Source: Phycisphaerales bacterium Planc_01
GTDB lineage: Bacteria; Planctomycetota; Phycisphaerae; Sedimentisphaerales; Anaerobacaceae
DNA: 64,000 nucleotides
Assembly (NCBI GenBank): GCA_001603075.1
Contig: LVBB01000122.1
Span: forward strand, 1-64,000
Direction of reading: 5' to 3'
This document shows, one piece after another, positions 1 through 64,000 of the stretch. Every line of letters begins with the position of its first letter. Position 1 is the stretch's first letter. The position numbers were made by a program, and so were the translations under genes. The notes under the pieces are model-generated. The model had not been told where the DNA came from and ran no database searches. It worked only from the letters and a program-made list of their open reading frames with translations.

Positions 1-2902
1 CGGCCGGGCGGCCGAAGCCGACGTCGTCCACGAAGACCGTCCCCTTGCCGCCGGCCTTCGGGCTGGTCTTGCTGCCAACCCCGATCACCATCGTCTGGAC
101 GCGAGCTAAGTTCACGCCCGACAGGTCGGCATACGGAATCGACCATTCCTGCCAGGTCGGACGAAGCGTGATCGCCTCATCGGCATTCACGATCGTCACG
201 CTCTTGCCCGCGCTGTCCTCGATCCGAACGTACATCGCCTCGGCCGAGTCGTTGCCCGTCGGCTGCGTCGCCCCGATGTCCGCCGTCTGCCAGGCGCCCG
301 TCACGCTGCCCGTCATCGCCACGTTCGAGAACTCCGCCGCCGTCGTTATCGTGGCCTCGTGACTGGTCACCGCTAGACCGATGTAGACGTTCGCCGTCAT
401 CGGAATCTCCACCGGGTCCGTCGGTGTGATGTCCACCCACGTGACGCCGTCGGCCGAGATCTGCGCCGTGAAGAGGTTGTTCGTCCGCGTCAGCTTCGCC
501 CAGTACGGCAGCGAGATATCCGCCACGTCCGTATTGGCGCTGTCGGTCCCCGCCACCGGACGACGCTGGAACGACGCCCCGTGGCTCGGTTCCGGGGTCA
601 GGGCCACGAACGCATGCTTCGAGCCGGCCTCCAGCGTCTCGCGGATCATCACGCCGGCCTTGGCCCACTCGTTGCTGCGAATCAGGCTGTCGACGCGGAC
701 CGTGATCGACCCGTTGCCGTTGAGGCTCTTGTAGGCGTAGCGGAACTGATCGGTGGTGTTCCAGATGTCGGTCCCGACCGCGCTCATGATGACGCCGTCG
801 GCCGTCTCTTTGAAGGCCGGCGCGTTGCCGCGAACGTACAGCACCAGCGTATCGGCGCCGTTGCCCGACCAGTTCTGCGGCGAAGCGAACTGCCGCTCGG
901 CCTCCGAGTAGAACGGCGAGGTGCCGTTGTCGTACTGCAACGGCATCGATTGGCTGCCGCTGTGGACGATGGTCTTCTCGGCGAACGGCGTCTGGATGTA
1001 GCCGACCGTCGAGCCGGTGTTGTTCACCCAGCCATCCAGCCACGTGTCGAAGATCGCCGTGCCCGCGTCGATGTCGTCGTTGTAGGTCTCGAACCCATCG
1101 ATCAGGGCATATTCCTGCGTCGAGAAGCTCCACAGGGAGCTGCCCCAGGTCGGGTTCGCGTCGTCCGGATTGATCGCATCGACCATCCAGTAGTAGCTGC
1201 TGCCGAACTCGATGGTGCTCGGCGACAACGTCACGTCGGCGGTCGTACCGACCAGGGCCAGTTCGTTCGCATCGCCGGCCAGGTAGACATCGTACGAGGC
1301 CGCATCGCGACCCGCACGCCAGCTCAGTGCGGTGGTGACATCAACGCCCGTCGCCCCGTCGGCCGGCTGCGGCTCGCGGGCCTGCGCCGGAATGTACAGG
1401 AAGCGGACTTCGCTCAGGCCGTACTGGCCCATCGTCCCGTGCCCGCTGTTGACGTTCAGACGGACGAATCGGGCGGGAACGCCGCCGAAATCGATCGTCG
1501 TATTGGCGACGTATGTGCCCGTCGCCGTAGCCCTGGCGAACACGACGTCGCCAAGAACAGTCCACTCTTCACCGTCCACCGAATACTCGACGGTCACGTC
1601 CTTGAGCCCGAAGCCCAACAGCAGCTCGAACTGGACGTTGTAGTTCCAGACCAGCATCTCGTGCAGCTTGTAGACCCGGTCGAACTCGTATTGGAGGTAG
1701 AGAGGTTCCTCGCCGGGTGTCGCCAGCCACATATCCGCGCTCTCGGTGGAGTGATGATCGGCGTCATTCAAGCCGGAACTGTTGATCGTGTTCTCCGGTC
1801 CTTCGCCGTCTTCCGAGAGGCCGCTGGACGTGACGGTGACATTGGCGATGGCGTAGGCGAACGGCTCGGTCGTGAAGCTCCAGGCCTCGCCCTTATAGAT
1901 CGCGTTGCTCGGTGCGGCGTTGACTTCGTCGATGCGCCAGTAGTAAGTCGTCTCGAAATCGAGCAGCCCGGCCGGATCGTAGGTGGTCCCGGCCTGGCCC
2001 TGACTGACGAGCACGCCCATCGGGTTGCTCCGGCCGGCATTGTTGACGTCGTCGAACGAGGTGCCGAAGTACACATCGTGGGTCGCCGCGAACTCGCCCG
2101 CCATCCAACTCAGGATCACATCACGGGAAACGTCGATCTTCTTGTCCTCAGGAGTGGGGTTCGCGGCAAACTCGGGCCCTCCCGAACCGCAGACGTCCGC
2201 ATACGTCTCGCCAATCCGAAGCTCGTCATAGAAGAACTCGCCGTCGCTGCCGATGCGGATCCGATCGAACGGAACCCGGCCAACGGTCTCGCCCGTGGCC
2301 TCGCTGTCGTAATACGCGGTCTCCGCCGGCGGCTCCCGATTCAGCAGGGGATTGATCCAGCCGGTGATACGGGCGCCGGCGGCCTGGTTGATGATGCGAA
2401 TCACGAAGAACGCCTGCTCCGACGTCGGCACTTCCGAGAGCCTCGAACCCGTCACCGCGCCGGCGTCCCCGGCGGCGTTGTACAGCGCTATGCCCCAGTA
2501 GGCGGCGCCGGAGGGCTTGCCCAGGAAGATCGCTTCGCTGCTGCCGTTGAAGGGAGAGATGCCCGACCAGGACGGGGTCGCTGAACTGACGCACAGGAAG
2601 CTGATCCAGATCGTTCGGTTCGACGCGTCGAAACCGGCAGGCATCGGGCGGTAGCTGACCGTGCTGGCCGTGCCCACCTTGTTGCCCACCACCTCCAGAT
2701 CGGGCCACTCCAAACCCGGTGCGACGATGTTCTGACCACCGTCCCAGGCCGTCCCCACGTCCCAGCCGGTGCCACCGGCATTGCCTGCGATGCTCCCTTC
2801 AGGGTAATCGAAGCCGTCGTAGACAATCAGATCCGCCGCCGCACTGCCGACCAGACCCAGCATGGCGACTGCACAACACAGACACATCAATACTCTCGAC
2901 AT
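1..2902 (-). CDS. Large secreted multidomain adhesive protein, 3' end outside window
   Basis: The frame is open from an ATG at 2902 to the window edge (967 codons, no stop), so the C-terminus is missing. AGAAAGGA lies about 8 bases before the start. Residues 1-24 form a signal peptide ending near GSAAA. A LamG/concanavalin-like region follows (about 25-250), then a fibronectin-III-like stretch (IDVSRDVILSW, about 255-345), an F5/8-type C discoidin-like domain (about 365-505, with FVRLNVNS and GLSEVRFLY), a second FN3-like stretch (GVDVTTALSW) and a DUF1349/concanavalin-like module (about 710-860, with WAKAGVMIRETLEAGS). This architecture is common in extracellular carbohydrate-binding proteins of planctomycetes. 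No catalytic motif is visible in the part present. It probably binds glycans or acts as an adhesin; domain edges are estimates. Confidence 0.8.
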   Translation of the reverse strand, partial: MSRVLMCLCCAVAMLGLVGSAAADLIVYDGFDYPEGSIAGNAGGTGWDVGTAWDGGQNIVAPGLEWPDLEVVGNKVGTASTVSYRPMPAGFDASNRTIWISFLCVSSATPSWSGISPFNGSSEAIFLGKPSGAAYWGIALYNAAGDAGAVTGSRLSEVPTSEQAFFVIRIINQAAGARITGWINPLLNREPPAETAYYDSEATGETVGRVPFDRIRIGSDGEFFYDELRIGETYADVCGSGGPEFAANPTPEDKKIDVSRDVILSWMAGEFAATHDVYFGTSFDDVNNAGRSNPMGVLVSQGQAGTTYDPAGLLDFETTYYWRIDEVNAAPSNAIYKGEAWSFTTEPFAYAIANVTVTSSGLSEDGEGPENTINSSGLNDADHHSTESADMWLATPGEEPLYLQYEFDRVYKLHEMLVWNYNVQFELLLGFGLKDVTVEYSVDGEEWTVLGDVVFARATATGTYVANTTIDFGGVPARFVRLNVNSGHGTMGQYGLSEVRFLYIPAQAREPQPADGATGVDVTTALSWRAGRDAASYDVYLAGDANELALVGTTADVTLSPSTIEFGSSYYWMVDAINPDDANPTWGSSLWSFSTQEYALIDGFETYNDDIDAGTAIFDTWLDGWVNNTGSTVGYIQTPFAEKTIVHSGSQSMPLQYDNGTSPFYSEAERQFASPQNWSGNGADTLVLYVRGNAPAFKETADGVIMSAVGTDIWNTTDQFRYAYKSLNGNGSITVRVDSLIRSNEWAKAGVMIRETLEAGSKHAFVALTPEPSHGASFQRRPVAGTDSANTDVADISLPYWAKLTRTNNLFTAQISADGVTWVDITPTDPVEIPMTANVYIGLAVTSHEATITTAAEFSNVAMTGSVTGAWQTADIGATQPTGNDSAEAMYVRIEDSAGKSVTIVNADEAITLRPTWQEWSIPYADLSGVNLARVQTMVIGVGSKTSPKAGGKGTVFVDDVGFGRPA

Positions 2903-3646
2903 ACCAATTTCCTTTCTGCGCTACCTGGAAGTTGAACCTTGCCGCCGGAGAAGATTTGAGTCGTCTCGCCGGCGAGCCTCCAATGGACTTGCGGTGTGGA
3001 CTTCGGACAGGCGTCGTTGGGGCGACATCGGACGGCCCACTCGCGGCGATCGGCGAACCGACATGGTCGTGCTTCTGAGCAGCCGATCGCGTTCAGCAGG
3101 CAGGGGATGGCATCGTTCGTGTGAGCGAAGCGACTCGTGGGGATTCTCATCGCGGCCGATCGCAGCCGGGACGTAGAGCCACCGCCCGGCATGGCAGACA
3201 CGGAAGACCTCGCGCTGGTCACTCCTCCAGAAATGGTCGAACCTTACACCCTCCACCGTTCACGCCATGGCGCACCGCCGCACTGTCCAGCGGGCACCTC
3301 CTTTCCTGCTTATTTCCGGCCTCTGAGGAAGGCGATTGCGCGGCACTTCTGCGAGCAGAACTCCAGCGCTCTTTGGAACAGCAACGCTGCTGCACTCTCC
3401 CCTTGGCGGCGTGGGTACAGGCCGGGTACACCGCCTCAGGGCCTCTCGAATCCGCCGCGAAAGCACAACCGCTTGAGGGAGCGGTCGCTGTGAAGGCTGC
3501 ACTCAAGAGCATGCGCGCCTCGGCGCGCCGGCGAGAACATTCGCACTCGACCGAAGTTCTTTGTACCACATTCTCCCGTGTGATGCAAGAGAATCTGGAG
3601 AATTCGGCGAATTCGCCGCAGGAGGCATGGTGCCGCCGGGAACCAT
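2903..3646. other. Intergenic region without a credible gene
   Basis: About 740 bases separate the start of the large secreted gene from the terminator of the barrel gene. Short open frames occur on both strands but overlap each other, lack ribosome binding sites and show no recognisable family. The region contains a 14-base perfect palindrome (CGGCGAATTCGCCG, 3605-3618). The promoter of the minus-strand gene starting at 2902 must lie at the left end, but no convincing -35/-10 pair was identified. Confidence 0.5.
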
Positions 3647-3676
3647 GAAAAAGGGCCGACCCATCCGGCCGGCCCC
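3647..3676 (-). terminator. Rho-independent terminator of the outer-membrane barrel gene
   Basis: Read on the minus strand, GGGCCG and CGGCCC form a stem around an 11-base loop and are followed directly by TTTTTC. It begins about 30 bases after the stop codon of the gene ending at 3704. Confidence 0.8.
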
Positions 3677-3703
3677 GTACTTCAAATGACAATCCACAGA
3701 TGC

Positions 3704-4534
3704 TCAGAAGGAGTACTTCATACCCACGCTGGCCCAAAGCTCGTCGGCGCCGTCGTTGAACCATTCGAGCCCCGTGTCCAGCGCTCGCTGATAGTAGACC
3801 GCCGGCGTGAGCGTGAGGTTGTTGCCCAGTTCCAGATCGGTCGCGACCCCGAACAGCGCGTGGGAGAACTCGCGGTCCTTCCGTCGCGGGCCGTAGGGGT
3901 TGACGCTGTCGTTGTAGACCAGTTCGGCGTGCAGCCGGATCAGATGCTCGGGCATCTGCGGCAGAAGGCCTTGCACGGTGAACCCGTAATCGAGCATGAA
4001 GATGTGGAACCACCCCGAGGCCGCACCGCCAATGTAAGAACCGCCCTTGGACGGCCACATTTTCGCCGCCACGTAGGTCGGGCACAGGCCCTTGATCGGC
4101 AGGATGTTGGGCCAGGAAAGCACGGCGTGCGCCTCCTGAAGGTCGGCAAAGTCGCTCGGCATGTCCGGATAGTCGTACATGACCCAGCCGACTCGGAAGT
4201 TGGTGGCGTAAGACTCCTCCGGGAACAGACCGTTCTGGTAATACAGCGTGTAATCGTATCTCGTCCAGTTGACGTATCCGCTGCCGTTGGCGTAGTGCCC
4301 GGCGGCACTGATCCCGAAACCCGTTTCGAACAGGTCCACGTCGCCCACCACATGCGTGGCGCTCTTGCTGCCGAAGACCTTGAATCCGCGCCAGATGTAT
4401 TCGCTGTCATAGGTGACCCCGAGGGTGGCGTGCAGACTGCCCGCCTCCATCCCCAGCAGGTCCCCTTCCCAGTCCTGTGCCCCTGCCGTTGCCGCCATAA
4501 ACAAGACGGCCGTCAACAACAGTACATGCTTCAT
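3704..4534 (-). CDS. Outer-membrane beta-barrel protein, unknown function
   Basis: 276 residues. Residues 1-19 are a signal peptide ending at TAGAQ. The mature part has alternating hydrophobic and polar residues, many aromatic girdle residues (YIWRG, YVNWTRYDYTLYYQ) and a C-terminal phenylalanine (KYSF), as expected for a Bam-assembled barrel. The segment VTYDSEYIWRG resembles the N-terminus of TorF/MipA-type putative outer-membrane proteins found in planctomycetes. The start is supported by TAAGGAG 8 bases upstream. It lies 81 bases after the trpB-like gene on the same strand and is closed by the terminator at 3647-3676. The substrate is unknown. Confidence 0.75.
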   Translation of the reverse strand: MKHVLLLTAVLFMAATAGAQDWEGDLLGMEAGSLHATLGVTYDSEYIWRGFKVFGSKSATHVVGDVDLFETGFGISAAGHYANGSGYVNWTRYDYTLYYQNGLFPEESYATNFRVGWVMYDYPDMPSDFADLQEAHAVLSWPNILPIKGLCPTYVAAKMWPSKGGSYIGGAASGWFHIFMLDYGFTVQGLLPQMPEHLIRLHAELVYNDSVNPYGPRRKDREFSHALFGVATDLELGNNLTLTPAVYYQRALDTGLEWFNDGADELWASVGMKYSF

Positions 4535-4615
4535 TTCGATCTCTCCTTACTCATTCTCATGGCTACACACGACGAACGTCGGCCTCTATCTTCTCACGCA
4601 GGGTCGCCGCCGAAC

Positions 4616-6004
4616 CTACCAACGACCGCTCTTTCTGACCTCCGCCTTGGGCAGATTTTCGAGGACCTTGGTGAACTTACGAATGTCTTCCTCCGGCATC
4701 TCATAATCGGAGAGCTTGCCCGTCAGGTAGGCGTTGTACCCGGTCAGGTCCATCAGACCGTGGCCACTGTAGTTGAAGAGAATGACCTTTTCCTTGCCTT
4801 CTTCGCGAGCCTTCACGGCCTCGTCGATGGCAGCGGCGATCGCATGGCTGGTCTCCGGGGCGCAGATCGTGCCCTCGGTCCGGGCCCAGGTCAGGGCCGA
4901 TTCATAACACTTGGTCTGGTGATACGACCTCGGGGTGAACAGGCCTTCGACGATGGCCTGGCACACCAGCGGCGCCATCCCGTGATACCGCAGGCCACCG
5001 GCGTGAATGGGCGGCGGAACGAACGCATGGCCAAGGGTGTGCATGGCCAGCAGCGGCGTCATACAGGCGGTGTCGCCGTGGTCGTAGGCGAACGGGGCAC
5101 GGGTCATCGTCGGGCAGGCCGCCGGCTCGACCGGGATGATTTCGATGTTGGCGCCGTTGATCTTATCGGCGGTGAAGGGGAAGGCCAGTCCGGCGAAGTT
5201 GCTGCCCCCACCGGCACAGCCGATGATGATGTCGGGGAGCTTCTCCCCGGCCGCCGCCAACTGCTTCTTCGCCTCCAGTCCGATGATCGTCTGGTGCAGC
5301 ATGACGTGGTTCAGCACGCTGCCCAGCGAATAGCGGGTCTGCCCCGTGGGGTCGGTCACGGCCTGCTCGACGGCTTCGCTGATGGCGATACCCAGGCTGC
5401 CCGGCGTGTCCGGCATCTCGGCCAGGATCTTGCGTCCGGCGTTGGTCTCCGTGCTCGGGCTCGCGACACAGTTGGCGCCCCAGGTCTCCATCATGAACTT
5501 GCGGAATGGCTTCTGGTCGAAGCTGATTCGGACCATGAAAACCTTGCACTCCAGCCCGAGCAAAGCGCACGCAAACGCCAGTGCGCTGCCCCACTGCCCG
5601 GCGCCGGTCTCCGTGGTCAGGCGCTTGATGCCGAACTCCTTGTTGTAGTAGGCCTGGGCGACGGCGGTGTTGGGCTTGTGGCTTCCGGGCGGGCTGGTGC
5701 TCTCGTCCTTGTAGTAGATCCGCGCGGGGGTTTTGAGGTATTTTTCGAGGTACACCGCTCGCCGCAACGGCGCCGGACGCCATCGGTACAGGATGTCGAG
5801 CACCGGCTCCGGAATGTCGATCCAGCGCTCCGTGCTGACCTCCTGCTCGATGATGTTCATCGGGAACACCGGGGCCAACATGTCCGGCGAGATCGGTTTG
5901 CCGTCCGGACCGAGCGGAGGAAGCAGCGGCGTGGGGAGATCCGCAGCCAGATTGTACCACTGGCGTGGTATGTCGCTTTCTTTCAACAGAATCTTGTGCT
6001 CCAT
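4616..6004 (-). CDS. trpB: Tryptophan synthase beta chain, TrpB2 type
   Basis: 462 residues, the length of TrpB2 enzymes and about 60 longer than TrpB1. It joins indole and L-serine to tryptophan with pyridoxal phosphate. The PLP lysine is K110 in [12 protein letters not shown], the phosphate loop is GGGSN at 265-269, and the long N-terminal extension ([11 protein letters not shown]) is typical of TrpB2. ATG at 6004 is preceded by GGAGAG; further upstream the frame loses similarity. No trpA or other trp gene is adjacent. Isolated TrpB2 copies are often proposed to salvage free indole or act on phosphoserine, so a role outside the classical complex is possible. Confidence 0.93.
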
Positions 6005-6198
6005 CCTTTTCTCTCCAACCTGAAATTGGGTTCGGCTAAATCTGCGCACGAAAATACCCCGTAACCCGCTTTGATAGTAAATCGGGACGGCCTTGTCAAC
6101 GAAAATATCGACATCGACGCCCCCAGGAGATGAGCCATAAATGCCGAGATTTCGGCGATTTATCCGAAAGGCGGCCTTCGCAGGCGCCCCAGGCGGGC

Positions 6199-7071
6199 TC
6201 AGAATACGATGGCCGCATAGCCCACGGCATCGCTGCCGGTCATGCCCATCGTGCGACGCATGACCTCGTTGCTGTCGGTATGGGCCAGAAGGGCCCCCCG
6301 TTCGACCCCAAGGCGGCGGGCAGCGGCGATCACCGCAGCCGCAGCCCCCGGACCGCAGGCATTGCCGTTCTCGACCGCCCCGGCCAGCAGCCGCTCCGCC
6401 TCCAACGCCAGCGCCAGATCGATAAACGCCCGGTCGTTCACCGCACGAGCCCAATGCAGCCCTGACGAGCCGGCCCCCATCGGCGTAAACCCATATCGTG
6501 GACCATAATGCGTCAAATCGGTCGAACCGATACAGACCACCGATCGGCCCGTCTGGGCCACCACGTCGGCCAGCGCCTCGCCCAACGCCAGCGCCCCCGG
6601 CGTCGGCGGCACCGTCAGCGGCAAAATCTTCGCCTGCGGAAAGAGATGCAGGACGAAGGGGATCTGTACCTCGATGCTGTGCTCGCGGCGATGGGCCGCC
6701 GGATCGATCACAACGACCCCGCGTCCGACGAGATCGTCCCGTAACGCCAGATCGACCGCGACGGTACCCAAAGGGCATTCCCACTCGGCGCTGCCGTCAT
6801 CGCCCGGCTGCCGCCCGAAATACCCGTGGGCTGTCCCGCACAGCACGAACGTCTCCACCGCCTGGCCACGATCCTGGATCGCCCGAAACACCATCGCCGC
6901 AAGCGACCCGCTGAACGCCCAGCCCGCATGTGGCACGATGCCGGCCACAATCGACGGCGGCAGAGACCTCGGCAGCTCCGGCGATTCGAGGCACGCCCGG
7001 ACTTCCGCCAGGCACTCCTCGCGATCCCCCGGATAGAACTGACCCGCAACGACCGGTCTTCGTGTTGGCAT
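6199..7071 (-). CDS. MEMO-family protein (AmmeMemoRadiSam system protein B)
   Basis: 290 residues. The MEMO fold is related to non-haem-iron dioxygenases. The conserved blocks are present: [13 protein letters not shown] at the N-terminus, [27 protein letters not shown] and STDLTHYG, which include the expected metal-ligand histidines. The ATG at 7071 is chosen because a strong AAGGAGGT stands 5 bases upstream; an in-frame ATG 12 codons earlier has none. In other genomes the gene neighbours AMMECR1 and a radical SAM gene, but neither is here. Its biochemical role is not settled. Confidence 0.88.
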
Positions 7072-7169
7072 CCGAACCTCCTTATCCCTTGCCTTCACCG
7101 TCCGCAACGGCTATCATCCGGCCGACAAACAAACAACTCTGATTGTATTTTGCACGGGGCAAAAGACAA

Positions 7170-7676
7170 ATGGTATCTCAGAAAACGCCTGCGGTCGCGA
7201 TCGTCATGGGCTCGGACAGCGACCTGAACGTGATGGAAAGCTGCGTCGAACAACTGCGCCAGTTCGGGATCGAGCCGGCGGTGCGGATCATCTCGGCCCA
7301 TCGCACCCCGCAGGTCGCCTGCGAATTCGCCGAAACCGCCGAGGCCAGGGGGGTCAGAGTGCTGATCGCCGCCGCGGGCATGGCCGCTCACCTGGCCGGC
7401 GCGCTGGCGGCCCGATCGTCGCTTCCGGTCATCGGCGTGCCCCTGGTCGGCGAGCCGGGCCTGGGTGGGATGGACGCTCTGCTCAGCACGGTTCAGATGC
7501 CCCCCGGCGTGCCCGTCGCGACGATGGCCGTCGGCAAGGCCGGCGCCAAGAACGCCGCCATCCTCGCCGTGCAGATCCTCGCTCTGCAGGATGCCGAACT
7601 GCGCCGCAAACTCGCGGAATTCCGAAGCCGGCAGGAACAGATGGTGCGCCAGAAGGATGCCTCGCTGTCGGCCTGA
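7170..7676 (+). CDS. purE: N5-carboxyaminoimidazole ribonucleotide mutase
   Basis: 168 residues, normal for class I PurE. It converts N5-CAIR to CAIR in purine biosynthesis. Signatures are VAIVMGSDSDL at the N-terminus, the SAHRTP motif and AAAGMAAHLAGALAA, followed by the PVIGVP block. The ATG at 7170 is preferred over a TTG nine codons upstream. It diverges from the MEMO-family gene with about 100 bases between them and ends 5 bases from the convergent P-domain gene. No purK is adjacent. Confidence 0.95.
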   Translation: MVSQKTPAVAIVMGSDSDLNVMESCVEQLRQFGIEPAVRIISAHRTPQVACEFAETAEARGVRVLIAAAGMAAHLAGALAARSSLPVIGVPLVGEPGLGGMDALLSTVQMPPGVPVATMAVGKAGAKNAAILAVQILALQDAELRRKLAEFRSRQEQMVRQKDASLSA

Positions 7677-7681
7677 GCCGC

Positions 7682-8311
7682 TCAGAACCGCCGCACCCAG
7701 CCCAGACAGCCGAGGCCGAGCAGCACCAACACCGTCGCCGTCGGTGCAGGTGCGGGCACGGTCGCGATGTCGGACATTGTCGTGATGATCAGACCGAACG
7801 ACTCCAGCGAGCCGGTGTCCATGTAGTAGGCGTCGTAGATCCGCAGCCGCCACAGCCCAAAGGCGTCCTCGCCATCGAAGGCCGCCAGCCCCGCCGGATC
7901 GAGCGGACGGAAGCGACCCTCGAAGGGCGCCGTGCCGTCCCGGATCGAGTTCAGCGCCTCATCGTCGAATATCGTATTGCAGTAGTCGGCCCCTTCGAAA
8001 TACTCACTGAACGGGTCGTACATGTTCAACACCACCGTAGTGCCCGACGGACTGGTCAACAGCAGTTGCAGGTCGAATACGTTCGCGTGATTCAGACTCA
8101 CGGCCACGTCCAGGTCAACGATGGTATGGTGGTCCGGGACCTCGATAACCGCATCGTCCATCCAGCCGCGCGTGGCGCTGGTGTCGGCGGGAATGGGCAG
8201 ATCGAACGATCTGCTGTAGAACACGCCCAAGCCGGCCGGGGCCGCCTTTCCCAACAGACCCAGCAACAGGCAAACGAAGGCAATGAACCTCGCGCGAACC
8301 CGCAGTCTCAT
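7682..8311 (-). CDS. Secreted P-domain protein with PEP-CTERM-like C-terminal anchor
   Basis: 209 residues from the chosen start. A basic then hydrophobic signal peptide (FIAFVCLLLGLLG) is followed by a proprotein-convertase P/Homo B domain: VIEVPDHHTIVDLDVAVSLNH, DLQLLLTSPSGTTVVL and LWRLRIYDAYYMDTGSLESFGL. The C-terminus (PAPAPTATVLVLLGLGCLGWVRRF-like tail, given here only in outline) has a proline-rich stretch, one hydrophobic segment and terminal arginines, matching a PEP-CTERM sorting signal with PAP in place of PEP. The start at 8311 has AGGAGG 9 bases upstream; ATGs 3 and 6 codons earlier are alternatives. It probably is a small surface-anchored domain protein; no protease domain is present. 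Confidence 0.8.
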   Translation of the reverse strand: MRLRVRARFIAFVCLLLGLLGKAAPAGLGVFYSRSFDLPIPADTSATRGWMDDAVIEVPDHHTIVDLDVAVSLNHANVFDLQLLLTSPSGTTVVLNMYDPFSEYFEGADYCNTIFDDEALNSIRDGTAPFEGRFRPLDPAGLAAFDGEDAFGLWRLRIYDAYYMDTGSLESFGLIITTMSDIATVPAPAPTATVLVLLGLGCLGWVRRF

Positions 8312-8492
8312 CTTGGCCATCCTCCTCACACCGCACGGCGTACAAGTCTCTCACGGGCATCCAGTCCACTGAATCGGATTATACGACAACAAGGTGGGAA
8401 AGACAAGGAAATCGGCGGCGAGGGCGGAGATTATAGGTCGGTGTGCCGATAGGACGTGAAGAACACCGGGCGGACGGCCCCCTCAAGAAACG

Positions 8493-8522
8493 AAAAAAGG
8501 GGCGACCTGTGTTCGTCGCCCC
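8493..8522 (-). terminator. Rho-independent terminator downstream of the first Q/N-rich secreted gene
   Basis: On the minus strand GGGGCGAC and GTCGCCCC pair perfectly around an 8-base loop and are followed by TTTTTT. It lies 150 bases after the stop codon at 8673 and probably ends that transcript. The rest of 8312-8672 shows no gene. Confidence 0.85.
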
Positions 8523-8672
8523 CGTGCTCATGGCCCGCGCCTGCCGGCCCTCTGAATCCGCTTGCGGCTCCGTCCATCGGCGGAGGTTCAGAGTACGATG
8601 CCAACCGGGCGGACACGAACGACCGCACCCGGGCGGGCGGCCGCTCGTCCTCGGCGAAATGCACGTGCCCGA

Positions 8673-9107
8673 TCAGAATTGACCGAGCAGACGAGCCTTT
8701 AGCAGCGCCATCTGAAGCGAACCCGTCGACGGCATCATCAGTCCCATGCCCAGGACCGACGAAGTCCCCAGCAGCGACTGGGTCCCCAGCAGCGACTGGG
8801 TGCCGAGCAGCGACTGGGTCCCGAGACCACCGATCCCAAAGAGGTTCGACATCCCCAGCAGACCTCCCAGCGGGCTCGTGCCACTCGACAGCCGAACGTT
8901 GGCCACCGTGTAACTCGAGCCGTTGCCGACCTGAGACATGTCGATCGTGAAGTTCTGCGTCGACTGCGCGTTCTGATTGCCTTGCAGAAGTTGAATTTGA
9001 TTGACTGAGCCGATATTCATTCCCTGATCCTGAAGCAGGCTGCCGAACGCGCCGGAACCGGCTAACAGGATGAGAATGGTCGAACATGTAACAACCCTTC
9101 TAACCAT
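8673..9107 (-). CDS. Secreted Q/N-rich protein, paralogue 1 of the 8.5-12 kb cluster
   Basis: 144 residues. A signal peptide ends near GSGAFGS. The mature N-terminus reads IGSVNQIQLLQGNQNAQSTQ, close to the same region of the proteins ending at 9484 and 11423. The centre has a 6-residue tandem repeat GTQSLL (three perfect units then GTSSVL), encoded by an 18-base repeat at about 8764-8827. The N/Q spacing recalls curlin repeats (Q-x-G-x-N), but no curlin domain can be claimed from sight. The ATG at 9107 has AAAGGAG 8 bases upstream. Likely an extracellular or surface matrix protein; function unknown. Confidence 0.75.
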   Translation of the reverse strand: MVRRVVTCSTILILLAGSGAFGSLLQDQGMNIGSVNQIQLLQGNQNAQSTQNFTIDMSQVGNGSSYTVANVRLSSGTSPLGGLLGMSNLFGIGGLGTQSLLGTQSLLGTQSLLGTSSVLGMGLMMPSTGSLQMALLKARLLGQF

Positions 9108-9129
9108 TCGAGGACTCCTTTCAACATGG

Positions 9130-9174
9130 GTGGTGTTCACTCCGTTGCAGACGGCCGATCACACACCGGCCGTC
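9130..9174 (-). promoter_or_regulatory. Shared leader inverted repeat, copy 1
   Basis: On the minus strand GACGGCCG and CGGCCGTC form an 8-base inverted repeat (9150-9174), followed by GAGTGAACACCAC and the ribosome binding site of the gene starting at 9107. The same arrangement stands before the genes starting at 10068 and 12010, with the repeat edge 43, 42 and 41 bases from the ATG. It could be an operator or a 5' UTR hairpin. Confidence 0.6.
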
Positions 9175-9289
9175 TCAACACACCCTTCTGTCTGAACCGC
9201 TTCATCGGGATGGCCGTGTCTGCGTCTCTTGCCTCTCCCGACGTTTGCCTTCCAATGGCCTCGTCGGAATCGGTTTGAGGTCGAAGAAG

Positions 9290-9361
9290 CCCCCTGATCG
9301 AGGCCCGCCGCGTGAGAAGAGCCTGATCACCATGAACGTTGCGGCAGGCCTGACCAGAGGG
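9290..9361. other. Structured intergenic element, copy 1
   Basis: About 72 bases closed by a terminal stem (CCCCTGATC against GACCAGAGGG). Its sequence aligns with the element at 10314-10381, sharing CGCCG-GT, GAA-GAGCCTGA and GCCTGA-CAGAGGG blocks. Several differences between the copies keep the pairing. No U tract follows on either strand. Orientation and function are unknown. Confidence 0.5.
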
Positions 9362-9483
9362 CTTCGCGGCATCCTGGCCGATCCGCCGACACAGTCCCGC
9401 AGGAAACATCCGTCAAACGACGACGGCGTTCCCGCCGAGAAGCGGCAGATTCGGCAGGACCCACGTACCATCCTACCGCTTGA

Positions 9484-10068
9484 CTACTGCAAAACCAGCG
9501 CGCCCTGCGCCTGGGAGCCGGTGACCGTCATGCCCGTCAGGACGAGAGCGGCCGAACCGGGTTCGCCCATCACGTCCGAGGTCTGCATGCCCATCACGGT
9601 CATCTTCTCATCCAGACCGCCGAGGGCATTGGCGCCGCTCTGCGCGCCGTTGAGCACGATCGTGTGCAGTGCGCTGCCGTCACCCATGCCGTTGGCCCGG
9701 GACAGACCCTGCATGGCCGAAAGATCGAGACTGCTGCCTTGCGTCTTGGTCTCGACGCAATCCCCGATGTTCTGCCACTGGCCTCCGGCAATACCCAGAT
9801 TCTGGCTGGCGCTGACCGCCGCGCACTCGCCCCAGGCGTTCAGGGCCTGGCCGATCGAGCCGAAGAACGACTCACCGGCGATGCCCACGATGCTTTGCTG
9901 ATTGTCGACGACCAGATTCTGAAGAGACTGGGCCGTCTGGCTGCCTTGATCCAACTGAATGGCGTTCGTCGCCCCGATGGCGGTGATCTGGTCGTGCAGT
10001 GCGCCCGCAAACGCGCCGCCGGCGACGAGGCCGACAACGATCATGGAAGATGCAATTGCTTTGAACAT
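9484..10068 (-). CDS. Secreted Q/N-rich protein, paralogue 2
   Basis: 194 residues with a signal peptide ending at GGAFA. It is a clear paralogue of the 195-residue protein ending at 11423: both have LHDQ/LHEQ, TNAIQL/TNALQL, QNLVVDN, a central Cys pair, and C-terminal ALHTIVLNGAQ/ALHTVVLNAGQ and MGMQTS blocks. The richness in Q, N, G and A with regular polar spacing suggests a beta-rich fibre or matrix component, which is inference. AGGAGTCTGAACG precedes the ATG. The leader inverted repeat lies 42 bases upstream. No terminator with a U tract was found after it. Confidence 0.75.
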   Translation of the reverse strand: MFKAIASSMIVVGLVAGGAFAGALHDQITAIGATNAIQLDQGSQTAQSLQNLVVDNQQSIVGIAGESFFGSIGQALNAWGECAAVSASQNLGIAGGQWQNIGDCVETKTQGSSLDLSAMQGLSRANGMGDGSALHTIVLNGAQSGANALGGLDEKMTVMGMQTSDVMGEPGSAALVLTGMTVTGSQAQGALVLQ

Positions 10069-10087
10069 CGTTCAGACTCCTTCTGCT

Positions 10088-10134
10088 ACGTGTTGTTCAC
10101 TCTGTTTTAGATCGCCGATATCCGTTCGGCGATC
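10088..10134 (-). promoter_or_regulatory. Shared leader inverted repeat, copy 2
   Basis: GATCGCCGA, 7 bases, TCGGCGATC: a perfect 9-7-9 inverted repeat at 10110-10134, followed on the minus strand by AAAACAGAGTGAACAACAC and then the ribosome binding site of the gene starting at 10068. Its closest match is at 12051-12075. Confidence 0.65.
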
Positions 10135-10313
10135 GCGATCCATGACGAAAAAGCGTTCCTGATCTCCCGAGAACCAACCTCCCTTCTCTTCCCCTCCTCG
10201 TTGTGCTGGCGAAATCCCATCACGTCTCGGCGGACTTGCCCGCCATACGACGGACCCGTCGCCCGGTCATGCCGGACGCCCGACTCCGTGTTGCAGGGAC
10301 AAAGCCCTCTGAT

Positions 10314-10381
10314 GCAGGCACGCCGTGTCCCGAAGGAGCCTGAACCAACGCGGTCTGTTCCGGCAAGCCTGATCAGAGGGC
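10314..10381. other. Structured intergenic element, copy 2
   Basis: The ends pair as GCCCTCTGAT with ATCAGAGGGC. Inside, AGGCACGCCG can pair with CGGCAAGCCT with one mismatch, leaving a branched centre. It aligns with 9290-9361. The surrounding gap 10069-10623 has no credible gene. Confidence 0.5.
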
Positions 10382-10550
10382 CCTTAGGTCATTCTGTGGA
10401 CAAGAACGAGGTTGTCGCTTTGCTAACACCCAGAAGCTAAGAAGCCACGCATCAGCGTCCTCTCCAGACCCGTCCGATGAGCCCTCCGTAAGAGCGATTG
10501 CCAATTCCCCTGCGATTCACGGCCCGGGACACGGGCGACGGCGGGCCCTC

Positions 10551-10594
10551 CGGCAGCCAAGCCTCGGACCAATCCGAATGCGGCCTGGCTGCCG
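10551..10594 (-). other. Long GC-rich hairpin after the gene ending at 10624
   Basis: CGGCAGCCA pairs with TGGCTGCCG, continues as GCC/GGC after a mismatch, and encloses a second small hairpin (TCGGA-CCAA-TCCGA). It sits 30 bases past the stop codon at 10624. No U tract follows, so it may stabilise the 3' end of the mRNA rather than terminate transcription. Confidence 0.55.
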
Positions 10595-10623
10595 AACTAC
10601 GGCCCGACAGAAGTCTCATGAGA

Positions 10624-11190
10624 CTAATACTGGCCGGCGCTGAAATTCGCGCCGCCAGCGACCTGCATGCCGCCGCCAGGACCGCCGCCGACCGCATCAT
10701 ACAGGCTCACGCCGATCCCTTGCACGTTGGCGCTGCCGCCCCACGGGGTGAACGTCAACTGCGTCTGCACGCCCAGGAACGTCTGGAGACCGAGGGCCGA
10801 ACCCTGCCCGCCGATCTTGGTCACATCCTGTGTCAGCACGGCGCCGAGATCCTGGTCCTGGTAGCCCACGGCCGGAATCTGCGTCTGGCCGGCCCAGCCG
10901 ATCGCGTTCTGATCGACGTTGAACAGACCGACCATCCCCACCGCGCCGGCGCTCTGAAGCAGCGCCGCCGTCGTGCCCTGGTACGCCGTCGTGTGCGTCG
11001 GAGCGATCGTACCGAGCTGCGAGAGATCCATCGTCAACGCACTGATGTTGCCCGCGGCCCCGTCCCCGAGGACGGTCACGCCGTTGGTCCCGAGCAGAGC
11101 CCCACCTTGGGTCTGAAACAGGGCCAACGCCGGTGTGGCGGCCGCCATGAGCAGCAGCAGCGCAACCGATACTGCGAATCCTTTGAACAT
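10624..11190 (-). CDS. Secreted Gly/Ala/Gln-rich protein of the same cluster
   Basis: 188 residues with a signal peptide ending at TPALA. After it comes FQTQGGALLGTNGVTVLGDGAAGNISALTMDLSQLG, which matches in outline the pattern of paralogue 1 (NQIQLLQG ... TIDMSQVG) and suggests distant relationship. The C-terminus is glycine-rich (GGGPGGGMQVAGG). AAAAGGAG precedes the ATG. Its leader has a different inverted repeat (GACCTC with GAGGTC near 11250-11275) and lacks the GAGTGAACAACAC box. Function is unknown; an extracellular structural role is the simplest guess. Confidence 0.7.
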   Translation of the reverse strand: MFKGFAVSVALLLLMAAATPALALFQTQGGALLGTNGVTVLGDGAAGNISALTMDLSQLGTIAPTHTTAYQGTTAALLQSAGAVGMVGLFNVDQNAIGWAGQTQIPAVGYQDQDLGAVLTQDVTKIGGQGSALGLQTFLGVQTQLTFTPWGGSANVQGIGVSLYDAVGGGPGGGMQVAGGANFSAGQY

Positions 11191-11322
11191 TGTGCGAACT
11201 CCTTTTCTTGGTTCCTTCGATTGTCCTCACTTCACCGGAGACCTCGATCCGATCACGCCGCGGAGGTCCTGCCTCCACCGGCATCCGTGCGATCCGACCG
11301 AAACGACCCGGCACAGTGCAAT

Positions 11323-11379
11323 GGGGAGCCCCGGGGCCCATAGCCCTGTCACGATCCAATGGTCGCTTCAGGGCTCCCC
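11323..11379. other. Intergenic stem-loop between two secreted genes
   Basis: GGGGAGCCC and GGGCTCCCC form a perfect 9-base stem with a 39-base loop region. It lies 44 bases past the stop codon of the gene ending at 11423 on the minus strand. No U tract is seen. Confidence 0.5.
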
Positions 11380-11422
11380 GCCCACGCATCGAGCGACACC
11401 GTCGTCCGACGGGTTCCTTCGA

Positions 11423-12010
11423 TTACAGGGCCTTCTGCTGCTGAACCGTCTGCACCGTCATCGTGCCGCCCACCGAACCCTGCGCGCCGGGCTCGCCGTA
11501 CAGGGTCGAGGTCTGCATACCCATGATGGTCGCGCTCTCGTTCATCTGTCCGGAGGCGTTGTTGGCGTTCTGGCCGGCGTTCAGCACGACCGTGTGCAGC
11601 GCGTCGCCGTAGCCGGCGCCGTTCGTCTTGCTCAGCAACTGGCCGACGTCAAGAGTCAGGCTCTGCGCCTGCAGTTTGGGACCGACGCCCTCGGCCACCG
11701 CCTGCTCCTGCTGGTTGCCGATGAGGAGCTCCTGGAGCACGGCCACGTTGCCGCAGTAGCCCCAAGCGGTCGCCGCTTCGCCGACCGACGCGAACAGGTT
11801 CTGGCTGGCCAGCGTCCCGCAGATGCCCGTGGCGCACTGCGAATTGTCAACGACCAGGTTCTGCTGCGAGCTGGCCTGCTGATCGCCCTGCAGAAGCTGC
11901 AGTGCATTGGTCAAACCGATTCCGGTGAACTGCTCGTGGAGCAACTGAGCGGAAGCGCCCGCGCCAATCACCAAGACGAACACCATCGAAGCTGCAATAA
12001 CTTTCGACAT
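11423..12010 (-). CDS. Secreted Q/N-rich protein, paralogue 3
   Basis: 195 residues; the signal peptide ends at GAGASA. It is the close paralogue of the 194-residue protein ending at 9484, sharing GIGLTNALQLLQGDQQ-type and QNLVVDN blocks, two Cys around residue 60, ALHTVVLNAGQNANN and MGMQTS. The C-terminal tail is TVQTVQQQKAL. Glutamine and asparagine are very frequent. The ATG at 12010 has AAGGAGTCTGAAA upstream and the leader inverted repeat 41 bases before it. A fibre-forming or biofilm role is inferred only from composition and spacing. Confidence 0.75.
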   Translation of the reverse strand: MSKVIAASMVFVLVIGAGASAQLLHEQFTGIGLTNALQLLQGDQQASSQQNLVVDNSQCATGICGTLASQNLFASVGEAATAWGYCGNVAVLQELLIGNQQEQAVAEGVGPKLQAQSLTLDVGQLLSKTNGAGYGDALHTVVLNAGQNANNASGQMNESATIMGMQTSTLYGEPGAQGSVGGTMTVQTVQQQKAL

Positions 12011-12027
12011 TTTCAGACTCCTTCTAT

Positions 12028-12075
12028 TCCGTGTTGTTCACTCCTTTTTGGACCGCCGACGACGTATCGGCGATC
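12028..12075 (-). promoter_or_regulatory. Shared leader inverted repeat, copy 3
   Basis: GATCGCCGA, 7 bases, TCGGCGGTC at 12051-12075 (one G:T pair), followed by CCAAAAAGGAGTGAACAACAC and the ribosome binding site of the gene starting at 12010. The match to copy 2 extends over both the repeat and the downstream box. Confidence 0.65.
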
Positions 12076-12216
12076 ACAACACACGTGTACTGCCAATCCC
12101 CTTTGCCCGATCCGTGGGCCCATCACCTCCTTTCCCCCCCCGGGACTTCTCAACCCAGACTTCCTGTCCACACTGTTTCTCCGGAGACAATCATTCGCCA
12201 CACCGTGGTCGATCGA

Positions 12217-13416
12217 CTACGGAAACGCCATGCGATAGAGATCCTGGCTGACGTCCACTCCAGCCACTCGGTCCGGCGTCGTTTCCGGCGACGGGACATA
12301 CTCATTGGCTGCCATCGTGGCCGCCTGCGTCGGAGCGGCCGCCACGGGCATCGCCCCGGCCTGCGGGGCCGTCCCATTCGGATTCGACACGGCGGCCGCC
12401 ACCAGCGGACGCACTCGGATCCGGTCGTACAACGCCGCGGGAATCCGCCGGCGACCCAGCATCTCCGGGCAATACCGATAGCCCGTCGCGCTCATCACCG
12501 CTTCGCCCTTGCCCTCGGTCACGCCTTTCGTCCTTCCGCCCAGCAGACTCAGCGAGTAGTTCGTCTGACTGTACCCGCCGCCCCCGCTGAGGCTCGTCGT
12601 CGCGCCGACGGTCACGCCCTTCATTCCACCCGAGATCAGCAGGATGTCCACATCCCATGGCAGGGCCTCGGCGACCGCCGCGTTGTAGACCTGGTCCCAG
12701 TTGCGATCGTGGTCGCCTTCAAGGCTCATGCGCCCCACGTACGCGTAGCCTTCCTCTTCCAGCCGCAGCGGATCGATGTAGCTGTCGATGAAGACCAGAA
12801 GGGGCTTGCCATCGGGCCGACGGTCACGAATCAGCGAATTGGCGATGTCGAATCCCCGCCCGTGGTGCGACTTGTCCGGGCCGCCGAACAGCTTGCCGAC
12901 CCCGTTGAGCACCCCGCCGAGCAGCTTGATCGGACCGGTATACGGCAGCGACCGAAGGATCCCGCGAACCTCGCGCATATCGTCTTCATTGGCCGGATCG
13001 AACACGCGCTCGTACACCCGGTCGTGCGAGGTCGGACCGTTGGGGAAGTATGCCTTGATCGTCCCCCAGCCGCCGTGGTTCCACATCGGCAGATACGGCG
13101 GATATGTCGTCAGCGGCGGAATCCGCGACTTGTAGTTTGAATTGGTCGTCGGGCTGAACAGGAGCACCGACGTCGAGCCGCTCGTCGCCCCCTCCGCGTA
13201 CGATGACGCCGAACCGCCCCCCGCCCAGGCGACGGAATCCGAGGTCGCCGACGAAACGGCATTGCCGCCGCCGATCGCCTGCGTGTTCTGGATCTGAGTC
13301 GGATCGCTCTGGACCGTCGTGTTCATGAAGTAACTGCTGCCCGTAGCCTGGCCCGGCGCAGCCAGAGAGGTGAGCACAACGGCGGCAATCAATACGGCAC
13401 TGAGTCTTTTCATCAT
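12217..13416 (-). CDS. Secreted protein of unknown function, cluster end gene
   Basis: 399 residues. A signal peptide ends at GQATG. The next 60 residues are rich in S, A, G and T (AWAGGGSASSYAEGATSGST). A central region has mixed composition (about 95-260) with LLISGGMKGVTVGATTSLSGGG after it, and the C-terminal 90 residues are Ala/Pro-rich. AAGGAG precedes two adjacent ATG codons (13416 and 13413). I recognise no family. It is the first and largest gene of the secreted cluster and could be an assembly or accessory factor for the small paralogues, which is inference from position only. Confidence 0.65.
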   Translation of the reverse strand: MMKRLSAVLIAAVVLTSLAAPGQATGSSYFMNTTVQSDPTQIQNTQAIGGGNAVSSATSDSVAWAGGGSASSYAEGATSGSTSVLLFSPTTNSNYKSRIPPLTTYPPYLPMWNHGGWGTIKAYFPNGPTSHDRVYERVFDPANEDDMREVRGILRSLPYTGPIKLLGGVLNGVGKLFGGPDKSHHGRGFDIANSLIRDRRPDGKPLLVFIDSYIDPLRLEEEGYAYVGRMSLEGDHDRNWDQVYNAAVAEALPWDVDILLISGGMKGVTVGATTSLSGGGGYSQTNYSLSLLGGRTKGVTEGKGEAVMSATGYRYCPEMLGRRRIPAALYDRIRVRPLVAAAVSNPNGTAPQAGAMPVAAAPTQAATMAANEYVPSPETTPDRVAGVDVSQDLYRMAFP

Positions 13417-13426
13417 CGTTCTCCTT

Positions 13427-13732
13427 AACCATCACCCTTCTATCCGTATTCGGCGCAAACCGTCGGGGCACCCTCTGGACATTCGAGAGCCAGGCCCTCG
13501 TGTTCCCCAGACGTCCTGCTTGCGCAACATTGAACCATCACCCTTCTGCGCGAGGCGGTCGCCTCGCGCCGTCACCGGCGAAACACCCTCCAAGCGTTTC
13601 TGCGAGTGTCACCAGCCGTCGCTCCCGTCGCCGCGCGTCCGCGCACCGGGGGCCGATCGGCCCGTCCCGAGGGTATCGCCCTCGCGACCATGTTCCAAGA
13701 GAAGCACCCTCCAAGCGTTTCCGCGAGTGTCA
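13427..13732. repeat. Two short direct-repeat pairs upstream of the 399-residue gene
   Basis: A 15-base repeat AACCATCACCCTTCT occurs at 13427-13441 and 13533-13547. A 28-base repeat starting CACCCTCCAAGCGTTT occurs at 13584-13611 and 13705-13732 with one mismatch. They lie in the 1.5 kb gap 13417-14919, which has no credible gene apart from repeats. Confidence 0.7.
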
Positions 13733-14341
13733 TCTCCTCCACCCGGCTCGTCGCAACGGCCGGGGCCTGCCTGCGTTCAGATGCTCACCCCCTTCCCGCC
13801 GGTCCTTCAGGACGACGTGACGCGACCGTGACACGAACGGACGCGACGCCGCCGGACCCTTAGAACATTATCGGGATCGAAAAGCCGGCCTGCTGGCGCA
13901 ACGCCAAACCACGGCGAGCGAGGATCGGGTCGTACGACCCTTGAGTGGGACGGGTTCCGGACCATCCTCCTACCGAAGGACATGCCGGCCGCTTTGAAAT
14001 GAGCGGGGATAACAGTCCCTGTCCTTAGCACACGCACAGCATCCATGCTTCGTACCCTGTCAAACCCCGCACCGTTTGAACACAATACGAATGAGCTTAC
14101 TGTTTCGAGTCAGTTTAGGCTTATGGGACGTTTTGTCAAGAACAAAATCCCACTTCCACCCTTTTTTCCAAACGAATCCATGCCGCCGTCACCCGTGACT
14201 CGTGTCCCGGCGGGTCGTGGGAGCGTAAATGCGTGAAGCGTGAAGCGTATCGCGTACGCCGCACACCAACTCAACCGCCGACCCTCGTCGCGCATCGTTC
14301 GTCCCTCGTCGCTCGTATCTCGTGAAGCGTCGCGCGTAGTG

Positions 14342-14904
14342 CGTAGGGTGTGCACCGCACACCTCTTCCCGCATCGCCCGACCGGCCGCGGGCAAATCAC
14401 AAGTAGGATGGGCTTTGGCCCATGCGGAATTGAATGAGGGCAGAGTGGCAAGTTTCAATTGGCAAGTGGGAAGCTCCGCTCTCCAGCCTACAGCCTCCGG
14501 CCCGTGGAACCGAAAACTGCCAACTGGCAACTGACAACTGATGACCGGCAACCATCGTTCGCAGTGGGCTCGCAAGAGCCTCGCCCCGGCGACTGCACGC
14601 CGAACAGGCGGATCTCGCTCCAGCGGAACGGGCGTAGAATGGGCCTTGGCCCATGCGGGACTTTCCCTTCGTTCTTTTCACTCATTTTTTCGAAAAGGGC
14701 ATCCACATCGGACGGCCAGCGTTCGCCGTAGGAACAGATAGGCGGGAGTACGTGGCATGGAGACCGAACGCGGAAGATGCCAGGGACGATGGGAGGCCGG
14801 AGAGTACACCGGCGGCCTCTCGCGACGCGGACACGTGCGCCGGTGCGCACAAAGCGATATACCGCAATGGTTTATCCACAAGCACGGGCTCCGCCCGCGC
14901 CGGC
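14342..14904 (+). repeat. Duplicated intergenic block, copy A
   Basis: About 560 bases nearly identical to 17751-18345. It holds a GTAGGGTGTGCA palindrome (14343-14363), two GTAGRATGGGC-TTGGCCCATG palindromes (14403-14427, 14634-14659) and several TCGTATCTCGTGAAGCG-type micro-repeats just before it. It ends directly before the ribosome binding site of the pseudopilin gene at 14920, so it probably includes that gene's promoter. Confidence 0.85.
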
Positions 14905-14919
14905 CCAAGGAGGTGCTGT

Positions 14920-15849
14920 ATGGCCAATAGCCCGACGAAATGGCGATCCGGCCCAATCATCAATTCCAGGGCCTTTACCTTGATCGAACTGCTGGTGGTC
15001 ATTGCGGTGATCGCGCTGCTGATGGCGATCCTGATCCCGGCCCTGCACCGGGCCCGCAACCAGGCCCGCACCGTGGCCTGCCAGTCCAACCTGCGCCAGT
15101 GGGCGATGACCCTGGCCGCCTACACCGAGGCCCATGAGGGGCGTTTTCCCTCCGACCCCACCGGCCACTCGGCCTTGTGGCTGTTGCGCGGGACATTCGT
15201 CGGTGCCAGCGACCCCAATGCAGACCGCGCGGCCCTTCACGGGTTCCACACAAAAGGCATCGCCCTGTGCCCGATGGCGACCCGACCCTCCGTCACCGGC
15301 ACCCACGGGCGCTTCAGTGAGGTCTTCATCGCTTCCGGCGGAGTGCGAGGAGTGCGGATCGAGGGGTACGCCGGGTGGCCCACCGAGGCCTGGCAGGTGC
15401 TTACGCCGACCCCTCCCTTTATCGGCAGTTACGGATACAACCACGCTCTATTCCACGGGTTTCGAGCCGAGACCATCTTCGGCCCTGAGGGGCCTTTGGG
15501 GACTTTACCGAACCTGAACGTTTTCTCCATGCGAGAGCACACGAGCGTCCCCGTCATGCTCGATGCGACGGCGCCGGTGTCCAATCGGAGCATGACCGAC
15601 CCCGGCGCGTTGACTCCAATGTGGCGCACAGGCATAGCTGGGGGCTTGAACATGTTCCTCGTGGACCGCCGCCATGGCCTGGCCGTCAACGGCATGTTCC
15701 TCGACTGGTCGGTGCGCAAGGTGGGACTGAAGGAACTCTGGACCCTAAAGTGGGCCTCCGACTTCGACCGGGCGAACCGCTGGACCAAGGCCGGCGGCGT
15801 CCGCCCCGAAGACTGGCCCAAATGGATGAAAGAGTGCAGGGACTATTGA
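14920..15849 (+). CDS. Pseudopilin-like protein, H-X9-D type
   Basis: 309 residues. An 18-residue leader is followed by the prepilin motif [20 protein letters not shown], then a coiled N-terminal helix with QARTVACQSNLRQ. Near the C-terminus, [19 protein letters not shown] fits the planctomycete prepilin-associated H-X9-DG motif with W in place of G. A type IV pilus/type II secretion peptidase would cleave before the Phe. AAGGAGGT 5 bases upstream fixes the start at 14920. The next gene is a near copy, so the pair arose by tandem duplication. Such proteins are numerous in planctomycetes and their role is unclear. Confidence 0.85.
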   Translation: MANSPTKWRSGPIINSRAFTLIELLVVIAVIALLMAILIPALHRARNQARTVACQSNLRQWAMTLAAYTEAHEGRFPSDPTGHSALWLLRGTFVGASDPNADRAALHGFHTKGIALCPMATRPSVTGTHGRFSEVFIASGGVRGVRIEGYAGWPTEAWQVLTPTPPFIGSYGYNHALFHGFRAETIFGPEGPLGTLPNLNVFSMREHTSVPVMLDATAPVSNRSMTDPGALTPMWRTGIAGGLNMFLVDRRHGLAVNGMFLDWSVRKVGLKELWTLKWASDFDRANRWTKAGGVRPEDWPKWMKECRDY

Positions 15850-15894
15850 TGCGTATTTCGTGAAGCGCGAAGCGATTGGATGGAAGTGGACAGG

Positions 15895-16971
15895 ATGAAC
15901 TGTTGTGAGGATGCCATTGTGACCGGAAGGGCGCCGAGCCAACGACTTGGCCATCCCGAGCCCAGCAACCGCCCCGATCGTCATCCCGAGCGCAGTCGAG
16001 GGATCTGGCTGCGAATGGAGCGCACGTCCGGGCTATGGCCAGACCTTTCGACTTCGCTGCGCTTCGCTCAAGGTGACAGACGGGGACGTGGCTACGCTTT
16101 TACACTGATCGAACTGCTGGTGGTCATTGCGGTGATTGCGCTGCTGATGGCCATTCTGATCCCGGCGCTGCAGCGGGCCCGCAACCAGGCACGCAGCGTG
16201 GTCTGCCAGTCCAATCTGCGCCAGTGGGCGATGACCTTGGCCGCCTACACCGAGGCCCATGAGGGGCGTTTTCCCTCCGACCCCACCGGCCACTCGGCCT
16301 TGTGGCTGTTGCGCGGCACGTTCATCGGCGACACGGACCCCAATGCGGATCGGGGAGCCGTCCACGGGTTCCACACAAAGGGCATCGCCCTGTGCCCGAT
16401 GGCGACCCGACCCTCCGTCACCGGCACCCACGGGCGCTTCAGTGAGATCTTCATCGCTTCCGGCGGAGTGCGAGGAGTGCGGATTGAGGGGTACCCCGGG
16501 TGGGTCAACGAGGCTTGGCAGGTCCATACGCCGAGTCCCCCGTTTTTCGGCAGTTACGGATACAACCACGCTCTATTCCACGGGTTTCGAGCCGAGACCA
16601 TCTTCGGCCCTGAGGGGCCTTTGGGGACTTTACCGAACCTGAACGTTTTCTCCATGCGAGAGCACGCGAGCATCCCCGTCATGCTCGACGCGACGCAGCC
16701 GATCTCGGGCCGGGCCATGATTGAGCCCGGCGCATTGGTTCCAATGGTAGGCGTAAGCGGCGGCCCGGGCCTGGGAATGTTCCTCATGGACCGGCATGGC
16801 CTGGCCGTCAACGGGATGTTCCTCGACTGGTCGGTGCGCAAGGTGGGACTGAAGGAGCTCTATACCCTGAAGTGGGCCTCCGACTTCGACCGCGCCAACC
16901 GCTGGACCAAAGCCGGCGGCGTTCAGCCCGAAGATTGGCCCAAATGGATGAAAGAGTGCAGGGACTATTAG
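15895..16971 (+). CDS. Pseudopilin-like protein, tandem duplicate with repeat-derived leader
   Basis: 358 residues from ATG 15895; ATG 15880 is an alternative. From the FTLIELLVV motif onwards it is almost identical to the preceding protein, including [22 protein letters not shown] and the C-terminal H-X9-D-W motif. The leader before the prepilin motif is about 70 residues, far longer than the usual 5-30, and much of it is the translation of the dispersed repeat at 15980-16079 (HPERSRGIW). The true start may be inside or after the repeat, but no ribosome binding site was found there. Either the leader is tolerated or the gene is damaged at its 5' end. Confidence 0.7.
15980..16079. repeat. Dispersed CCGAGCGCAGTCGAGG-type repeat, inverted pair
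   Basis: GTCATCCCGAGCGCAGTCGA at 15980 is answered by an inverted, diverged partner ending in TCAAGGTGACAG at 16079. The same family is at 53600-53702 and 60404-60495. Here it lies inside the open frame of the pseudopilin gene. Confidence 0.8.
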
Positions 16972-17060
16972 GTCGTCGCTCGTATCTCGTGGGCCTTCGG
17001 CGCGTGGGAGCGTAGATGCGCGACGTGAAGTGTCGTGCGCAAGAACGTAGCCTGGTCGGT

Positions 17061-17357
17061 TCACGTCCTTCTATCGATCCAGTAGGTCGGATGTCGGCGC
17101 AGATGCATGATCGCGACGACTACGACTTCCTGCGGTTGGTCTGCATATAGCACGGCGTAAGGAAAGCGATGAATCAGGCGGCGTCGAATGTCGCCTCTGA
17201 CCTTGGGCCATCGGGTAGGGTGCCGGCCAATCTCATCCAGGGCGCTTTGCACCTTTCTGAGGAAATCCTGCCCCAAGCCGCCGGATTGCTGCTCATAAAA
17301 GAACGCGGCCTCCAGCATCTCATCTTCGGCAGGCAGCAGCAGGCGGAGCGTCTTCAT
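17061..17357 (-). CDS. RelE/ParE-family toxin
   Basis: 98 residues. The fold signature is clear: LPAEDEMLEAAFFYEQQSGG at the N-terminus, DFLRKVQSALDEIGRHP, and VRGDIRRRLIHRFPYAVLYA followed by a strand VVVVAIMHLRRHPTYW. ParE-type toxins act on gyrase, RelE types on ribosome-bound mRNA; the sequence does not decide between them. It overlaps the upstream antitoxin gene by 4 bases (ATGA), the usual arrangement. It stands among repeats, where such pairs often help keep unstable DNA. Confidence 0.88.
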   Translation of the reverse strand: MKTLRLLLPAEDEMLEAAFFYEQQSGGLGQDFLRKVQSALDEIGRHPTRWPKVRGDIRRRLIHRFPYAVLYADQPQEVVVVAIMHLRRHPTYWIDRRT

Positions 17358-17581
17358 TTGATTCTCTCATAGGCTTCAGCAAAGACCTCACTGGCCGCTC
17401 GCGCGGGAATGGTCCCTTCGCGATACGCGGCCAGACGCCGCTCGGCCTCATCGAGCCACAACCGCTCGATCTCCTGCTCCTCGCCCTGGTCCAGGCTCTC
17501 AATGAGGCATTTCGCCAGAAAGGCCCGCTCTTTGCTGCTGAGCTTCAGAGCGTCCGCTTGCACCTTCTCCAACGGCGACAT
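17354..17581 (-). CDS. Antitoxin, putative addiction module component family
   Basis: 75 residues. The segment LSSKERAFLAKCLIESLD followed by EIERLWLDEAERRLAAYREG is typical of the short antitoxins annotated as putative addiction module component (PF09720), which pair with RelE/ParE toxins. It is translated first and overlaps the toxin by 4 bases. It should neutralise the toxin by binding and may autoregulate the operon. AGGAGCTTTGAT lies before the ATG at 17581. Confidence 0.85.
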   Translation of the reverse strand: MSPLEKVQADALKLSSKERAFLAKCLIESLDQGEEQEIERLWLDEAERRLAAYREGTIPARAASEVFAEAYERIK

Positions 17582-17750
17582 ATCAAAGCTCCTTGAAAAC
17601 GTCTGCGATCAGACTGCCATCATTGCCGCATGCACTCTCCATTATACCGCCGGCGCATCGCCCGGAAAGCCGAAAGCCGGCGGGCCCTGGGAGCGTGATT
17701 TCGTGAAGCGTGAAGCGTCGCTCGTCGCGCGTATCTTGTGAAGCGTCGTG

Positions 17751-18345
17751 CGTAGGGTGTGCACCGCACACCTCTTCCCGCATCGCCCGACCGGCCGCGG
17801 GCAAATCACAAGTAGGATGGGCCTTGGCCCATGCGGAATTGAATGAGGGCAGAGTGGCAAGTTTCAATTGGCAAGTGGGAAGCTCCGCTCTCCAGCCTAC
17901 AGCCTCCGGTCGGAACACGTATCTCGTATCTCGTCGGCCTCCGGCCCATGGAACCGAAGACTGCCAACTGGCAACTGATAACTGATGACCGGCAACCATC
18001 GTTCGCAGTGGGCTCGTAAGAGCCTCGCCCCGGCGAATGCACGCCGAACAGGCGTATCTCGCTCCAGCGGAACGGGCGTAGAATGGGCCTTGGCCCATGT
18101 GGGATCTTTTTTTGGTTTTTTCACTCATTTTTCTGAAAAAGGCATCCACATCGGGCGGGCGGCGTTCGCCATAGGAACAGATAGGCGGGAGTACGTGGCA
18201 TGGAGACCGAACGCGGAAGATGCCAGGGACGATGGGAGGCCGGGGAGTACACCGGCGGCCTCTCGCGACGCGGACACGTGCGCCGGTGCGCACAAAGCGA
18301 TATACCGCAATGGTTTATCCGGAGGGCACGGTCTGCGCCCGCGCC
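17751..18345 (+). repeat. Duplicated intergenic block, copy B
   Basis: Second copy of 14342-14904, with an insertion of about 25 bases near 17910-17935 and few other changes. It contains the palindromes at 17752-17772, 17812-17836 and 18078-18103. It ends shortly before the ribosome binding site of the gene at 18383. The rest of 17582-18382 has no gene. Confidence 0.85.
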
Positions 18346-18382
18346 GGTGCGCCAAACGGCAATGGCCAAAGGGGGGATTCTC

Positions 18383-19363
18383 ATGAACTGCCAATCGTTC
18401 GTCTGTATCATTGCGCTGATCTTCTTCTCGCTTCAGCCGGCCGGCGGCCTTGCGACGGACTCCGTTCCGGCCGGGCCCGTCGAGCGGACCATCCGGGCCG
18501 TCGAACGGTGCATCGACGCCGCCCCCGGCCCGTGGCCGGACGGCTGGCGGCGCGAGTACATCGACGCCATCCGCGAGGCAATCGCCGCCGACCCCAACGC
18601 CGTGCCCGGCGCGTGGCACCTGACGGCCCTGGAACGCGGGTTCGGACCTTATTGGCAGGCCATCGGCAAGGGTCCGGACCGGCCCTCCTTCGAGGTCCAG
18701 CGGGCCGAGATCCGCTGGTACGTCGAGCACCTCATGACGGTCGAAGGGCCCGACGAAGGCCGCACGCGCACCCTGCGCGAGCAATACGGCACGCTCTGGG
18801 CCCACGCCGCCGATTCGCTGCTCGCCCAGTTCCCCTTCCTCGATCCCAACGCGGTACAGGCCGCCAGGGCCGACCATCAGGCCCTCTGCGACGCCCGAAT
18901 CGACGCCCCGCTCGTGCCGCTGTTCGCCCGAGGCCTCTCGGAAGAGCAGATCGGCCACGTTACCACGCGCTGGCACGACCTGCGATACGACCGCGTCGAT
19001 TTCTGGCGCCAACTGGGCGGCAAGGCCATCATCACGATCGAGACCGATGAGGCCGCGCCTCTGCAAACCCACCCGCACTATCTCCTGACGCAGAGGAGCC
19101 TCGACCAATGGCTGGTGCACATCCAGGCCATGACGGTCGTGCCGCCGGAGCATTACCTCCAGGCCCTTCGCGACCGCAACGAGGCCCAACGCCGCCATCG
19201 CCAGGCCCTCTCGCAGGCCTGGGCCGACGAAAAACGCATCGAGCGCCAATACCACGGCCAGTTGCTCCAAACTGAGTACCTCAGCTTCCTCTTCGCCGCC
19301 CTGCTGGAGACCGCATCGGAGCGCGCCGTTCCCGCCCAAGGAGGTGATCCCCATGGCCACTAA
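18383..19363 (+). CDS. Secreted protein of unknown function
   Basis: 326 residues. The N-terminus [22 protein letters not shown] is a signal peptide. The rest is soluble and helical in character, rich in Arg, Ala and Asp, with [35 protein letters not shown] near the end. No family recognised. AAAGGGGGG precedes ATG 18383; an ATG seven codons earlier is less likely. Its last 11 bases overlap the start of the broken pseudopilin, whose ribosome binding site lies inside this gene, so the genes from here to 20680 are probably co-transcribed. Confidence 0.65.
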
Positions 19364-19730
19364 CCCGACAAAACCCCGAGCCGTCCCACTAATCAATCAT
19401 CAATCATCCATATTCAATCCGAGGGCCTTCACCCTGATCGAGCTGCTGGTGGTCATTGCGGTGATCGCGCTGCTGATGGCGCTGCTGGTCCCGGCCCTGC
19501 GCGCCGCCCGCGAGCAGGCCCGCCGGGCCGTCTGCCTCTCCAACCTCCGCCAACTCACGACGGCTTGGCTCCTCTACGCTTACGAAAACGACGGTTGGCT
19601 CGTCACCGGCACAAGTGATGGTACTGGGGAATTTAAGGTGTCAGGTACTTTTTTCGCATTGGTCTCAGAGGTTTCAGAATGGCCTGCTCGAAGCGCCGGC
19701 GGCGGACAACTACCCCGCCCAGAGAGGTGA
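19353..19730 (+). pseudogene. Truncated pseudopilin gene with internal deletion
   Basis: Starts like its neighbours ([46 protein letters not shown]) but ends after 125 residues in unrelated sequence. The break lies near 19615, where a stretch reading AATTTAAGGTGTCAGGTAC with a run of T follows. It lacks the whole middle and the C-terminal H-X9-D region. The first 65 codons match the next gene at 19736 closely, so this appears to be a tandem copy that lost its body through an insertion/deletion. The short product could still be made and processed, but is unlikely to work. Confidence 0.7.
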
Positions 19731-19735
19731 TCCCA

Positions 19736-20680
19736 ATGGCCACTAACCCGACAAAATACCGATCCGGCCCAATCATCAATCATCAATTAGCAATCATCAA
19801 TTCCAGGGCCTTCACCCTGATCGAACTGCTGGTGGTGATCGCGGTGATCGCGCTGCTGATGGCGCTATTGGTCCCGGCCCTCCGCGCCGCCCGCGAGCAG
19901 GCCCGCCGGGCCGTCTGCCTGAGCAACCTCCGCCAACTCACACTCGCCTGGGTGACCTACGCGGAGGCATACGACGGGTGGTTGGTCGACGGGTTTGCGG
20001 GTGGCGAACAGCAAGTTTATGGACAGATACGCGAAAGCTGGCTGGGACAGGCCTTCCTTTCCGCAGACAACAGGTCACAGTTGCTGCAGGACCCCAAGAA
20101 GGGCCTGCTCTGGCCGTATCTGGGGAACGTCGACGTCTATCTCTGTCCGGCGGCTGCGCCCGCCCACCTCGTCACATACGAAATTATCTCGGCGGCGAAT
20201 GCTTCGGACTTGAATGGGGTCTACACGCCTGCCGATGGGTATCTCCAGAGCATTGCGTCGGGAAAGCGCCCGCCCAATCGCGTCGGCAAGACGGTTCTCC
20301 GCCTGATGCGACTATCGGACATCATCAGCCCTGGCCCATCCGAGCGTCTGGTGTTTGTGGATGTGGGCCAATTCGTCAACACCGGATTCTTCGTTCCGTA
20401 TTTCGGACCGCGATGGCACTGGATAGATCCTCCGCCGATCCACCATAGCGCCGGCGCTACGCTGGCATTCGCCGACGGACACGCCGAACATTGGAGGTGG
20501 AAGGGGCATGAGACCGTCAGCATACCCCGCGTATCGTACCCCGTAGCGCGTGACCTATTCAACGAAGCCCTCGATCAGTCCGCATGCACTCCTGAGACCG
20601 AAGATGGTCTCCGCGACTTACAGCGCATGCAGCGAGGCGCCTGGGGCCGACTGGGCTATTCGAATGACGGAGATGATTAG
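19736..20680 (+). CDS. Pseudopilin-like protein, canonical H-X9-DG type
   Basis: 314 residues. A 24-residue leader precedes [27 protein letters not shown]-type prepilin sequence. The C-terminal part has [17 protein letters not shown], a canonical H-X9-DG motif. Cys pairs and [10 protein letters not shown] fit the disulfide-bearing periplasmic domain of this family. GAGAGGTGATCCCA precedes ATG 19736. About 45 bases after it, GGAGGTGATGCCTATG followed by a stop within two codons looks like the decayed start of one more copy. Confidence 0.85.
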
Positions 20681-20803
20681 AGCGACCGTCCTCCGGATTG
20701 CTGGCATAAAGGAGGTGATGCCTATGATTTGAGATATGCTTCACCAGGAGAGGAGAAAGCATCCTGAGTGGAAGGAAATCAAGTGAGAGAAAGGAGTTCA
20801 ATC

Positions 20804-21382
20804 ATGGCAAGGAAGATGTGGTATATGTGCGTTGGTGCTGTGCTCGTTAGCTCGACGGCGGCTTTCGCGACCATTGTCCCGAGTGGTGGCTGGGATAACG
20901 AGGAATATGGATCAGGTCGAGCTACCGGCGGCCCCACCTGTACGAGCGCTGTGTGTATTACCAGCAACGGCACAGGCTGGGGCGGCGGTGAAGGATGGCA
21001 GTCGAAGGTGACAGACACGGCAGGGTCATTCACCTGGGAATACAACCTCTATGCCGTTGCGGGAGCGTGGTTGCGCCTTTGGAGCAGCGAGAGCTGTGAG
21101 GCGTACAGCTACGCGTCAGTCTCTGCCGACTGTACCCACGATGGCAACGGCTACTCCGCATCATATTTCAGCAGCGGCTCAGGTCATGGGGGGGAACTGC
21201 GCGGTGACGACGATGACGGTGGATGGCCGGGAGGCATCTATGACAGCGGTACAGACGAGTTTGAGGCATTTCAGGGCTGCAGTGCCAGCCACACCGCCCT
21301 GGCATATGCGTACACGCCATCGAATGCCAATTCGACCGCCACTGCTACCGCATACGCTGAGGCCTGGATCAACCTCTTCTGA
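20804..21382 (+). CDS. Small secreted protein, Gly/Ser/Thr-rich
   Basis: 192 residues. The signal peptide ends at STAAFA. The mature protein is acidic and rich in G, S, Y and W, with four or more cysteines (TCTSAVCITS, SESCEAY, ADCTHDG, QGCSAS) and a GDDDDGGWPGG stretch that could bind calcium. The C-terminal part SNANSTATATAYAEAWINLF is strand-like. AAAGGAG precedes ATG 20804. No family recognised. The cysteine pattern and export suggest a stable extracellular protein; its partner may be the large secreted protein encoded next. Confidence 0.65.
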   Translation: MARKMWYMCVGAVLVSSTAAFATIVPSGGWDNEEYGSGRATGGPTCTSAVCITSNGTGWGGGEGWQSKVTDTAGSFTWEYNLYAVAGAWLRLWSSESCEAYSYASVSADCTHDGNGYSASYFSSGSGHGGELRGDDDDGGWPGGIYDSGTDEFEAFQGCSASHTALAYAYTPSNANSTATATAYAEAWINLF

Positions 21383-21433
21383 GGATTCCGGGTGGCGGGA
21401 GCAGTGATAGGCCTTTGGAGAGGATAGGGACTC

Positions 21434-23767
21434 ATGGCGCGAACCCAGCCATTTCGCATCTTGGCACTCGAAGGGACACGGAACCGTTCTGACGCATCGC
21501 GAGTGGGCTATGCGGCGTTCGCCATGCTGCCTATCCTCCTGTTACTCATTGTGGGTCTCGGCGCCTCTTGCGGTGCCGAGACCCACACAGAGAATCAGCA
21601 GGCGTTTGAGTTCACGTGCGACTTCTATCTGCCAATCGGGCGCTGCCGGCTTCACGGGCGGCTGGCGGGCGACGAGGCTCGACATCGGGTCGGTGTGTAC
21701 TGGATCGAGCCGACGCCGCTTCGGGAGGGGACGCACTTCCTGCGTTATGGGGATTTCCTTTTCGCTGAGGACCTCGTCCAGTACAGGATCGACGGCATCT
21801 CGGAGAGGCAGAGTCTCGCCCTGTCCGGCGGTACGCCCCAAGCGCTGCTGCCGGAGAGTGCCTCGGCGACGACGGTGGTGCGCTGCGCCCTGGCGATCCT
21901 CGCGCGGATGAGAGACTCGCAGGGCCGGGCGGGTCCGCCGTTGGAGATCGGCGGATTCTTCGCCGGCGCTCGCGACCAGATGGACCATAGCCTGGAAGTT
22001 CTGCCCGACGAGGGCGTTCCGCCGGCGCAAGGGGTTTCCGACGTCCTTCTACTGAATGCGCTGCCCTACGGCAGGCACTACAGCAAGGCCCGCCAGGACG
22101 ACGGCTCGGTCGTCTGGCGGGCGCAAAGGGCGATGGATGGGCGGCCCCTCTTTGCCGTCACCGTCGCGTCCCTGAACGCCGCCGGCCCAATCGACTGGCA
22201 GGAGGCGTTCGACCCGAACAGCCTGGGCCGATGGAGTTTGGTGCCCGAGGTGTATCACGCCTACTGGTCGTTCAGCCGGCGGTATTCGACGCTGGCCGAT
22301 GGCGATGCCGACCGGACGGCAGCCGCTGCGCTATGGGATGAGATCGAGACGTATCTCGATGGCGCGACAGCACCGCTCGATGTGTCGGCCGCGATGGACC
22401 GCCTGCGCCTGCGCGCGGCCCTGATGACGGGCGAGCCGTCTCACGTCGGCCGGGCCACCGAAGCGATGGCGGCACGGCTGTGCCGCGACGAGACCGTCAG
22501 CCCTTACATCGCGCTGCTGGAATTGGCCCAGATTGCTTCGCAGATCGAGAAGGACTATCCCCGGCAGGTCGAGTCGTGGCTGCGCCCGCTGATCGCTCAG
22601 ACGCTCGAACGGGCCGGCGACGATGCGGCCCGCCACCTGCAAAGACTCATGTCGCCCGTCGTCAACAACAAGTGGTTCGCCTACGGCCGCCTGGTGCTCG
22701 ACGAGGCCCGTCGGCAGGGGCATACCCCCGCCGATGTTGTCGATGCGCTGGCTGAGAGGCTCGAAACGTCGCACATGGCCGACGGCCCGCTGCCGTTCGA
22801 TGCGAACGAGGCGGCGCCGAGCGTGAAACTGTACCTGGCGCAGCTCGACGCCGATCCTCCGGTCGGCTCGCTGACGCTGGACGACGTCCGGCCGATCCTC
22901 GATGAAGGTCTGGCCGAGCAGTACACCCAAGCAGACGATCGAGCCAAAGACGCGGTCATCAGAGAAACGATCCGGACCCTTCGCCTGATCGTGGGAGAGG
23001 GGCCCTTCCGTGGCGACGCCGATGCGCTGATCGCGTCGATCAAACGGTTCTCGCGCATCTACCTCGGCGTGCGCAGGGTAGCCGAGCCGATGGACCGCGT
23101 CCTGGCGACCCTGCTGGCGCTGTCGTTCTGCGACGGATCGACGGACGAAGACCACGAGACGCTCTACGAGCAGTTCGCCGCACTCGCCGCCGACCTGGAG
23201 ACCCGCGTCAATCGGCTGCTCGACGAGTATGAACTGACCGCCCTCGTCGGGCCCAACGACGTGGCCCAAACGTTCGCCGAGCAGCAGGCCATTTTTCGAA
23301 GCTACGCCGCCGATCCGCTGTGGCCGCCGTTCAAGTTCCCGCTGACGGCGACGGAGCGAACGCGCCTGAGCGGCAAGCTCAAGCTGCGTCTCGAACAGAC
23401 CCGCCCGCTCTTCGACGAGATGTCGGACAAGGTCCGCTACGGGGGCGTCGATGAGCGGCTCAAGCGGAGGACCGTCTACGAGATCGCACGCGTCGCCGAA
23501 CATCTGATGGTTGAGGCCGCTTTCCTTCGCAGGCCCGGGTATCCGGGCGTCTCGACGCAGTACCGAGGCGGGCACGGCTTCACCGCCGTGATCGACGGGC
23601 CGCTCTACGAGCAAGGCGACCGCGCCAGAGAGCGGTTCAAGGCGATGAAGTACTTTCACCTGGGCCATCGGCTCGAAGAGGTCGTCCGCGCCGAGCGCGA
23701 CCTGGCCAAACCGCCCCGGCAGACGGACAGCGCGCAAGAAGATCCGGCGGGAGAGCACGGACCATAG
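21434..23767 (+). CDS. Large secreted or membrane-anchored protein, unknown
   Basis: 777 residues. After a 23-residue basic stretch a hydrophobic segment (AAFAMLPILLLLIVGLGASCG) ends in a cysteine that could be lipidated. The remainder is long, soluble, helical and rich in charged residues, without repeats or recognisable catalytic motifs. GGAG about 14 bases before ATG 21434 supports the start; the gene follows the small secreted gene by 51 bases on the same strand, so they are likely one transcript. I recognise no domain family. A structure search would be the way to place it. Confidence 0.65.
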   Translation: MARTQPFRILALEGTRNRSDASRVGYAAFAMLPILLLLIVGLGASCGAETHTENQQAFEFTCDFYLPIGRCRLHGRLAGDEARHRVGVYWIEPTPLREGTHFLRYGDFLFAEDLVQYRIDGISERQSLALSGGTPQALLPESASATTVVRCALAILARMRDSQGRAGPPLEIGGFFAGARDQMDHSLEVLPDEGVPPAQGVSDVLLLNALPYGRHYSKARQDDGSVVWRAQRAMDGRPLFAVTVASLNAAGPIDWQEAFDPNSLGRWSLVPEVYHAYWSFSRRYSTLADGDADRTAAAALWDEIETYLDGATAPLDVSAAMDRLRLRAALMTGEPSHVGRATEAMAARLCRDETVSPYIALLELAQIASQIEKDYPRQVESWLRPLIAQTLERAGDDAARHLQRLMSPVVNNKWFAYGRLVLDEARRQGHTPADVVDALAERLETSHMADGPLPFDANEAAPSVKLYLAQLDADPPVGSLTLDDVRPILDEGLAEQYTQADDRAKDAVIRETIRTLRLIVGEGPFRGDADALIASIKRFSRIYLGVRRVAEPMDRVLATLLALSFCDGSTDEDHETLYEQFAALAADLETRVNRLLDEYELTALVGPNDVAQTFAEQQAIFRSYAADPLWPPFKFPLTATERTRLSGKLKLRLEQTRPLFDEMSDKVRYGGVDERLKRRTVYEIARVAEHLMVEAAFLRRPGYPGVSTQYRGGHGFTAVIDGPLYEQGDRARERFKAMKYFHLGHRLEEVVRAERDLAKPPRQTDSAQEDPAGEHGP

Positions 23768-24193
23768 GCGCCGGGCCACAAGCCGGGCGGTATTCGGGGG
23801 GGCCAGCTTACTCATTTCGGGGGGGCTTGGCGGGTTCGATTTCGTCGTGGCATCGGGGTTGGTGCTTGCTGGCTCGGGGGAAGCCGAAGGGCGGGCGGCC
23901 TGCGGCCGCGTTGTGCGCGAAGTGTGAAGCGTCCGGCGTCGGACGCCGTGCGGAGTTACGTCAGGCTGGAGGCTGGAGGTGGTGGATTCGGTATCTCGAG
24001 CCTGCGGTCTACGGGCTCGGGCCTGTCGTTCCATTCCGTCGGCCAGACGGCTTGGTGGGCGGTGCCCACCCTACGGGATATGCCCCATCGACTTCGCTCG
24101 GGGCAGGTTCTTACGAGCGCATGAGAACGGCGGCGCGGGTCGCGAGGGGCCTGCGCCGCCGGAGCGAATCGTGATGCGTGTCGGTCGGGATCG
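23768..24193. other. Intergenic region with palindromic repeat
   Basis: No credible gene. It contains GGTGGGC-GGT-GCCCACCCTAC at 24054-24074, which on the minus strand is a GTAGGG-bordered palindrome like those at 14343 and 51099, and a GAAGTGTGAAGCGTC micro-repeat near 23917. Confidence 0.6.
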
Positions 24194-25561
24194 CTACTGG
24201 ATTTCGACGATGGAGTTGAGTTCGCCGTAGGGGTTCAGCTCGGTGCGTTCGTTGTAGGGGTCCTGCTGCCACTGGCCGTCGACGACGAGGCGGTAGCGGT
24301 AGGTGCCGTGGGGCAGCTTGAGCTTGGCCTGCCAGACGCCGCTGTCGCCGACGCGTTCCATGCACGTGGTGGCCGGCTGCCAGTTGTTGAAGTCGCCGGC
24401 GATCTGGACGCTGGATGCCCTGGGGTAGAGCGTGACGAAGACGAGGGCGTCGCGGATCTGGCTGACGCCGTAGTAGTCCGACAGCTTCGCGTCGAGCGCC
24501 GGCACAACCTCGTTGAACGACTCGGCGGGCGCCTCGACAGTCGCGCCGGCCGAAGCCGGAAGCGCGATGGCCTCTTCTTCGAGTTCCAGCGTCTCGACCA
24601 TGGGGGCGGTCGCCGGCTCGATCGTTGCCGGGCTCACCTGCGGCTCCGGCTGGACCGACGGCGCTGACGCCGGCTGAGGTGCCGACAGCGGCGGCGACTG
24701 CGTCGTCCGAAGCAGCTCCGTCGCGCTGGCCCCGATCGATTCGAGCTGGTCGGCCAGCGTGTCCACCAGACGCTTGCTCTTCGTCACCGAACGTTCCTCG
24801 ACTCCGATCAGTTCCTGCGCCAGCGACCGGAAATCCTGCTGCCCCTTGCTCGCCGGATCGTACTCGTTGATCGGCTGCCCGAAGCTCGACGCTTCTTTGA
24901 TGCGGGTATTGAAGTTAATAACTGTCTTGAACATCCGGTCTGAGAAATGGGATCGCAGTTCGGCGAGGATCTCGCGGGCCATCTTGGTGCGGATGTCGTA
25001 CATGCTGGCGAGGACGCGGACGGAGACCTGCTGCTGGCACCGTTTGCAGAGGATGCTGAGCGTTTCGAGCTGCTTGCTGAGCCCGTGCAGCGCGAAGTAG
25101 CCGGTCTCGACGGGCACGACCACGTCGGTGGCCGCCCGCAGCGCGTTGAACGTCAGCAGGCTCACCGCCGGCGGGCAGTCGATCACCACGAAATCATAGT
25201 CGCCCGTCACCCCGTCGAGCACCTTCTTCAGGCAGCACTCGCGCTCGGGAATTCCGGCCATCTGCTGCTCGAACGCCGACAGGTCGATGCTCGCCGGCGC
25301 CAGCTCCAGCCGCTCGCCGATCTGCCAGAGGATCTCGGTCAATCGCATCGGCTCGCTGCGGCTCTCGCTGATCAGCACGTCGTAAATGCTCTGCTCGATC
25401 TGCTCCTCCGGCACCGCCAACCCCACCGCACAGTGCGACTGCGGGTCCATATCCACCAGCAGCACCTTCTTGTCCAGCGACGCCAAGGCACTGGCCAGGT
25501 TGATCGACACCGTCGTCTTGCCGCAACCGCCCTTCTGATTGACCACCGCAATCGTTCTCAT
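24194..25561 (-). CDS. ParA/Soj-type ATPase fused to a C-terminal glycogen-binding-like (CBM48/early-set) domain
   Basis: 455 residues. Residues 1-255 are a ParA ATPase: deviant Walker A KGGCGKTT (10-17), LLVDMDPQ and VVIDCPPA. A Pro/Ala-rich linker covers about 290-355. The last 90 residues read VTLYPRASSVQIAGDFNNWQP ... GVWQAKLKLPHGTYRYRLVVDG, the signature of the CBM48/AMPK-beta carbohydrate-binding fold. ParA proteins position DNA or protein cargo on the nucleoid; the added domain suggests binding to glycogen or another glucan, or a plain protein interaction. No parB is adjacent. The start at 25561 places the P-loop at the normal distance; GAGAGACGGAGACAG lies upstream. Confidence 0.85.
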   Translation of the reverse strand: MRTIAVVNQKGGCGKTTVSINLASALASLDKKVLLVDMDPQSHCAVGLAVPEEQIEQSIYDVLISESRSEPMRLTEILWQIGERLELAPASIDLSAFEQQMAGIPERECCLKKVLDGVTGDYDFVVIDCPPAVSLLTFNALRAATDVVVPVETGYFALHGLSKQLETLSILCKRCQQQVSVRVLASMYDIRTKMAREILAELRSHFSDRMFKTVINFNTRIKEASSFGQPINEYDPASKGQQDFRSLAQELIGVEERSVTKSKRLVDTLADQLESIGASATELLRTTQSPPLSAPQPASAPSVQPEPQVSPATIEPATAPMVETLELEEEAIALPASAGATVEAPAESFNEVVPALDAKLSDYYGVSQIRDALVFVTLYPRASSVQIAGDFNNWQPATTCMERVGDSGVWQAKLKLPHGTYRYRLVVDGQWQQDPYNERTELNPYGELNSIVEIQ

Positions 25562-26377
25562 CTCTGTCTCCGTCTCTCACCTTCGATATTGTCGTCCATG
25601 ACCCGAGGGTTGCGGCGACACGCCTTCAGAAACCCGCTTAATAGCATTGATGGGCCGGATAATAACGCATATTCTTTCATCGGCAAGGGTTTCCTCAAAA
25701 CTTTACCCTTTTATGGGACCGGCCCATAAAAAGACCCGCCAACTTCACAATCCACCCCCTTTATCGGCACTGATAATCCCGTTTTTCGCCCCGCCCTGCC
25801 GCCCGCCGCGCCGGCGTCGCACGCCAAAGCGCCCCAAGCGCCCGGCCCGCCGCCACGCCGCACACGACGTTAAGACTCTTATTATTATAGGACGCCCACG
25901 CCCACCCAACACCTGCGGCCCGCAAGCCCACCGGCCCGCGAATTCCCTGTTGCGTGTGGTCCCATCCCACCTCCGCCGCCATCATACGACACCCCCCAAC
26001 CCAACGTCAACCCCCTCCTCGCCAGGGAAAATCCCCTGTGCCCCCGCACCACAATCGATCCCGCCAAGCCACTTGGCATGCCGCGCAGCCGCGAGGCCCT
26101 TCGCTACGGGATTTGCCGTTGAATATCAGCGTCTTCCATGCCATACTGCTCGCGGGAAGCCAATACGACTCAGGCTTGGGTGCGTCCCAGGCAAGATACC
26201 ATCGCGGGAGGCTGCGTGCCTTCCGCATGTCTTTGCACCGCCCGCGATCGTCGTGCGGCATGCGACCCGCTGATTGCTTACAGGAATTCTCGTACGAGAA
26301 ATCTATCGTACGATAGATTGTGTAAGGTATGGAAAGCGGGCGCAAGCGGTGTGATCAGGCTCACCCTCCTGGGATGG
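25562..26377. other. Intergenic region between ParA-like gene and methyltransferase operon, with palindromes
   Basis: No credible gene in 815 bases. TTTTATGGG-ACCGG-CCCATAAAA (25709-25731) is a perfect stem followed by A/T and could be a terminator-like or regulatory hairpin. At 26287-26300 and 26300-26319 lie two adjacent perfect palindromes, TTCTCGTACGAGAA and AATCTATCGTACGATAGATT, both centred on CGTACG. GC falls sharply to the right of this point. Confidence 0.6.
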
Positions 26378-27946
26378 TCAAATCGCGCTTGGCCACTGAG
26401 AGCAGATTGGCTGCGCCCCACGTCGATTCCGCATGCCGTTCAGCATCGTCAGGACGTCTCTAACAACACTGTCGGCTATTCCAGCCTCTCTGACGATGAG
26501 TTTGGTGGCCTCAATGGATGCCAGTTCCTTGTCGCCTTCCGCAATGTGGCGCAGGATACTATGGTATTCTTTGCGGGGAATCGCCCTCTCCCCGGCAAAG
26601 ACGAGGGCTTGCTTCAGTACCTTGGGTTCCACCTTCATCAGCCCATTTCCGTAGTGCCGTGCCGCAAGTTCGAGCGAGAATTGCCCGAAAAAGGAGAGAA
26701 GTGAGAGTTGAATCCATTTCCGTTTTGCCTCTGCAGTCTCTCTGAAGGAGATCGCATGAAGAGCATTTGTACACCTGTATCCGTCTGGGTTTAGAATCAT
26801 GTATGGAAAAGTAGACACCCTGTACGTGAAGAACGCATCAGGGACTCTGCCCGGTTGGACATCGTACCATGCTCTAGACCGGCCCTCACGCCTGTGGCAA
26901 TGGCTACGCTTGTGGAGGCTTCGTCTGACTCCTCGCGACACGTATTTCTCTCTCTTCGCGGTCATTCTGTTGAATTGGATGAGTTTCTTGTCGGGTGTCT
27001 TGCCAGCAAGAACTTGCCCTAGGTCTTCGACCGTCGTAAGGATAGGTACCATAGCCTTGTCAGAGAAGCCAAAACTGATTGCTTCTTCGTTGCGGAGTAT
27101 GAAGTAGTCGTTTGCGCCAGTAACGATGCCAATGCTGATATCGGCGTGTTCCTCGAGCGGGACAAAGCCAGCCGCCCCGAGTTTCTCAAGGATTCCCACC
27201 GACCGGGCGTCTGCGCTGGCCAAAACGTTGGAAGAACTCCATGCTTCCAGCGGCAGATGCCGAAACGCAACGTGTCCGGAACAAGTATCTGAGTGCGCAA
27301 TCTGAACGGTCGCGGCTTGTCTGCCATATTCCCTGAGCCAGACGAGGCATACGCGTTTGACAGTATCTGGGAAATGCGCTCCCTCCAGGACAAGTACCTC
27401 AATCTGGCCAAAACTGTCCGCAAGCCACTCTCTCACTCTCTGCGCATATTCTGCTTCCAGGAATGACCAGGGCAATACGGCCGCTATGGCCCCATCCTCG
27501 CGAAGGTGCCTCACGCACTTCAGCAAGAAGTAGCCCCAGAGATCAAGATTACGGGAAAAGCCAAGGGACTCTGCATGGTCCGCGTGATACTTGCTCCTGG
27601 CTTCAAGAGGGATCTTCGCGCTCTGCACGTACGGAGGATTAGTCAAAATCAAATCGTGCTTCTCTTTTACCTCCACGCTAAAGAAATCCGAGTGAATGAA
27701 CTGAATCTGTGGATCGATCTCTTCAGGCGCGAACCTATCGTACCCTAGGAGTCGAGGCCTTCGCAGACCGGGAGAATGCTCGGCACATTCCAGAGCCGCC
27801 CGCAGCAGTGACCCATTACCACAGGCTGGATCGAGGATGGAGATTCCATGAGTGATATTACTTCGGCTCGCAAGCAGTCTCGCCAGCGGACGAGGCGTGT
27901 AGAAGATGCCGTTACTTCTGATTCGCGTGTTCTCTTCAGCAGGCAT
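26378..27946 (-). CDS. Adenine-specific DNA methyltransferase, Eco57I/N6-Mtase type
   Basis: 522 residues from the chosen start. It has SNGIFYTPRPLARLL at the N-terminus, S-adenosylmethionine motif I DPACGNG (39-45) and the catalytic NPPY motif (103-106, LTNPPYVQS), as in gamma-type N6-adenine methylases such as the methylase part of Eco57I. The C-terminal half (about 250-522) probably is a target-recognition region; no PD-(D/E)XK nuclease motif is evident. ATGs at 27973 and 27994 are alternatives; 27946 gives an 11-base overlap with the gene upstream. Last gene of a four-gene operon, so it may protect host DNA or mark the system's target. Confidence 0.82.
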   Translation of the reverse strand: MPAEENTRIRSNGIFYTPRPLARLLASRSNITHGISILDPACGNGSLLRAALECAEHSPGLRRPRLLGYDRFAPEEIDPQIQFIHSDFFSVEVKEKHDLILTNPPYVQSAKIPLEARSKYHADHAESLGFSRNLDLWGYFLLKCVRHLREDGAIAAVLPWSFLEAEYAQRVREWLADSFGQIEVLVLEGAHFPDTVKRVCLVWLREYGRQAATVQIAHSDTCSGHVAFRHLPLEAWSSSNVLASADARSVGILEKLGAAGFVPLEEHADISIGIVTGANDYFILRNEEAISFGFSDKAMVPILTTVEDLGQVLAGKTPDKKLIQFNRMTAKREKYVSRGVRRSLHKRSHCHRREGRSRAWYDVQPGRVPDAFFTYRVSTFPYMILNPDGYRCTNALHAISFRETAEAKRKWIQLSLLSFFGQFSLELAARHYGNGLMKVEPKVLKQALVFAGERAIPRKEYHSILRHIAEGDKELASIEATKLIVREAGIADSVVRDVLTMLNGMRNRRGAQPICSQWPSAI

Positions 27947-28628
27947 ATAGCTTCTCGGAGAATATGACGCCATCTTTTCCGGCCAACTGAGCACAACGTT
28001 GGAAGAACGGTACCAGGACTGCGTCTTCGTTCATGCGAACAAGATTGAGCCAACATCGTTCTGCCTTGATGAACTCAGTGTCGTCCGTCGGGAACTCATA
28101 GAAGAGACTATTAATAAGCAGGCCGAGTGTCACGGGCATGCAGAAGATGCGAGGTTCACGGATTTTTGGGAGTAGGGGCTCGATATGCTTGTCCTCCATG
28201 CCATATTGCCTGACAGCTGGCGGCAGTTCACCTGCGTACTGAAGGTGGAATCTTGGATGGCGCAACCTGGTTGATTTCTTATCGGTTTTAGCACTAACGT
28301 AGTCAAAGTGGAACTTCCTGAGAATCCTGACGGGAGAATCGCACCCTTCCGCTAGGCATACGTAGTATGACATTTCAGATACGACATCATCCTTGTCGTT
28401 CTTGCTCACAGTTCCGCCGACGAAAATCCGACACGCCATATTCATGTAAGGAATATCCCAATGCGTGCAGAAGCTAAAACCATGCGTGTGCCGAATCGAC
28501 AGTGATTTGCAGGCATCGCTTGCCATGTGTGCAAAGGACCTGCGGAGCGCAAGTCTATCGCGCAGCAGGGTGATGGTCTTGCGCTCAAGGGCAATGAACT
28601 CGGCATAAGTCGGAAGTATCGTTTCCAT
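27936..28628 (-). CDS. Unrecognised protein of the kinase-methyltransferase operon
   Basis: 230 residues, no signal peptide or membrane segment. It begins with a helical stretch (FIALERKTITLLRDRLALRR), has LRHPRFHLQYAGELPPAVRQYG in the middle and a helical C-terminus with EFIKAERCWLNLVRMNED. I do not recognise a family; metal or nuclease motifs are not obvious. The gene starts 7 bases after the receiver-like gene and overlaps the methyltransferase start, so it is certainly co-transcribed. Its conservation with the two signalling proteins, if found elsewhere, would make it a candidate effector or adaptor. Confidence 0.75.
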   Translation of the reverse strand: METILPTYAEFIALERKTITLLRDRLALRRSFAHMASDACKSLSIRHTHGFSFCTHWDIPYMNMACRIFVGGTVSKNDKDDVVSEMSYYVCLAEGCDSPVRILRKFHFDYVSAKTDKKSTRLRHPRFHLQYAGELPPAVRQYGMEDKHIEPLLPKIREPRIFCMPVTLGLLINSLFYEFPTDDTEFIKAERCWLNLVRMNEDAVLVPFFQRCAQLAGKDGVIFSEKLYAC

Positions 28629-28635
28629 GCCAAAA

Positions 28636-29616
28636 TCAGGCCATCATGCGGATTTCTTCAAACATCGGCTCGTACCGGTAACGCGGATGCGCTACCGTAC
28701 ACCGCAAGTGCATCTGCTTGAGGGCAGCGTTTTCCGAGTCATCTGTATACGCAATCGTCTCAGGCCACGCTTCGTGGCATTTGTAGCATTCACTGCGATC
28801 GCTGTCTGTCACTTTTGCAACCACGTTCCCCACGTTCTGCGTACTCCGGCATGTGGCATCCGCAGCCTTGCACTTGGCATAGATTGACTTGTAGAGCTCA
28901 GCCTTCCACCAGCGCGGATCTTCTGGATTGTTAAAAATGCCGGTATACTGAGCCCCCTCGAAGTGCTTAAGGTATTTCGCAATCGCTTGTCGCTTGATCC
29001 CTGCAAAGGTGGCTACCCAGTTCTTATCATAAAGGAAGCCGGGCAGGCCATAACACTTTCTGCGAAACCACCGATAGGCTCTATTGGGATACCCTGGCTT
29101 GTCAAAGCCGGTTTTCACATCGTGAGGCAGACAAGACTTTACCCGTTCAGCCTCCTCTTGTGGGCATTTCAGAAGAGATAGCCAACCCTCGACATCTTTC
29201 ACGCCTGCGCACTTGTTGAAGCCCTCTATGACCAGCGGTAGGTACCCTGTGTACATGCCGAATTCAGTGTAGTCTATCAGCTCATCGTATACATACGTTT
29301 CAACATCCACGTCCTTCAGATTCTTGGCCGCCGTGATTCCGAAAACTGGGCGCCCCGGCCATGTCTCCCTGAAGAACCCCACCAGCGTCGACCCAAGTCT
29401 TGCCCACTCAGCCGACTTGGTGTCGTTCAGAACGTGATCAATGATAACAAGCCCTGGCTTCGGAGACCTTCTAATGTGCAGCAACTCCTGTTCGACGTCC
29501 TTTCCCTTGAGCGAGACGAACGCAACGTCTATTCTTGCATCACTTCCGAGTTGCCTGGCTCGTTTCCGTCTGTCCGGATTATCATCTATCCAGAGGATTC
29601 CTCCACTCCGTTTCAT
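28636..29616 (-). CDS. Receiver-like protein with unknown Cys/His-rich C-terminal domain
   Basis: 326 residues. The first 120 resemble a response-regulator receiver: GGILWIDDNP with acidic pair D11-D12, candidate phosphoacceptor D60 in LVIIDHVLND, and GITAAK at 93-98 where the conserved Thr/Lys region is expected. The usual K-P motif is absent, so the domain may be degenerate. Residues about 165-250 are aromatic and basic (YRWFRRKCYGLPGFLYDKNW). The tail has C277-x2-C280-H281 and H303-x2-C306-x3-H310, a possible zinc site. It overlaps the kinase-like gene by 4 bases (ATGA). Likely the output partner of that kinase; the C-terminal domain would be the effector part. Confidence 0.75.
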   Translation of the reverse strand: MKRSGGILWIDDNPDRRKRARQLGSDARIDVAFVSLKGKDVEQELLHIRRSPKPGLVIIDHVLNDTKSAEWARLGSTLVGFFRETWPGRPVFGITAAKNLKDVDVETYVYDELIDYTEFGMYTGYLPLVIEGFNKCAGVKDVEGWLSLLKCPQEEAERVKSCLPHDVKTGFDKPGYPNRAYRWFRRKCYGLPGFLYDKNWVATFAGIKRQAIAKYLKHFEGAQYTGIFNNPEDPRWWKAELYKSIYAKCKAADATCRSTQNVGNVVAKVTDSDRSECYKCHEAWPETIAYTDDSENAALKQMHLRCTVAHPRYRYEPMFEEIRMMA

Positions 29617-31862
29617 GGCAGGAGTATCTCCAAATTAGTGCGCCACTTTCCCTTCGCCGGCCTAAAGCACACTTCCCCGCACCGGGATTGGACAATCTCG
29701 CGTACTATGCTCAAGCCCAACCCACTGCCCGTCCCGACAATGTACTCGTCCTCGGGATTCATTCTCTTCTTGAGTGACGGATACAGGGTCCCCTCTGGGT
29801 CGGCAACAAACGGTACGAACAAATCTTCGCTGCGTTCTGGTTTGACACCTACCCCGGTGTCGAAGACGTTGAGTCTCGTTCCGCCAGCAACCTTCTCCGC
29901 TGCAAGGAATATCTCCTTCGTGCCCCCTTTGGCAATGACAGCCTTGATCGCATTCGACAGGACATTCAGCAGAATGGAGTACACTTCTGCCTCCAAGATC
30001 TTGCCCGTCTTAAGGGATTCTGCCACACCCGTCGCATCTACAGAAATCTCGTATCGATCGGTCACGAGTTTGTAACACCCGATTGCTTTCTCAACTCGGT
30101 CTCTCAAAGCGAGTTCCCGCACCTTTGCGGTCTTGCTGTCCACCGAGATCAACGACGTCATCTCCAGTAGATCCACGAACCGGTGCTTGCTATCGAGGAT
30201 TTCCTGACGGATTCTCTTAACCTTCTCCTTTGCCGATCCAGACAAGGCTCTTGCAAGCGAATCCAAGGTCACCCCATAGTGATCCAAGTCACCAAGAAGG
30301 CTCTTCACGTCGTGGGCAAAGATCAACAACAGCGAAGAGGTAGAGGCGACAAGTCTAAGATGTCGCAACTCCTCTCCAGTCGCTTTTTCGCTTTGCAGTA
30401 TCGCATCAGCCGCCTTTGTAAGGGCTCGGCCCATCTGCCGCTTCTCCAGCGGCAGTCTCTGCGTTAGATTCGACAACTCCTCCTTGATATACACAGCAGC
30501 GGTCTTTATGACCCTCTGCGGTTCCGCCTGGACCTTCGCTGCTTTCTCGAACTCCTTCCTCGCCGCCTGCGCCTTTTCTCGTTCGACCAGTCTGAGATAG
30601 TAGTCGCGATATATAGTCGTCCAGTCTATCGCAAACCGCACCGCTTTGCGCAGCACACTGATACCTCTCTCGCCAACAAAGCCTTCACGATTAGCCTTCA
30701 TCTCGAAAAGGCCTGGATCAGGCGATGCGACCTCAACGCTGCCCACATAACTCTGGCTTGAGAGCATGTTCAGCAGTTCTCGACCCGACTCAACTCCCTC
30801 CAGCTTCCGCGCGAATTTCCTGAGTACGTCAAATTCTGTGGTTCCCAGGCGGCGGCCCCTGTCCCTGTCGATGTGCAGCCAGTCGTTTCCAGGTGCCCCA
30901 AATGGATACACTCTAAAACCATGCTGGCGCACAAAGACACCGCCCCAGTCGGGGAGGATCTTCTGCAAGTTGCCAAGCGAAAGGACCCGCGTATTCCTCA
31001 ACTGTTCCTTGCTGTACGTTGGCAATATGGCAATCTCCGCTGTGGTCCCGCCGAGTGCTGGATAGGCCTCTCGGAGGGTGTAATTCCGCCTGCCAATCTT
31101 CTTCGCCTCAAGCGAGCACTCAAGGGTCCCATCGTCTGCCACGGCTATTCTTAGTGTCCCCCATCCGGCCTGCATAAGCTGCTCGCGCGGATTCGCGATC
31201 AAGTCATCCTCAAGACCCGGCGCGCCCAGCTTGATGTTGAATCCCGGGTCCTCCTCGAACCCGGGCCGTTTGACGCCCCGATTCGCAACCAGAACCACCA
31301 TCTGCCTTTTCAGTGTATTCCAGCTTCGCCTATTCCACTCCTCGTAACTGCCCCCTGTAATGACCAGCTTCGTCCCTGTCTGCCTGCCCTCTGACGGCGC
31401 GACCTCGCCAGGGCATGTGATCTTCGTCACATCCGTCCCCGGCACGTAGTCCTTCCAGTCGAAGGTCACGTGCGTCGTCTCGTCTATCCCCTTGGCGTCC
31501 CGTCCGGTCGTCTCAAGCTCCAACTTCGTGCCCAATCGGCGACAACTGAAACGTCCGATACCTTTCGAACCGGTCTTCGGCCGCCCGTATCGGGGCGAGA
31601 CTTGGTTGCCCACCTTGTTTGTGGTGGCAATCCGCATCCAGTAGGCCTTTACGTCCTCAAATGTCATGCCGCTGCCATTATCGGATACTGTGATAACCGA
31701 TTTGCCGTCCTCGGCGGGAGCGACAATTACCAGGACTTCGGTAGCATCTGCGTCGTAGGCGTTCTTGACGAGCTCTGCGAGCGCGAGATGGACCGTCTCG
31801 ACCAAGCGCTCTCCAAGCTCAGATAGTAGCGCACTATCAACAACAAAGCTCAGTTCCGCCAT
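29613..31862 (-). CDS. Kinase-like protein with two GHKL ATPase modules
   Basis: 749 residues from ATG 31862; a start 24 codons earlier lacks support. Residues 1-210 are an HSP90/MutL-like GHKL ATPase: ELVKNAYDADA (30-40, with N34), DNGSGM (61-66) and GSKGIGRFS (98-106). The middle has a long charged helix (about 415-500). The C-terminal half is histidine-kinase-like: candidate His517 in LIFAHDVKSLLGDL, N-box LLNVLSNAIKAV (631-642), DTGVGV (668-673) and GTGSGLGLSIV (710-720). There is no membrane segment or signal peptide, so it senses something in the cytoplasm. First gene of the operon; the receiver-like gene follows with ATGA overlap. The double-ATPase layout is unusual for a two-component kinase and recalls antiviral or repair ATPases. 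Confidence 0.83.
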   Translation of the reverse strand: MAELSFVVDSALLSELGERLVETVHLALAELVKNAYDADATEVLVIVAPAEDGKSVITVSDNGSGMTFEDVKAYWMRIATTNKVGNQVSPRYGRPKTGSKGIGRFSCRRLGTKLELETTGRDAKGIDETTHVTFDWKDYVPGTDVTKITCPGEVAPSEGRQTGTKLVITGGSYEEWNRRSWNTLKRQMVVLVANRGVKRPGFEEDPGFNIKLGAPGLEDDLIANPREQLMQAGWGTLRIAVADDGTLECSLEAKKIGRRNYTLREAYPALGGTTAEIAILPTYSKEQLRNTRVLSLGNLQKILPDWGGVFVRQHGFRVYPFGAPGNDWLHIDRDRGRRLGTTEFDVLRKFARKLEGVESGRELLNMLSSQSYVGSVEVASPDPGLFEMKANREGFVGERGISVLRKAVRFAIDWTTIYRDYYLRLVEREKAQAARKEFEKAAKVQAEPQRVIKTAAVYIKEELSNLTQRLPLEKRQMGRALTKAADAILQSEKATGEELRHLRLVASTSSLLLIFAHDVKSLLGDLDHYGVTLDSLARALSGSAKEKVKRIRQEILDSKHRFVDLLEMTSLISVDSKTAKVRELALRDRVEKAIGCYKLVTDRYEISVDATGVAESLKTGKILEAEVYSILLNVLSNAIKAVIAKGGTKEIFLAAEKVAGGTRLNVFDTGVGVKPERSEDLFVPFVADPEGTLYPSLKKRMNPEDEYIVGTGSGLGLSIVREIVQSRCGEVCFRPAKGKWRTNLEILLP

Positions 31863-32017
31863 AGCAACGCCCAATCCGTCTGAGATACCGCTTCGAAACA
31901 CGTCTGTCCTGCAGGGTACCCATGCGTCACCCATGCGTCAAGCGGCTGCGAACCCTGCACGTGTCATAGGTCAATGCTCTGCGTGGGCTCGTCTTCATCT
32001 CATAGCAATGCTCGCTC

Positions 32018-32037
32018 CTCCAGCCCGCAGGCTGGAG
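32018..32037 (+). other. Short hairpin upstream of the kinase operon
   Basis: CTCCAGCC-CGCA-GGCTGGAG is a perfect 8-base stem followed on the plus strand by CTTTCTTC. It may be a weak terminator or a small dispersed repeat. The gap 31863-32127 shows no gene. Confidence 0.45.
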
Positions 32038-32127
32038 CTTTCTTCATCCGATATCGGCACGAAAGCCATGCACGGCCAGAAAAAAACCCATCGGGCCTCC
32101 GCTGGCGGTGCCCGGGGCGGTGCCGGG

Positions 32128-32155
32128 GTAGGGGCGAATGATTATTCGCCCGTAC
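32128..32155. repeat. GTAGGGGCGAAT palindrome, left of the HNH gene
   Basis: A 28-base palindrome (GTAGGGGCGAAT, GATT, ATTCGCCCGTAC). It overlaps the end of the HNH gene and supplies its last codons and stop. Other copies are at 32872-32896, 46990-47014 and 54804-54831. Confidence 0.85.
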
Positions 32156-32834
32156 CATCGGGAAAGTTGAGGCGGGCGAAGGGGCCGAAGAGTTCGCGGG
32201 CCTTTCGGTCGTAGGCCTTGGCGGCTTCGATCTCGTCGTCGAAGCAGCCGAGGTAGTAGCGTTTGCCCTTGCAGGTGATCTCGGCGACCCACTTGTTGCG
32301 TCGCGTCTCCCAACGGACGCCCTTGTACTGGGATCGTCCGCCGCGAGGGCGGGTGTTGCAGAGGTTCTGCTGGCGGGTGCAGACGCGCATGTTTCGTCGG
32401 CAGTTGTGCAGGCCGGAGCCGTCGATGTGATCGACGACCATATCGTCCGGCGGCTGCATGATCTCGCGGTGCATCAGGATGGCCTTGCCCTTGTGGTTGC
32501 GGACGGCGTAGACCTTGCCGCCGGACATCTGAGCGGTCCATTTGTACTGGCTGAGCCAGTCGTAGTCGCTCGCGTCGACGACGGCGAACAGGCCCTTGGT
32601 CAGCGGGATGTAGCGGACCTCGTCGTCGGCCGGGTCGGGCACGGCGGTCCAGACGGGCTTGCGGCGTTTGCGGCGGTAGTTCGGGCAGGGATCGGAGACC
32701 GTCACCTCGCGCAGGTGGCCGGGACACTCGGCACAATTGCCGCAGATCAGGCTGGGAAAGCAACTGCCCAGCGGGGGGATCATACAGTGGTTGGCGACGC
32801 GGTGGGCATAGGCACAGGTGTGGCAGCTTCGCAT
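32142..32834 (-). CDS. HNH endonuclease with AP2-type DNA-binding domain
   Basis: 230 residues. The first 55 have eight cysteines (MRSCHTCAY, GNCAECPGH), possibly a zinc ribbon. An HNH module follows at about 120-157 (LMHREIM, VVDHIDGSGLHNCRRNMRVCT), then an AP2/ERF-like domain at about 168-226 (YKGVRWETRRNKWVAEITCKGKRYYLG). HNH-AP2 proteins are typical of homing endonucleases carried by phages and mobile DNA. The C-terminal residues and stop codon come from the palindrome at 32128-32155, and another copy stands 40 bases before the start, so gene and palindromes may have moved together. No intron or host gene is visible around it. Confidence 0.85.
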   Translation of the reverse strand: MRSCHTCAYAHRVANHCMIPPLGSCFPSLICGNCAECPGHLREVTVSDPCPNYRRKRRKPVWTAVPDPADDEVRYIPLTKGLFAVVDASDYDWLSQYKWTAQMSGGKVYAVRNHKGKAILMHREIMQPPDDMVVDHIDGSGLHNCRRNMRVCTRQQNLCNTRPRGGRSQYKGVRWETRRNKWVAEITCKGKRYYLGCFDDEIEAAKAYDRKARELFGPFARLNFPDGTGE

Positions 32835-32871
32835 GGCAGGTTCCTTCGGCGTTTCTCGCGCGCCGTGGATT

Positions 32872-32896
32872 GGGGCGAATGATGATTCGCCCCTAC
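32872..32896. repeat. GGGGCGAAT palindrome, right of the HNH gene
   Basis: GGGGCGAATGATGATTCGCC continuing CCTAC; same family as 32128-32155, in the same orientation on the other side of the HNH gene. Confidence 0.85.
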
Positions 32897-33135
32897 GGCG
32901 TGCAGGTCCGGAGTCGGTTCCGGGCGGCCGCCCGGGCCGCCCACGGTACCACCTTGCCCTGCTGGGCGAGAAACGCCTCGCTGCTGCGAAGCATGTTCAA
33001 TTTACCATATTCCCGACGAAACGTCAACAGGAAAAGCGAAAGAAGTGCGAAGTTTCAAGTGTGAAGTGGGCGGGCCGCCGGGCCGCACGGGGGCCGGCCC
33101 GGCGATGCCGCACGTCTGATGAGGCGAACGGATGC

Positions 33136-33579
33136 TCAGCCTTTGATCTGGACCTTGACGGCCTTGGTCTTGGCGGCCTTGGGCAGCGTGATGTTGAGCA
33201 CGCCGTCCTTGCAGGTCGCCTCGACCCTGGCGGTGTCCACCTCGGCGGGCAGCGTCACGTCGCGCCGGAAGGAGCCATAACTGCTCTCGGAGTAGTAGTA
33301 GCCCTTGTCCTTCTCCTCGCGGGTCTCCTTCTTCTCGCCGGAGATGATCAGCGTGTTGTTGTAGACGCTGATGTCCACGTCGTCGGCCTTGCAGCCGGGC
33401 ACCTCGGCACGGACCAGGATCGCGTCGTCCTTCTCGGCCACGTCGATCGCCGGCCAGGCCTTGTAGCCGCCGAACGGCCGGTCCAGGCCGCGGAAGAAGC
33501 CGTCGAACAGATCGTCCATCTCGTTGTGCAGTCTTGCCAATTCGCCTCGGTTCCGTCGGTTCAACGATAGCAGTGCCAT
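33136..33579 (-). CDS. Small heat-shock protein, Hsp20/alpha-crystallin family
   Basis: 147 residues. The N-terminal arm has MDDLFDGFFRG; the alpha-crystallin domain covers about 42-140, with VRAEVPGCKADDVDISVYNNTL-type strands, the conserved ERSYGSFRR variant SESSYGSFRRDVTLP and the GVLNITLPK motif. It is an ATP-independent holdase in the cytoplasm. The start at 33579 has AAGGAGGT 6 bases upstream; an ATG two codons earlier is too close to it. Divergent from the SDR gene with 270 bases between; a GC-rich stem without U tract (33077-33103) follows the stop. No heat-shock promoter was identified with confidence. Confidence 0.93.
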   Translation of the reverse strand: MALLSLNRRNRGELARLHNEMDDLFDGFFRGLDRPFGGYKAWPAIDVAEKDDAILVRAEVPGCKADDVDISVYNNTLIISGEKKETREEKDKGYYYSESSYGSFRRDVTLPAEVDTARVEATCKDGVLNITLPKAAKTKAVKVQIKG

Positions 33580-33852
33580 AGTCATACCTCCTTTCGAATC
33601 TCTTGACCACGACTTGTGTCGTTGTTCCACATTCCCATGTATTTCTTGTCCACTATATGTGTATGCAAACTCCGTGCCAGACTGCCCCGGCGGCGGCAGA
33701 GGCCCGATTCTGGGCTTTCTGTCGGGATTTCGGCCCGGGCGGCGACTGTCAATTTGGCACTCGCCCGACCGCGAACGGCAGCGGAAAAGATGGTGTTCGC
33801 GTCATGTCCCGTGGCGTATAATCGCGGCGAATGGACATAGGATTGAGGTGCA

Positions 33853-34587
33853 ATGGTGGGCAAACTTCTGGAAAGCAACGTGGCGATTGTGACCGGGGCC
33901 AGTCGCGGGATTGGCCGGGCCATCGCTGTGGCGCTGGGCGGCGAAGGGGCGACGGTGGTTCTGTCGGCCCGGGCCGAGGCGGACCTGGCGCGGACGGCCT
34001 CGCTCGTTCGGGCGGCGGGCGGTGCGGCCCAAATCGTCCCGGCGGAACTGGCCGACGAGCAGGCGATCAGGAACGTCGTCGCGAGAACGGCCGAGCAGTT
34101 CGGGCGGCTCGATGTCCTGGTCAACAATGCGGGCATCACGCATTCGGCGCCGCTGGAGCAGACGCGGACGGCGGATCTGGACCGCTGCTGGGCGGTGAAC
34201 GCGCGGGCGCCGTTCCTGCTGTGCCGCGAGGCGTTGCCGCTGCTGAAGCGGGCCGAACGGGCGACCATCGTCAATATCTCGTCGGTCGTCGGGGTCAAAG
34301 GCTATCCGCTCCAGAGCGCCTACACCGCCTCGAAGCACGCCCTTCGCGGGATGAGCATTGCGCTGGCGGAGGAGCTTCGCGGCTCGGCGGTCCGGGTGCA
34401 TGTGATCTGTCCCGGCGGCGTGGACACGGAGATGGTCGGCCGCGTGCGTCCCGACATCGACAAGGGCGATCTGATCGGCCCCGGCGAGATTGCCGAGCTG
34501 GTGCTCTACCTTGTGACGCACCGGGGCAACGCGGTCGTCGACGAACTGCACATCCGCCGGGCGACGGCCTCGCCCTGGTTCGGTTGA
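33853..34587 (+). CDS. Short-chain dehydrogenase/reductase
   Basis: 244 residues, classical SDR length. It has the cofactor motif TGASRGIGRA, the NNAG motif (VLVNNAGITH), the catalytic Ser in VNISSVVG, and YTASK with Tyr and Lys of the active site, followed by VHVICPGGVDTEM. Similar to FabG-like 3-ketoacyl reductases, but the substrate cannot be read from sequence. GAGGT stands 6 bases before ATG 33853. It precedes dtd on the same strand. Confidence 0.92.
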   Translation: MVGKLLESNVAIVTGASRGIGRAIAVALGGEGATVVLSARAEADLARTASLVRAAGGAAQIVPAELADEQAIRNVVARTAEQFGRLDVLVNNAGITHSAPLEQTRTADLDRCWAVNARAPFLLCREALPLLKRAERATIVNISSVVGVKGYPLQSAYTASKHALRGMSIALAEELRGSAVRVHVICPGGVDTEMVGRVRPDIDKGDLIGPGEIAELVLYLVTHRGNAVVDELHIRRATASPWFG

Positions 34588-34691
34588 GGGGACAGGATCA
34601 TGGTGGACGAAGGAGCGCCGATGGCGGCCGGGAATGATGTCGCGACGTGGCGCTCGGGTGGCAGCGGTATTCGGCGGGAAAGGCAGGCGTG

Positions 34692-35141
34692 ATGCGAGCG
34701 GTCATTCAGCGAGTGCTGCAAGCGGAGGTGACGGTCCAGAATGACGGCGTCGGTCGGATCGGGCCGGGGTTGCTGGTCTATCTGGGCGTCGGCAAGGACG
34801 ATTGCGACGCGGACGCGGAGTTCATGGCCGACAAGCTCGTGAACCTGCGGATCTTTGCAGACGAGGCGGGCAAGATGAATCGCAGCGTGATCGACGTGGG
34901 CGGTCAGGTCCTCTTGATCAGCAACTTCACGCTGCAGGGCGACTGTCGCAAAGGCCGCCGGCCGGGGTTCGACGCGGCCGGACCGCCGCAGATCGCCGAG
35001 CCGCTCTACGAGAAGGTCGCCGCCCTGATCGCCCAACAGGGCGTCGGCGTGCAGACCGGCTCGTTCGGCGCCCACATGCACGTCAGCAGCGTCAACGACG
35101 GGCCCGTTACCTTCCTGCTCGACAGCACGCGCCTGTTCTGA
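34692..35141 (+). CDS. dtd: D-aminoacyl-tRNA deacylase
   Basis: 149 residues, standard for DTD. It removes D-amino acids (and glycine from tRNA-Ala) from charged tRNA, keeping translation homochiral. Diagnostic motifs are SNFTLQG (77-83, family SQFTLxx) and NDGPVTF (135-141, Gly-cisPro). MRAVIQRV is the conserved N-terminus, so ATG 34692 is the start. The stop codon overlaps or closely precedes the next ATPase gene. Confidence 0.95.
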   Translation: MRAVIQRVLQAEVTVQNDGVGRIGPGLLVYLGVGKDDCDADAEFMADKLVNLRIFADEAGKMNRSVIDVGGQVLLISNFTLQGDCRKGRRPGFDAAGPPQIAEPLYEKVAALIAQQGVGVQTGSFGAHMHVSSVNDGPVTFLLDSTRLF

Positions 35142-35185
35142 TGGTGCGCCTGGACAACAACCGAAACCGCCTGAGAGGTACCCTG

Positions 35186-35908
35186 ATGCATTTGAGCCGT
35201 ATCGTCTTTCATCCGGACACATACCCCACCCGAGAGCACTATCCGTTCAATCTCGACATCTTCCATCGAACCGCAGAGATCGTCCTCGATCGCCCCGTGA
35301 CGATGTTCGTCGGCGAGAACGGCACGGGCAAATCGACGCTGCTCGAAGCGGTGGCGCGCAAGGCCGGCATCCACATCTGGCAGGATTACGGCCGGACACG
35401 ATTCCAGTACAATCCCTATGAGAATAAGTTCCATCGGTGCATCTCGGTGGAATGGGCCGCCGATCGCGTGCCCGGGTCGTTCTTCGGATCGTCGGTGTTC
35501 CATGACTTCGCCCGCATCCTCGATGAATGGGCGGCCGCCGACCCGGCCCTGCTCGAATACTTCGGCGGCAAGTCGCTGCTGACCCAGTCGCACGGCCAGT
35601 CGATCATGTCGTTCTTCAAGGCCCGCTACGAGATCAAGGGGCTCTATCTGATGGACGAGCCGGAGACGGCGCTGTCGCCCGCGACGCAGATCGCGCTGCT
35701 GAAGCTGCTCGCCCGCATGGCGGCCGCCGGACACGCGCAGTTCATCATCGCCACGCACTCGCCCATCCTGCTGGCCTGCCCCGGCGCGGCGATCTACAGC
35801 TTCGACGAGATTCCCATCCAGCCGATCGCATATGAACAGACGCCGCACTATCAGACGTATAAGGACTTCATGAACGATCCGCACAAGTACTGCGACGATC
35901 ACCAATGA
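35186..35908 (+). CDS. ABC-type AAA ATPase, non-transport
   Basis: 240 residues. Walker A is GENGTGKST (43-51), Walker B LYLMDEPETALSP, and the switch histidine is in IIATHSPILL. No membrane partner is adjacent. Such small stand-alone ATPases resemble RecF/MrfA-like or OLD-family ATP-binding domains, but a TOPRIM domain is absent. GAGAGGTACCCTG precedes ATG 35186; an ATG at 35141 overlapping the dtd stop is an alternative start adding 15 residues. Role unknown. Confidence 0.85.
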   Translation: MHLSRIVFHPDTYPTREHYPFNLDIFHRTAEIVLDRPVTMFVGENGTGKSTLLEAVARKAGIHIWQDYGRTRFQYNPYENKFHRCISVEWAADRVPGSFFGSSVFHDFARILDEWAAADPALLEYFGGKSLLTQSHGQSIMSFFKARYEIKGLYLMDEPETALSPATQIALLKLLARMAAAGHAQFIIATHSPILLACPGAAIYSFDEIPIQPIAYEQTPHYQTYKDFMNDPHKYCDDHQ

Positions 35909-35925
35909 GGCCCCTGGAGGATATC

Positions 35926-37062
35926 ATGACCGCAAGGCGACACGATTTCAGAATACCGATGATCTCGTTGGCCGTCTGCCTGTCCCTGGCGTCTCTGTGC
36001 TGGGCGGCCGGAGACAAGGGTTTGGAGCGGATTCGCGTCAGCGACGATGGGAGGCATTTCGTCGGCGCCGAATCCGGCCGGCGATTCATCGCCTGGGGCG
36101 TCAATTACGATCATGACGATGACGGGCGCCTGCTCGAAGACTATTGGCAAAACGAATGGCCGACCGTCGTGGAGGACTTCGGCGAGATCAAGGCGCTCGG
36201 CGCCAACGTCGTGCGGATTCACTTGCAGCTTGGCCGATTCATGAAGACGCCGCAGGAACCCAACGAGGCATCGCTGACGCGCCTGGCCGACCTCGTGAAG
36301 CTGGCCGAGCGGACGGGGCTCTATCTCAACATCACCGGCCTGGGCTGCTACCACAAGCAGGATGTGCCCGCCTGGTACAACGCGATGAACGAGGCGCAGC
36401 GATGGGACGTCCAGGCGCAATTCTGGGAGGCGGTCGCCAAGACCTGCGCGCACAGCGACGCGATCTTCTGCTATGACCTGATGAACGAGCCCATCCTGCC
36501 CGGCGGCGACAAGGTCGAGACCGACTGGCTGGCGGGCGACTTCGCGGGCAAGCATTTCGTCCAGCGAATCGCGCTCGATCTGGGCGGACGCAGCCGGCAA
36601 GAGGTGGCCAGGGCCTGGGTCGATGCGCTCGTTGCCGCCATCCGCAAGCACGATGCCCGAAGCATGGTCACGGTGGGCGTGATCCCGTGGGCGATGACCT
36701 GGCCGAAGGCCAAGCCCCTCTTCTATTCCAAAGAGGTCAGTGAGAACCTGGATTTTGTCAGCGTGCATTTCTATCCCGAGCGAGATGAAATCGACAAGGC
36801 CCTGAAGGCGCTGGCGGTCTACGACGTCGGCAAGCCTCTGGTGATCGAGGAGATGTTCCCCCTTCGTTGCAGCCTCAACGAGATGGACGCCTTCATCGAC
36901 GGCTCACGGCAGATCGCTGACGGCTACATCAGCTTCTACTGGGGCAAGACCGCCGAGGAATACAGCCGCGAGCCCCACGACATCAAAGCCATGCTCCTCC
37001 GCGGCTGGCTCGAATACTTCCAAACCAAAGCCACCGCAATCCTGAGTACCAGCTGCAGGTGA
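35926..37062 (+). CDS. Secreted glycoside hydrolase, GH5/cellulase-like fold
   Basis: 378 residues with a signal peptide ending at CWAAG. It has a (beta/alpha)8 glycosidase pattern: RRFIAWGVNYDHDD, LGANVVRIHLQLGRF, the acid/base Glu188 in YDLMNEP, VSVHFYP, and the likely nucleophile in LVIEEMFP (E308 or E309). The family assignment is to GH5-type clan A enzymes; substrate (mannan, cellulose or other beta-glucan) is not known. GGAGGATATC precedes ATG 35926. The last residues (AILSTSCR) do not look like a natural end and the GC content drops right after the stop, so the 3' end may have been replaced by the neighbouring insert. Confidence 0.8.
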   Translation: MTARRHDFRIPMISLAVCLSLASLCWAAGDKGLERIRVSDDGRHFVGAESGRRFIAWGVNYDHDDDGRLLEDYWQNEWPTVVEDFGEIKALGANVVRIHLQLGRFMKTPQEPNEASLTRLADLVKLAERTGLYLNITGLGCYHKQDVPAWYNAMNEAQRWDVQAQFWEAVAKTCAHSDAIFCYDLMNEPILPGGDKVETDWLAGDFAGKHFVQRIALDLGGRSRQEVARAWVDALVAAIRKHDARSMVTVGVIPWAMTWPKAKPLFYSKEVSENLDFVSVHFYPERDEIDKALKALAVYDVGKPLVIEEMFPLRCSLNEMDAFIDGSRQIADGYISFYWGKTAEEYSREPHDIKAMLLRGWLEYFQTKATAILSTSCR

Positions 37063-37419
37063 TGTGTCACCCTGTGGGTGTATCCTGAGGAAATTATCTC
37101 ATTTTGCTTGCATCATTCTGTTGACTCTTGTGACTGTTTGTGCCACAAATAGGGTCAATGGGAGCATGTGCGGAGCCGGAGTTGCATCAGAGGTATCTTG
37201 CCGGCTCGGGTGTGTTTTGTACTATGGGGAGCGCAGGATGCTGCCCGTCGGCGTTGAGAGGCTATGTGGAGGTTTCGCACCAGAGGATACAAGATAATTG
37301 GCCGCTTTGATCAGGTGGCACTCTAGCCTGTTTCATTTCGTTCCGACGTTTCGTATAGACAATGGCTCGATGAGCCAAGCATTTGCGGTCGGTGCCTTAA
37401 ATGGATAGGAGAGAAAACA
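37063..37419. other. Intergenic region at the left edge of a lower-GC insert
   Basis: 357 bases of about 50% GC by eye, compared with about 65% to the left. A 77-codon open frame from 37064 has no supporting ribosome binding site and no recognisable product. It probably holds the promoter of the KaiC-like gene. Confidence 0.5.
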
Positions 37420-39336
37420 ATGCCCAAATTCAGAACATTCATGTCTCCTGTGTATTTCCGGACCCCTCTCCAGATTCGCCAACTTCAGCCCTTGCCGGAA
37501 ACAGCTGCAGATGATGCTACACAGAAGTGTTTGTTTGATGATCTCCTTGGCGGCGGCATAGAAATACCGAAGATGGTACTGGAGACCTCTGCTGTGGACA
37601 GGAAGTCGGGGTATGGCGCTCCGGCTCTCTTCATGCTCATCACAGGTCGTCCTGGATCTGGAAAATCTACGTTTGCACTTGAGTTGTGCTATCGGATGGC
37701 AACTCAAAGCCAGCGCGACCCAGAGCTCAAAACATACGGCCTCTCAGATCAGATGCTATCAAGCATATACTACTCCGCGGAAACCAACACTGCGGATCTT
37801 GTTCACCAAGCAGAGTCTTTTGGCTGGCAAACAGATTCATTTGCTGCGCTTGAGGGCATCTGTCAACCAGACAAGGTCCACATCCTCGGACGGAGTAGGT
37901 TTCCCACGGTATCGACGGGCGAACCGGAGGAGTATTTTCACCAGATAATGGAGGGTTGGCGCAAACTTGATGCGTGTCCGCACATTGTTGTGTTCGATAG
38001 CCTCAACGTGTTGCCTACCAAGTGGGATGCCAAGGAAGTTATGGAGGAACTCTTGAAGACCTGTAGACGTGGCCCTCTGGTCTTCATTGCGGTCCTGGAT
38101 TCGCACTATACCACACCTGAATTCGACCGCTGGAGTCACGAGGCCGACTTGGTCGTCGATCTGTCATACAAAGACGAAGAGGATTATCTTGTACGGAAGA
38201 TCCAGATCGTCAAAGCAAGGTATCAAGATCATGCGGATGGCATTCACCGACTGAAGATCAATCCAAAGCCCTCAGAGAGCGAAGATGTAAAGCACCCCAT
38301 GTCACCACTGATAAAGGAAGGTGGGATATTTGTATTTCCCTCAATACACCGTGCACTATCGCGAGCCCGGCGCCGATCAAGCGAAAAGCATCCTCGCTTT
38401 GCGCGTCCTATCGAGAGTCCTTTTGCTGCTCTGAATGAGGTTATACACAGAGGAGGGTTTCCAGAAGGTGCATCTACAGCAATTGTTGGGTCGCGTGGGG
38501 GCATGAAGAGTCATTTGGCCTACTACACAATGCTGAAGTTTCTAGAGGAGCATCCTGATGAACGGGCACTTCTCATCTCCTTGAGGGACGAGGAATGTGC
38601 GGCCAGACATACACTTAACGAGATCTTTTCGAATCAGTTGAATGAACAGGGCAAACCTTGGGCTGGCGGGATGAACACCGGTGCCGCCGATAGGAAGCTC
38701 GGAAGGTACATTGACAAAGACAGGCTTGAGATTCTGTTCTTCTGGCCAGGCTACATTTCGCCCGAGGAGTTTATGCACCTTGTCCAAGTGGCGGTGGACA
38801 GAAAGACCAAGGGAACGAAACCCGTCTCGTTGGTGGTTGTAAACGGACTCGAGCAGCTCAATGCCCGTTTCCCGCTATGTCATCGCGAGAGCATGTTCGT
38901 GTCCGGCCTTGTGACGATGCTGACTGTCTGTGGCACGACCAATATTGTCGTATCAGGCGGTGATCCTTCTAGACCGTCTGATCATGGGGGTGTCCCAGCG
39001 GGGCTGCTACAGATGGCAGATCTTATCCTTGACTCGTCCTTCCAGTTGTTGCCTCGCCGTCAAGTGTGGTCTGAGGAACTGTGGCTGAGTAATAGCAAGT
39101 GGTCTGATGACAAGATTCGTAACGTTCTCATGCACAAGCAATATCAGAGGGACCCTGTGTTGTCTGACATGGAACCACATGTTGTGTATTCTGTAATTCG
39201 TGAACCGGGGGCGCGCGAGTGCAGAAGACGCGCGCTCTTCTATATGGGCAGAGACGGCGATCCTCAGCCTCTCAAGGCAGGAAGTGTGGAGGTGTGTCTG
39301 CTGCCTGACAATTTCCCATATGGCAAACGAATATAG
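37420..39336 (+). CDS. KaiC-like protein with two RecA-type ATPase domains
   Basis: 638 residues. Domain 1 (about 37-290) starts with LFDDLLGGG, has Walker A GRPGSGKS (76-83) and Walker B HIVVFDSLN (188-196). Domain 2 (about 335-600) begins LNEVIHRGGFPEGAST, as KaiC domains do, but its Walker A is GSRGGMKS (357-364) and its Walker B reads LVVVNGLEQ without the acidic residue, so it may not hydrolyse ATP. The C-terminus lacks the KaiC phosphorylation residues as far as can be seen. GGAGAGAAAACA stands before ATG 37420. It is alone in a lower-GC insert, with no kaiA or kaiB. It may act in signalling, recombination or defence. Confidence 0.8.
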   Translation: MPKFRTFMSPVYFRTPLQIRQLQPLPETAADDATQKCLFDDLLGGGIEIPKMVLETSAVDRKSGYGAPALFMLITGRPGSGKSTFALELCYRMATQSQRDPELKTYGLSDQMLSSIYYSAETNTADLVHQAESFGWQTDSFAALEGICQPDKVHILGRSRFPTVSTGEPEEYFHQIMEGWRKLDACPHIVVFDSLNVLPTKWDAKEVMEELLKTCRRGPLVFIAVLDSHYTTPEFDRWSHEADLVVDLSYKDEEDYLVRKIQIVKARYQDHADGIHRLKINPKPSESEDVKHPMSPLIKEGGIFVFPSIHRALSRARRRSSEKHPRFARPIESPFAALNEVIHRGGFPEGASTAIVGSRGGMKSHLAYYTMLKFLEEHPDERALLISLRDEECAARHTLNEIFSNQLNEQGKPWAGGMNTGAADRKLGRYIDKDRLEILFFWPGYISPEEFMHLVQVAVDRKTKGTKPVSLVVVNGLEQLNARFPLCHRESMFVSGLVTMLTVCGTTNIVVSGGDPSRPSDHGGVPAGLLQMADLILDSSFQLLPRRQVWSEELWLSNSKWSDDKIRNVLMHKQYQRDPVLSDMEPHVVYSVIREPGARECRRRALFYMGRDGDPQPLKAGSVEVCLLPDNFPYGKRI

Positions 39337-39408
39337 ATGTAACATGGAGGCTTTCTCAAGTGACTTGATATAGAGATCACAGGGAAACACTTATCCTCGC
39401 TCATAAGG

Positions 39409-42117
39409 CTATCTCCAGGTGCGGGTGCGGTCGGTGCGGGGGTGGAAGGCGGTGGAGAGGGATTGGGCGCGGGCCTTGAGGAGCGTCTGGCGGCCTTGGG
39501 GGTTTCGGGTGTAGAGGGCCTCGCAGGGGCCGATGTAACGGGCCCACATCCGGCGGAAATGTTCGGCGGACTCCTTGTTCCTGGCGAGGGCTTTGGGCAC
39601 GGCGTGGTAGTCTTTCCGCATGAAGGGTCCGAGCGGGCTCTTTCGCACGAGCAGATAGCGTGGATCGTCGATGGGGCCGAGCAGTTCCTGGAGGGCTTCG
39701 AGGAAGACCGATCGCTCCCGCGTGCTGCCGCCCTTGACCGAGCAGGCGACGAGGCCATACTCCCGGCGTTGCGCGATGACGCGCGGCCGGGCACGCCGGC
39801 CGTCGATGACGCCGGCCTCGACGAGGGCCTTGAGCAGGGCGTTGCCGATCTGCTTCATGCTCGATGCGGCCGAGCCGTGACGCAACAGCAGCCACAGAGC
39901 CTTGAAGAATTTCGGAAGGGCCGCCACCGCCGCCAGGGCCGAAACGGCTGCCAGCAGGAGCATCAGCGCCCGCAGCGGCCAGGACGCGGCGGATCGGGAC
40001 ATCCAGATCGAGAAGGTCGATACGCCCCAGAACCACACCTGCCACAGCACCGCCAGGACCGTCCGCGTGACTACGAAGTCGCGCGGCAGCGCCAGCAGCG
40101 AGGTTGTGACCTCTTCGGCCATGGCCCCAATGCGGGCGGCGCCAAGCGCCCGCTCCCATCGCGTTCGCAGGCCGTCGCGATCCCGCGCCTGCTGCGTCAT
40201 GGTCGCGTTGATCTGGTCGATCCGCGTCGCGTCGTAGGGAGGGTTGCCGATGCCGAGCCGAGCCAGACCGCTTTCGATCGTGCTGCTCCTGAACGAGACG
40301 CCGACGAAGGCCTTGAACCGGCGCATCAGCGTATCGAGGTCCTCTCCCGGCTCGGCGACGCCGGCCTCCTGGCAGACCAGATGCCAGATGTTGGCGGTCT
40401 TGGCGGGGTTGCCCTCCTCGGTTCGGATGGCCCGGCCGCGCATCTGGTTGCTGAGCATGTACGAGCCAACGAAACTGGCGAGGATCAGCGCGTTGACCGA
40501 CGGCGCGTCCCAGCCCTCGCCCAGCAGCGCGGTCGTCCCGATCAGTACAGTGACGCCGCCCTGGCGGAACAGGTTCGTGACGAGCGCGACGATCTTCTGC
40601 TTGTCGGCCCCGCGAACGACGACCTCGCAGAACCGCTCATCGTGGGCCAGCGGCTTGAAGGCGATGCTGCCGGAGTCGATTCCGAGATCCGCGCCGATCG
40701 CTCGCAGCGACTCCTGCGTGTCGGCAGGGACGACGGTCAGCGTTCCCGTGAGGATGCCGAGCCGCACGTCGGAGGCCTTGGTACGGCGAATCTGCTCGAA
40801 GATCGGCACGACGCCCAGCCGCTTGAGGTCTTTGGTGTCAGTCGGGTCCGTGGGGAAGTCGGCGCTGCGAACGAAATCGGTCAGAACGACCATTCGCAGA
40901 GCGGAGCCGAGGGATTGGCTCTCGATCTGGACGATGTCCTCGATGCTCTTGAGCTTCGAGGCGCTTCGCGTCAGCAGTTGGGCGGTCCGGCCCGTGCTCC
41001 GCAGGCTCACCGTGCGCCGCTCGATCGCGCCGATCCGCTTGAGGTCGCGCGCGATCTGCTGGAACAGACCCTTGTGGGCTTCGAACGATTTGGCGTGGCT
41101 GTAGAGGCAGCCGGTCAGCAGGGCCTCGAACCATTCGAGCGTCAGCGGAGGGCACTTGTGCCGCGAGAAACCGATCGCGCCCAGCAGCTTTCCGGGCGGC
41201 CGGCCTCGAACCTGGTTGAGGAAGATGGCGACGCTCGAATAGAAACCCGGATCGGCGAGGATCTCCTCGATGTGCTCCCCGGGCTCGACGATGCGGCGGT
41301 CGGCTTCAAGGGCCTGGATGAATGCCTCATTGCCGGTCAGCGCCTTGACGGAAGCATCGACCTGGCGGCGGAACTCGGCGAGTTCGGCCTGCTCGGCGCG
41401 CAGCGGCGTCGAGATGTACATGTAATCCTGGTGCGGGCAGAGGTTCTTCTCCTGCACCAGCTCGGGCACGGTGATCTCCGCGTCGATCGAGCCGCACAGA
41501 TCGACGTAGCGGTCCCACTCGAAGGGCGAGACGTCGAACGGCGCGGTGGCGGTCAGCGCCACGACCGTCGGCTCGTTCAGGTTCTTCTTCACATCGACCA
41601 GACACCGCCACCATTCATTCCTCAGATGGTGCGCCTCGTCGAGCACGAGCGTGCGGACGTCCAGGGCGCCCAGCTTCTTCAGAAGAGCGGCTTTTCGGGT
41701 TGATCGAGGCTTGTCTTTGCCCGCCTTCTCGGGGGCCGGCTGCGGCTCCTGATCTTCCTCTTCCTCCGTCCGGCCCGAGTAGACGCTGTGCAGCCCCTGA
41801 TACGTCGAGACGGTGAGGAATCGCGGGTCGCGAATGTCCCGCGAGACCCAGTCGGGCAGACCCGGGCCCTGCTCGCTGAACAGGCCGATGAGCCGGTCGA
41901 TCCACTGATCGCGGATCGCGACGGTCGGGGTGAAGATCAGCGTGGGCCGGTTCAGCCGCCGGACGACCTCCAGGCCCAGCACCGTCTTGCCCGAGCCGGG
42001 CGCCGCGACGATGTGCAGGTGGTTGTCGTCGAGGTAGTCGTCCAGCTCCGACAGCACCCGCTGCTGGTAGCGACGCCAGGGTTTGCGGAACTGGATGTCC
42101 GAAGGAAACGTTTTCAC
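39409..42117 (-). CDS. Superfamily 2 DEAH-type helicase with membrane segments
   Basis: 902 residues. The helicase core has Walker A APGSGKT (39-45), DEAH (160-163), TATAP and, in the second lobe, LIGTTALLGEGWDAPSVNALI and QMRGRAIR. Two hydrophobic segments follow at about 687-706 and 714-735 (VLAVLWQVWFWGVSTFSIWM and LRALMLLLAAVSALAAVAAL), then a 165-residue basic C-terminal domain. The start is a GTG at 42117 directly after the TAG of the DUF1294 gene, which suggests coupled translation. SF2 ATPases anchored to the membrane are uncommon; a role in phage defence or DNA uptake is possible but not shown. Confidence 0.82.
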   Translation of the reverse strand: MKTFPSDIQFRKPWRRYQQRVLSELDDYLDDNHLHIVAAPGSGKTVLGLEVVRRLNRPTLIFTPTVAIRDQWIDRLIGLFSEQGPGLPDWVSRDIRDPRFLTVSTYQGLHSVYSGRTEEEEDQEPQPAPEKAGKDKPRSTRKAALLKKLGALDVRTLVLDEAHHLRNEWWRCLVDVKKNLNEPTVVALTATAPFDVSPFEWDRYVDLCGSIDAEITVPELVQEKNLCPHQDYMYISTPLRAEQAELAEFRRQVDASVKALTGNEAFIQALEADRRIVEPGEHIEEILADPGFYSSVAIFLNQVRGRPPGKLLGAIGFSRHKCPPLTLEWFEALLTGCLYSHAKSFEAHKGLFQQIARDLKRIGAIERRTVSLRSTGRTAQLLTRSASKLKSIEDIVQIESQSLGSALRMVVLTDFVRSADFPTDPTDTKDLKRLGVVPIFEQIRRTKASDVRLGILTGTLTVVPADTQESLRAIGADLGIDSGSIAFKPLAHDERFCEVVVRGADKQKIVALVTNLFRQGGVTVLIGTTALLGEGWDAPSVNALILASFVGSYMLSNQMRGRAIRTEEGNPAKTANIWHLVCQEAGVAEPGEDLDTLMRRFKAFVGVSFRSSTIESGLARLGIGNPPYDATRIDQINATMTQQARDRDGLRTRWERALGAARIGAMAEEVTTSLLALPRDFVVTRTVLAVLWQVWFWGVSTFSIWMSRSAASWPLRALMLLLAAVSALAAVAALPKFFKALWLLLRHGSAASSMKQIGNALLKALVEAGVIDGRRARPRVIAQRREYGLVACSVKGGSTRERSVFLEALQELLGPIDDPRYLLVRKSPLGPFMRKDYHAVPKALARNKESAEHFRRMWARYIGPCEALYTRNPQGRQTLLKARAQSLSTAFHPRTDRTRTWR

Positions 42118-42483
42118 CTATGAGGCCCGGAGAACAAAATACCAGTAGCCGACGACCGCCAGAGTCTGCACCAGGATGATGCCGATGAAGACCATCCTGA
42201 ATTTGACCTTCTGCGTCTTGTGTCGGAACAGCCCTTGTGCCAGTAAGGCGCCGGGGCTTGCCCCGACCAATGCCGCCAGATGCAGGATCACCTCCGGCAC
42301 GCGCCCTCCGCGCAGGACGGCCTGTCGCTTGTCGTAGCCATAGAGCACCACGGTCACGGCGTTGACTCCAGTCAGATAGGCGTACAGGCCCGACAGGCCG
42401 AGCCACCAGAGCAGAATGGAGGCCACTGCGACGAGAATCGCCAGAATCCAGAAGAACGTCTTCTTCGGCTGGTGTCTGGTCAT
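42118..42483 (-). CDS. DUF1294 family membrane protein
   Basis: 121 residues with three or four membrane segments (FFWILAILVAVASILLWWLG, YLTGVNAVTVVLYGYDK, ILHLAALVGASPGALLAQ, MVFIGIILVQTLAVVGYWYF). The motif VNAVTVVLYGYDKR and GGSPGA-like VGASPGALLAQ are typical of DUF1294. Function unknown. Start at ATG 42483 (a GTG 5 codons earlier is possible). It lies between the phosphofructokinase gene (18 bases) and the helicase gene on the same strand. Confidence 0.85.
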   Translation of the reverse strand: MTRHQPKKTFFWILAILVAVASILLWWLGLSGLYAYLTGVNAVTVVLYGYDKRQAVLRGGRVPEVILHLAALVGASPGALLAQGLFRHKTQKVKFRMVFIGIILVQTLAVVGYWYFVLRAS

Positions 42484-42501
42484 CGTCCGAGCCGCCACAC
42501 G

Positions 42502-43599
42502 TCACACGCCGAAGGTCGCGCCGATGGCTTTGGCGGCCTTGATCAGTGCGTGATTTCTGGGAACGGTCTTGATCTTGCCGGCGATACTGGCCAAGGGGAC
42601 GCTCGAAATCCCGCCGCCCTTCCAGACCACCAGGCGGTTCTTGACACCGGCGGCCAACAGTTCGATCGCGGCGTGGCCGAACATCGTCGCCAGCGTCCGG
42701 TCGTGCGGGGTCGGCGTGCCGCCGCGCTGGACGTGCCCGAGGACCACCGCGCGGCAATCCAGGCCCGTCTGCCGATTGATGTCTTCGGCCAGTTTCTCGC
42801 CGATCCCGCCCAGGCGAATCGGGTCGGGACTGTTTGCGACGCGTTTGAGGACGACCATCTGCCCGCCTTTTTCCTTCGCCCCTTCGGAGACGACGATGAT
42901 GCTGAACCGCTTGCCTTTCCTGGATCGTCCGACGACGTATTGGCAGACGGTATCGAGTTTGTAGGGGATCTCCGGGAGGAGGATCACGTCGGCGCCGCTG
43001 GCGGCCCCGGCGTACAGGGCGATCCAGCCGGCGTAGCGCCCCATCACCTCGACGATCATCACGCGCTGGTGCGAGCTGGCGGTGGTGTGGACCTTGTCGA
43101 TAGCTTCGGCGGCGGTGGTGACCGCCGTGTCGAAGCCGAACGTGACATCGGTACCCGCCAGATCGTTGTCGATCGTCTTGGGCACGCCGATCACGGTCAG
43201 GCCCTTCTTGGCGAACTTCGCCGCCGAGGCCATCGTCCCGTCGCCGCCGATACAGACCAGGGCGTCGATGTCGCGCTGCTTGAGATGCTCGATGCATCGG
43301 TCCGAGACGTCCTTGGTCTGTGTCCCTCTGCCCGTCTTGACGGGGAAATGGAACGGGTCGGACGTGTTGCTGCTGCCCAGAATGGTGCCGCCGACGGTGA
43401 GGATGTTGCTGGTCTGTTCGTAGGTCAGACGGTCGATCCGGTTCTCGATGAATCCGAGGTAGCCGTCCTGAATCCCCCAGACGGTCAGGCCGTGGTCGTT
43501 GATGGCGGTCTTGGTGACCGCCCGAATCACGGCGTTCAGGCCGGGGCAATCGCCTCCCCCGGTCATCACGGCAATCGATCTCAGTTTGGCTTTGGCCAT
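42502..43599 (-). CDS. 6-phosphofructokinase family enzyme
   Basis: 365 residues. It phosphorylates fructose 6-phosphate to the 1,6-bisphosphate in glycolysis. Motifs are TGGGDCPGLNAVIR at the N-terminus, GGDGT (118-122), PKTIDNDL (140-147) with the catalytic Asp, and VEVMGRYAGW. Gly121 occupies the position that is Gly in ATP-dependent and Asp in PPi-dependent enzymes, while Lys141 is the residue usual in PPi-dependent and plant-type enzymes. The mixture Gly plus Lys points to an ATP-using group III type, though donor use must be tested. Start at 43599, with AGAGGG 9 bases upstream. Confidence 0.93.
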   Translation of the reverse strand: MAKAKLRSIAVMTGGGDCPGLNAVIRAVTKTAINDHGLTVWGIQDGYLGFIENRIDRLTYEQTSNILTVGGTILGSSNTSDPFHFPVKTGRGTQTKDVSDRCIEHLKQRDIDALVCIGGDGTMASAAKFAKKGLTVIGVPKTIDNDLAGTDVTFGFDTAVTTAAEAIDKVHTTASSHQRVMIVEVMGRYAGWIALYAGAASGADVILLPEIPYKLDTVCQYVVGRSRKGKRFSIIVVSEGAKEKGGQMVVLKRVANSPDPIRLGGIGEKLAEDINRQTGLDCRAVVLGHVQRGGTPTPHDRTLATMFGHAAIELLAAGVKNRLVVWKGGGISSVPLASIAGKIKTVPRNHALIKAAKAIGATFGV

Positions 43600-43850
43600 G
43601 CGTTGTCCCTCTGTGTCCTTTCCGCTGTTGTCAGCGGTACTGTTCGGGCCCGATCCCAAGGCGCATCGGGATCGGCTCTGCCGACCCATCTTAGCTGTTG
43701 ATCGAGTTGCTGGAAACAACAATGCGTTGATGGCGTGCCCTTCTGTCCGGCTGGGCACGCAACAGGTGCATGCTTGTCAGCAGCGCACCCCGAATGGTAG
43801 AGTACCCCCGTGCTCACCGACAAAGCTGTCCTTGGGAAGGAGAAGCAGTA

Positions 43851-44045
43851 ATGAAGTGGGAATACCGGACGGTCAAACTGGCTACGAGCGGATTTCTGGG
43901 CGGCAAGTTCGACGAGAAACAGCTCGATGCCTACATGAATCAACTGGGCTCCCAGGGGTGGGAGCTGGTGACCGGCTTCGACACGAACAAGAGCTATGGC
44001 GAGACGCGCGACGTCGTCGTGATTTTCAAGCGTCCCCTGTTGTGA
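43851..44045 (+). CDS. DUF4177 small protein
   Basis: 64 residues. It begins MKWEYRTVKL, has LDAYMNQLGSQGWELVTGF in the centre and ends VVVIFKRPL, the pattern of DUF4177. Function unknown. AAGGAG 9 bases before ATG 43851 is a good ribosome binding site. It stands 38 bases before the hydrolase gene on the same strand. Confidence 0.85.
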   Translation: MKWEYRTVKLATSGFLGGKFDEKQLDAYMNQLGSQGWELVTGFDTNKSYGETRDVVVIFKRPLL

Positions 44046-44083
44046 TCCGCCGGGATGCACGGCATCTCGCTGGTGGAAGTACG

Positions 44084-44875
44084 ATGGCGAACCTCAGGAC
44101 CTATGGGCGGGCGCCATTTGGTGTGGCGGTGATCCACGGCGGACCCGGCGCCGCCGGACAGATGGCACCGGTGGCGCGAGAGCTGGCGCGCGACAGGGGC
44201 GTGTTGGAGCCACTTCAGACGCAGTCGTCCATCGACGGGCAGATCGAGGAACTCAAGACCGTGCTGGAGGCGAGGGCCGATCTTCCCGCGATCCTCGTCG
44301 GCTTCTCGTGGGGAGCGTGGCTGAGCTACCTCTGTGCGGCGTATCACCCTGGTCTGGTCAGGAAGCTGGTTCTCGTCTCCAGTGCGCCGTTTGAAGAGCG
44401 ATATGCATCGGGCATCCTCCAGACGCGGCTGAGTCGTCTGAACGCCGAGGAGCGCGGACAGGTCCAGGCGATGATGGAAGCGATGAAGGACCCGAACCTG
44501 GCCGACAAAGACACGATGTTGGCCCGGTTCGGCAGACTTTTCGCCAAGGCGGACGCGTGCGACCCGCTGACGCTCGATAGCGACGAGTTGCAGACCTCCT
44601 GGTCGATCCACCAAAGCGTCTGGAGCGAGGCGGCGCATCTGCGAAGCTGCGGCCGGCTTCTGGACCTCGGGCGGCGAATCGACTGTCCGGTCGTAGCCGT
44701 TCATGGCGATCGGGACCCACACCCGGCGGCGGGCGTGCGCGAGCCGCTGGCCGGCATCGTAAGGGATTTCCGGTTCGTCCTTCTGCGCGACTGCGGACAC
44801 ACCCCCTGGATCGAGAGGCGGGCCCGCGACGCGTTTTACAGCGTCGTCCGGGAACAGTTGCGCCCGGGCACATAA
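44084..44875 (+). CDS. Alpha/beta hydrolase
   Basis: 263 residues. The nucleophile elbow is GFSWG with Ser75, the oxyanion region is HGGPGAAGQ, the acid is in VHGDRDPHP and the catalytic His in RDCGHTPWIE. It has no signal peptide, so it acts in the cytoplasm. The HGGPG motif occurs in proline iminopeptidases and related hydrolases, but the substrate is open. Start at ATG 44084 with GGAAG upstream; longer in-frame extensions overlap the DUF4177 gene and lack similarity. Confidence 0.85.
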   Translation: MANLRTYGRAPFGVAVIHGGPGAAGQMAPVARELARDRGVLEPLQTQSSIDGQIEELKTVLEARADLPAILVGFSWGAWLSYLCAAYHPGLVRKLVLVSSAPFEERYASGILQTRLSRLNAEERGQVQAMMEAMKDPNLADKDTMLARFGRLFAKADACDPLTLDSDELQTSWSIHQSVWSEAAHLRSCGRLLDLGRRIDCPVVAVHGDRDPHPAAGVREPLAGIVRDFRFVLLRDCGHTPWIERRARDAFYSVVREQLRPGT

Positions 44876-45114
44876 GATCAGCGCGTCCGAGAAACTGGCG
44901 GGTGGTGCGTGCGAACGGAAATGGTTCTTGTTCAGCACGGGCTTCCGGACGGATTCCAGGGCGGCGGGGAGCGGAAATGGCAGAAAAAAGACGAAGACCC
45001 GTTGGAGGTGCGGGGTTTGCCGGCCGATGAACGCTCTCGGACAGCGGTTCAGCCGGTCTGAATCCCGCCACACGGCGGGGCCGGAGCCGCCGGAACGAAT
45101 GATCGGATCTGCGT

Positions 45115-45609
45115 ATGGAAACCAACACGGTGACAACGTCGTCTCTCAAGGGCGTGCTGCTCGACAGCGCCAAGGAAGTCTTCGAATCGATGGTCTTCAT
45201 GCCGCTGGAGGAAGTCGAAGGGCAGAAACCCGACCCGACAGGAGTGACGTTGCTCGGGACGATCACGTTCGCCGGAAACATCGAAGGCTGTCTGGGCGTC
45301 TGCTGCAACATGACCGGCGCCCGCGCCATCGCCGCCGGCATGCTGTGTATGGACTCGCCGGATGAGCTGGCCGACGACGACCTCGTCGACGCCATGGGCG
45401 AAATCGCCAACATGGTCATGGGAGCGGTCAAGACCCGCATCCAGGACAATTACCAGAGCATCCTGATCTCCGTTCCCTCCGTGGTCCAGGGACGCGAATT
45501 GCGAAGTCGTCCGAATGAGGGGATGGTCCAGGTCGCCGCAACCACATGCGCCGGGGGCGAGCACCCCGTCGAATTCTCCCTGGTCTATCGCGAGGGCACC
45601 CGCGCGTGA
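45115..45609 (+). CDS. CheX-like chemotaxis phosphatase
   Basis: 164 residues. The CheC/CheX/FliY phosphatase signature is ALGEIAN-like: DAMGEIANMVMGAVKT with E96 and N99, the residues that remove phosphate from CheY. One such E-x2-N motif is present, as in CheX. The first half has LGTITFAGNIEGCLGVCCN, strand-rich as expected. No che or flagellar gene is nearby, so it may serve a distant chemotaxis or other receiver protein. Start at ATG 45115. The preceding 240 bases hold no gene. Confidence 0.85.
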   Translation: METNTVTTSSLKGVLLDSAKEVFESMVFMPLEEVEGQKPDPTGVTLLGTITFAGNIEGCLGVCCNMTGARAIAAGMLCMDSPDELADDDLVDAMGEIANMVMGAVKTRIQDNYQSILISVPSVVQGRELRSRPNEGMVQVAATTCAGGEHPVEFSLVYREGTRA

Positions 45610-45613
45610 AGCG

Positions 45614-46171
45614 TCACATGATCGTCTCTCTGCGTTCGGGGTTGGGGTAGCTTCGGCGGTACCCGCCGCCGAGCAGGTCCTTCTTCAACGCCTCGACGGC
45701 CGCTTGCGCGTGGTCATCAAACCGCATGAAGGTCTCCGTCAGTGCCGAGCCGACGATGGCCCCGGTCTCGCTGTCGACGACCCGAACGCGCAGCTTCATC
45801 AGTTTGCCCGGCCGATCCTCGTCCTTGTAGTAGCTGCACAGAAACAGCGCCTCGACGCCCAGAATCTGCTTGATGCGGGCCCGTGTGCTGTCGTTGAGCC
45901 GGCCCTGGAGCAGGTCCTGCTCGCCGATGATCTTGGCCAGCTCGCCCCTCTCGACGAAGGTGATCGGTTTGCCGACGAAGGTCTTCACGTAGGCGGCCAT
46001 GAAGATCTGCTCCTGCTCGGGGTCGAGGCCGAGCACGGCCAGACGCTCGTAGCTGATCAGCTCGGGTTTGGTGAAGACCGCCCGCGTGTTGCCCTCGCAG
46101 CCGGCCAGGAGAGCCGGGATCATCACGGCGCCGACGATCCACCTCTGGCAGACCCAAGCTCGTCCGTTCAT
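45614..46171 (-). CDS. Lipoprotein of the CsgG/LpoB-like family
   Basis: 185 residues. Signal peptide with lipobox LLAGC (Cys about residue 25). The mature part has ERLAVLGLDPEQEQIFMAAYVKTF, FVERGELAKIIGEQDLLQGRLND and VRVVDSETGAIVGSA, a pattern shared by CsgG, LpoB and GNA1162-like lipoproteins. It should lie at the inner face of the outer membrane. CsgG forms the curlin export pore, and curlin-like genes occur 33 kb away, but this protein is shorter than CsgG, so a link is only a suggestion. GGGAGTG precedes ATG 46171. It converges with the CheX-like gene. Confidence 0.75.
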   Translation of the reverse strand: MNGRAWVCQRWIVGAVMIPALLAGCEGNTRAVFTKPELISYERLAVLGLDPEQEQIFMAAYVKTFVGKPITFVERGELAKIIGEQDLLQGRLNDSTRARIKQILGVEALFLCSYYKDEDRPGKLMKLRVRVVDSETGAIVGSALTETFMRFDDHAQAAVEALKKDLLGGGYRRSYPNPERRETIM

Positions 46172-46428
46172 CGCTATCACTCCCTGACACATGTGGTCCA
46201 ATCCTGCTTTCGCTTGCCCAATGGCCCGCGCGAACACAATACCTGCTATCTTCTTCTATCGGTCAACCGCACCCGAACTCTGTTGCGATTCTGCCGGCGG
46301 ATTGCGGAAATCGGGCCTCCGTCTGCTCCTGTCCCGGACAAGGCCTTGCGGACCGGCGAGGCCGCGGTAAGATGGCACGGCGATGGAATACATCGAATGG
46401 CTTCGAATCCCCGTTGAGGAAAGTACCG

Positions 46429-46935
46429 ATGCGTATTGGCATCCTCTCCGACACGCACGACAATCATCGCGGCGTCCGCCGGGCGATTGAGATCTTCACC
46501 GAACGCGGCGTCGAATGCGTCCTCCATGCCGGCGACATGACCGCGCCGGCCACGGCGGCGCTGTTCGCCGAGGTTGGCCGCGGCGCGCGACGCGACCGGT
46601 TCATTGCGGTCATGGGCAACTGCGATGCGGACCGCGTCTCGCTCAGGGGAACCATCGAGGCCTTCGGCGGCGAGGCGCATGAATCCTGCTTCGATGGGGA
46701 GCTCGACGGCAGGACCGTCTTCATGGCGCACAAACCCCATTCGGTCCGGCGTGCGATCGACAGCCAGGCCTACGATCTGGTCGTCTACGGCCACACCCAT
46801 CATCAGGACGCTCACCGCGTCGGCAGGACCCTGATCGTCAATCCGGGGGCTGCGAGGAACTGGATGACCGCCGAAGGCCACGTGGCGATCGTCGACCTGT
46901 CCGACCTGAGCGTGACCTTCGAATCGCTGACGTGA
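46429..46935 (+). CDS. Metallophosphoesterase, YfcE/MJ0936 type
   Basis: 168 residues. Metal-binding motifs are complete: ILSDTHDNH, LHAGDM, VMGNCD and VVYGHTHH, ending INPGA-like IVNPGAARN. It should hydrolyse phosphodiesters using two metal ions in the cytoplasm; physiological substrate unknown. GAGGAAAGTACCG precedes ATG 46429. Confidence 0.92.
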   Translation: MRIGILSDTHDNHRGVRRAIEIFTERGVECVLHAGDMTAPATAALFAEVGRGARRDRFIAVMGNCDADRVSLRGTIEAFGGEAHESCFDGELDGRTVFMAHKPHSVRRAIDSQAYDLVVYGHTHHQDAHRVGRTLIVNPGAARNWMTAEGHVAIVDLSDLSVTFESLT

Positions 46936-46989
46936 TCGTGCGAAGAACGCGCCAATGTCCCGGACGGCACGATGCACCAAACGAACACA

Positions 46990-47014
46990 GGGGCGAATGA
47001 AGATTCGCCCCTGC
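46990..47014. repeat. GGGGCGAAT palindrome, third copy
   Basis: GGGGCGAATGAAGATTCGCC continuing CC, between the phosphoesterase gene and the convergent isomerase gene. It might act as a terminator-like hairpin, but without a U tract. Confidence 0.8.
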
Positions 47015-47081
47015 GGTCAATGTCCTCTTGTCCCGTGACGCGCCGTTCCCCTCGAAATGCCCGCCACGGTGGCCGGCGTCG

Positions 47082-47957
47082 TCACGCGCGCAGCTTGCGG
47101 TAGTTCTTCAAACACAGCTCGATGGCTTCGAGCGGCGGATACACGTCTTTCTCCTCTTCGATGATATACCACTGCGTGCCGCCGATGGTCTCGCAAACGG
47201 AGAAGACTTCGTTCCAGGGGACGTCGCCTTCGCCGATGATGGCGTTCTTGTTCGTCTTCGAATGTTCCTTCAGATGGACCGTGAGCGACCGGCCGGGGTA
47301 CTTCTTCAGATAGGCCACCGGATCGCCGCCGCCGTCCATGCAGTTGCCCGTGTCCATCTGCATGACGACGTGCTTGCCCGTGTTGCCGAACAGAATGTCC
47401 CACGGCACCTCGCCGTTGATGGCATGGAAGTCATGGGCGTGGCAGTGATATCCCACGACCATGCCGTGCAGCGGGACCTTCTCGGCCAGTTGGTTGAATC
47501 GTTTGGCGTACGCCAGCCAGGCCTCTTTCGGGCTGGCGTCGTTGGGCTGCAGCCACGGGACGATGAGGTACTTGTTGCCCAGGATCGTGTTGAACTCGAT
47601 GGTCGCGTCGAGGTTGGCGTCGGACAGCGTATCCATCTGCGTGTGCGTGCCACAGCATTTCAGACCGTTGTCGTCGAGGATCTTGCGCAGGTCCTTGGCG
47701 GAATAGTCGTAATAGCCGGCGAACTCGACGCCGTCGTAGCCCATCGCCGCCACCTTGGCGACGGTGCCCGGCAGGTCCTTGGCGCACTCGGCGCGGACCG
47801 AGTAGAGCTGCACGCCAACGGGGATCTGGCGTTTGGCGAACGGGTTTCTCAGTCCGCTTCCGCAGCCGGCGCCCATGAGGCCGGCGGCGGCGAAAGACGC
47901 GGCGGTGGTCGCCAGAAAGTCACGACGGGAGAGTTTGGATAGCCCTTGGTTCTTCAT
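47082..47957 (-). CDS. Exported TIM-barrel sugar isomerase/epimerase
   Basis: 291 residues. A twin-arginine signal SRRDFLATTAASFAAAGLMGAGC begins the protein, possibly with lipidation at the Cys. The barrel belongs to the xylose-isomerase-like AP endonuclease 2 superfamily: VGVQLYSVR, GYDGVEFAGYY, VGYHCHAHDF, MDTGN and VHLKEHSK, with His/Asp/Glu residues that would bind a divalent metal. Folding before export by the Tat system fits a metal enzyme acting on sugars in the periplasm. GAAGGAAC precedes ATG 47957. It diverges from the Gfo/Idh gene, with which it probably shares a pathway. Confidence 0.88.
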   Translation of the reverse strand: MKNQGLSKLSRRDFLATTAASFAAAGLMGAGCGSGLRNPFAKRQIPVGVQLYSVRAECAKDLPGTVAKVAAMGYDGVEFAGYYDYSAKDLRKILDDNGLKCCGTHTQMDTLSDANLDATIEFNTILGNKYLIVPWLQPNDASPKEAWLAYAKRFNQLAEKVPLHGMVVGYHCHAHDFHAINGEVPWDILFGNTGKHVVMQMDTGNCMDGGGDPVAYLKKYPGRSLTVHLKEHSKTNKNAIIGEGDVPWNEVFSVCETIGGTQWYIIEEEKDVYPPLEAIELCLKNYRKLRA

Positions 47958-48186
47958 GTTCCTTCACCTCGTTTCATCGTCCTGTTTCGAATCCGTTGAT
48001 CGGTCGCGTAGGTCCAGCGGGACCTGCTCATCGGCCCTTGATTGTAGGGACCCCGCAGATGGCGGTCAAACGCAAAACAGGAATCGCACCCGGTCGGTGC
48101 TTCCGTCGGAAAACCATTGCGAAATCGCTTCTGACCGGCCATGATGGTGATCCGTTCATTTTGCGCACAGATTGAGGAGAAATGCT

Positions 48187-49536
48187 ATGAATCGTCGCCA
48201 GTTCCTTCAGACCACCGCCGCCGGGATCGCCTTATCGTCTTTTGGGGGACTCGTCCCCGCCTTCGCGCAGCCCAAGCCCAAGCGCGTCGCCCTGATCGGG
48301 ACGGGCTGGTACGGCAAGAGCGCGTTGTTCCGGCTGCTCCAGATCGCCCCGGTCGAGGTCGTCGCCCTCTGTGACGTGGACCGGAACATGGTGGCCGAGG
48401 CCGCCCAGATGGTGGCCGCCCGTCAGGCTTCCAAGAAGACGCCTCGCACCTACGGCGACTACCGCCAGATGCTCAAACAGGAAGAGTTGGACATCGTGCA
48501 CGTGGCCACGCCCGACCACTGGCATGCGCTGCCGATGATTGCGGCGGTCCAGGCGGGCGCCGATGTGTATGTCGAGAAGCCCATCAGCGTGGACGTTGTC
48601 GAGGGCCAGGCGATGCTGGCGGCCGCAAAAAAGCACGGCAGAGTGGTCCAGGTGAACATGCAGCGCCGCAGCACGCCGCACCTGATCGAGGCCCGCAAAC
48701 GCGTGATCGAGGCCGGCTTGCTCGGCAACATCGCCCATGTCGAAATCTGCTGCTACTATCACATGCGGGCGCGCGGCCAGGCGCCCGAGATGACCCCGCC
48801 CGAACACCTCGACTACGAGATGTGGACCGGACCGGCCCCGATGCGGCCCTACAACCGCTGGGTCCACCCGCGCGGCTGGCGGGCCTTCATGGAGTACGGC
48901 AACGGGATCGTCGGCGATATGTGCGTACACATGCTCGATATGGTCCGTTGGCTGCTCGATCTCGGCTGGCCCACGCGCATCGGCTCTACCGGCGGCATCC
49001 TCGTCGACAAGGCGAGCACCGCCAATACCAACGACACCCAGATCGCCACGTTCGATTTCGGCGAGCTGCCCGTCGTCTGGACCCATCGCACCTGGGGCAG
49101 CGCCCCCGATCCGGAGTACCCATGGGGCGGCGTCATTTATGGCGACAAGGGCACGCTCAAGGTCGATGTCCACAAGTATGAGTTCATCCCGCAAGGCCAG
49201 GGCGAGCGGCTCAGCGGCAAGGCCCTCTACGAATACGACAAGTATCCCGAAGACGAGACCGAGAAGGACCTGGAGCGGCACGTCGCGGCCCCGATGCGGC
49301 GCCACTGGCAGAACCTCCTCGATGCGATCGAGACGCGGACCAGGCCCGTCTGCGACATCGAGCAGGGCTACATCACCGCGACCTCGTGCATCCTGGCGAA
49401 TATGGCCTGCACGCTCGGCCGCACCCTCCAGTGGGATCCGCAGCAGGGCAAGGTAGTCGGCGACGACGAGGCCAACCGCCTCTTGGCCCGGCCCTACCGC
49501 CGCCCCTGGGTCCACCCCGATCCGGCCAACGTCTGA
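48187..49536 (+). CDS. Exported Gfo/Idh/MocA-family oxidoreductase
   Basis: 449 residues with a twin-arginine signal (NRRQFLQTTAAGIALSSFGG). The Rossmann motif is VALIGTGWYGKS, followed by VVALCDVD, VHVATPDHWH and the family hallmark VEKPIS. These enzymes oxidise or reduce sugars with bound NAD(P). The planctomycete Tat-exported subtype is very common near sulfatase genes. The start at 48187 has GAGGAG 9 bases upstream. Eleven bases after it the sulfatase gene begins, so the two form an operon. Confidence 0.92.
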   Translation: MNRRQFLQTTAAGIALSSFGGLVPAFAQPKPKRVALIGTGWYGKSALFRLLQIAPVEVVALCDVDRNMVAEAAQMVAARQASKKTPRTYGDYRQMLKQEELDIVHVATPDHWHALPMIAAVQAGADVYVEKPISVDVVEGQAMLAAAKKHGRVVQVNMQRRSTPHLIEARKRVIEAGLLGNIAHVEICCYYHMRARGQAPEMTPPEHLDYEMWTGPAPMRPYNRWVHPRGWRAFMEYGNGIVGDMCVHMLDMVRWLLDLGWPTRIGSTGGILVDKASTANTNDTQIATFDFGELPVVWTHRTWGSAPDPEYPWGGVIYGDKGTLKVDVHKYEFIPQGQGERLSGKALYEYDKYPEDETEKDLERHVAAPMRRHWQNLLDAIETRTRPVCDIEQGYITATSCILANMACTLGRTLQWDPQQGKVVGDDEANRLLARPYRRPWVHPDPANV

Positions 49537-49547
49537 AGGAGTGGTGT

Positions 49548-50990
49548 ATGCCATCCAGCATGGATAGGAGACATTTCCTGAGGCTCTCGGCCGGTGCTGC
49601 GGCACTTGCGGCGTTCTCGTGGACGGGCTCGCGCGCGGAGGCTTCGCGGCGGCCGAACATTGTTCTGATCGTCAGCGACGATCACGGGCGGGGCGACCTG
49701 GGCTGCTATGGCAATCCCGTCATCCAGACGCCGCATCTCGATGCACTGGCGGCTGGGGGCGTACGCTTCACCAATGCGTTCTGCACCACGGCCAGTTGCA
49801 GCGCAAGCCGGTCGGTCATCCTCAGCGGCCTCTACAACCACTACAACGGCCAATACGGGCACGAGCACAGCTACCATCACTTCCACAGCTTCGACCACGT
49901 GCGAAGTCTGCCCGTGCTGCTGACGCAGGCCGGATACCGCACGGCCCGCATCGGCAAGTACCACGTCGCGCCGGAGGAAGTGTACAGATTCGACGTCGCG
50001 CTGCCGGGCAACAGCCGCAGCCCCGTCCAGATGGCCGACAATTGCAGGGCCTTCGTCGCCTCCGATGACGCCAGGCCGTTCTTCCTCTATTTCTGCATGT
50101 CCGACCCGCATCGCGGCGGAGGCAAGGCCGCCGATCTGCCGCACGAGCCCGACCGCTTCGGCAATCGCGAGCAGGGCTATCCAGGCGTCCGGGAAGTGAC
50201 ATACGATCCCGAGAAGGTTGTCGTGCCGGACTACCTGCCTGATATCCCCGAGTGCCGGGCCGAGCTGGCGCAGTATTCCCAGGCGGTCTCGCGCGTCGAC
50301 CAGGGCGTCGGTCATCTGATCGACGTGCTCAAGCAGGTCGGACAATACGACAACACGATCGTGATCTACCTCTCCGACAACGGCATTGCCTTCGCAGGCG
50401 CCAAGACGACGCTGTACGAACCCGGCATGAACCTGCCCTGCATCATCCGCACACCCTGGCAGAAGAACAAGGGCATCGCCTGCGATGCGCTGGTCAACTA
50501 CGCGGACCTGACGCCGACGATTCTGGACTTCGCCGGCGCGACGCCAAGCGACTGCGAGTTCCACGGCCGCTCGTTCAGGCCTGTGCTCGAACGCCAGCGC
50601 GTCGACGGCTGGGACACGACGTACGCGTCGCACACGTTTCACGAGATCACGATGTACTACCCGATGCGCGTGGTGCGCGAGCGACGGTTCAAGCTGATCT
50701 GGAACATCGCCCACGGCCTGGAGTACCCGTTTGCCAGCGACCTGTGGGAATCGGCGACCTGGCAGGGCAACCTCAAGCGGGGCAACACGCGCTACGGCAG
50801 GCGAACCGTCGAGGCCTACCTGCATCGGCCGAGATTCGAGCTGTACGACCTTCAGAACGACCCGCACGAGGTGGTCAACCTGGCGGATGATCCGAAGTAT
50901 CAGGATAAGCTCGACGAGATGAAGGCCAAACTCAAGGCCTTCCAGAAACGGACCCAGGACCCGTGGATCCTCAAATGGGAATACGAATAA
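49548..50990 (+). CDS. Secreted sulfatase, heparan N-sulfatase-like
   Basis: 480 residues. Twin-arginine-like signal DRRHFLRLSAGAAALAAFSW. The sulfatase fold has metal residues in IVSDDHGRGDLGCYG (D44, D45), the formylglycine site C84-S-A-S-R88, HYNGQYGH and IVIYLSDNG. The site is C-x-A-x-R rather than C-x-P-x-R, still a known substrate of formylglycine-generating enzyme. NHYNGQYGHEH and LTQAGYRTARIGKYHV resemble sulfamidases and related GAG sulfatases. It would remove sulfate from a glycan. GAAGGAG precedes ATG 49548. Confidence 0.92.
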   Translation: MPSSMDRRHFLRLSAGAAALAAFSWTGSRAEASRRPNIVLIVSDDHGRGDLGCYGNPVIQTPHLDALAAGGVRFTNAFCTTASCSASRSVILSGLYNHYNGQYGHEHSYHHFHSFDHVRSLPVLLTQAGYRTARIGKYHVAPEEVYRFDVALPGNSRSPVQMADNCRAFVASDDARPFFLYFCMSDPHRGGGKAADLPHEPDRFGNREQGYPGVREVTYDPEKVVVPDYLPDIPECRAELAQYSQAVSRVDQGVGHLIDVLKQVGQYDNTIVIYLSDNGIAFAGAKTTLYEPGMNLPCIIRTPWQKNKGIACDALVNYADLTPTILDFAGATPSDCEFHGRSFRPVLERQRVDGWDTTYASHTFHEITMYYPMRVVRERRFKLIWNIAHGLEYPFASDLWESATWQGNLKRGNTRYGRRTVEAYLHRPRFELYDLQNDPHEVVNLADDPKYQDKLDEMKAKLKAFQKRTQDPWILKWEYE

Positions 50991-51098
50991 CCGACACAGC
51001 AAAGTGCAAACAGAAAGAATCAAGATCGTGGAATCCGCCTTCGGCGGATGACCTCCTCCATTTTGCCGTTTGATATTTGATCTTTGATTTCGGACTAC

Positions 51099-51119
51099 GT
51101 AGGGTGTGCAATGCACACC
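51099..51119. repeat. GTAGGGTGTGCA palindrome
   Basis: GTAGGGTGTGCA followed by ATGCACACC. Same design as the copies at 14343-14363 and 17752-17772 (core AC/CC changed to AT). Confidence 0.75.
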
Positions 51120-51139
51120 AATTCTAAAGGGACAGGCAC

Positions 51140-52627
51140 ATGGCACTATTGATGGGATACGACGTTGGGAGTTCTTCGGTCAAGGCGACGCTGATGGACG
51201 CCGGCACGGGCAGGGCGCTGGCTTCGGCGACTTCGCCGGAGAAGGAACTGGAGATCATCGCCAAACAGGCCGACTGGGCCGAGCAGCACCCCGCCACGTG
51301 GTGGGAGCACGTCCGGCTCGCCACGCAGAAGATCAAGGCCAGTACGGCGTTCGAGGCCTCCGACGTCAAGGCCATCGGCATCTCCTATCAGATGCACGGC
51401 CTGGTCCTGGTCGATAAGAACCAGCAGGTGCTGCGGCCGGCGATCATCTGGTGCGACAGCCGGGCCGTGCAGATCGGCCAGCAAGCCGCCAAGGACATCG
51501 GCGCCAAGAAGTGCCTCAAACGCCTGCTCAACCTGCCCGGCAATTTCACCGCTTCCAAGCTCGCCTGGGTCAAGGCCAACGAGCCGAAGGTCTATGCGAA
51601 AATCGACAAGATGATGCTGCCGGGCGATTTCGTCGCGATGAAGATGACCGGCCAGATTCGGACCACGCCGTCGGGCCTGTCCGAAGGGATCATGTGGGAC
51701 TTCGAGAAAGACCGGCTGGCCGATTTCGTTTTGGACAACTACGGCATATCGAGCGATCTGATCGCTGAGACCGTGCCGACGTTCTCGGTGCAGGGCGAGT
51801 TGACCTCGGCCGCGGCGGCCGAACTGGGCCTGGCGCCGGGCACGCCGGTCAGCTATCGCGGCGGCGATCAGCCCAACAACGCGCTGTCGTTGAGCGTGCT
51901 CAAGCCGGGCGAGGTCGCCGTGACCGCAGGCACCTCCGGCGTCGTCTACGGCGTCACCGACCAGAGCAACTACGATCCGAAATCGCGCGTGAACATCTTC
52001 GTCCACGTCAACCACACCGCGAAGAAGCCGCGCTACGGCGTGCTGCTGTGCCTCAACGGAACCGGCATCCTCAATAGCTGGCTCAAGCACAACGTCGCCG
52101 GCGAGGGGCTGGACTATCCACAGATGAACGACCTGGCCGCGACCGTGCCCGTCGGCTCCGATGGGCTGGTGATCCTGCCCTACGGCAACGGCGCCGAGCG
52201 GACGCTGGAGAACCGCAACATCGGCGCTTCGGTCCACGGCTGGAACTTCAACATCCACAAGAAGGCCCACTTCCTCCGCGCCGCCCAGGAGGGGATCGTC
52301 TTCGCGCTCAACTACGGACTGGAGATCATGCGCGACATGGGCACCAGGCTCAAGACCGTCAAGGCGGGCAACGCCAACATGTTCCTCAGTCCGCTGTTCG
52401 CCGAGGCATTCGCGACGATCACCGGCGCGACCGTCGAACTGTACAGCACCGACGGCTCCCAGGGCGCCGCGCGCGGCGCGGGCATCGGCGCCGGAATCTA
52501 CAAAGGCCCGCAGGACGCCTTCGTCGGCCTCGAACCGGTACGAAAGGTCCAGCCCAACAAGAAGCTCAAGAAGGCCTACGAAGCCGCTTACGAGAACTGG
52601 CAGGCCGTGCTGAAGAAGCCGCGATAG
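51140..52627 (+). CDS. FGGY-family carbohydrate kinase, xylulokinase-like
   Basis: 495 residues. FGGY folds bind sugar and ATP in two actin-like domains. The N-terminus GYDVGSSSVKATLMD is the phosphate-1 motif, QMHGLVLVD is the xylulokinase MHG signature, and IIWCDSRA is typical as well. The motif usually reading GGGDNA is here RGGDQPNNA. C-terminal blocks LNGTGILNSWL and LYSTDGSQGAARGAG follow. It probably phosphorylates D-xylulose or a related ketose from the sugars released by the neighbouring enzymes. ATG 51140 has AAAGGGA upstream. Confidence 0.87.
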   Translation: MALLMGYDVGSSSVKATLMDAGTGRALASATSPEKELEIIAKQADWAEQHPATWWEHVRLATQKIKASTAFEASDVKAIGISYQMHGLVLVDKNQQVLRPAIIWCDSRAVQIGQQAAKDIGAKKCLKRLLNLPGNFTASKLAWVKANEPKVYAKIDKMMLPGDFVAMKMTGQIRTTPSGLSEGIMWDFEKDRLADFVLDNYGISSDLIAETVPTFSVQGELTSAAAAELGLAPGTPVSYRGGDQPNNALSLSVLKPGEVAVTAGTSGVVYGVTDQSNYDPKSRVNIFVHVNHTAKKPRYGVLLCLNGTGILNSWLKHNVAGEGLDYPQMNDLAATVPVGSDGLVILPYGNGAERTLENRNIGASVHGWNFNIHKKAHFLRAAQEGIVFALNYGLEIMRDMGTRLKTVKAGNANMFLSPLFAEAFATITGATVELYSTDGSQGAARGAGIGAGIYKGPQDAFVGLEPVRKVQPNKKLKKAYEAAYENWQAVLKKPR

Positions 52628-52690
52628 ACGCGACCCCAACGAAAGTCCCGCCGGGCGGCGGACCAGGCAACGGAACGCCGCCTGTGCATC

Positions 52691-53755
52691 CTAATAGTCT
52701 TTGAACTTGCGCATCCAGACGGGCCAGTCCTCGGATTCCACGCCGCCGGCCTTCGTCCAGGGTCCGGCGGTGTCGAAGTCCTGACTCCAGCGCAACGTCC
52801 AGATCTCTTTGATACCCACCTTTCGCACGGCGCCGCCGGCGAAGAGGATGTTGACCCCGCCGCTGTGGCGGTCGATCGCCCAGTGCGTCAGCGCGTCGCC
52901 GTAGTAGCCCTCGTACGAGGGCGGTTTGCTGAAGTGGCTCACGCGTCCCAGCGTTATCCATTCGATGCAGTCGCCCAAGAGCGGCACATTGGACGCACTC
53001 TTCAGCCGCCAGGTGTCCCAGGAATAGTAGCGCAGGCCGGCTCTGCCGGGAAGATAGCCCACGCCGAACGCGCAGCAGTTCTGGCTGTAGCTGCCTTCCC
53101 GTCCATCGCGAAGCCAGGCCGAAGACGCGGTGCCCGCACCATAGGGCGTCTCCGGCAGGACCTTCCGGGCCACGGGGCACAGCAGCAGTTCGGGGCACTC
53201 CGCGTAGGGCGGGTGGAACCACATGAGCCGCGACTCGTTTCCGCTTCTGTCCGACATCCCTTCGCTCTGGGCGAAGTCCGTCAGTTGCCCCTCGGCGTCG
53301 GTCATGAACGCGAACATCGCGATTCCGCCCTGACGCAGATTCCCCTGGCAGACCACCGCCTGCGCCTGCCGCCGGGCCTTCTGGATCGCCGGCAGCAGCA
53401 GGGCGATCAGCATCGCCACCACCGAGATCACCACCAGCAGCTCGATCAGTGTGAAGGCTCTGGAATGGATTATTGATGATTGACTATTGATGATTGGATG
53501 GACGTGATGACCGACATGAAGCCGTTTCGTCCAGAAGTGTCCATCACCCCGAGCAAGGTTGTGCCCTTTTTTGCCATCCCGAGCGAAGCCTTCTGCCTCT
53601 TTGTCATGCTGAGCGGAGCGCAGCGTAGTCGAAGCATCTGGCCAGAGCCGGGACTTGCCCTCTGTTCGCAGCCAGATTCCTCGACTGCGCTCGGAATGAC
53701 AGAGTCGTGGGTCTGCCGGCTTCCCAGTTCGAATGACAACATCGCAAGCATTCAT
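52691..53755 (-). CDS. Pseudopilin-like protein with long repeat-derived leader
   Basis: 354 residues if started at ATG 53755, which overlaps the TGA of the preceding gene's end. The prepilin motif [26 protein letters not shown] appears only about 100 residues in. The leader includes [12 protein letters not shown] and LRSAQHDKE, a translation of the dispersed repeat at 53600-53702, the same as in the gene at 15895. The true start may be a GTG near 53515. The C-terminal motif is [19 protein letters not shown], an H-X9 motif in which Asp is replaced by Gly. The protein otherwise matches its neighbours. Confidence 0.65.
53600..53702. repeat. Dispersed CCGAGCGCAGTCGAGG-type repeat, second locus
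   Basis: Two inverted, diverged copies (TTTGTCATGCTGAGC... at 53600 and CTGCGCTCGGAATGACAG ending at 53702) separated by about 20 bases. They occupy the segment between two pseudopilin coding parts and are translated in frame in the gene ending at 52691. Confidence 0.8.
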
Positions 53756-53756
53756 C

Positions 53757-54632
53757 TCAGTAGTCCTTGAAGTTGCGCATCCACTGTGGCCAGTCGCCGG
53801 GCTGGACGCCGCCGGCACGAGTCCAGGGTCCGGCGGTGTCGAATTCCCGGTGCCACTTCAGCGTCCAGAGTTCCTTGAGACCGACCTTGCGGACCGACCA
53901 ATCCATGAACAGGGCGTTCACCGCGCCGTCGTGACGATTGATGCACACGGTGTTGCGCAATTCCCACGGCCTGACATCCAGCGTCGGTATGGCGTCACAT
54001 TCGGGCGGGGACGGTCCGGAGTCGTCCCAGTACGACTCGCCGTAATACGAAGCGCTATCGAGCAACACCGGAATCCGGTTCTGACCGCGGACGTCGGCCA
54101 TTCGCCAGATCCGCCTCTCCTTGGACTCCTCGATGTCGAGCAGCCAGTTCCAGCCCACGTGGGTACTGAGACCGTAGCTGCTGTAGAATACCTCGCAGCC
54201 GTAAGGCGTCCACGGGGTATGAGCTATCCCGCCGGTCCAGGCCACGAAGGTCCCGCCGTTTGAAAGCCCGTTCCCCTCGGAAACGAGGTATTTCACGGCC
54301 ATGGGACAACAGACGATGCCCTCGCCCGCCTCCCGACCGGACAGGTTCCACAGCCCCCAGTAAGGCCAGGTGCGCGCCCCTGGGCCGTAACCGCCCCTCG
54401 GGACCCCCCAATCCGGGGACCAGAAACTCCCGCCATTGTCGTTGACGGACATGGCCATGAACGTGCCCCACTGGCGCAGGTTGGCCTGGCAGACCACCGC
54501 CCGCGCCTGCTTCCGCGCCCGCTGCAACGCCGGCAGCAGCAGCGTCATCAGCATCGCGAGGACGGCGATCACGACCAGCAGCTCGATCAGGGTGAATGCC
54601 CGGTCGGTTTTTGTTTGCTCTGCCGCGCCCAT
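53757..54632 (-). CDS. Pseudopilin-like protein
   Basis: 291 residues. A short leader (12 residues) precedes [26 protein letters not shown]-type prepilin sequence, and the C-terminus has [19 protein letters not shown], a complete H-X9-D-W motif, ending NFKDY as in its paralogues. ATG 54632 is chosen because AAAGGAG lies 9 bases upstream; an ATG 8 codons earlier has none. It is the upstream partner of the gene ending at 52691. Confidence 0.85.
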
Positions 54633-54803
54633 GGCTTCCGCTCTCCTTTTGCCCAAAAGGAGTCCTCGCGCTGCGCCACCTTCGAAGGCGTAGTCTCATT
54701 GCTGTTGGCTTCGTCGTCAGTGGTGCGTCGCTTTGGTGTCTATTGTCTGCGCTGCCGGCGGTCTTGTCAAGATCAAACCGCCGCGATCCGGTGTTCGCAA
54801 GGG

Positions 54804-54831
54804 GTAGGGGCGAATGATTATTCGCCCCTAC
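54804..54831. repeat. GTAGGGGCGAAT palindrome, fourth copy
   Basis: Perfect form of the palindrome (GTAGGGGCGAAT, GATT, ATTCGCCCCTAC) between the pseudopilin gene and the conserved hypothetical gene ending at 54905. Confidence 0.85.
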
Positions 54832-54904
54832 AGACGGTCGGCACCGTCGGCGAACTCGCCTGCCACGCGCTGATCCGGGTTGTATGGGCGTGATGCTGGC
54901 GAGC

Positions 54905-55750
54905 TTACGGTGTGTCTTCGGTGGACTCGGCGTTGCGCTGGGCCTTGTGCATGAGTTTGTAGACCCAATCCTCGAAGTACATCGGATAGAGGTTGATCTT
55001 CTCGGTGGCCAGTTGCAGGCCCTTGCGGCTCATCCACGCCTTGATCTGGTCTTCGTATCCGGGCAGTCGCTTGTGGATCTGCCGCCGGTAGAGCCGCTTG
55101 AGCATCTGCCGTCTCCTGTGGCGGACCTCGTCGGGCTTGTCTACGGCGCGGAAATACCGACGAACGGCCTCCACTGTGGTCTCCTGGCCCTTGCGGAAGT
55201 ACGGGGCCAAGCGCTGCGGCACGTCGCTGCGCAGGGCAAACTCGTCGTCGATCGCGCCGAGGTGCGCCTCGGCGGGCTCGTAGTGCAGCAGGGGGTCGTA
55301 GAAGAAGACCGCCGGATGATAATCGACGCGGTGCGCGCCGAGGTAGATCGTGAAGACGTCCAGCCCGCGCCCGTTCTGATACAACATGGGCGGCCCGTCT
55401 CCGATCAGAATACTGAAGCAGAGGTTGTTGAAATCCTTGCGATTGAAACCCACAATATCGCGATGGACCTTGCGCAGCTTGGGCAGGCCGGCCCGCCGAA
55501 CGTCGAAGACAAGCAATCGGGCGCGGGTCGTCTCCTGGGCGGCCCGTTCCATCGTCTCGACCGTATCGCGGATCGTGCCGGCGCCGGGCTGAACGATCTC
55601 GTAGCCTTTCAGTCGGGGGTCGGCGCCGATCCGTTCGGCCACGTCGGTTCCGAGGATCGGATCGAGCGTCAGGATGTAGATCGTGTTGCGCCTGGCCCGA
55701 TGGGTCAGGATGTCGTGCTTGTCGTCGATGATTTCCTGCCGTTCGATCAC
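54905..55750 (-). CDS. Conserved-looking hypothetical protein
   Basis: 281 residues from a GTG at 55750, which lies 16 bases after the Tex stop; the open frame continues upstream into tex, but that part has no support. The protein is soluble and basic at the C-terminus (RHRRRQMLKRLYRRQIHKR). It has YILTLDPILGTDVAERIG, RARLLVFDVRRAGLPKLRKVHRDIVGFNRKD and DVFTIYLGAHRVDYHPAVFFYDP. I do not recognise the family. The position directly after tex suggests co-transcription. Confidence 0.65.
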   Translation of the reverse strand: MIERQEIIDDKHDILTHRARRNTIYILTLDPILGTDVAERIGADPRLKGYEIVQPGAGTIRDTVETMERAAQETTRARLLVFDVRRAGLPKLRKVHRDIVGFNRKDFNNLCFSILIGDGPPMLYQNGRGLDVFTIYLGAHRVDYHPAVFFYDPLLHYEPAEAHLGAIDDEFALRSDVPQRLAPYFRKGQETTVEAVRRYFRAVDKPDEVRHRRRQMLKRLYRRQIHKRLPGYEDQIKAWMSRKGLQLATEKINLYPMYFEDWVYKLMHKAQRNAESTEDTP

Positions 55751-55766
55751 TGTCGTAAAGCCCTTA

Positions 55767-58001
<2,235 letters not shown>

Positions 58002-58163
58002 CGATCGATCCTTCTCATGCGAATTTCGAGCACCCTGCGCCCCGGCGGCGCCGATGCTCGGAGACTATATCCCGTTGGTGCCGCTGTTTCAAGGACGCTT
58101 GCTGTTGGGGAGCGTTACAGGTCGGGCCCGGAATATGCCCTTACGAGCACACGACGAACGGAA

Positions 58164-58856
58164 TCAGAATTCCGGTGAGGTGAGCCCCTCCTGGATGGCG
58201 TACTTGGTCAGTTGGGCCACGTTGTCGATGTCGAGCTTGTTCATGATGCGCAGGCGATGGGCCTCGACCGTCTTGGGGCTGATGTGCAACTGAAGGGCGA
58301 TCTGCCGGGTCGTCCTGCCCTCGGCCATGAGCTGGAGTACCTCCCGTTCGCGCTGGGTCAACACGGAAGATGCCGACGGCGCCCCGACGGCCCCACCGCC
58401 GAGGAGATCCTCGACGATCACATCCCCGATCGACGGGCTCACATAGGTCCTGCCGGCGGCGACGGTGCGAATCGCGGCGACCAGTTCGTCGTAGTCGCAA
58501 TCCTTGAGCAGATACCCTCTCGCTCCGGCTCGGAACATCTCCACGACGAACTGCCGCGATGAGTGCATGGACAGCGCGATCACCTTCATCCTGGGCGACT
58601 CGCCGATGATCCGACGTGTGGCTTCGACGCCGTTCAGATCGGGCATGCTGATATCCGTGACCAGGATGTCGGGACGGAGGGTGCGGACCAACTCGACCGC
58701 ATCGCGGCCGCTCGAGGTCTGGCCGACGACCTCGATGTCGTCTTCCTGCTGGATCGCTCGGCCCAGTCCCTGCCGGACGATCGCGTGATCGTCGGCCAAC
58801 ACGATGCGAATCCTCACCGCCTGCTGCCCCTGTCCGGGCGAATCCTCACTGGCCAC
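58164..58856 (-). CDS. NarL/FixJ-type response regulator
   Basis: 230 residues. The receiver has VLADDHAIVRQGL, phosphoacceptor D68 in LVTDISMPDLNG and YLLKDC with the conserved Lys. A LuxR-type HTH follows (LTQREREVLQLMAEGRTTRQIALQLHISPKTVEAHR). It activates or represses genes after phosphorylation by an unlinked kinase. The start is a GTG at 58856 with GGGAGGG 8 bases upstream; a GTG at 58817 just before IRIVLADDH is the alternative. It follows the aminotransferase gene on the same strand. Confidence 0.92.
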   Translation of the reverse strand: MASEDSPGQGQQAVRIRIVLADDHAIVRQGLGRAIQQEDDIEVVGQTSSGRDAVELVRTLRPDILVTDISMPDLNGVEATRRIIGESPRMKVIALSMHSSRQFVVEMFRAGARGYLLKDCDYDELVAAIRTVAAGRTYVSPSIGDVIVEDLLGGGAVGAPSASSVLTQREREVLQLMAEGRTTRQIALQLHISPKTVEAHRLRIMNKLDIDNVAQLTKYAIQEGLTSPEF

Positions 58857-58906
58857 TGCACAATCCCTCCCGCTTGTCGTCCGCGTCATGCCACGAGACG
58901 GGCCGG

Positions 58907-60262
58907 TCAAAGCCGCGCCAGTTCGTCGCGACTGGTCCAGACCTTCTCGATCGCGTCGGCGATGTCGGCCATGTCCTGACGCGTGCCGAGCAGAGGCCCA
59001 GAGGCCCAGAGCATCGCCATTTCCTCACAGACCTGATCGCACTTCGGGCAGGCACACTGCTCGCGGTACTCGCGCAGTCGCCTGGCCGAATACATCTTCT
59101 TGTAGACCTTCGAATCGAGGATGTGGTCGATCCAGGGCTCGTGGTGCAGACCCCGAGCGATGTACGGGCTCAGGCTCACGCCCTCGGCCGCGAGCGCCTT
59201 GAAGAACGTCGCGCGCGGTACACCGTTGAACTGCTCCTTGTGGTACGACATGGTGTAGAGATAGAAGGAGCCGCTCTGCGTGCCTTCGTAGAGCTTCTGG
59301 GGCGTCAGGCCCGGGATGTCCTTGAGGCGCGCGGTGAGGTACGCGGCGTTTTCGTTGCGGCGTCGGAACCGCTCCATCACCCCGGAGAGCTGCCCCAGCA
59401 GGACCGCCGCCTCGAACTCGTTCATTCGGTACTTCGGGCCGATCGTCTCGGTCAGGCCCCGGCGCGACGTGCCGTGGTTGTGCACCGTGTAGCAGCGGTC
59501 CATCAGGTCCTCGTCGCTACCGATGACCGCGCCGCCCTCGCCGCACGCGATGACCTTGCTCGACTGGAAGCTGAAACACCCCACGTCGCCGATGGTGCCG
59601 AGCGTCTTGCCGTCGAACTCGGCCAGGTGCGCCTGGCAGGCGTCCTCGATCACCTTGAGATTGTGCTTCCTGGCGATGGCCATGATCCGCCGCATGTCCG
59701 CCGGCTGGCCCATCATGTGCACCGGCATCAGCGCCCTGGTGTTCTCGTTGATCCGCCGCTCAACCTCGTCGGGGTCGAGCTGGTACGACGCCGGGTCGAG
59801 ATCCGCCAGGACCGGCAGCGCCCGCGCCGAGAGGATCGACGCGATCGTGCCGGGATCGGTATACGGCGACGTGATGACCTCGTCGCCCGGTCCGATGCCC
59901 ATCGCCTCGACGCACGTGTGCAGAGCCTGGGTGCCCGAGCCGGTGGCGACGCAGAAGCGCGCGCCCGTCAGCTTGGCGTATTCCTTTTCGAACGTGGGCA
60001 CCGCGCCGGAGGGCGACTGGATGCGGCACCAGATGCGGCTCTTGGCGGTCTTCATCAACGAGTCGAGCACCTCGTCGTCCCAATAGGGCCACTCGGGCCA
60101 GGCCTTGTTCTGGCGGACGGGCTGCCCGCCCAGGATCGCCAGCTTGCTCGCCTTGTTCGTGAGGTTGCCATAGGCGGGAATCGTTCCGGACGTGACCGCC
60201 GCCACGGAGCCGGCCGATGCGGCCGCGATGAATTGTCGCCTCGTCAGATCGCCGTGTGCCAT
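58907..60262 (-). CDS. Exported DegT/DnrJ/EryC1/StrS aminotransferase
   Basis: 451 residues. A twin-arginine signal (LTRRQFIAAASAGSVAAVTSG) precedes a complete sugar-aminotransferase fold: FCVATGSGTQALH, SPYTDPGT, VIEDACQAH with Asp207, and the PLP lysine K236 in FSFQSSKVIACGEGGAV. Family members transfer amino groups onto nucleotide-linked ketosugars in the cytoplasm, so export is surprising; Tat export of a PLP-loaded enzyme is mechanistically possible. CPKCDQVCEEMAM near the end has cysteines. GAAAGGG precedes ATG 60262. Confidence 0.9.
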   Translation of the reverse strand: MAHGDLTRRQFIAAASAGSVAAVTSGTIPAYGNLTNKASKLAILGGQPVRQNKAWPEWPYWDDEVLDSLMKTAKSRIWCRIQSPSGAVPTFEKEYAKLTGARFCVATGSGTQALHTCVEAMGIGPGDEVITSPYTDPGTIASILSARALPVLADLDPASYQLDPDEVERRINENTRALMPVHMMGQPADMRRIMAIARKHNLKVIEDACQAHLAEFDGKTLGTIGDVGCFSFQSSKVIACGEGGAVIGSDEDLMDRCYTVHNHGTSRRGLTETIGPKYRMNEFEAAVLLGQLSGVMERFRRRNENAAYLTARLKDIPGLTPQKLYEGTQSGSFYLYTMSYHKEQFNGVPRATFFKALAAEGVSLSPYIARGLHHEPWIDHILDSKVYKKMYSARRLREYREQCACPKCDQVCEEMAMLWASGPLLGTRQDMADIADAIEKVWTSRDELARL

Positions 60263-60403
60263 TGCCAGACCCTTTCATTTCCGAATCGCCCGCTCGCCCC
60301 GTGACCTCCTTTATACCCCTTCGCCCGCCCGCCCGCAACCGTTTTCTTCCACCCGCGATTGCGGGAACCAGACCACTTTCGGGCAGGGCTGCTTCTGTCG
60401 CCT

Positions 60404-60495
60404 TTGTCACCCCGAGCGCAGTCGAGGGGGCTGGCCACAGATCGGGTATGCGTCTGATTCCTGGCCAGATTCCTCGACTGCGCTCGGAATGACAG
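60404..60495. repeat. Dispersed CCGAGCGCAGTCGAGG-type repeat, third locus
   Basis: TTGTCACCCCGAGCGCAGTC at 60404 and its inverted partner CTCGACTGCGCTCGGAATGA ending near 60495 form a hairpin of over 25 paired bases with a loop of about 25. The rest of 60263-60709 shows no gene. Confidence 0.85.
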
Positions 60496-60709
60496 GGTCC
60501 TGGTTCACGCAAGTTCATCGTGACGCCGTGAGGCGTTACTTTGTCTGGGAACGTATGCCCCTTCGGCTGCGCTCAGAGCAGGCTCTTACTGGCACGCTAC
60601 AAACAAGCCCCCAGAACGTGTGGATCGTGTGCTCTCGGACTGGCCTTGGCACATCGCGTCGATTAGAATGGCTCGACAACGCCTACGGTTCTGAGAAGGG
60701 AGTTCGACA

Positions 60710-62053
60710 ATGAGAATGTATCTGGCTCTGAGGCTGGCATTGGCTGTGGTGGTCGGGTTGTGTGCCTGTTCGACGAGCCGGTCCGCCTGTGGCGGACTGC
60801 GGGCCGGCTGTGCGAAGGTGGACATCACGCCGCCGCTGGGCCTGAAGCTGATCGGCTCGCAGGGCAAACCCAGCGACTCCGTGCTGGATGAACTCTACGC
60901 CAGGGCCCTGGTCCTTTGCGACGGCGCCAGCACCGTCGCGATCGTCTCGGTCGATCTGCTGTACGCGCCGCTGGAGGAGATCACCAATCCCGTCCGCGCG
61001 CTGGTGGCCGAGCGGGTGGGCATCCCCGGGCAGAACGTCATGGTCTGCGCCACGCACACGCATTCGGGCCCCGACATCTTCACCAATGCCAAGCTCCCGC
61101 CCGCCAGCCGCATCGCGCCGGAGGACATCGACCAGGCCTACGTTCACACGGTGATCGGCAAGCTCGCCAGTGTGGTGCAGATGGCCCATCGCGATATGCA
61201 GGACGCGAAGATCGGCGTCGCGACCGGCGCCCTGCCCGAGGTCGCCTACAACCGCAGGCCCAAGCGGCCCAATGGCCAGGTGCAGACAACGTTTACATTG
61301 CCGGCCGAGATCGCGGCGACGCGCAGAGTGGAGGCTCGCGCCGACGGCCGCACCATCGTGACGTTCACGATGCCCCCCGAGCAGGCGGACCTGACCTTCG
61401 GCCCCATCGATCCGGCGGTGTCCGTGCTGAGGGTCGAGGACCCCAATGGGCAGATCATCGGCTCGCTCTTCGCTTTCGGCTGTCATCCCGTCAGCGTCTA
61501 TCCATTCCGCAGCACGGCGATCTCCGCCGACTATCCCGCGCACGCCATGCGCGTGGTCGAACGGACCGAAGGCGGCGTCAGTCTCTTCGCCCTGGGCCTG
61601 GCGGGCAACGTCGTTCCGATCCGCCGGGATGTCGGCCCCTGCGAGCAACTCGGCAAAGCCCTGGGCGCTGAAGTGCTGCGAAGGCTCCAGCTCGTCGCGA
61701 CGACCGACAACCTCACGCTCGACGCGCGCCGCCGCACGCTGACGCTGGCGACCAAGGACACACCGCCGCAGGAGATCGTGACGGAGGTCCAGGTGCTGCG
61801 GCTGGGCGGCGTCTACATCCTCGGCCTGCCGGGCGAGGTCCTCGTCGAAGTCGGCCTGGCGATCAAGGACAAGGCGGGTATCGACAAGCTCTTCATTACG
61901 AGCATGACCAACGACTCGATCGGCTACGTCTGCCACGCGGAAGCCTACACCGAAGCCGGCTACGAATCCACCCGAGGAACCCACCTCGCCCCCGGCGCCG
62001 GCGAACGCCTCATCGCCGCCGCCCTGGACCTGCTCACCGAAACCAGACGCTGA
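60710..62053 (+). CDS. Secreted neutral/alkaline ceramidase-like protein
   Basis: 447 residues. The signal peptide ends near VVVGLCACST and could be a lipoprotein signal. The ceramidase-type N-terminal fold is seen in RAGCAKVDITPPLGLKLIG, LYARALVLCDG, VSVDLLYAP and CATHTHSGPD, with the zinc histidines in ATHTHSGP and a later His in FGCHPVSVYP. It has only the N-terminal domain; the C-terminal domain of true ceramidases is missing, as is usual for planctomycete members, so lipid hydrolysis is not certain. GGGAG precedes ATG 60710. Confidence 0.85.
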   Translation: MRMYLALRLALAVVVGLCACSTSRSACGGLRAGCAKVDITPPLGLKLIGSQGKPSDSVLDELYARALVLCDGASTVAIVSVDLLYAPLEEITNPVRALVAERVGIPGQNVMVCATHTHSGPDIFTNAKLPPASRIAPEDIDQAYVHTVIGKLASVVQMAHRDMQDAKIGVATGALPEVAYNRRPKRPNGQVQTTFTLPAEIAATRRVEARADGRTIVTFTMPPEQADLTFGPIDPAVSVLRVEDPNGQIIGSLFAFGCHPVSVYPFRSTAISADYPAHAMRVVERTEGGVSLFALGLAGNVVPIRRDVGPCEQLGKALGAEVLRRLQLVATTDNLTLDARRRTLTLATKDTPPQEIVTEVQVLRLGGVYILGLPGEVLVEVGLAIKDKAGIDKLFITSMTNDSIGYVCHAEAYTEAGYESTRGTHLAPGAGERLIAAALDLLTETRR

Positions 62054-62185
62054 GCCTGTCGCGAAGGGCGATTGCGCGTAGAAATGCGCATCTTCGGGAG
62101 GCGGAACTGCAAGCGCTATTGGTTCACCATCTGTACGGAGCCGAACTGGCGGATCGCTTCCGAGAATACCTGAAAGACCGAGGCC

Positions 62186-62326
62186 ATGAAGAAGCCTGAT
62201 CTGCTCGGCGCACTGAAGCCGGTGATTGACGCGTTCGACCGGCTGGCGATCCCATACTACGCGGAGACCCTGGGTGTCCACGATCTGTGGCAGCGGGCCT
62301 GCTCGGAGTCAGGTCTGAAACCCTGA
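62186..62326 (+). pseudogene. Relic of a nucleotidyltransferase-like gene with central deletion
   Basis: 46 codons. The first 25 residues (KPVIDAFDRLAIPYY) look like the start of MNT/DUF-type nucleotidyltransferases, which continue with a GGSVAS motif. Here it jumps directly to AETLGVHDLWQRACSESGL, which resembles the C-terminus of the same family. The catalytic part is gone, so the product cannot be active. A second fragment (ALLVHHLYGAELADRFREYLKDRGHEEA-like frame) ends 11 bases inside this one and may be the relic of a paired gene. Recognition is from memory of the family, not from a search. Confidence 0.45.
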
Positions 62327-62420
62327 TCCCGATGTACGTTGCGGGACTCCGTGCGCCAAGGACCACACGGATCGCTCGCAGGTCACGATCGCAACAGACA
62401 TCAGGCCGCCGATCTGCGCC

Positions 62421-62747
62421 TCACTGAGGGTTTGGCGGTTCTTCGCGGCTGTCATGGCGGTTGGCCAGTTCGAGGCGTTCGGTGTGGGAGAGGATGCAGC
62501 GCCAGGCCTCGACGTGGTCCGGCGCTTGTCGTTCGTAGCGGTAGACGTTGCGGCCGTCGGTGACGTAGGCGACCGATCCGTCCATGCTGCACGTGACGCT
62601 CAGCGACAATCGGCCCTGCGAGTTGGTGATGGTGATCGGCGAGTTGTCCTGGTTCTGGCTGCAGCCGGGGAGGACGAAGGCAATGAGGATCGCCGTGAGC
62701 GTCACATTCAAAGCGATGAGGCCGGTGGTTTTCACGCAGAGCGACAT
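62421..62747 (-). CDS. Small lipoprotein, unknown function
   Basis: 108 residues. Signal peptide with lipobox LPGC (Cys29 or so, in FVLPGCSQN). The mature part has GRLSLSVTCSMDGSVAYVTDGRNVYRYERQ, strand-rich, and a helical tail. GGAAGG precedes ATG 62747. No family recognised. Confidence 0.7.
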   Translation of the reverse strand: MSLCVKTTGLIALNVTLTAILIAFVLPGCSQNQDNSPITITNSQGRLSLSVTCSMDGSVAYVTDGRNVYRYERQAPDHVEAWRCILSHTERLELANRHDSREEPPNPQ

Positions 62748-62943
62748 AATGCCTTCCTTTCCAGGGACTTCGGTTCGTTGAGGGTCATTCGTTTGGCGAC
62801 CCGCATTGTCTGCGCCCGACCAGTCCGCGTCAACCGTCCGGCAGCAGAAGGCTCTTCCACATCAGCGTCTTGACGTATCGAGCCGAGCGCGACACTATGG
62901 GGCCATGAAGAACTCCAAGGAAAGACTTTTTGAAGGTCCCCTC

Positions 62944-64000
62944 ATGGGAGCACGGGTGGAAGGCCGTTTGGGCCGGCGCACGGCAGGTTGGCAGGTTGTT
63001 GTTCTCGCATTGGCGGCGCTCGTATGGGCCGTGCCCGCGCTGGCAAATGAGGCCTCCAGCGTCAACGCCAAGCCGATGGTCGGCGTGTACTACTATCCGT
63101 GGTATCGCGCGCAGGGGCAGCGGGGGGCGAGCAACTGGCGGCAGGCGATGCGGCAGCGGCTGGTCCCGCCCCAGGCGCCGAAGCTGGGCCGATACGATTC
63201 GAGCGACCCGGACGTCGTGGGCGACCACATCGCCCAGAGCGTTCGCGGCGGGATCGCGTTCTGGGCGTCGAGCTGGTGGCGGCCGGGCGATTATACCGAC
63301 ACCACGCTGCGCGACGTGATCCTCAAGCATCCGGACGCCGGCAAGCTCAAGTATGCGATCCTGTACGAATCCACAGGCCGGCTGGGGACGTTCGCCAGGC
63401 CCGACTACAGCCGGTGGATCGACGACCTGACGTATTTGCAGAAGACGTACTTCGACCATCCACACTACCTGCGGATCGACGGCAAGCCGGTCATCTTCGT
63501 GTATCTGACGCGGGAGTACTTCCGCAACAAGGGCCACGAGGCGCTGCGCGAAATGCGCGAGAAGTTCCCGAACCTGTATCTCGTCGGCGATGATGTCTTC
63601 GGGGCCGGCTATAAGGCCGAATGGGCCAAGAACTTCGACGCCGTCACCGCTTACGACGTCTACGGCCAGTCCGTGGGCCCGCGCGGCGGCACGCGCGCCG
63701 CACTGGAGCTTCTTGCAACCAACTACGCCGCCGCCAAAGCGGCCGCCAACAGCGTGGGCGTCGCCTTCATGCCGGCCATCGCACCGGGCTACAACGACAC
63801 CGCCGTGCGCAAGGGGCATCCCGGCCGGGCGCGGTACTTCAGCGACGTCGAGGATTCCAAGGAAGGTGACATCTTCCGCGCCATGATCGCCAACGTCGCC
63901 AAGCCGAACCTCGACCCCAAGTGCGGGCGGATCATGATGGTCACCAGTTTCAACGAGTGGTACGAGGACACCCAGATCGAGGCCACCGCCGGCACGCAGC
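62944..64000 (+). CDS. Secreted GH99-like (WbsX-type) glycosidase, 3' end outside window
   Basis: 352 codons are present and the frame is open at the window edge. A signal peptide ends at VPALA. The barrel begins VGVYYYPWYR and has GIAFWASSWWRPGD, IDGKPVIFVYLTR, FDAVTAYDVYG, GVAFMPAIAPGYNDT and MMVTSFNEWYEDTQIEATAG. The last motif resembles SFNEWHEGTQIEP of GH99 endo-alpha-mannosidases and related WbsX proteins, where Glu residues act on alpha-mannan-type chains. The substrate here is unknown. GAAGGT precedes ATG 62944. Confidence 0.83.
   Translation, partial: MGARVEGRLGRRTAGWQVVVLALAALVWAVPALANEASSVNAKPMVGVYYYPWYRAQGQRGASNWRQAMRQRLVPPQAPKLGRYDSSDPDVVGDHIAQSVRGGIAFWASSWWRPGDYTDTTLRDVILKHPDAGKLKYAILYESTGRLGTFARPDYSRWIDDLTYLQKTYFDHPHYLRIDGKPVIFVYLTREYFRNKGHEALREMREKFPNLYLVGDDVFGAGYKAEWAKNFDAVTAYDVYGQSVGPRGGTRAALELLATNYAAAKAAANSVGVAFMPAIAPGYNDTAVRKGHPGRARYFSDVEDSKEGDIFRAMIANVAKPNLDPKCGRIMMVTSFNEWYEDTQIEATAGTQ

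Follow-up and report, generated by a model that had tools for sequence, protein, structure and literature searches.

Within the window, the 64,000-nucleotide stretch of contig LVBB01000122.1 from Phycisphaerales bacterium Planc_01 that was analysed here, five open reading frames on the minus strand form a cluster, and all five are present with the ends given in an earlier sequence-only reading of this DNA. A (12217..13416, 399 aa) encodes a candidate partner protein with a signal-peptide-like start. B (11423..12010, 195 aa) is the first of the tandem B-type genes and encodes a secreted-looking beta-repeat protein with predicted glutamine ladders. It is followed by C (10624..11190, 188 aa), a divergent fourth paralogue, by D (9484..10068, 194 aa), a closer paralogue of B, and by E (8673..9107, 144 aa), a short paralogue. 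The start of E was taken as the ATG at 9107, which is preceded by GAAAGGAGT. E keeps the early part of the B sequence and continues with LLGTQS repeats; an 18-bp tandem repeat (3.3 copies) lies at 8764-8822 of this gene. A terminator-like stem-loop with a T tail on the minus strand (8498..8523), 3' of E, may mark the end of the cluster; it is no evidence on its own, since four terminator-like sites were found in the region and 3.4 are expected.

The leaders of B and D, taken as the 65 bases immediately 5' of the start codons, are 82% identical. The genes of the cluster are under purifying selection, with dN/dS values of 0.13-0.39 (17 comparisons, three of them of the C139 copy). Signal peptides were read from the sequence, without a predictor. 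Glutamine and asparagine together make up 14.5-21% of mature B, C, D and the C139 copy.

Three of the proteins had been described in the sequence-only reading as paralogues with common sequence blocks. The blocks were found (TNALQL/TNAIQL, QNLVVDN, ALHTVVLN/ALHTIVLN and MGMQTS), and the relationship of B, D and E holds: by blastp with the low-complexity filter off and composition correction on, B and D are 49% identical over the whole length (E 4e-51), and E matches B with E 7e-13 and D with E 5e-11. The fourth paralogue, C, had been missed, and A is a different protein, for which hhalign gave no relationship with B outside the signal peptide. The proposed search with a profile of the paralogues was carried out with ten B/D-type mature regions of the window genus, without any C. 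It recovered C-type proteins (three of six at E<1e-3, best 1e-6), all four C139-type rows and 19 of the 29 remaining rows of our 49-row B-family alignment at the same threshold, 27 of these 29 being from other genera. In the controls at E<1e-3, two of 49 reversed sequences overall were matched, and none of the six reversed C-type ones or of 980 shuffles (each of the 49 sequences shuffled 20 times). The alignment omits E-type proteins as well as L056 and L067, frames truncated at contig ends, and duplicate contigs were counted once (L039, L040, L051 and L070 equal L034, L035, L038 and L037). The genome of Planc_01 itself contains a further B relative without an adjoining A and a weak one on contig C17.

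The likeness among the B proteins might reflect convergence of low-complexity Gly/Gln/Ala sequences rather than membership of one family, as reversed sequences also score: below 1e-3, a profile of the remaining rows matched 33 of 49 (best 9e-18), a C profile four of 49 and the B profile two of 49. The periodic pattern, and not descent, thus accounts for part of the profile score, and the period alone can carry a score. However, the remaining-rows profile matched B-type proteins 10/10 forward (best 2e-30) but 6/10 reversed (best 1e-8), and the best values for C-type proteins were 2e-29 forward and 4e-8 reversed. The composition shuffles, none of which fell below 1e-3, and the independent A neighbour, which marks the same loci, likewise speak against convergence, which we consider highly improbable.

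Neither family could be assigned to a known one in the databases searched: no Pfam family is common to more than one member of A or B. Each Pfam match was confined to one member (best E 0.007), no Fap family being among those of B, and was taken as chance. Also taken as chance were the matches in NCBIfam (window proteins and A alignment, best E 0.006 in one A member), in PHROGs (four window proteins, E 0.011 and 0.024 to unknown-function families) and among PDB sequences (one match, E 0.69). Protein A consists of the signal-peptide-like start, a variable Ser/Gly/Asn/Gln-rich N-terminal tail, a strongly conserved core, a variable linker and a conserved C-terminal motif with the family consensus GVxVSRELYxMAGF. 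Its alignment has 27 rows (of the 28 frames of A, L047 was omitted as truncated at a contig end), and the other 26 rows are 46-93% identical to the window copy. Structure prediction gave no usable model of A (pLDDT 29).

The distribution of the two families links them closely. Among 161 genomes of the order, A is found in 31, B in 30 and both in 28 (Fisher p 1e-25, a value computed on related genomes that are not independent). In 28 of the 31 genomes with A, a B gene lies directly downstream of it in the same orientation; 27 of these were counted in the B-selected loci described below, and the other is G368. The figure of 28 of 31, counted from A, is the one we use, as the adjacency in 28 of 28 selected loci is biased: these loci were fetched for a B match (L036 is a public contig with one). 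Two of the other three genomes, G344 and G376, have no detected B adjoining A, and the third is broken by contig ends; G298 and G374 contain B without an A match. In the 28 B-selected loci the gap between A and B ranges from -65 to 337 bp. One B-type copy was counted in 17 of the 28 loci and tandem paralogues in 11, these numbers being lower bounds at the profile threshold of E<=0.01. At the level of sequence, A and the B-type genes form a module in which a conserved secreted-looking partner is followed by one to four Gln-repeat proteins.

In a sample of 294 genomes drawn evenly from the phylum and including few relatives, the single-protein B search and the A profile each matched one genome and the B profile two. 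The second B match, in G127 (E 3e-6), was taken as a signal-peptide match; it is located at the N-terminus of a frame which ends in a PEP-CTERM-like tail, as read by eye. A ParA/BcsQ-like ATPase fused to a glycogen-binding module is encoded at 24194-25561 of the window, and homologues occur upstream of A, typically at about 2 kb, in 18 of 31 loci from nine genera. It was rejected as a component of the module and ascribed to shared synteny, because it matches 130 of the 161 genomes at E<=1e-60 and lies on a different contig from A in several A-bearing genomes (e.g. G345, G346, G314).

The glutamines of B recur with a period of 23 residues in the form Q-x7-Q-x14, the pattern being clearest in the central part of the protein. 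When 46 sequences were pooled, autocorrelation gave z values of 13.7 at lag 23, 11.4 at lag 8 and 10.1 at lag 31. However, the observed peak of the alignment glutamine profile was reached by 10 of 2000 permutations. The pattern Q-x7-Q-x14-Q-x7-Q occurs in 33 of 48 sequences, at 55 places compared with a shuffle mean of 0.84. With one representative per genus it is found in 10 of 11 sequences (16 places versus 0.20), a result reached by none of 2000 shuffle sets. The autocorrelation, register and face analyses used 46 of the 49 rows (L072, L046:7315 and L059 were dropped), the motif counts 48.

Structure prediction, which had been suggested as a check for stacked beta-solenoids, yielded a repetitive all-beta fold for B with antiparallel strands. 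The AlphaFold2 model (pLDDT 80.1, pTM 0.61), an antiparallel meander built from 16 related sequences only, contains eight strands of about 18 residues joined as hairpins. Each of the four middle strands has a pair of conserved glutamines, spaced eight residues apart, on one charge-poor face; in strands 1, 2, 7 and 8 the pattern is partial. When the strands of the seven hairpins, set by the model turns, were shifted against each other by -5 to +5, the Q-Q score peaked at most two residues from the model register in all seven and exactly on register in five. The glutamine columns of neighbouring strands face each other in all seven hairpins, so that glutamine ladders across the sheet are predicted. 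Insertions fall mostly between predicted strands (53 row-events, compared with nine inside), although 140 of 173 positions are inside strands. However, an insertion after residue 99, mid-strand in the model, is seen in five rows, and Gly is conserved at >=50% also inside predicted strands (32, 74, 99, 137, 143); both would be better tolerated by a solenoid with shorter strands. With faces assigned by hand from the glutamine columns, the Q face contains 22% Gln and 4.4% D+E+K+R and the other 12.3% charged residues, while the mean hydropathy of the two is nearly equal (0.16 and -0.05).

Foldseek matches of the B model below 0.001 (26 in number) were to pore-forming proteins and not to amyloids, the best being the pore sheets of the membrane attack complex, perforin-2, perforin and pleurotolysin. 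Among viral structures (BFVD), two nameless matches below 1e-3 (TM 0.30 and 0.36, rmsd about 35 A) were set aside. VIA gave Z up to 7.3; in these structure searches the model was matched mainly to open sheets, with some barrels at Z of about 4. These matches, together with the signal-peptide-like start and the eight long antiparallel strands, would suit an outer-membrane beta-barrel or a hairpin donor to an oligomeric pore, gated or assembled by A. Yet the 26 TM-scores are 0.21-0.34 with rmsd >35 A, indicating local hairpin likeness only, and no VIA match reached Z 8. Neither face is lipid-like by composition, the non-Q face consisting of Gly/Ser/Thr/Ala in addition to its charged residues; the four mature proteins counted have few aromatic residues (4-11 each), and the C-terminal residue of B and D is not aromatic. 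MACPF and gasdermin pores, with long antiparallel hairpins in an open sheet, are the best look-alikes of the model, but TM is at most 0.39, B has no lipid-facing hydrophobic face and the likeness is generic. A barrel or pore thus seems improbable.

Alternatively, the B proteins could be soluble, non-polymerising secreted beta-repeat proteins, for example carbohydrate- or surface-binding ones, in which the ladders stabilise the monomer and A is an enzyme or chaperone. The confidence of the model is fairly high for a monomer, most loci hold a single B-type gene at the threshold used, and Gln/Asn ladders occur in monomeric beta-helices too. The Gly/Gln/Ala/Ser-rich composition and the charge-poor Q face, however, suit self-association better, the predicted sheet resembles open rather than closed sheets, and the tandem paralogues in 11 of 28 loci point the same way. 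We regard a soluble monomer as possible, if rather unlikely.

Neither a match to a known non-fibre family nor a non-repetitive fold was found, and a coherent secreted-looking family with regular glutamine spacing emerged, as the sequence-only reading had envisaged; membership of curli was not supported. Curlin repeats average 23 residues (23 +/- 5), and their Gln 7 and 18 make up ladders (PMC10192328). The period of about 23 residues in B equals this, but the spacing, said to recall curlin, is another one: the minimal curlin repeat X6QXGX2NX10 occurs at three places in 48 sequences compared with 6.7 in shuffles, and X6QX10Q at 91 places with 92 expected. Curlin_rpt (PF07012) matched none of 49 members at E<=0.1, and a search of the Planc_01 genome itself (162 contigs, 97.4% complete) for Curlin_rpt, CsgE and CsgF gave nothing at E<=1, while the control E. 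coli was matched in both the CsgE and CsgF searches. CsgG-family proteins (PF03783) are present in this genome on contigs C95, C14 and C20. The lipoprotein at 45.6 kb, pointed out earlier as CsgG/Lpo-like, does match Pfam CsgG (45614-46237; 23.0 bits, cut-off 20.8), but the match is short and partial (profile positions 56-95 of 210 only) and about 32 kb from the cluster. Across the order, 112 of the 161 genomes contain CsgG-family proteins, with or without A. Among the matches listed, which reach about E 0.0017, none adjoins A in any genome; the closest is about 11 kb from an A gene (G344), the others being far away or on other contigs. A itself was rejected as CsgG-like, hhalign giving probabilities of 0.1% and 0.4% against CsgG-like proteins of relatives. 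That B is a divergent CsgA/CsgB and A a CsgG/CsgF-type factor would agree with the repeat length and the ladders, but is contradicted on the tested features and very unlikely.

Both CsgA and FapC have been described as beta-solenoids in which Asn/Gln networks are conserved (PMC12822426), and curli and Fap each have their own accessory factors (PMC10192328, PMC12822426). The B system shares with curli a repeat protein that is secreted (in B, secreted-looking), glutamine ladders (in B, predicted) in a charge-poor face or core and often several paralogues. It differs in glutamine spacing (8 + 15 in B, 11 + 12 in curlin), in its partner and in predicted topology: the B model has about one turn per 22-23 residues and antiparallel strands, whereas curli is a parallel solenoid with two short strands per repeat. 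With FapC, a secreted fibre protein, it shares imperfect repeats and conserved Gln/Asn networks (PMC12822426), but in the FapC of strain UK4 linkers connect three Greek-key repeats, while the B repeats are contiguous.

The best reading is a secreted cross-beta structural system, curli-like and apparently unrelated to curli. That A and the B-type genes constitute such a module, with a cross-beta B polymer and A as its dedicated partner, is a proposal from sequence and model to which we give an even chance. B would be exported by Sec (no export channel for it was found), fold by stacking antiparallel strands of about 18 residues and polymerise edge to edge, or face to face via the Gln/aliphatic face. 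The product would be a cross-beta fibre or sheet, either extracellular or located in the envelope. Alternative major subunits may be provided by B, C and D, with the truncated E in a minor or capping role. A would serve in assembly, nucleation or anchoring, with contacts to the polymer through its Ser/Asn/Gln-rich tail and to the envelope through its conserved core. By analogy, we infer that the system acts like curli or Fap amyloid; the tests made show no descent from curli. Only tentatively do we suggest a functional amyloid class of its own, built of contiguous units of about 23 residues, each a single long antiparallel strand, in a wide Gln-ladder ribbon with the partner A. In this class the central units would carry two glutamines eight apart, and it would be restricted, within the genomes searched, to a single family in a single order of planctomycetes.

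In the literature searched, no curli-like system of planctomycetes was found. If the proposal is true, the module would represent a separate route to secreted Gln-ladder material, differing from curlin in repeat register, predicted strand topology and partner despite the shared repeat length and ladders. It provides two defined protein families, A and B, open to direct expression and testing, and, judged from sequence and model, would appear to be a fibre- or matrix-forming system not described before, in a little-known group of planctomycetes.

Five co-directional genes occupy the minus strand at 8.6–13.4 kb in the order A-B-C-D-E: protein A (12217–13416; 399 residues), then B (11423–12010), C (10624–11190), D (9484–10068) and E (8673–9107). 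Each of A, B, C and D is preceded by an AAGGAG-like ribosome-binding-type site, as is the start of E, taken as the ATG at 9107. The paralogy of B, D and E, proposed in the sequence-only reading, was borne out: B and D are 49% identical end to end (E 4e-51), and the first part of E is common to B (E 7e-13) and D (E 5e-11). The family is established and has C as a fourth, divergent member; beyond the cluster, contig C139 of this genome carries a fifth relative, which shares 37% identity with B, and contig C17 a sixth, weak one (E 4e-8; a 177-residue secreted-looking frame). The leader directly 5' of the start codon is 82% identical over 65 bases between B and D, so it seems to have been copied along with the gene. 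The genes are under purifying selection (dN/dS 0.13–0.39 across 17 comparisons, three of which concern the C139 copy).

In the C-terminal half of E, an 18-bp tandem repeat (8764–8822; 3.3 copies) encodes LLGTQS units which are absent from B, C and D. Directly downstream of E lies a gene (7682–8329, minus strand) whose product has a P domain (PF01483) and ends in a PEP-CTERM-like tail; P-domain/PEP-CTERM-like frames cluster near the A-B module at 11 loci from four genera.

With B as a single query sequence, the genome itself was the sole match among 294 genomes sampled across the phylum. Of 161 genomes from the order Sedimentisphaerales, a five-row B profile matched 30, all within one family-level group. 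The A profile matched 31 of the 161, all in that same group, and one of the 294 genomes of the phylum sample. Both were found together in 28 genomes; three had A but no B passing this threshold, and two had B but no A. For one of the three, G368, a larger profile revealed a B gene directly after A (E 6e-48).

Linkage of the two genes is established: directly 3' of A, on the same strand, a B-type gene is present in 28 of the 31 A-bearing genomes (27 and G368). The exceptions are G344 and G376, where the sequence examined around A gave no B match at E<=1, and G373, which has only fragments of A and B on different contigs. We surveyed 28 loci, 27 from A-bearing genomes and one (L036) from a public contig assigned to the genus of the window by its likeness. 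The gap from A to B ranges from -65 to 337 bp, and at profile E<=0.01 the B-type genes detected number at least one in 17 loci, two in six, three in one and four in four; all loci with three or four are from the genus of the window. A is better conserved than B, with 26 rows 46–93% identical to the window copy and long invariant core stretches. No credible relative of A was found in Pfam, NCBIfam or PDB sequences.

In G344 (locus L140; 6115–7473 and 7675–10206), which has A but no detected B, the frame after A looks, by eye, like a glycogen phosphorylase. The window itself encodes an unusual fusion of a ParA/BcsQ-like ATPase (PF13614) with a glycogen-binding AMPK1_CBM/CBM48 module (24194–25561, minus strand). 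At E<=1e-60 it has matches in 130 of the 161 genomes, in many of these along its entire length. Its distance from A is much shorter in other genera than in the window, where three plus-strand frames with prepilin-like N-termini lie in between (14653–15849, 15880–16971 and 19679–20680), two of them near-duplicates. In 4-kb steps, G+C is lower at 24001–32000 and 36001–40000 (0.60, 0.54 and 0.57, versus 0.63–0.65 elsewhere).

The B family has a glutamine period of 23 residues, which we consider firm at the level of the sequences. Pooled over single sequences, glutamine autocorrelation was highest at lag 23 (z 13.7), followed by 8 (11.4) and 31 (10.1), and the peak of the alignment profile was attained by 10 of 2000 permutations. 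Of 48 sequences, 33 contain the pattern Q-x7-Q-x14-Q-x7-Q, at 55 places in total (shuffles: mean 0.84, maximum 5 in 200 sets); with one representative per genus it occurs in 10 of 11 at 16 places (mean 0.20, maximum 3 in 2000). Each of the four middle strands carries a conserved Gln pair eight residues apart (46 rows, B numbering): 70/78 (83% and 87%), 93/101 (98% and 100%), 116/124 (87% and 74%) and 139/147 (70% and 100%). Additional Gln columns are 103, 114 and 145; the pattern is incomplete in strands 1, 2, 7 and 8, which have Gln columns at 25, 27, 58, 160, 166, 190 and 192. Reversed sequences also scored below 1e-3 with all three test profiles (33, 4 and 2 of 49), which fits a nearly palindromic hairpin repeat and warns that profile scores of the family contain the period. 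Forward scores were far above the reversed ones, and none of 980 shuffles scored below 1e-3.

AlphaFold2, run on B with 16 sequences, predicted a signal helix and a beta fold of eight strands of 17–20 residues (pTM 0.61; mean pLDDT 69 to 80 across five models); the strand topology is to be taken as a prediction. Gly is conserved at most predicted turns (41–44, 84/87, 131/133, 154 and 172/175) and also inside strands (32, 74, 99, 137 and 143). Past residue 22, 53 of 62 insertion row-events fall between strands and nine inside, where 140 of 173 positions lie. In five rows an insertion follows residue 99, which is mid-strand in the model; it would be tolerated by a solenoid in which every 23 residues make two shorter strands. 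When the hairpin register was set by the turns of the model and the Q–Q score scanned over shifts of -5 to +5, the maximum fell exactly on the expected register for hairpins 1, 2, 5, 6 and 7 and at most two residues off for 3 and 4; a second peak in hairpin 5 is nearly as high (1.48 and 1.46). The predicted Gln ladders depend on this register. The Q face, assigned from the conserved Gln columns, is 22% Gln, with Gly, Ala, Val and Leu next in frequency, and 4.4% of its residues are charged; on the opposite face, made up of Gly, Ser, Thr and Ala, the charged share is 12.3%. The two are close in mean hydropathy (0.16 for the Q face versus -0.05). Such a composition suits a hydrogen-bonded core with few charges better than a membrane barrel; that B forms a pore or barrel appears improbable.

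Curlin-like spacing had been suggested for these proteins. Curlin repeats have a mean length of 23 ± 5 residues and form a parallel beta-solenoid in which the glutamines of positions 7 and 18 line up as ladders (PMC10192328). The repeat length of about 23 is alike, but membership of the curlin family did not hold: the minimal curlin motif X6QXGX2NX10 (PMC3521004) was not enriched in the B family (3 places versus 6.7 in shuffles), and X6QX10Q was at chance (91 versus 92). Searches of the genome for Curlin_rpt, CsgE and CsgF gave no match, while E. coli, the control, was positive in each. Of the 161 genomes, 112 have CsgG-family matches; the Pfam CsgG model catches many non-curli proteins as well (PMC3521004). 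None adjoins A among the matches listed, and in the closest case, G344, about 11 kb separate the two. In the genome itself they lie on other contigs, apart from the lipoprotein-like protein at 45.6 kb (45614–46237, minus strand), whose proposed CsgG likeness comes down to a 40-residue partial match (23.0 bits, profile 56–95 of 210). The nearest functional analogues are FapC and CsgA, described as beta-solenoids that owe their stability to imperfect repeats bearing Asn/Gln networks (PMC12822426).

We regard it as about evenly balanced whether A and B form a polymerising structural system; that B is a secreted beta-repeat protein which does not polymerise seems rather unlikely. In a polymerising system, B-type proteins would be exported by the Sec pathway and would assemble outside the cell or in the envelope, with A as a putative assembly or anchoring factor and E as a possible minor subunit. 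Our searches revealed no export channel. The family was not described in titles and abstract starts of the open-licence PubMed Central articles listed on curli, amyloid or beta-solenoids in planctomycetes and on Phycisphaerae fibres or matrix, which is weak evidence of absence; the main text of a comparative genomics study of the class (PMC11266412) has no occurrence of curli, fimbria, pili, matrix or ‘adhes’. A and B are real, conserved and unannotated, and plausibly represent a new Gln-ladder fibre or matrix system, the assembly of which we infer.
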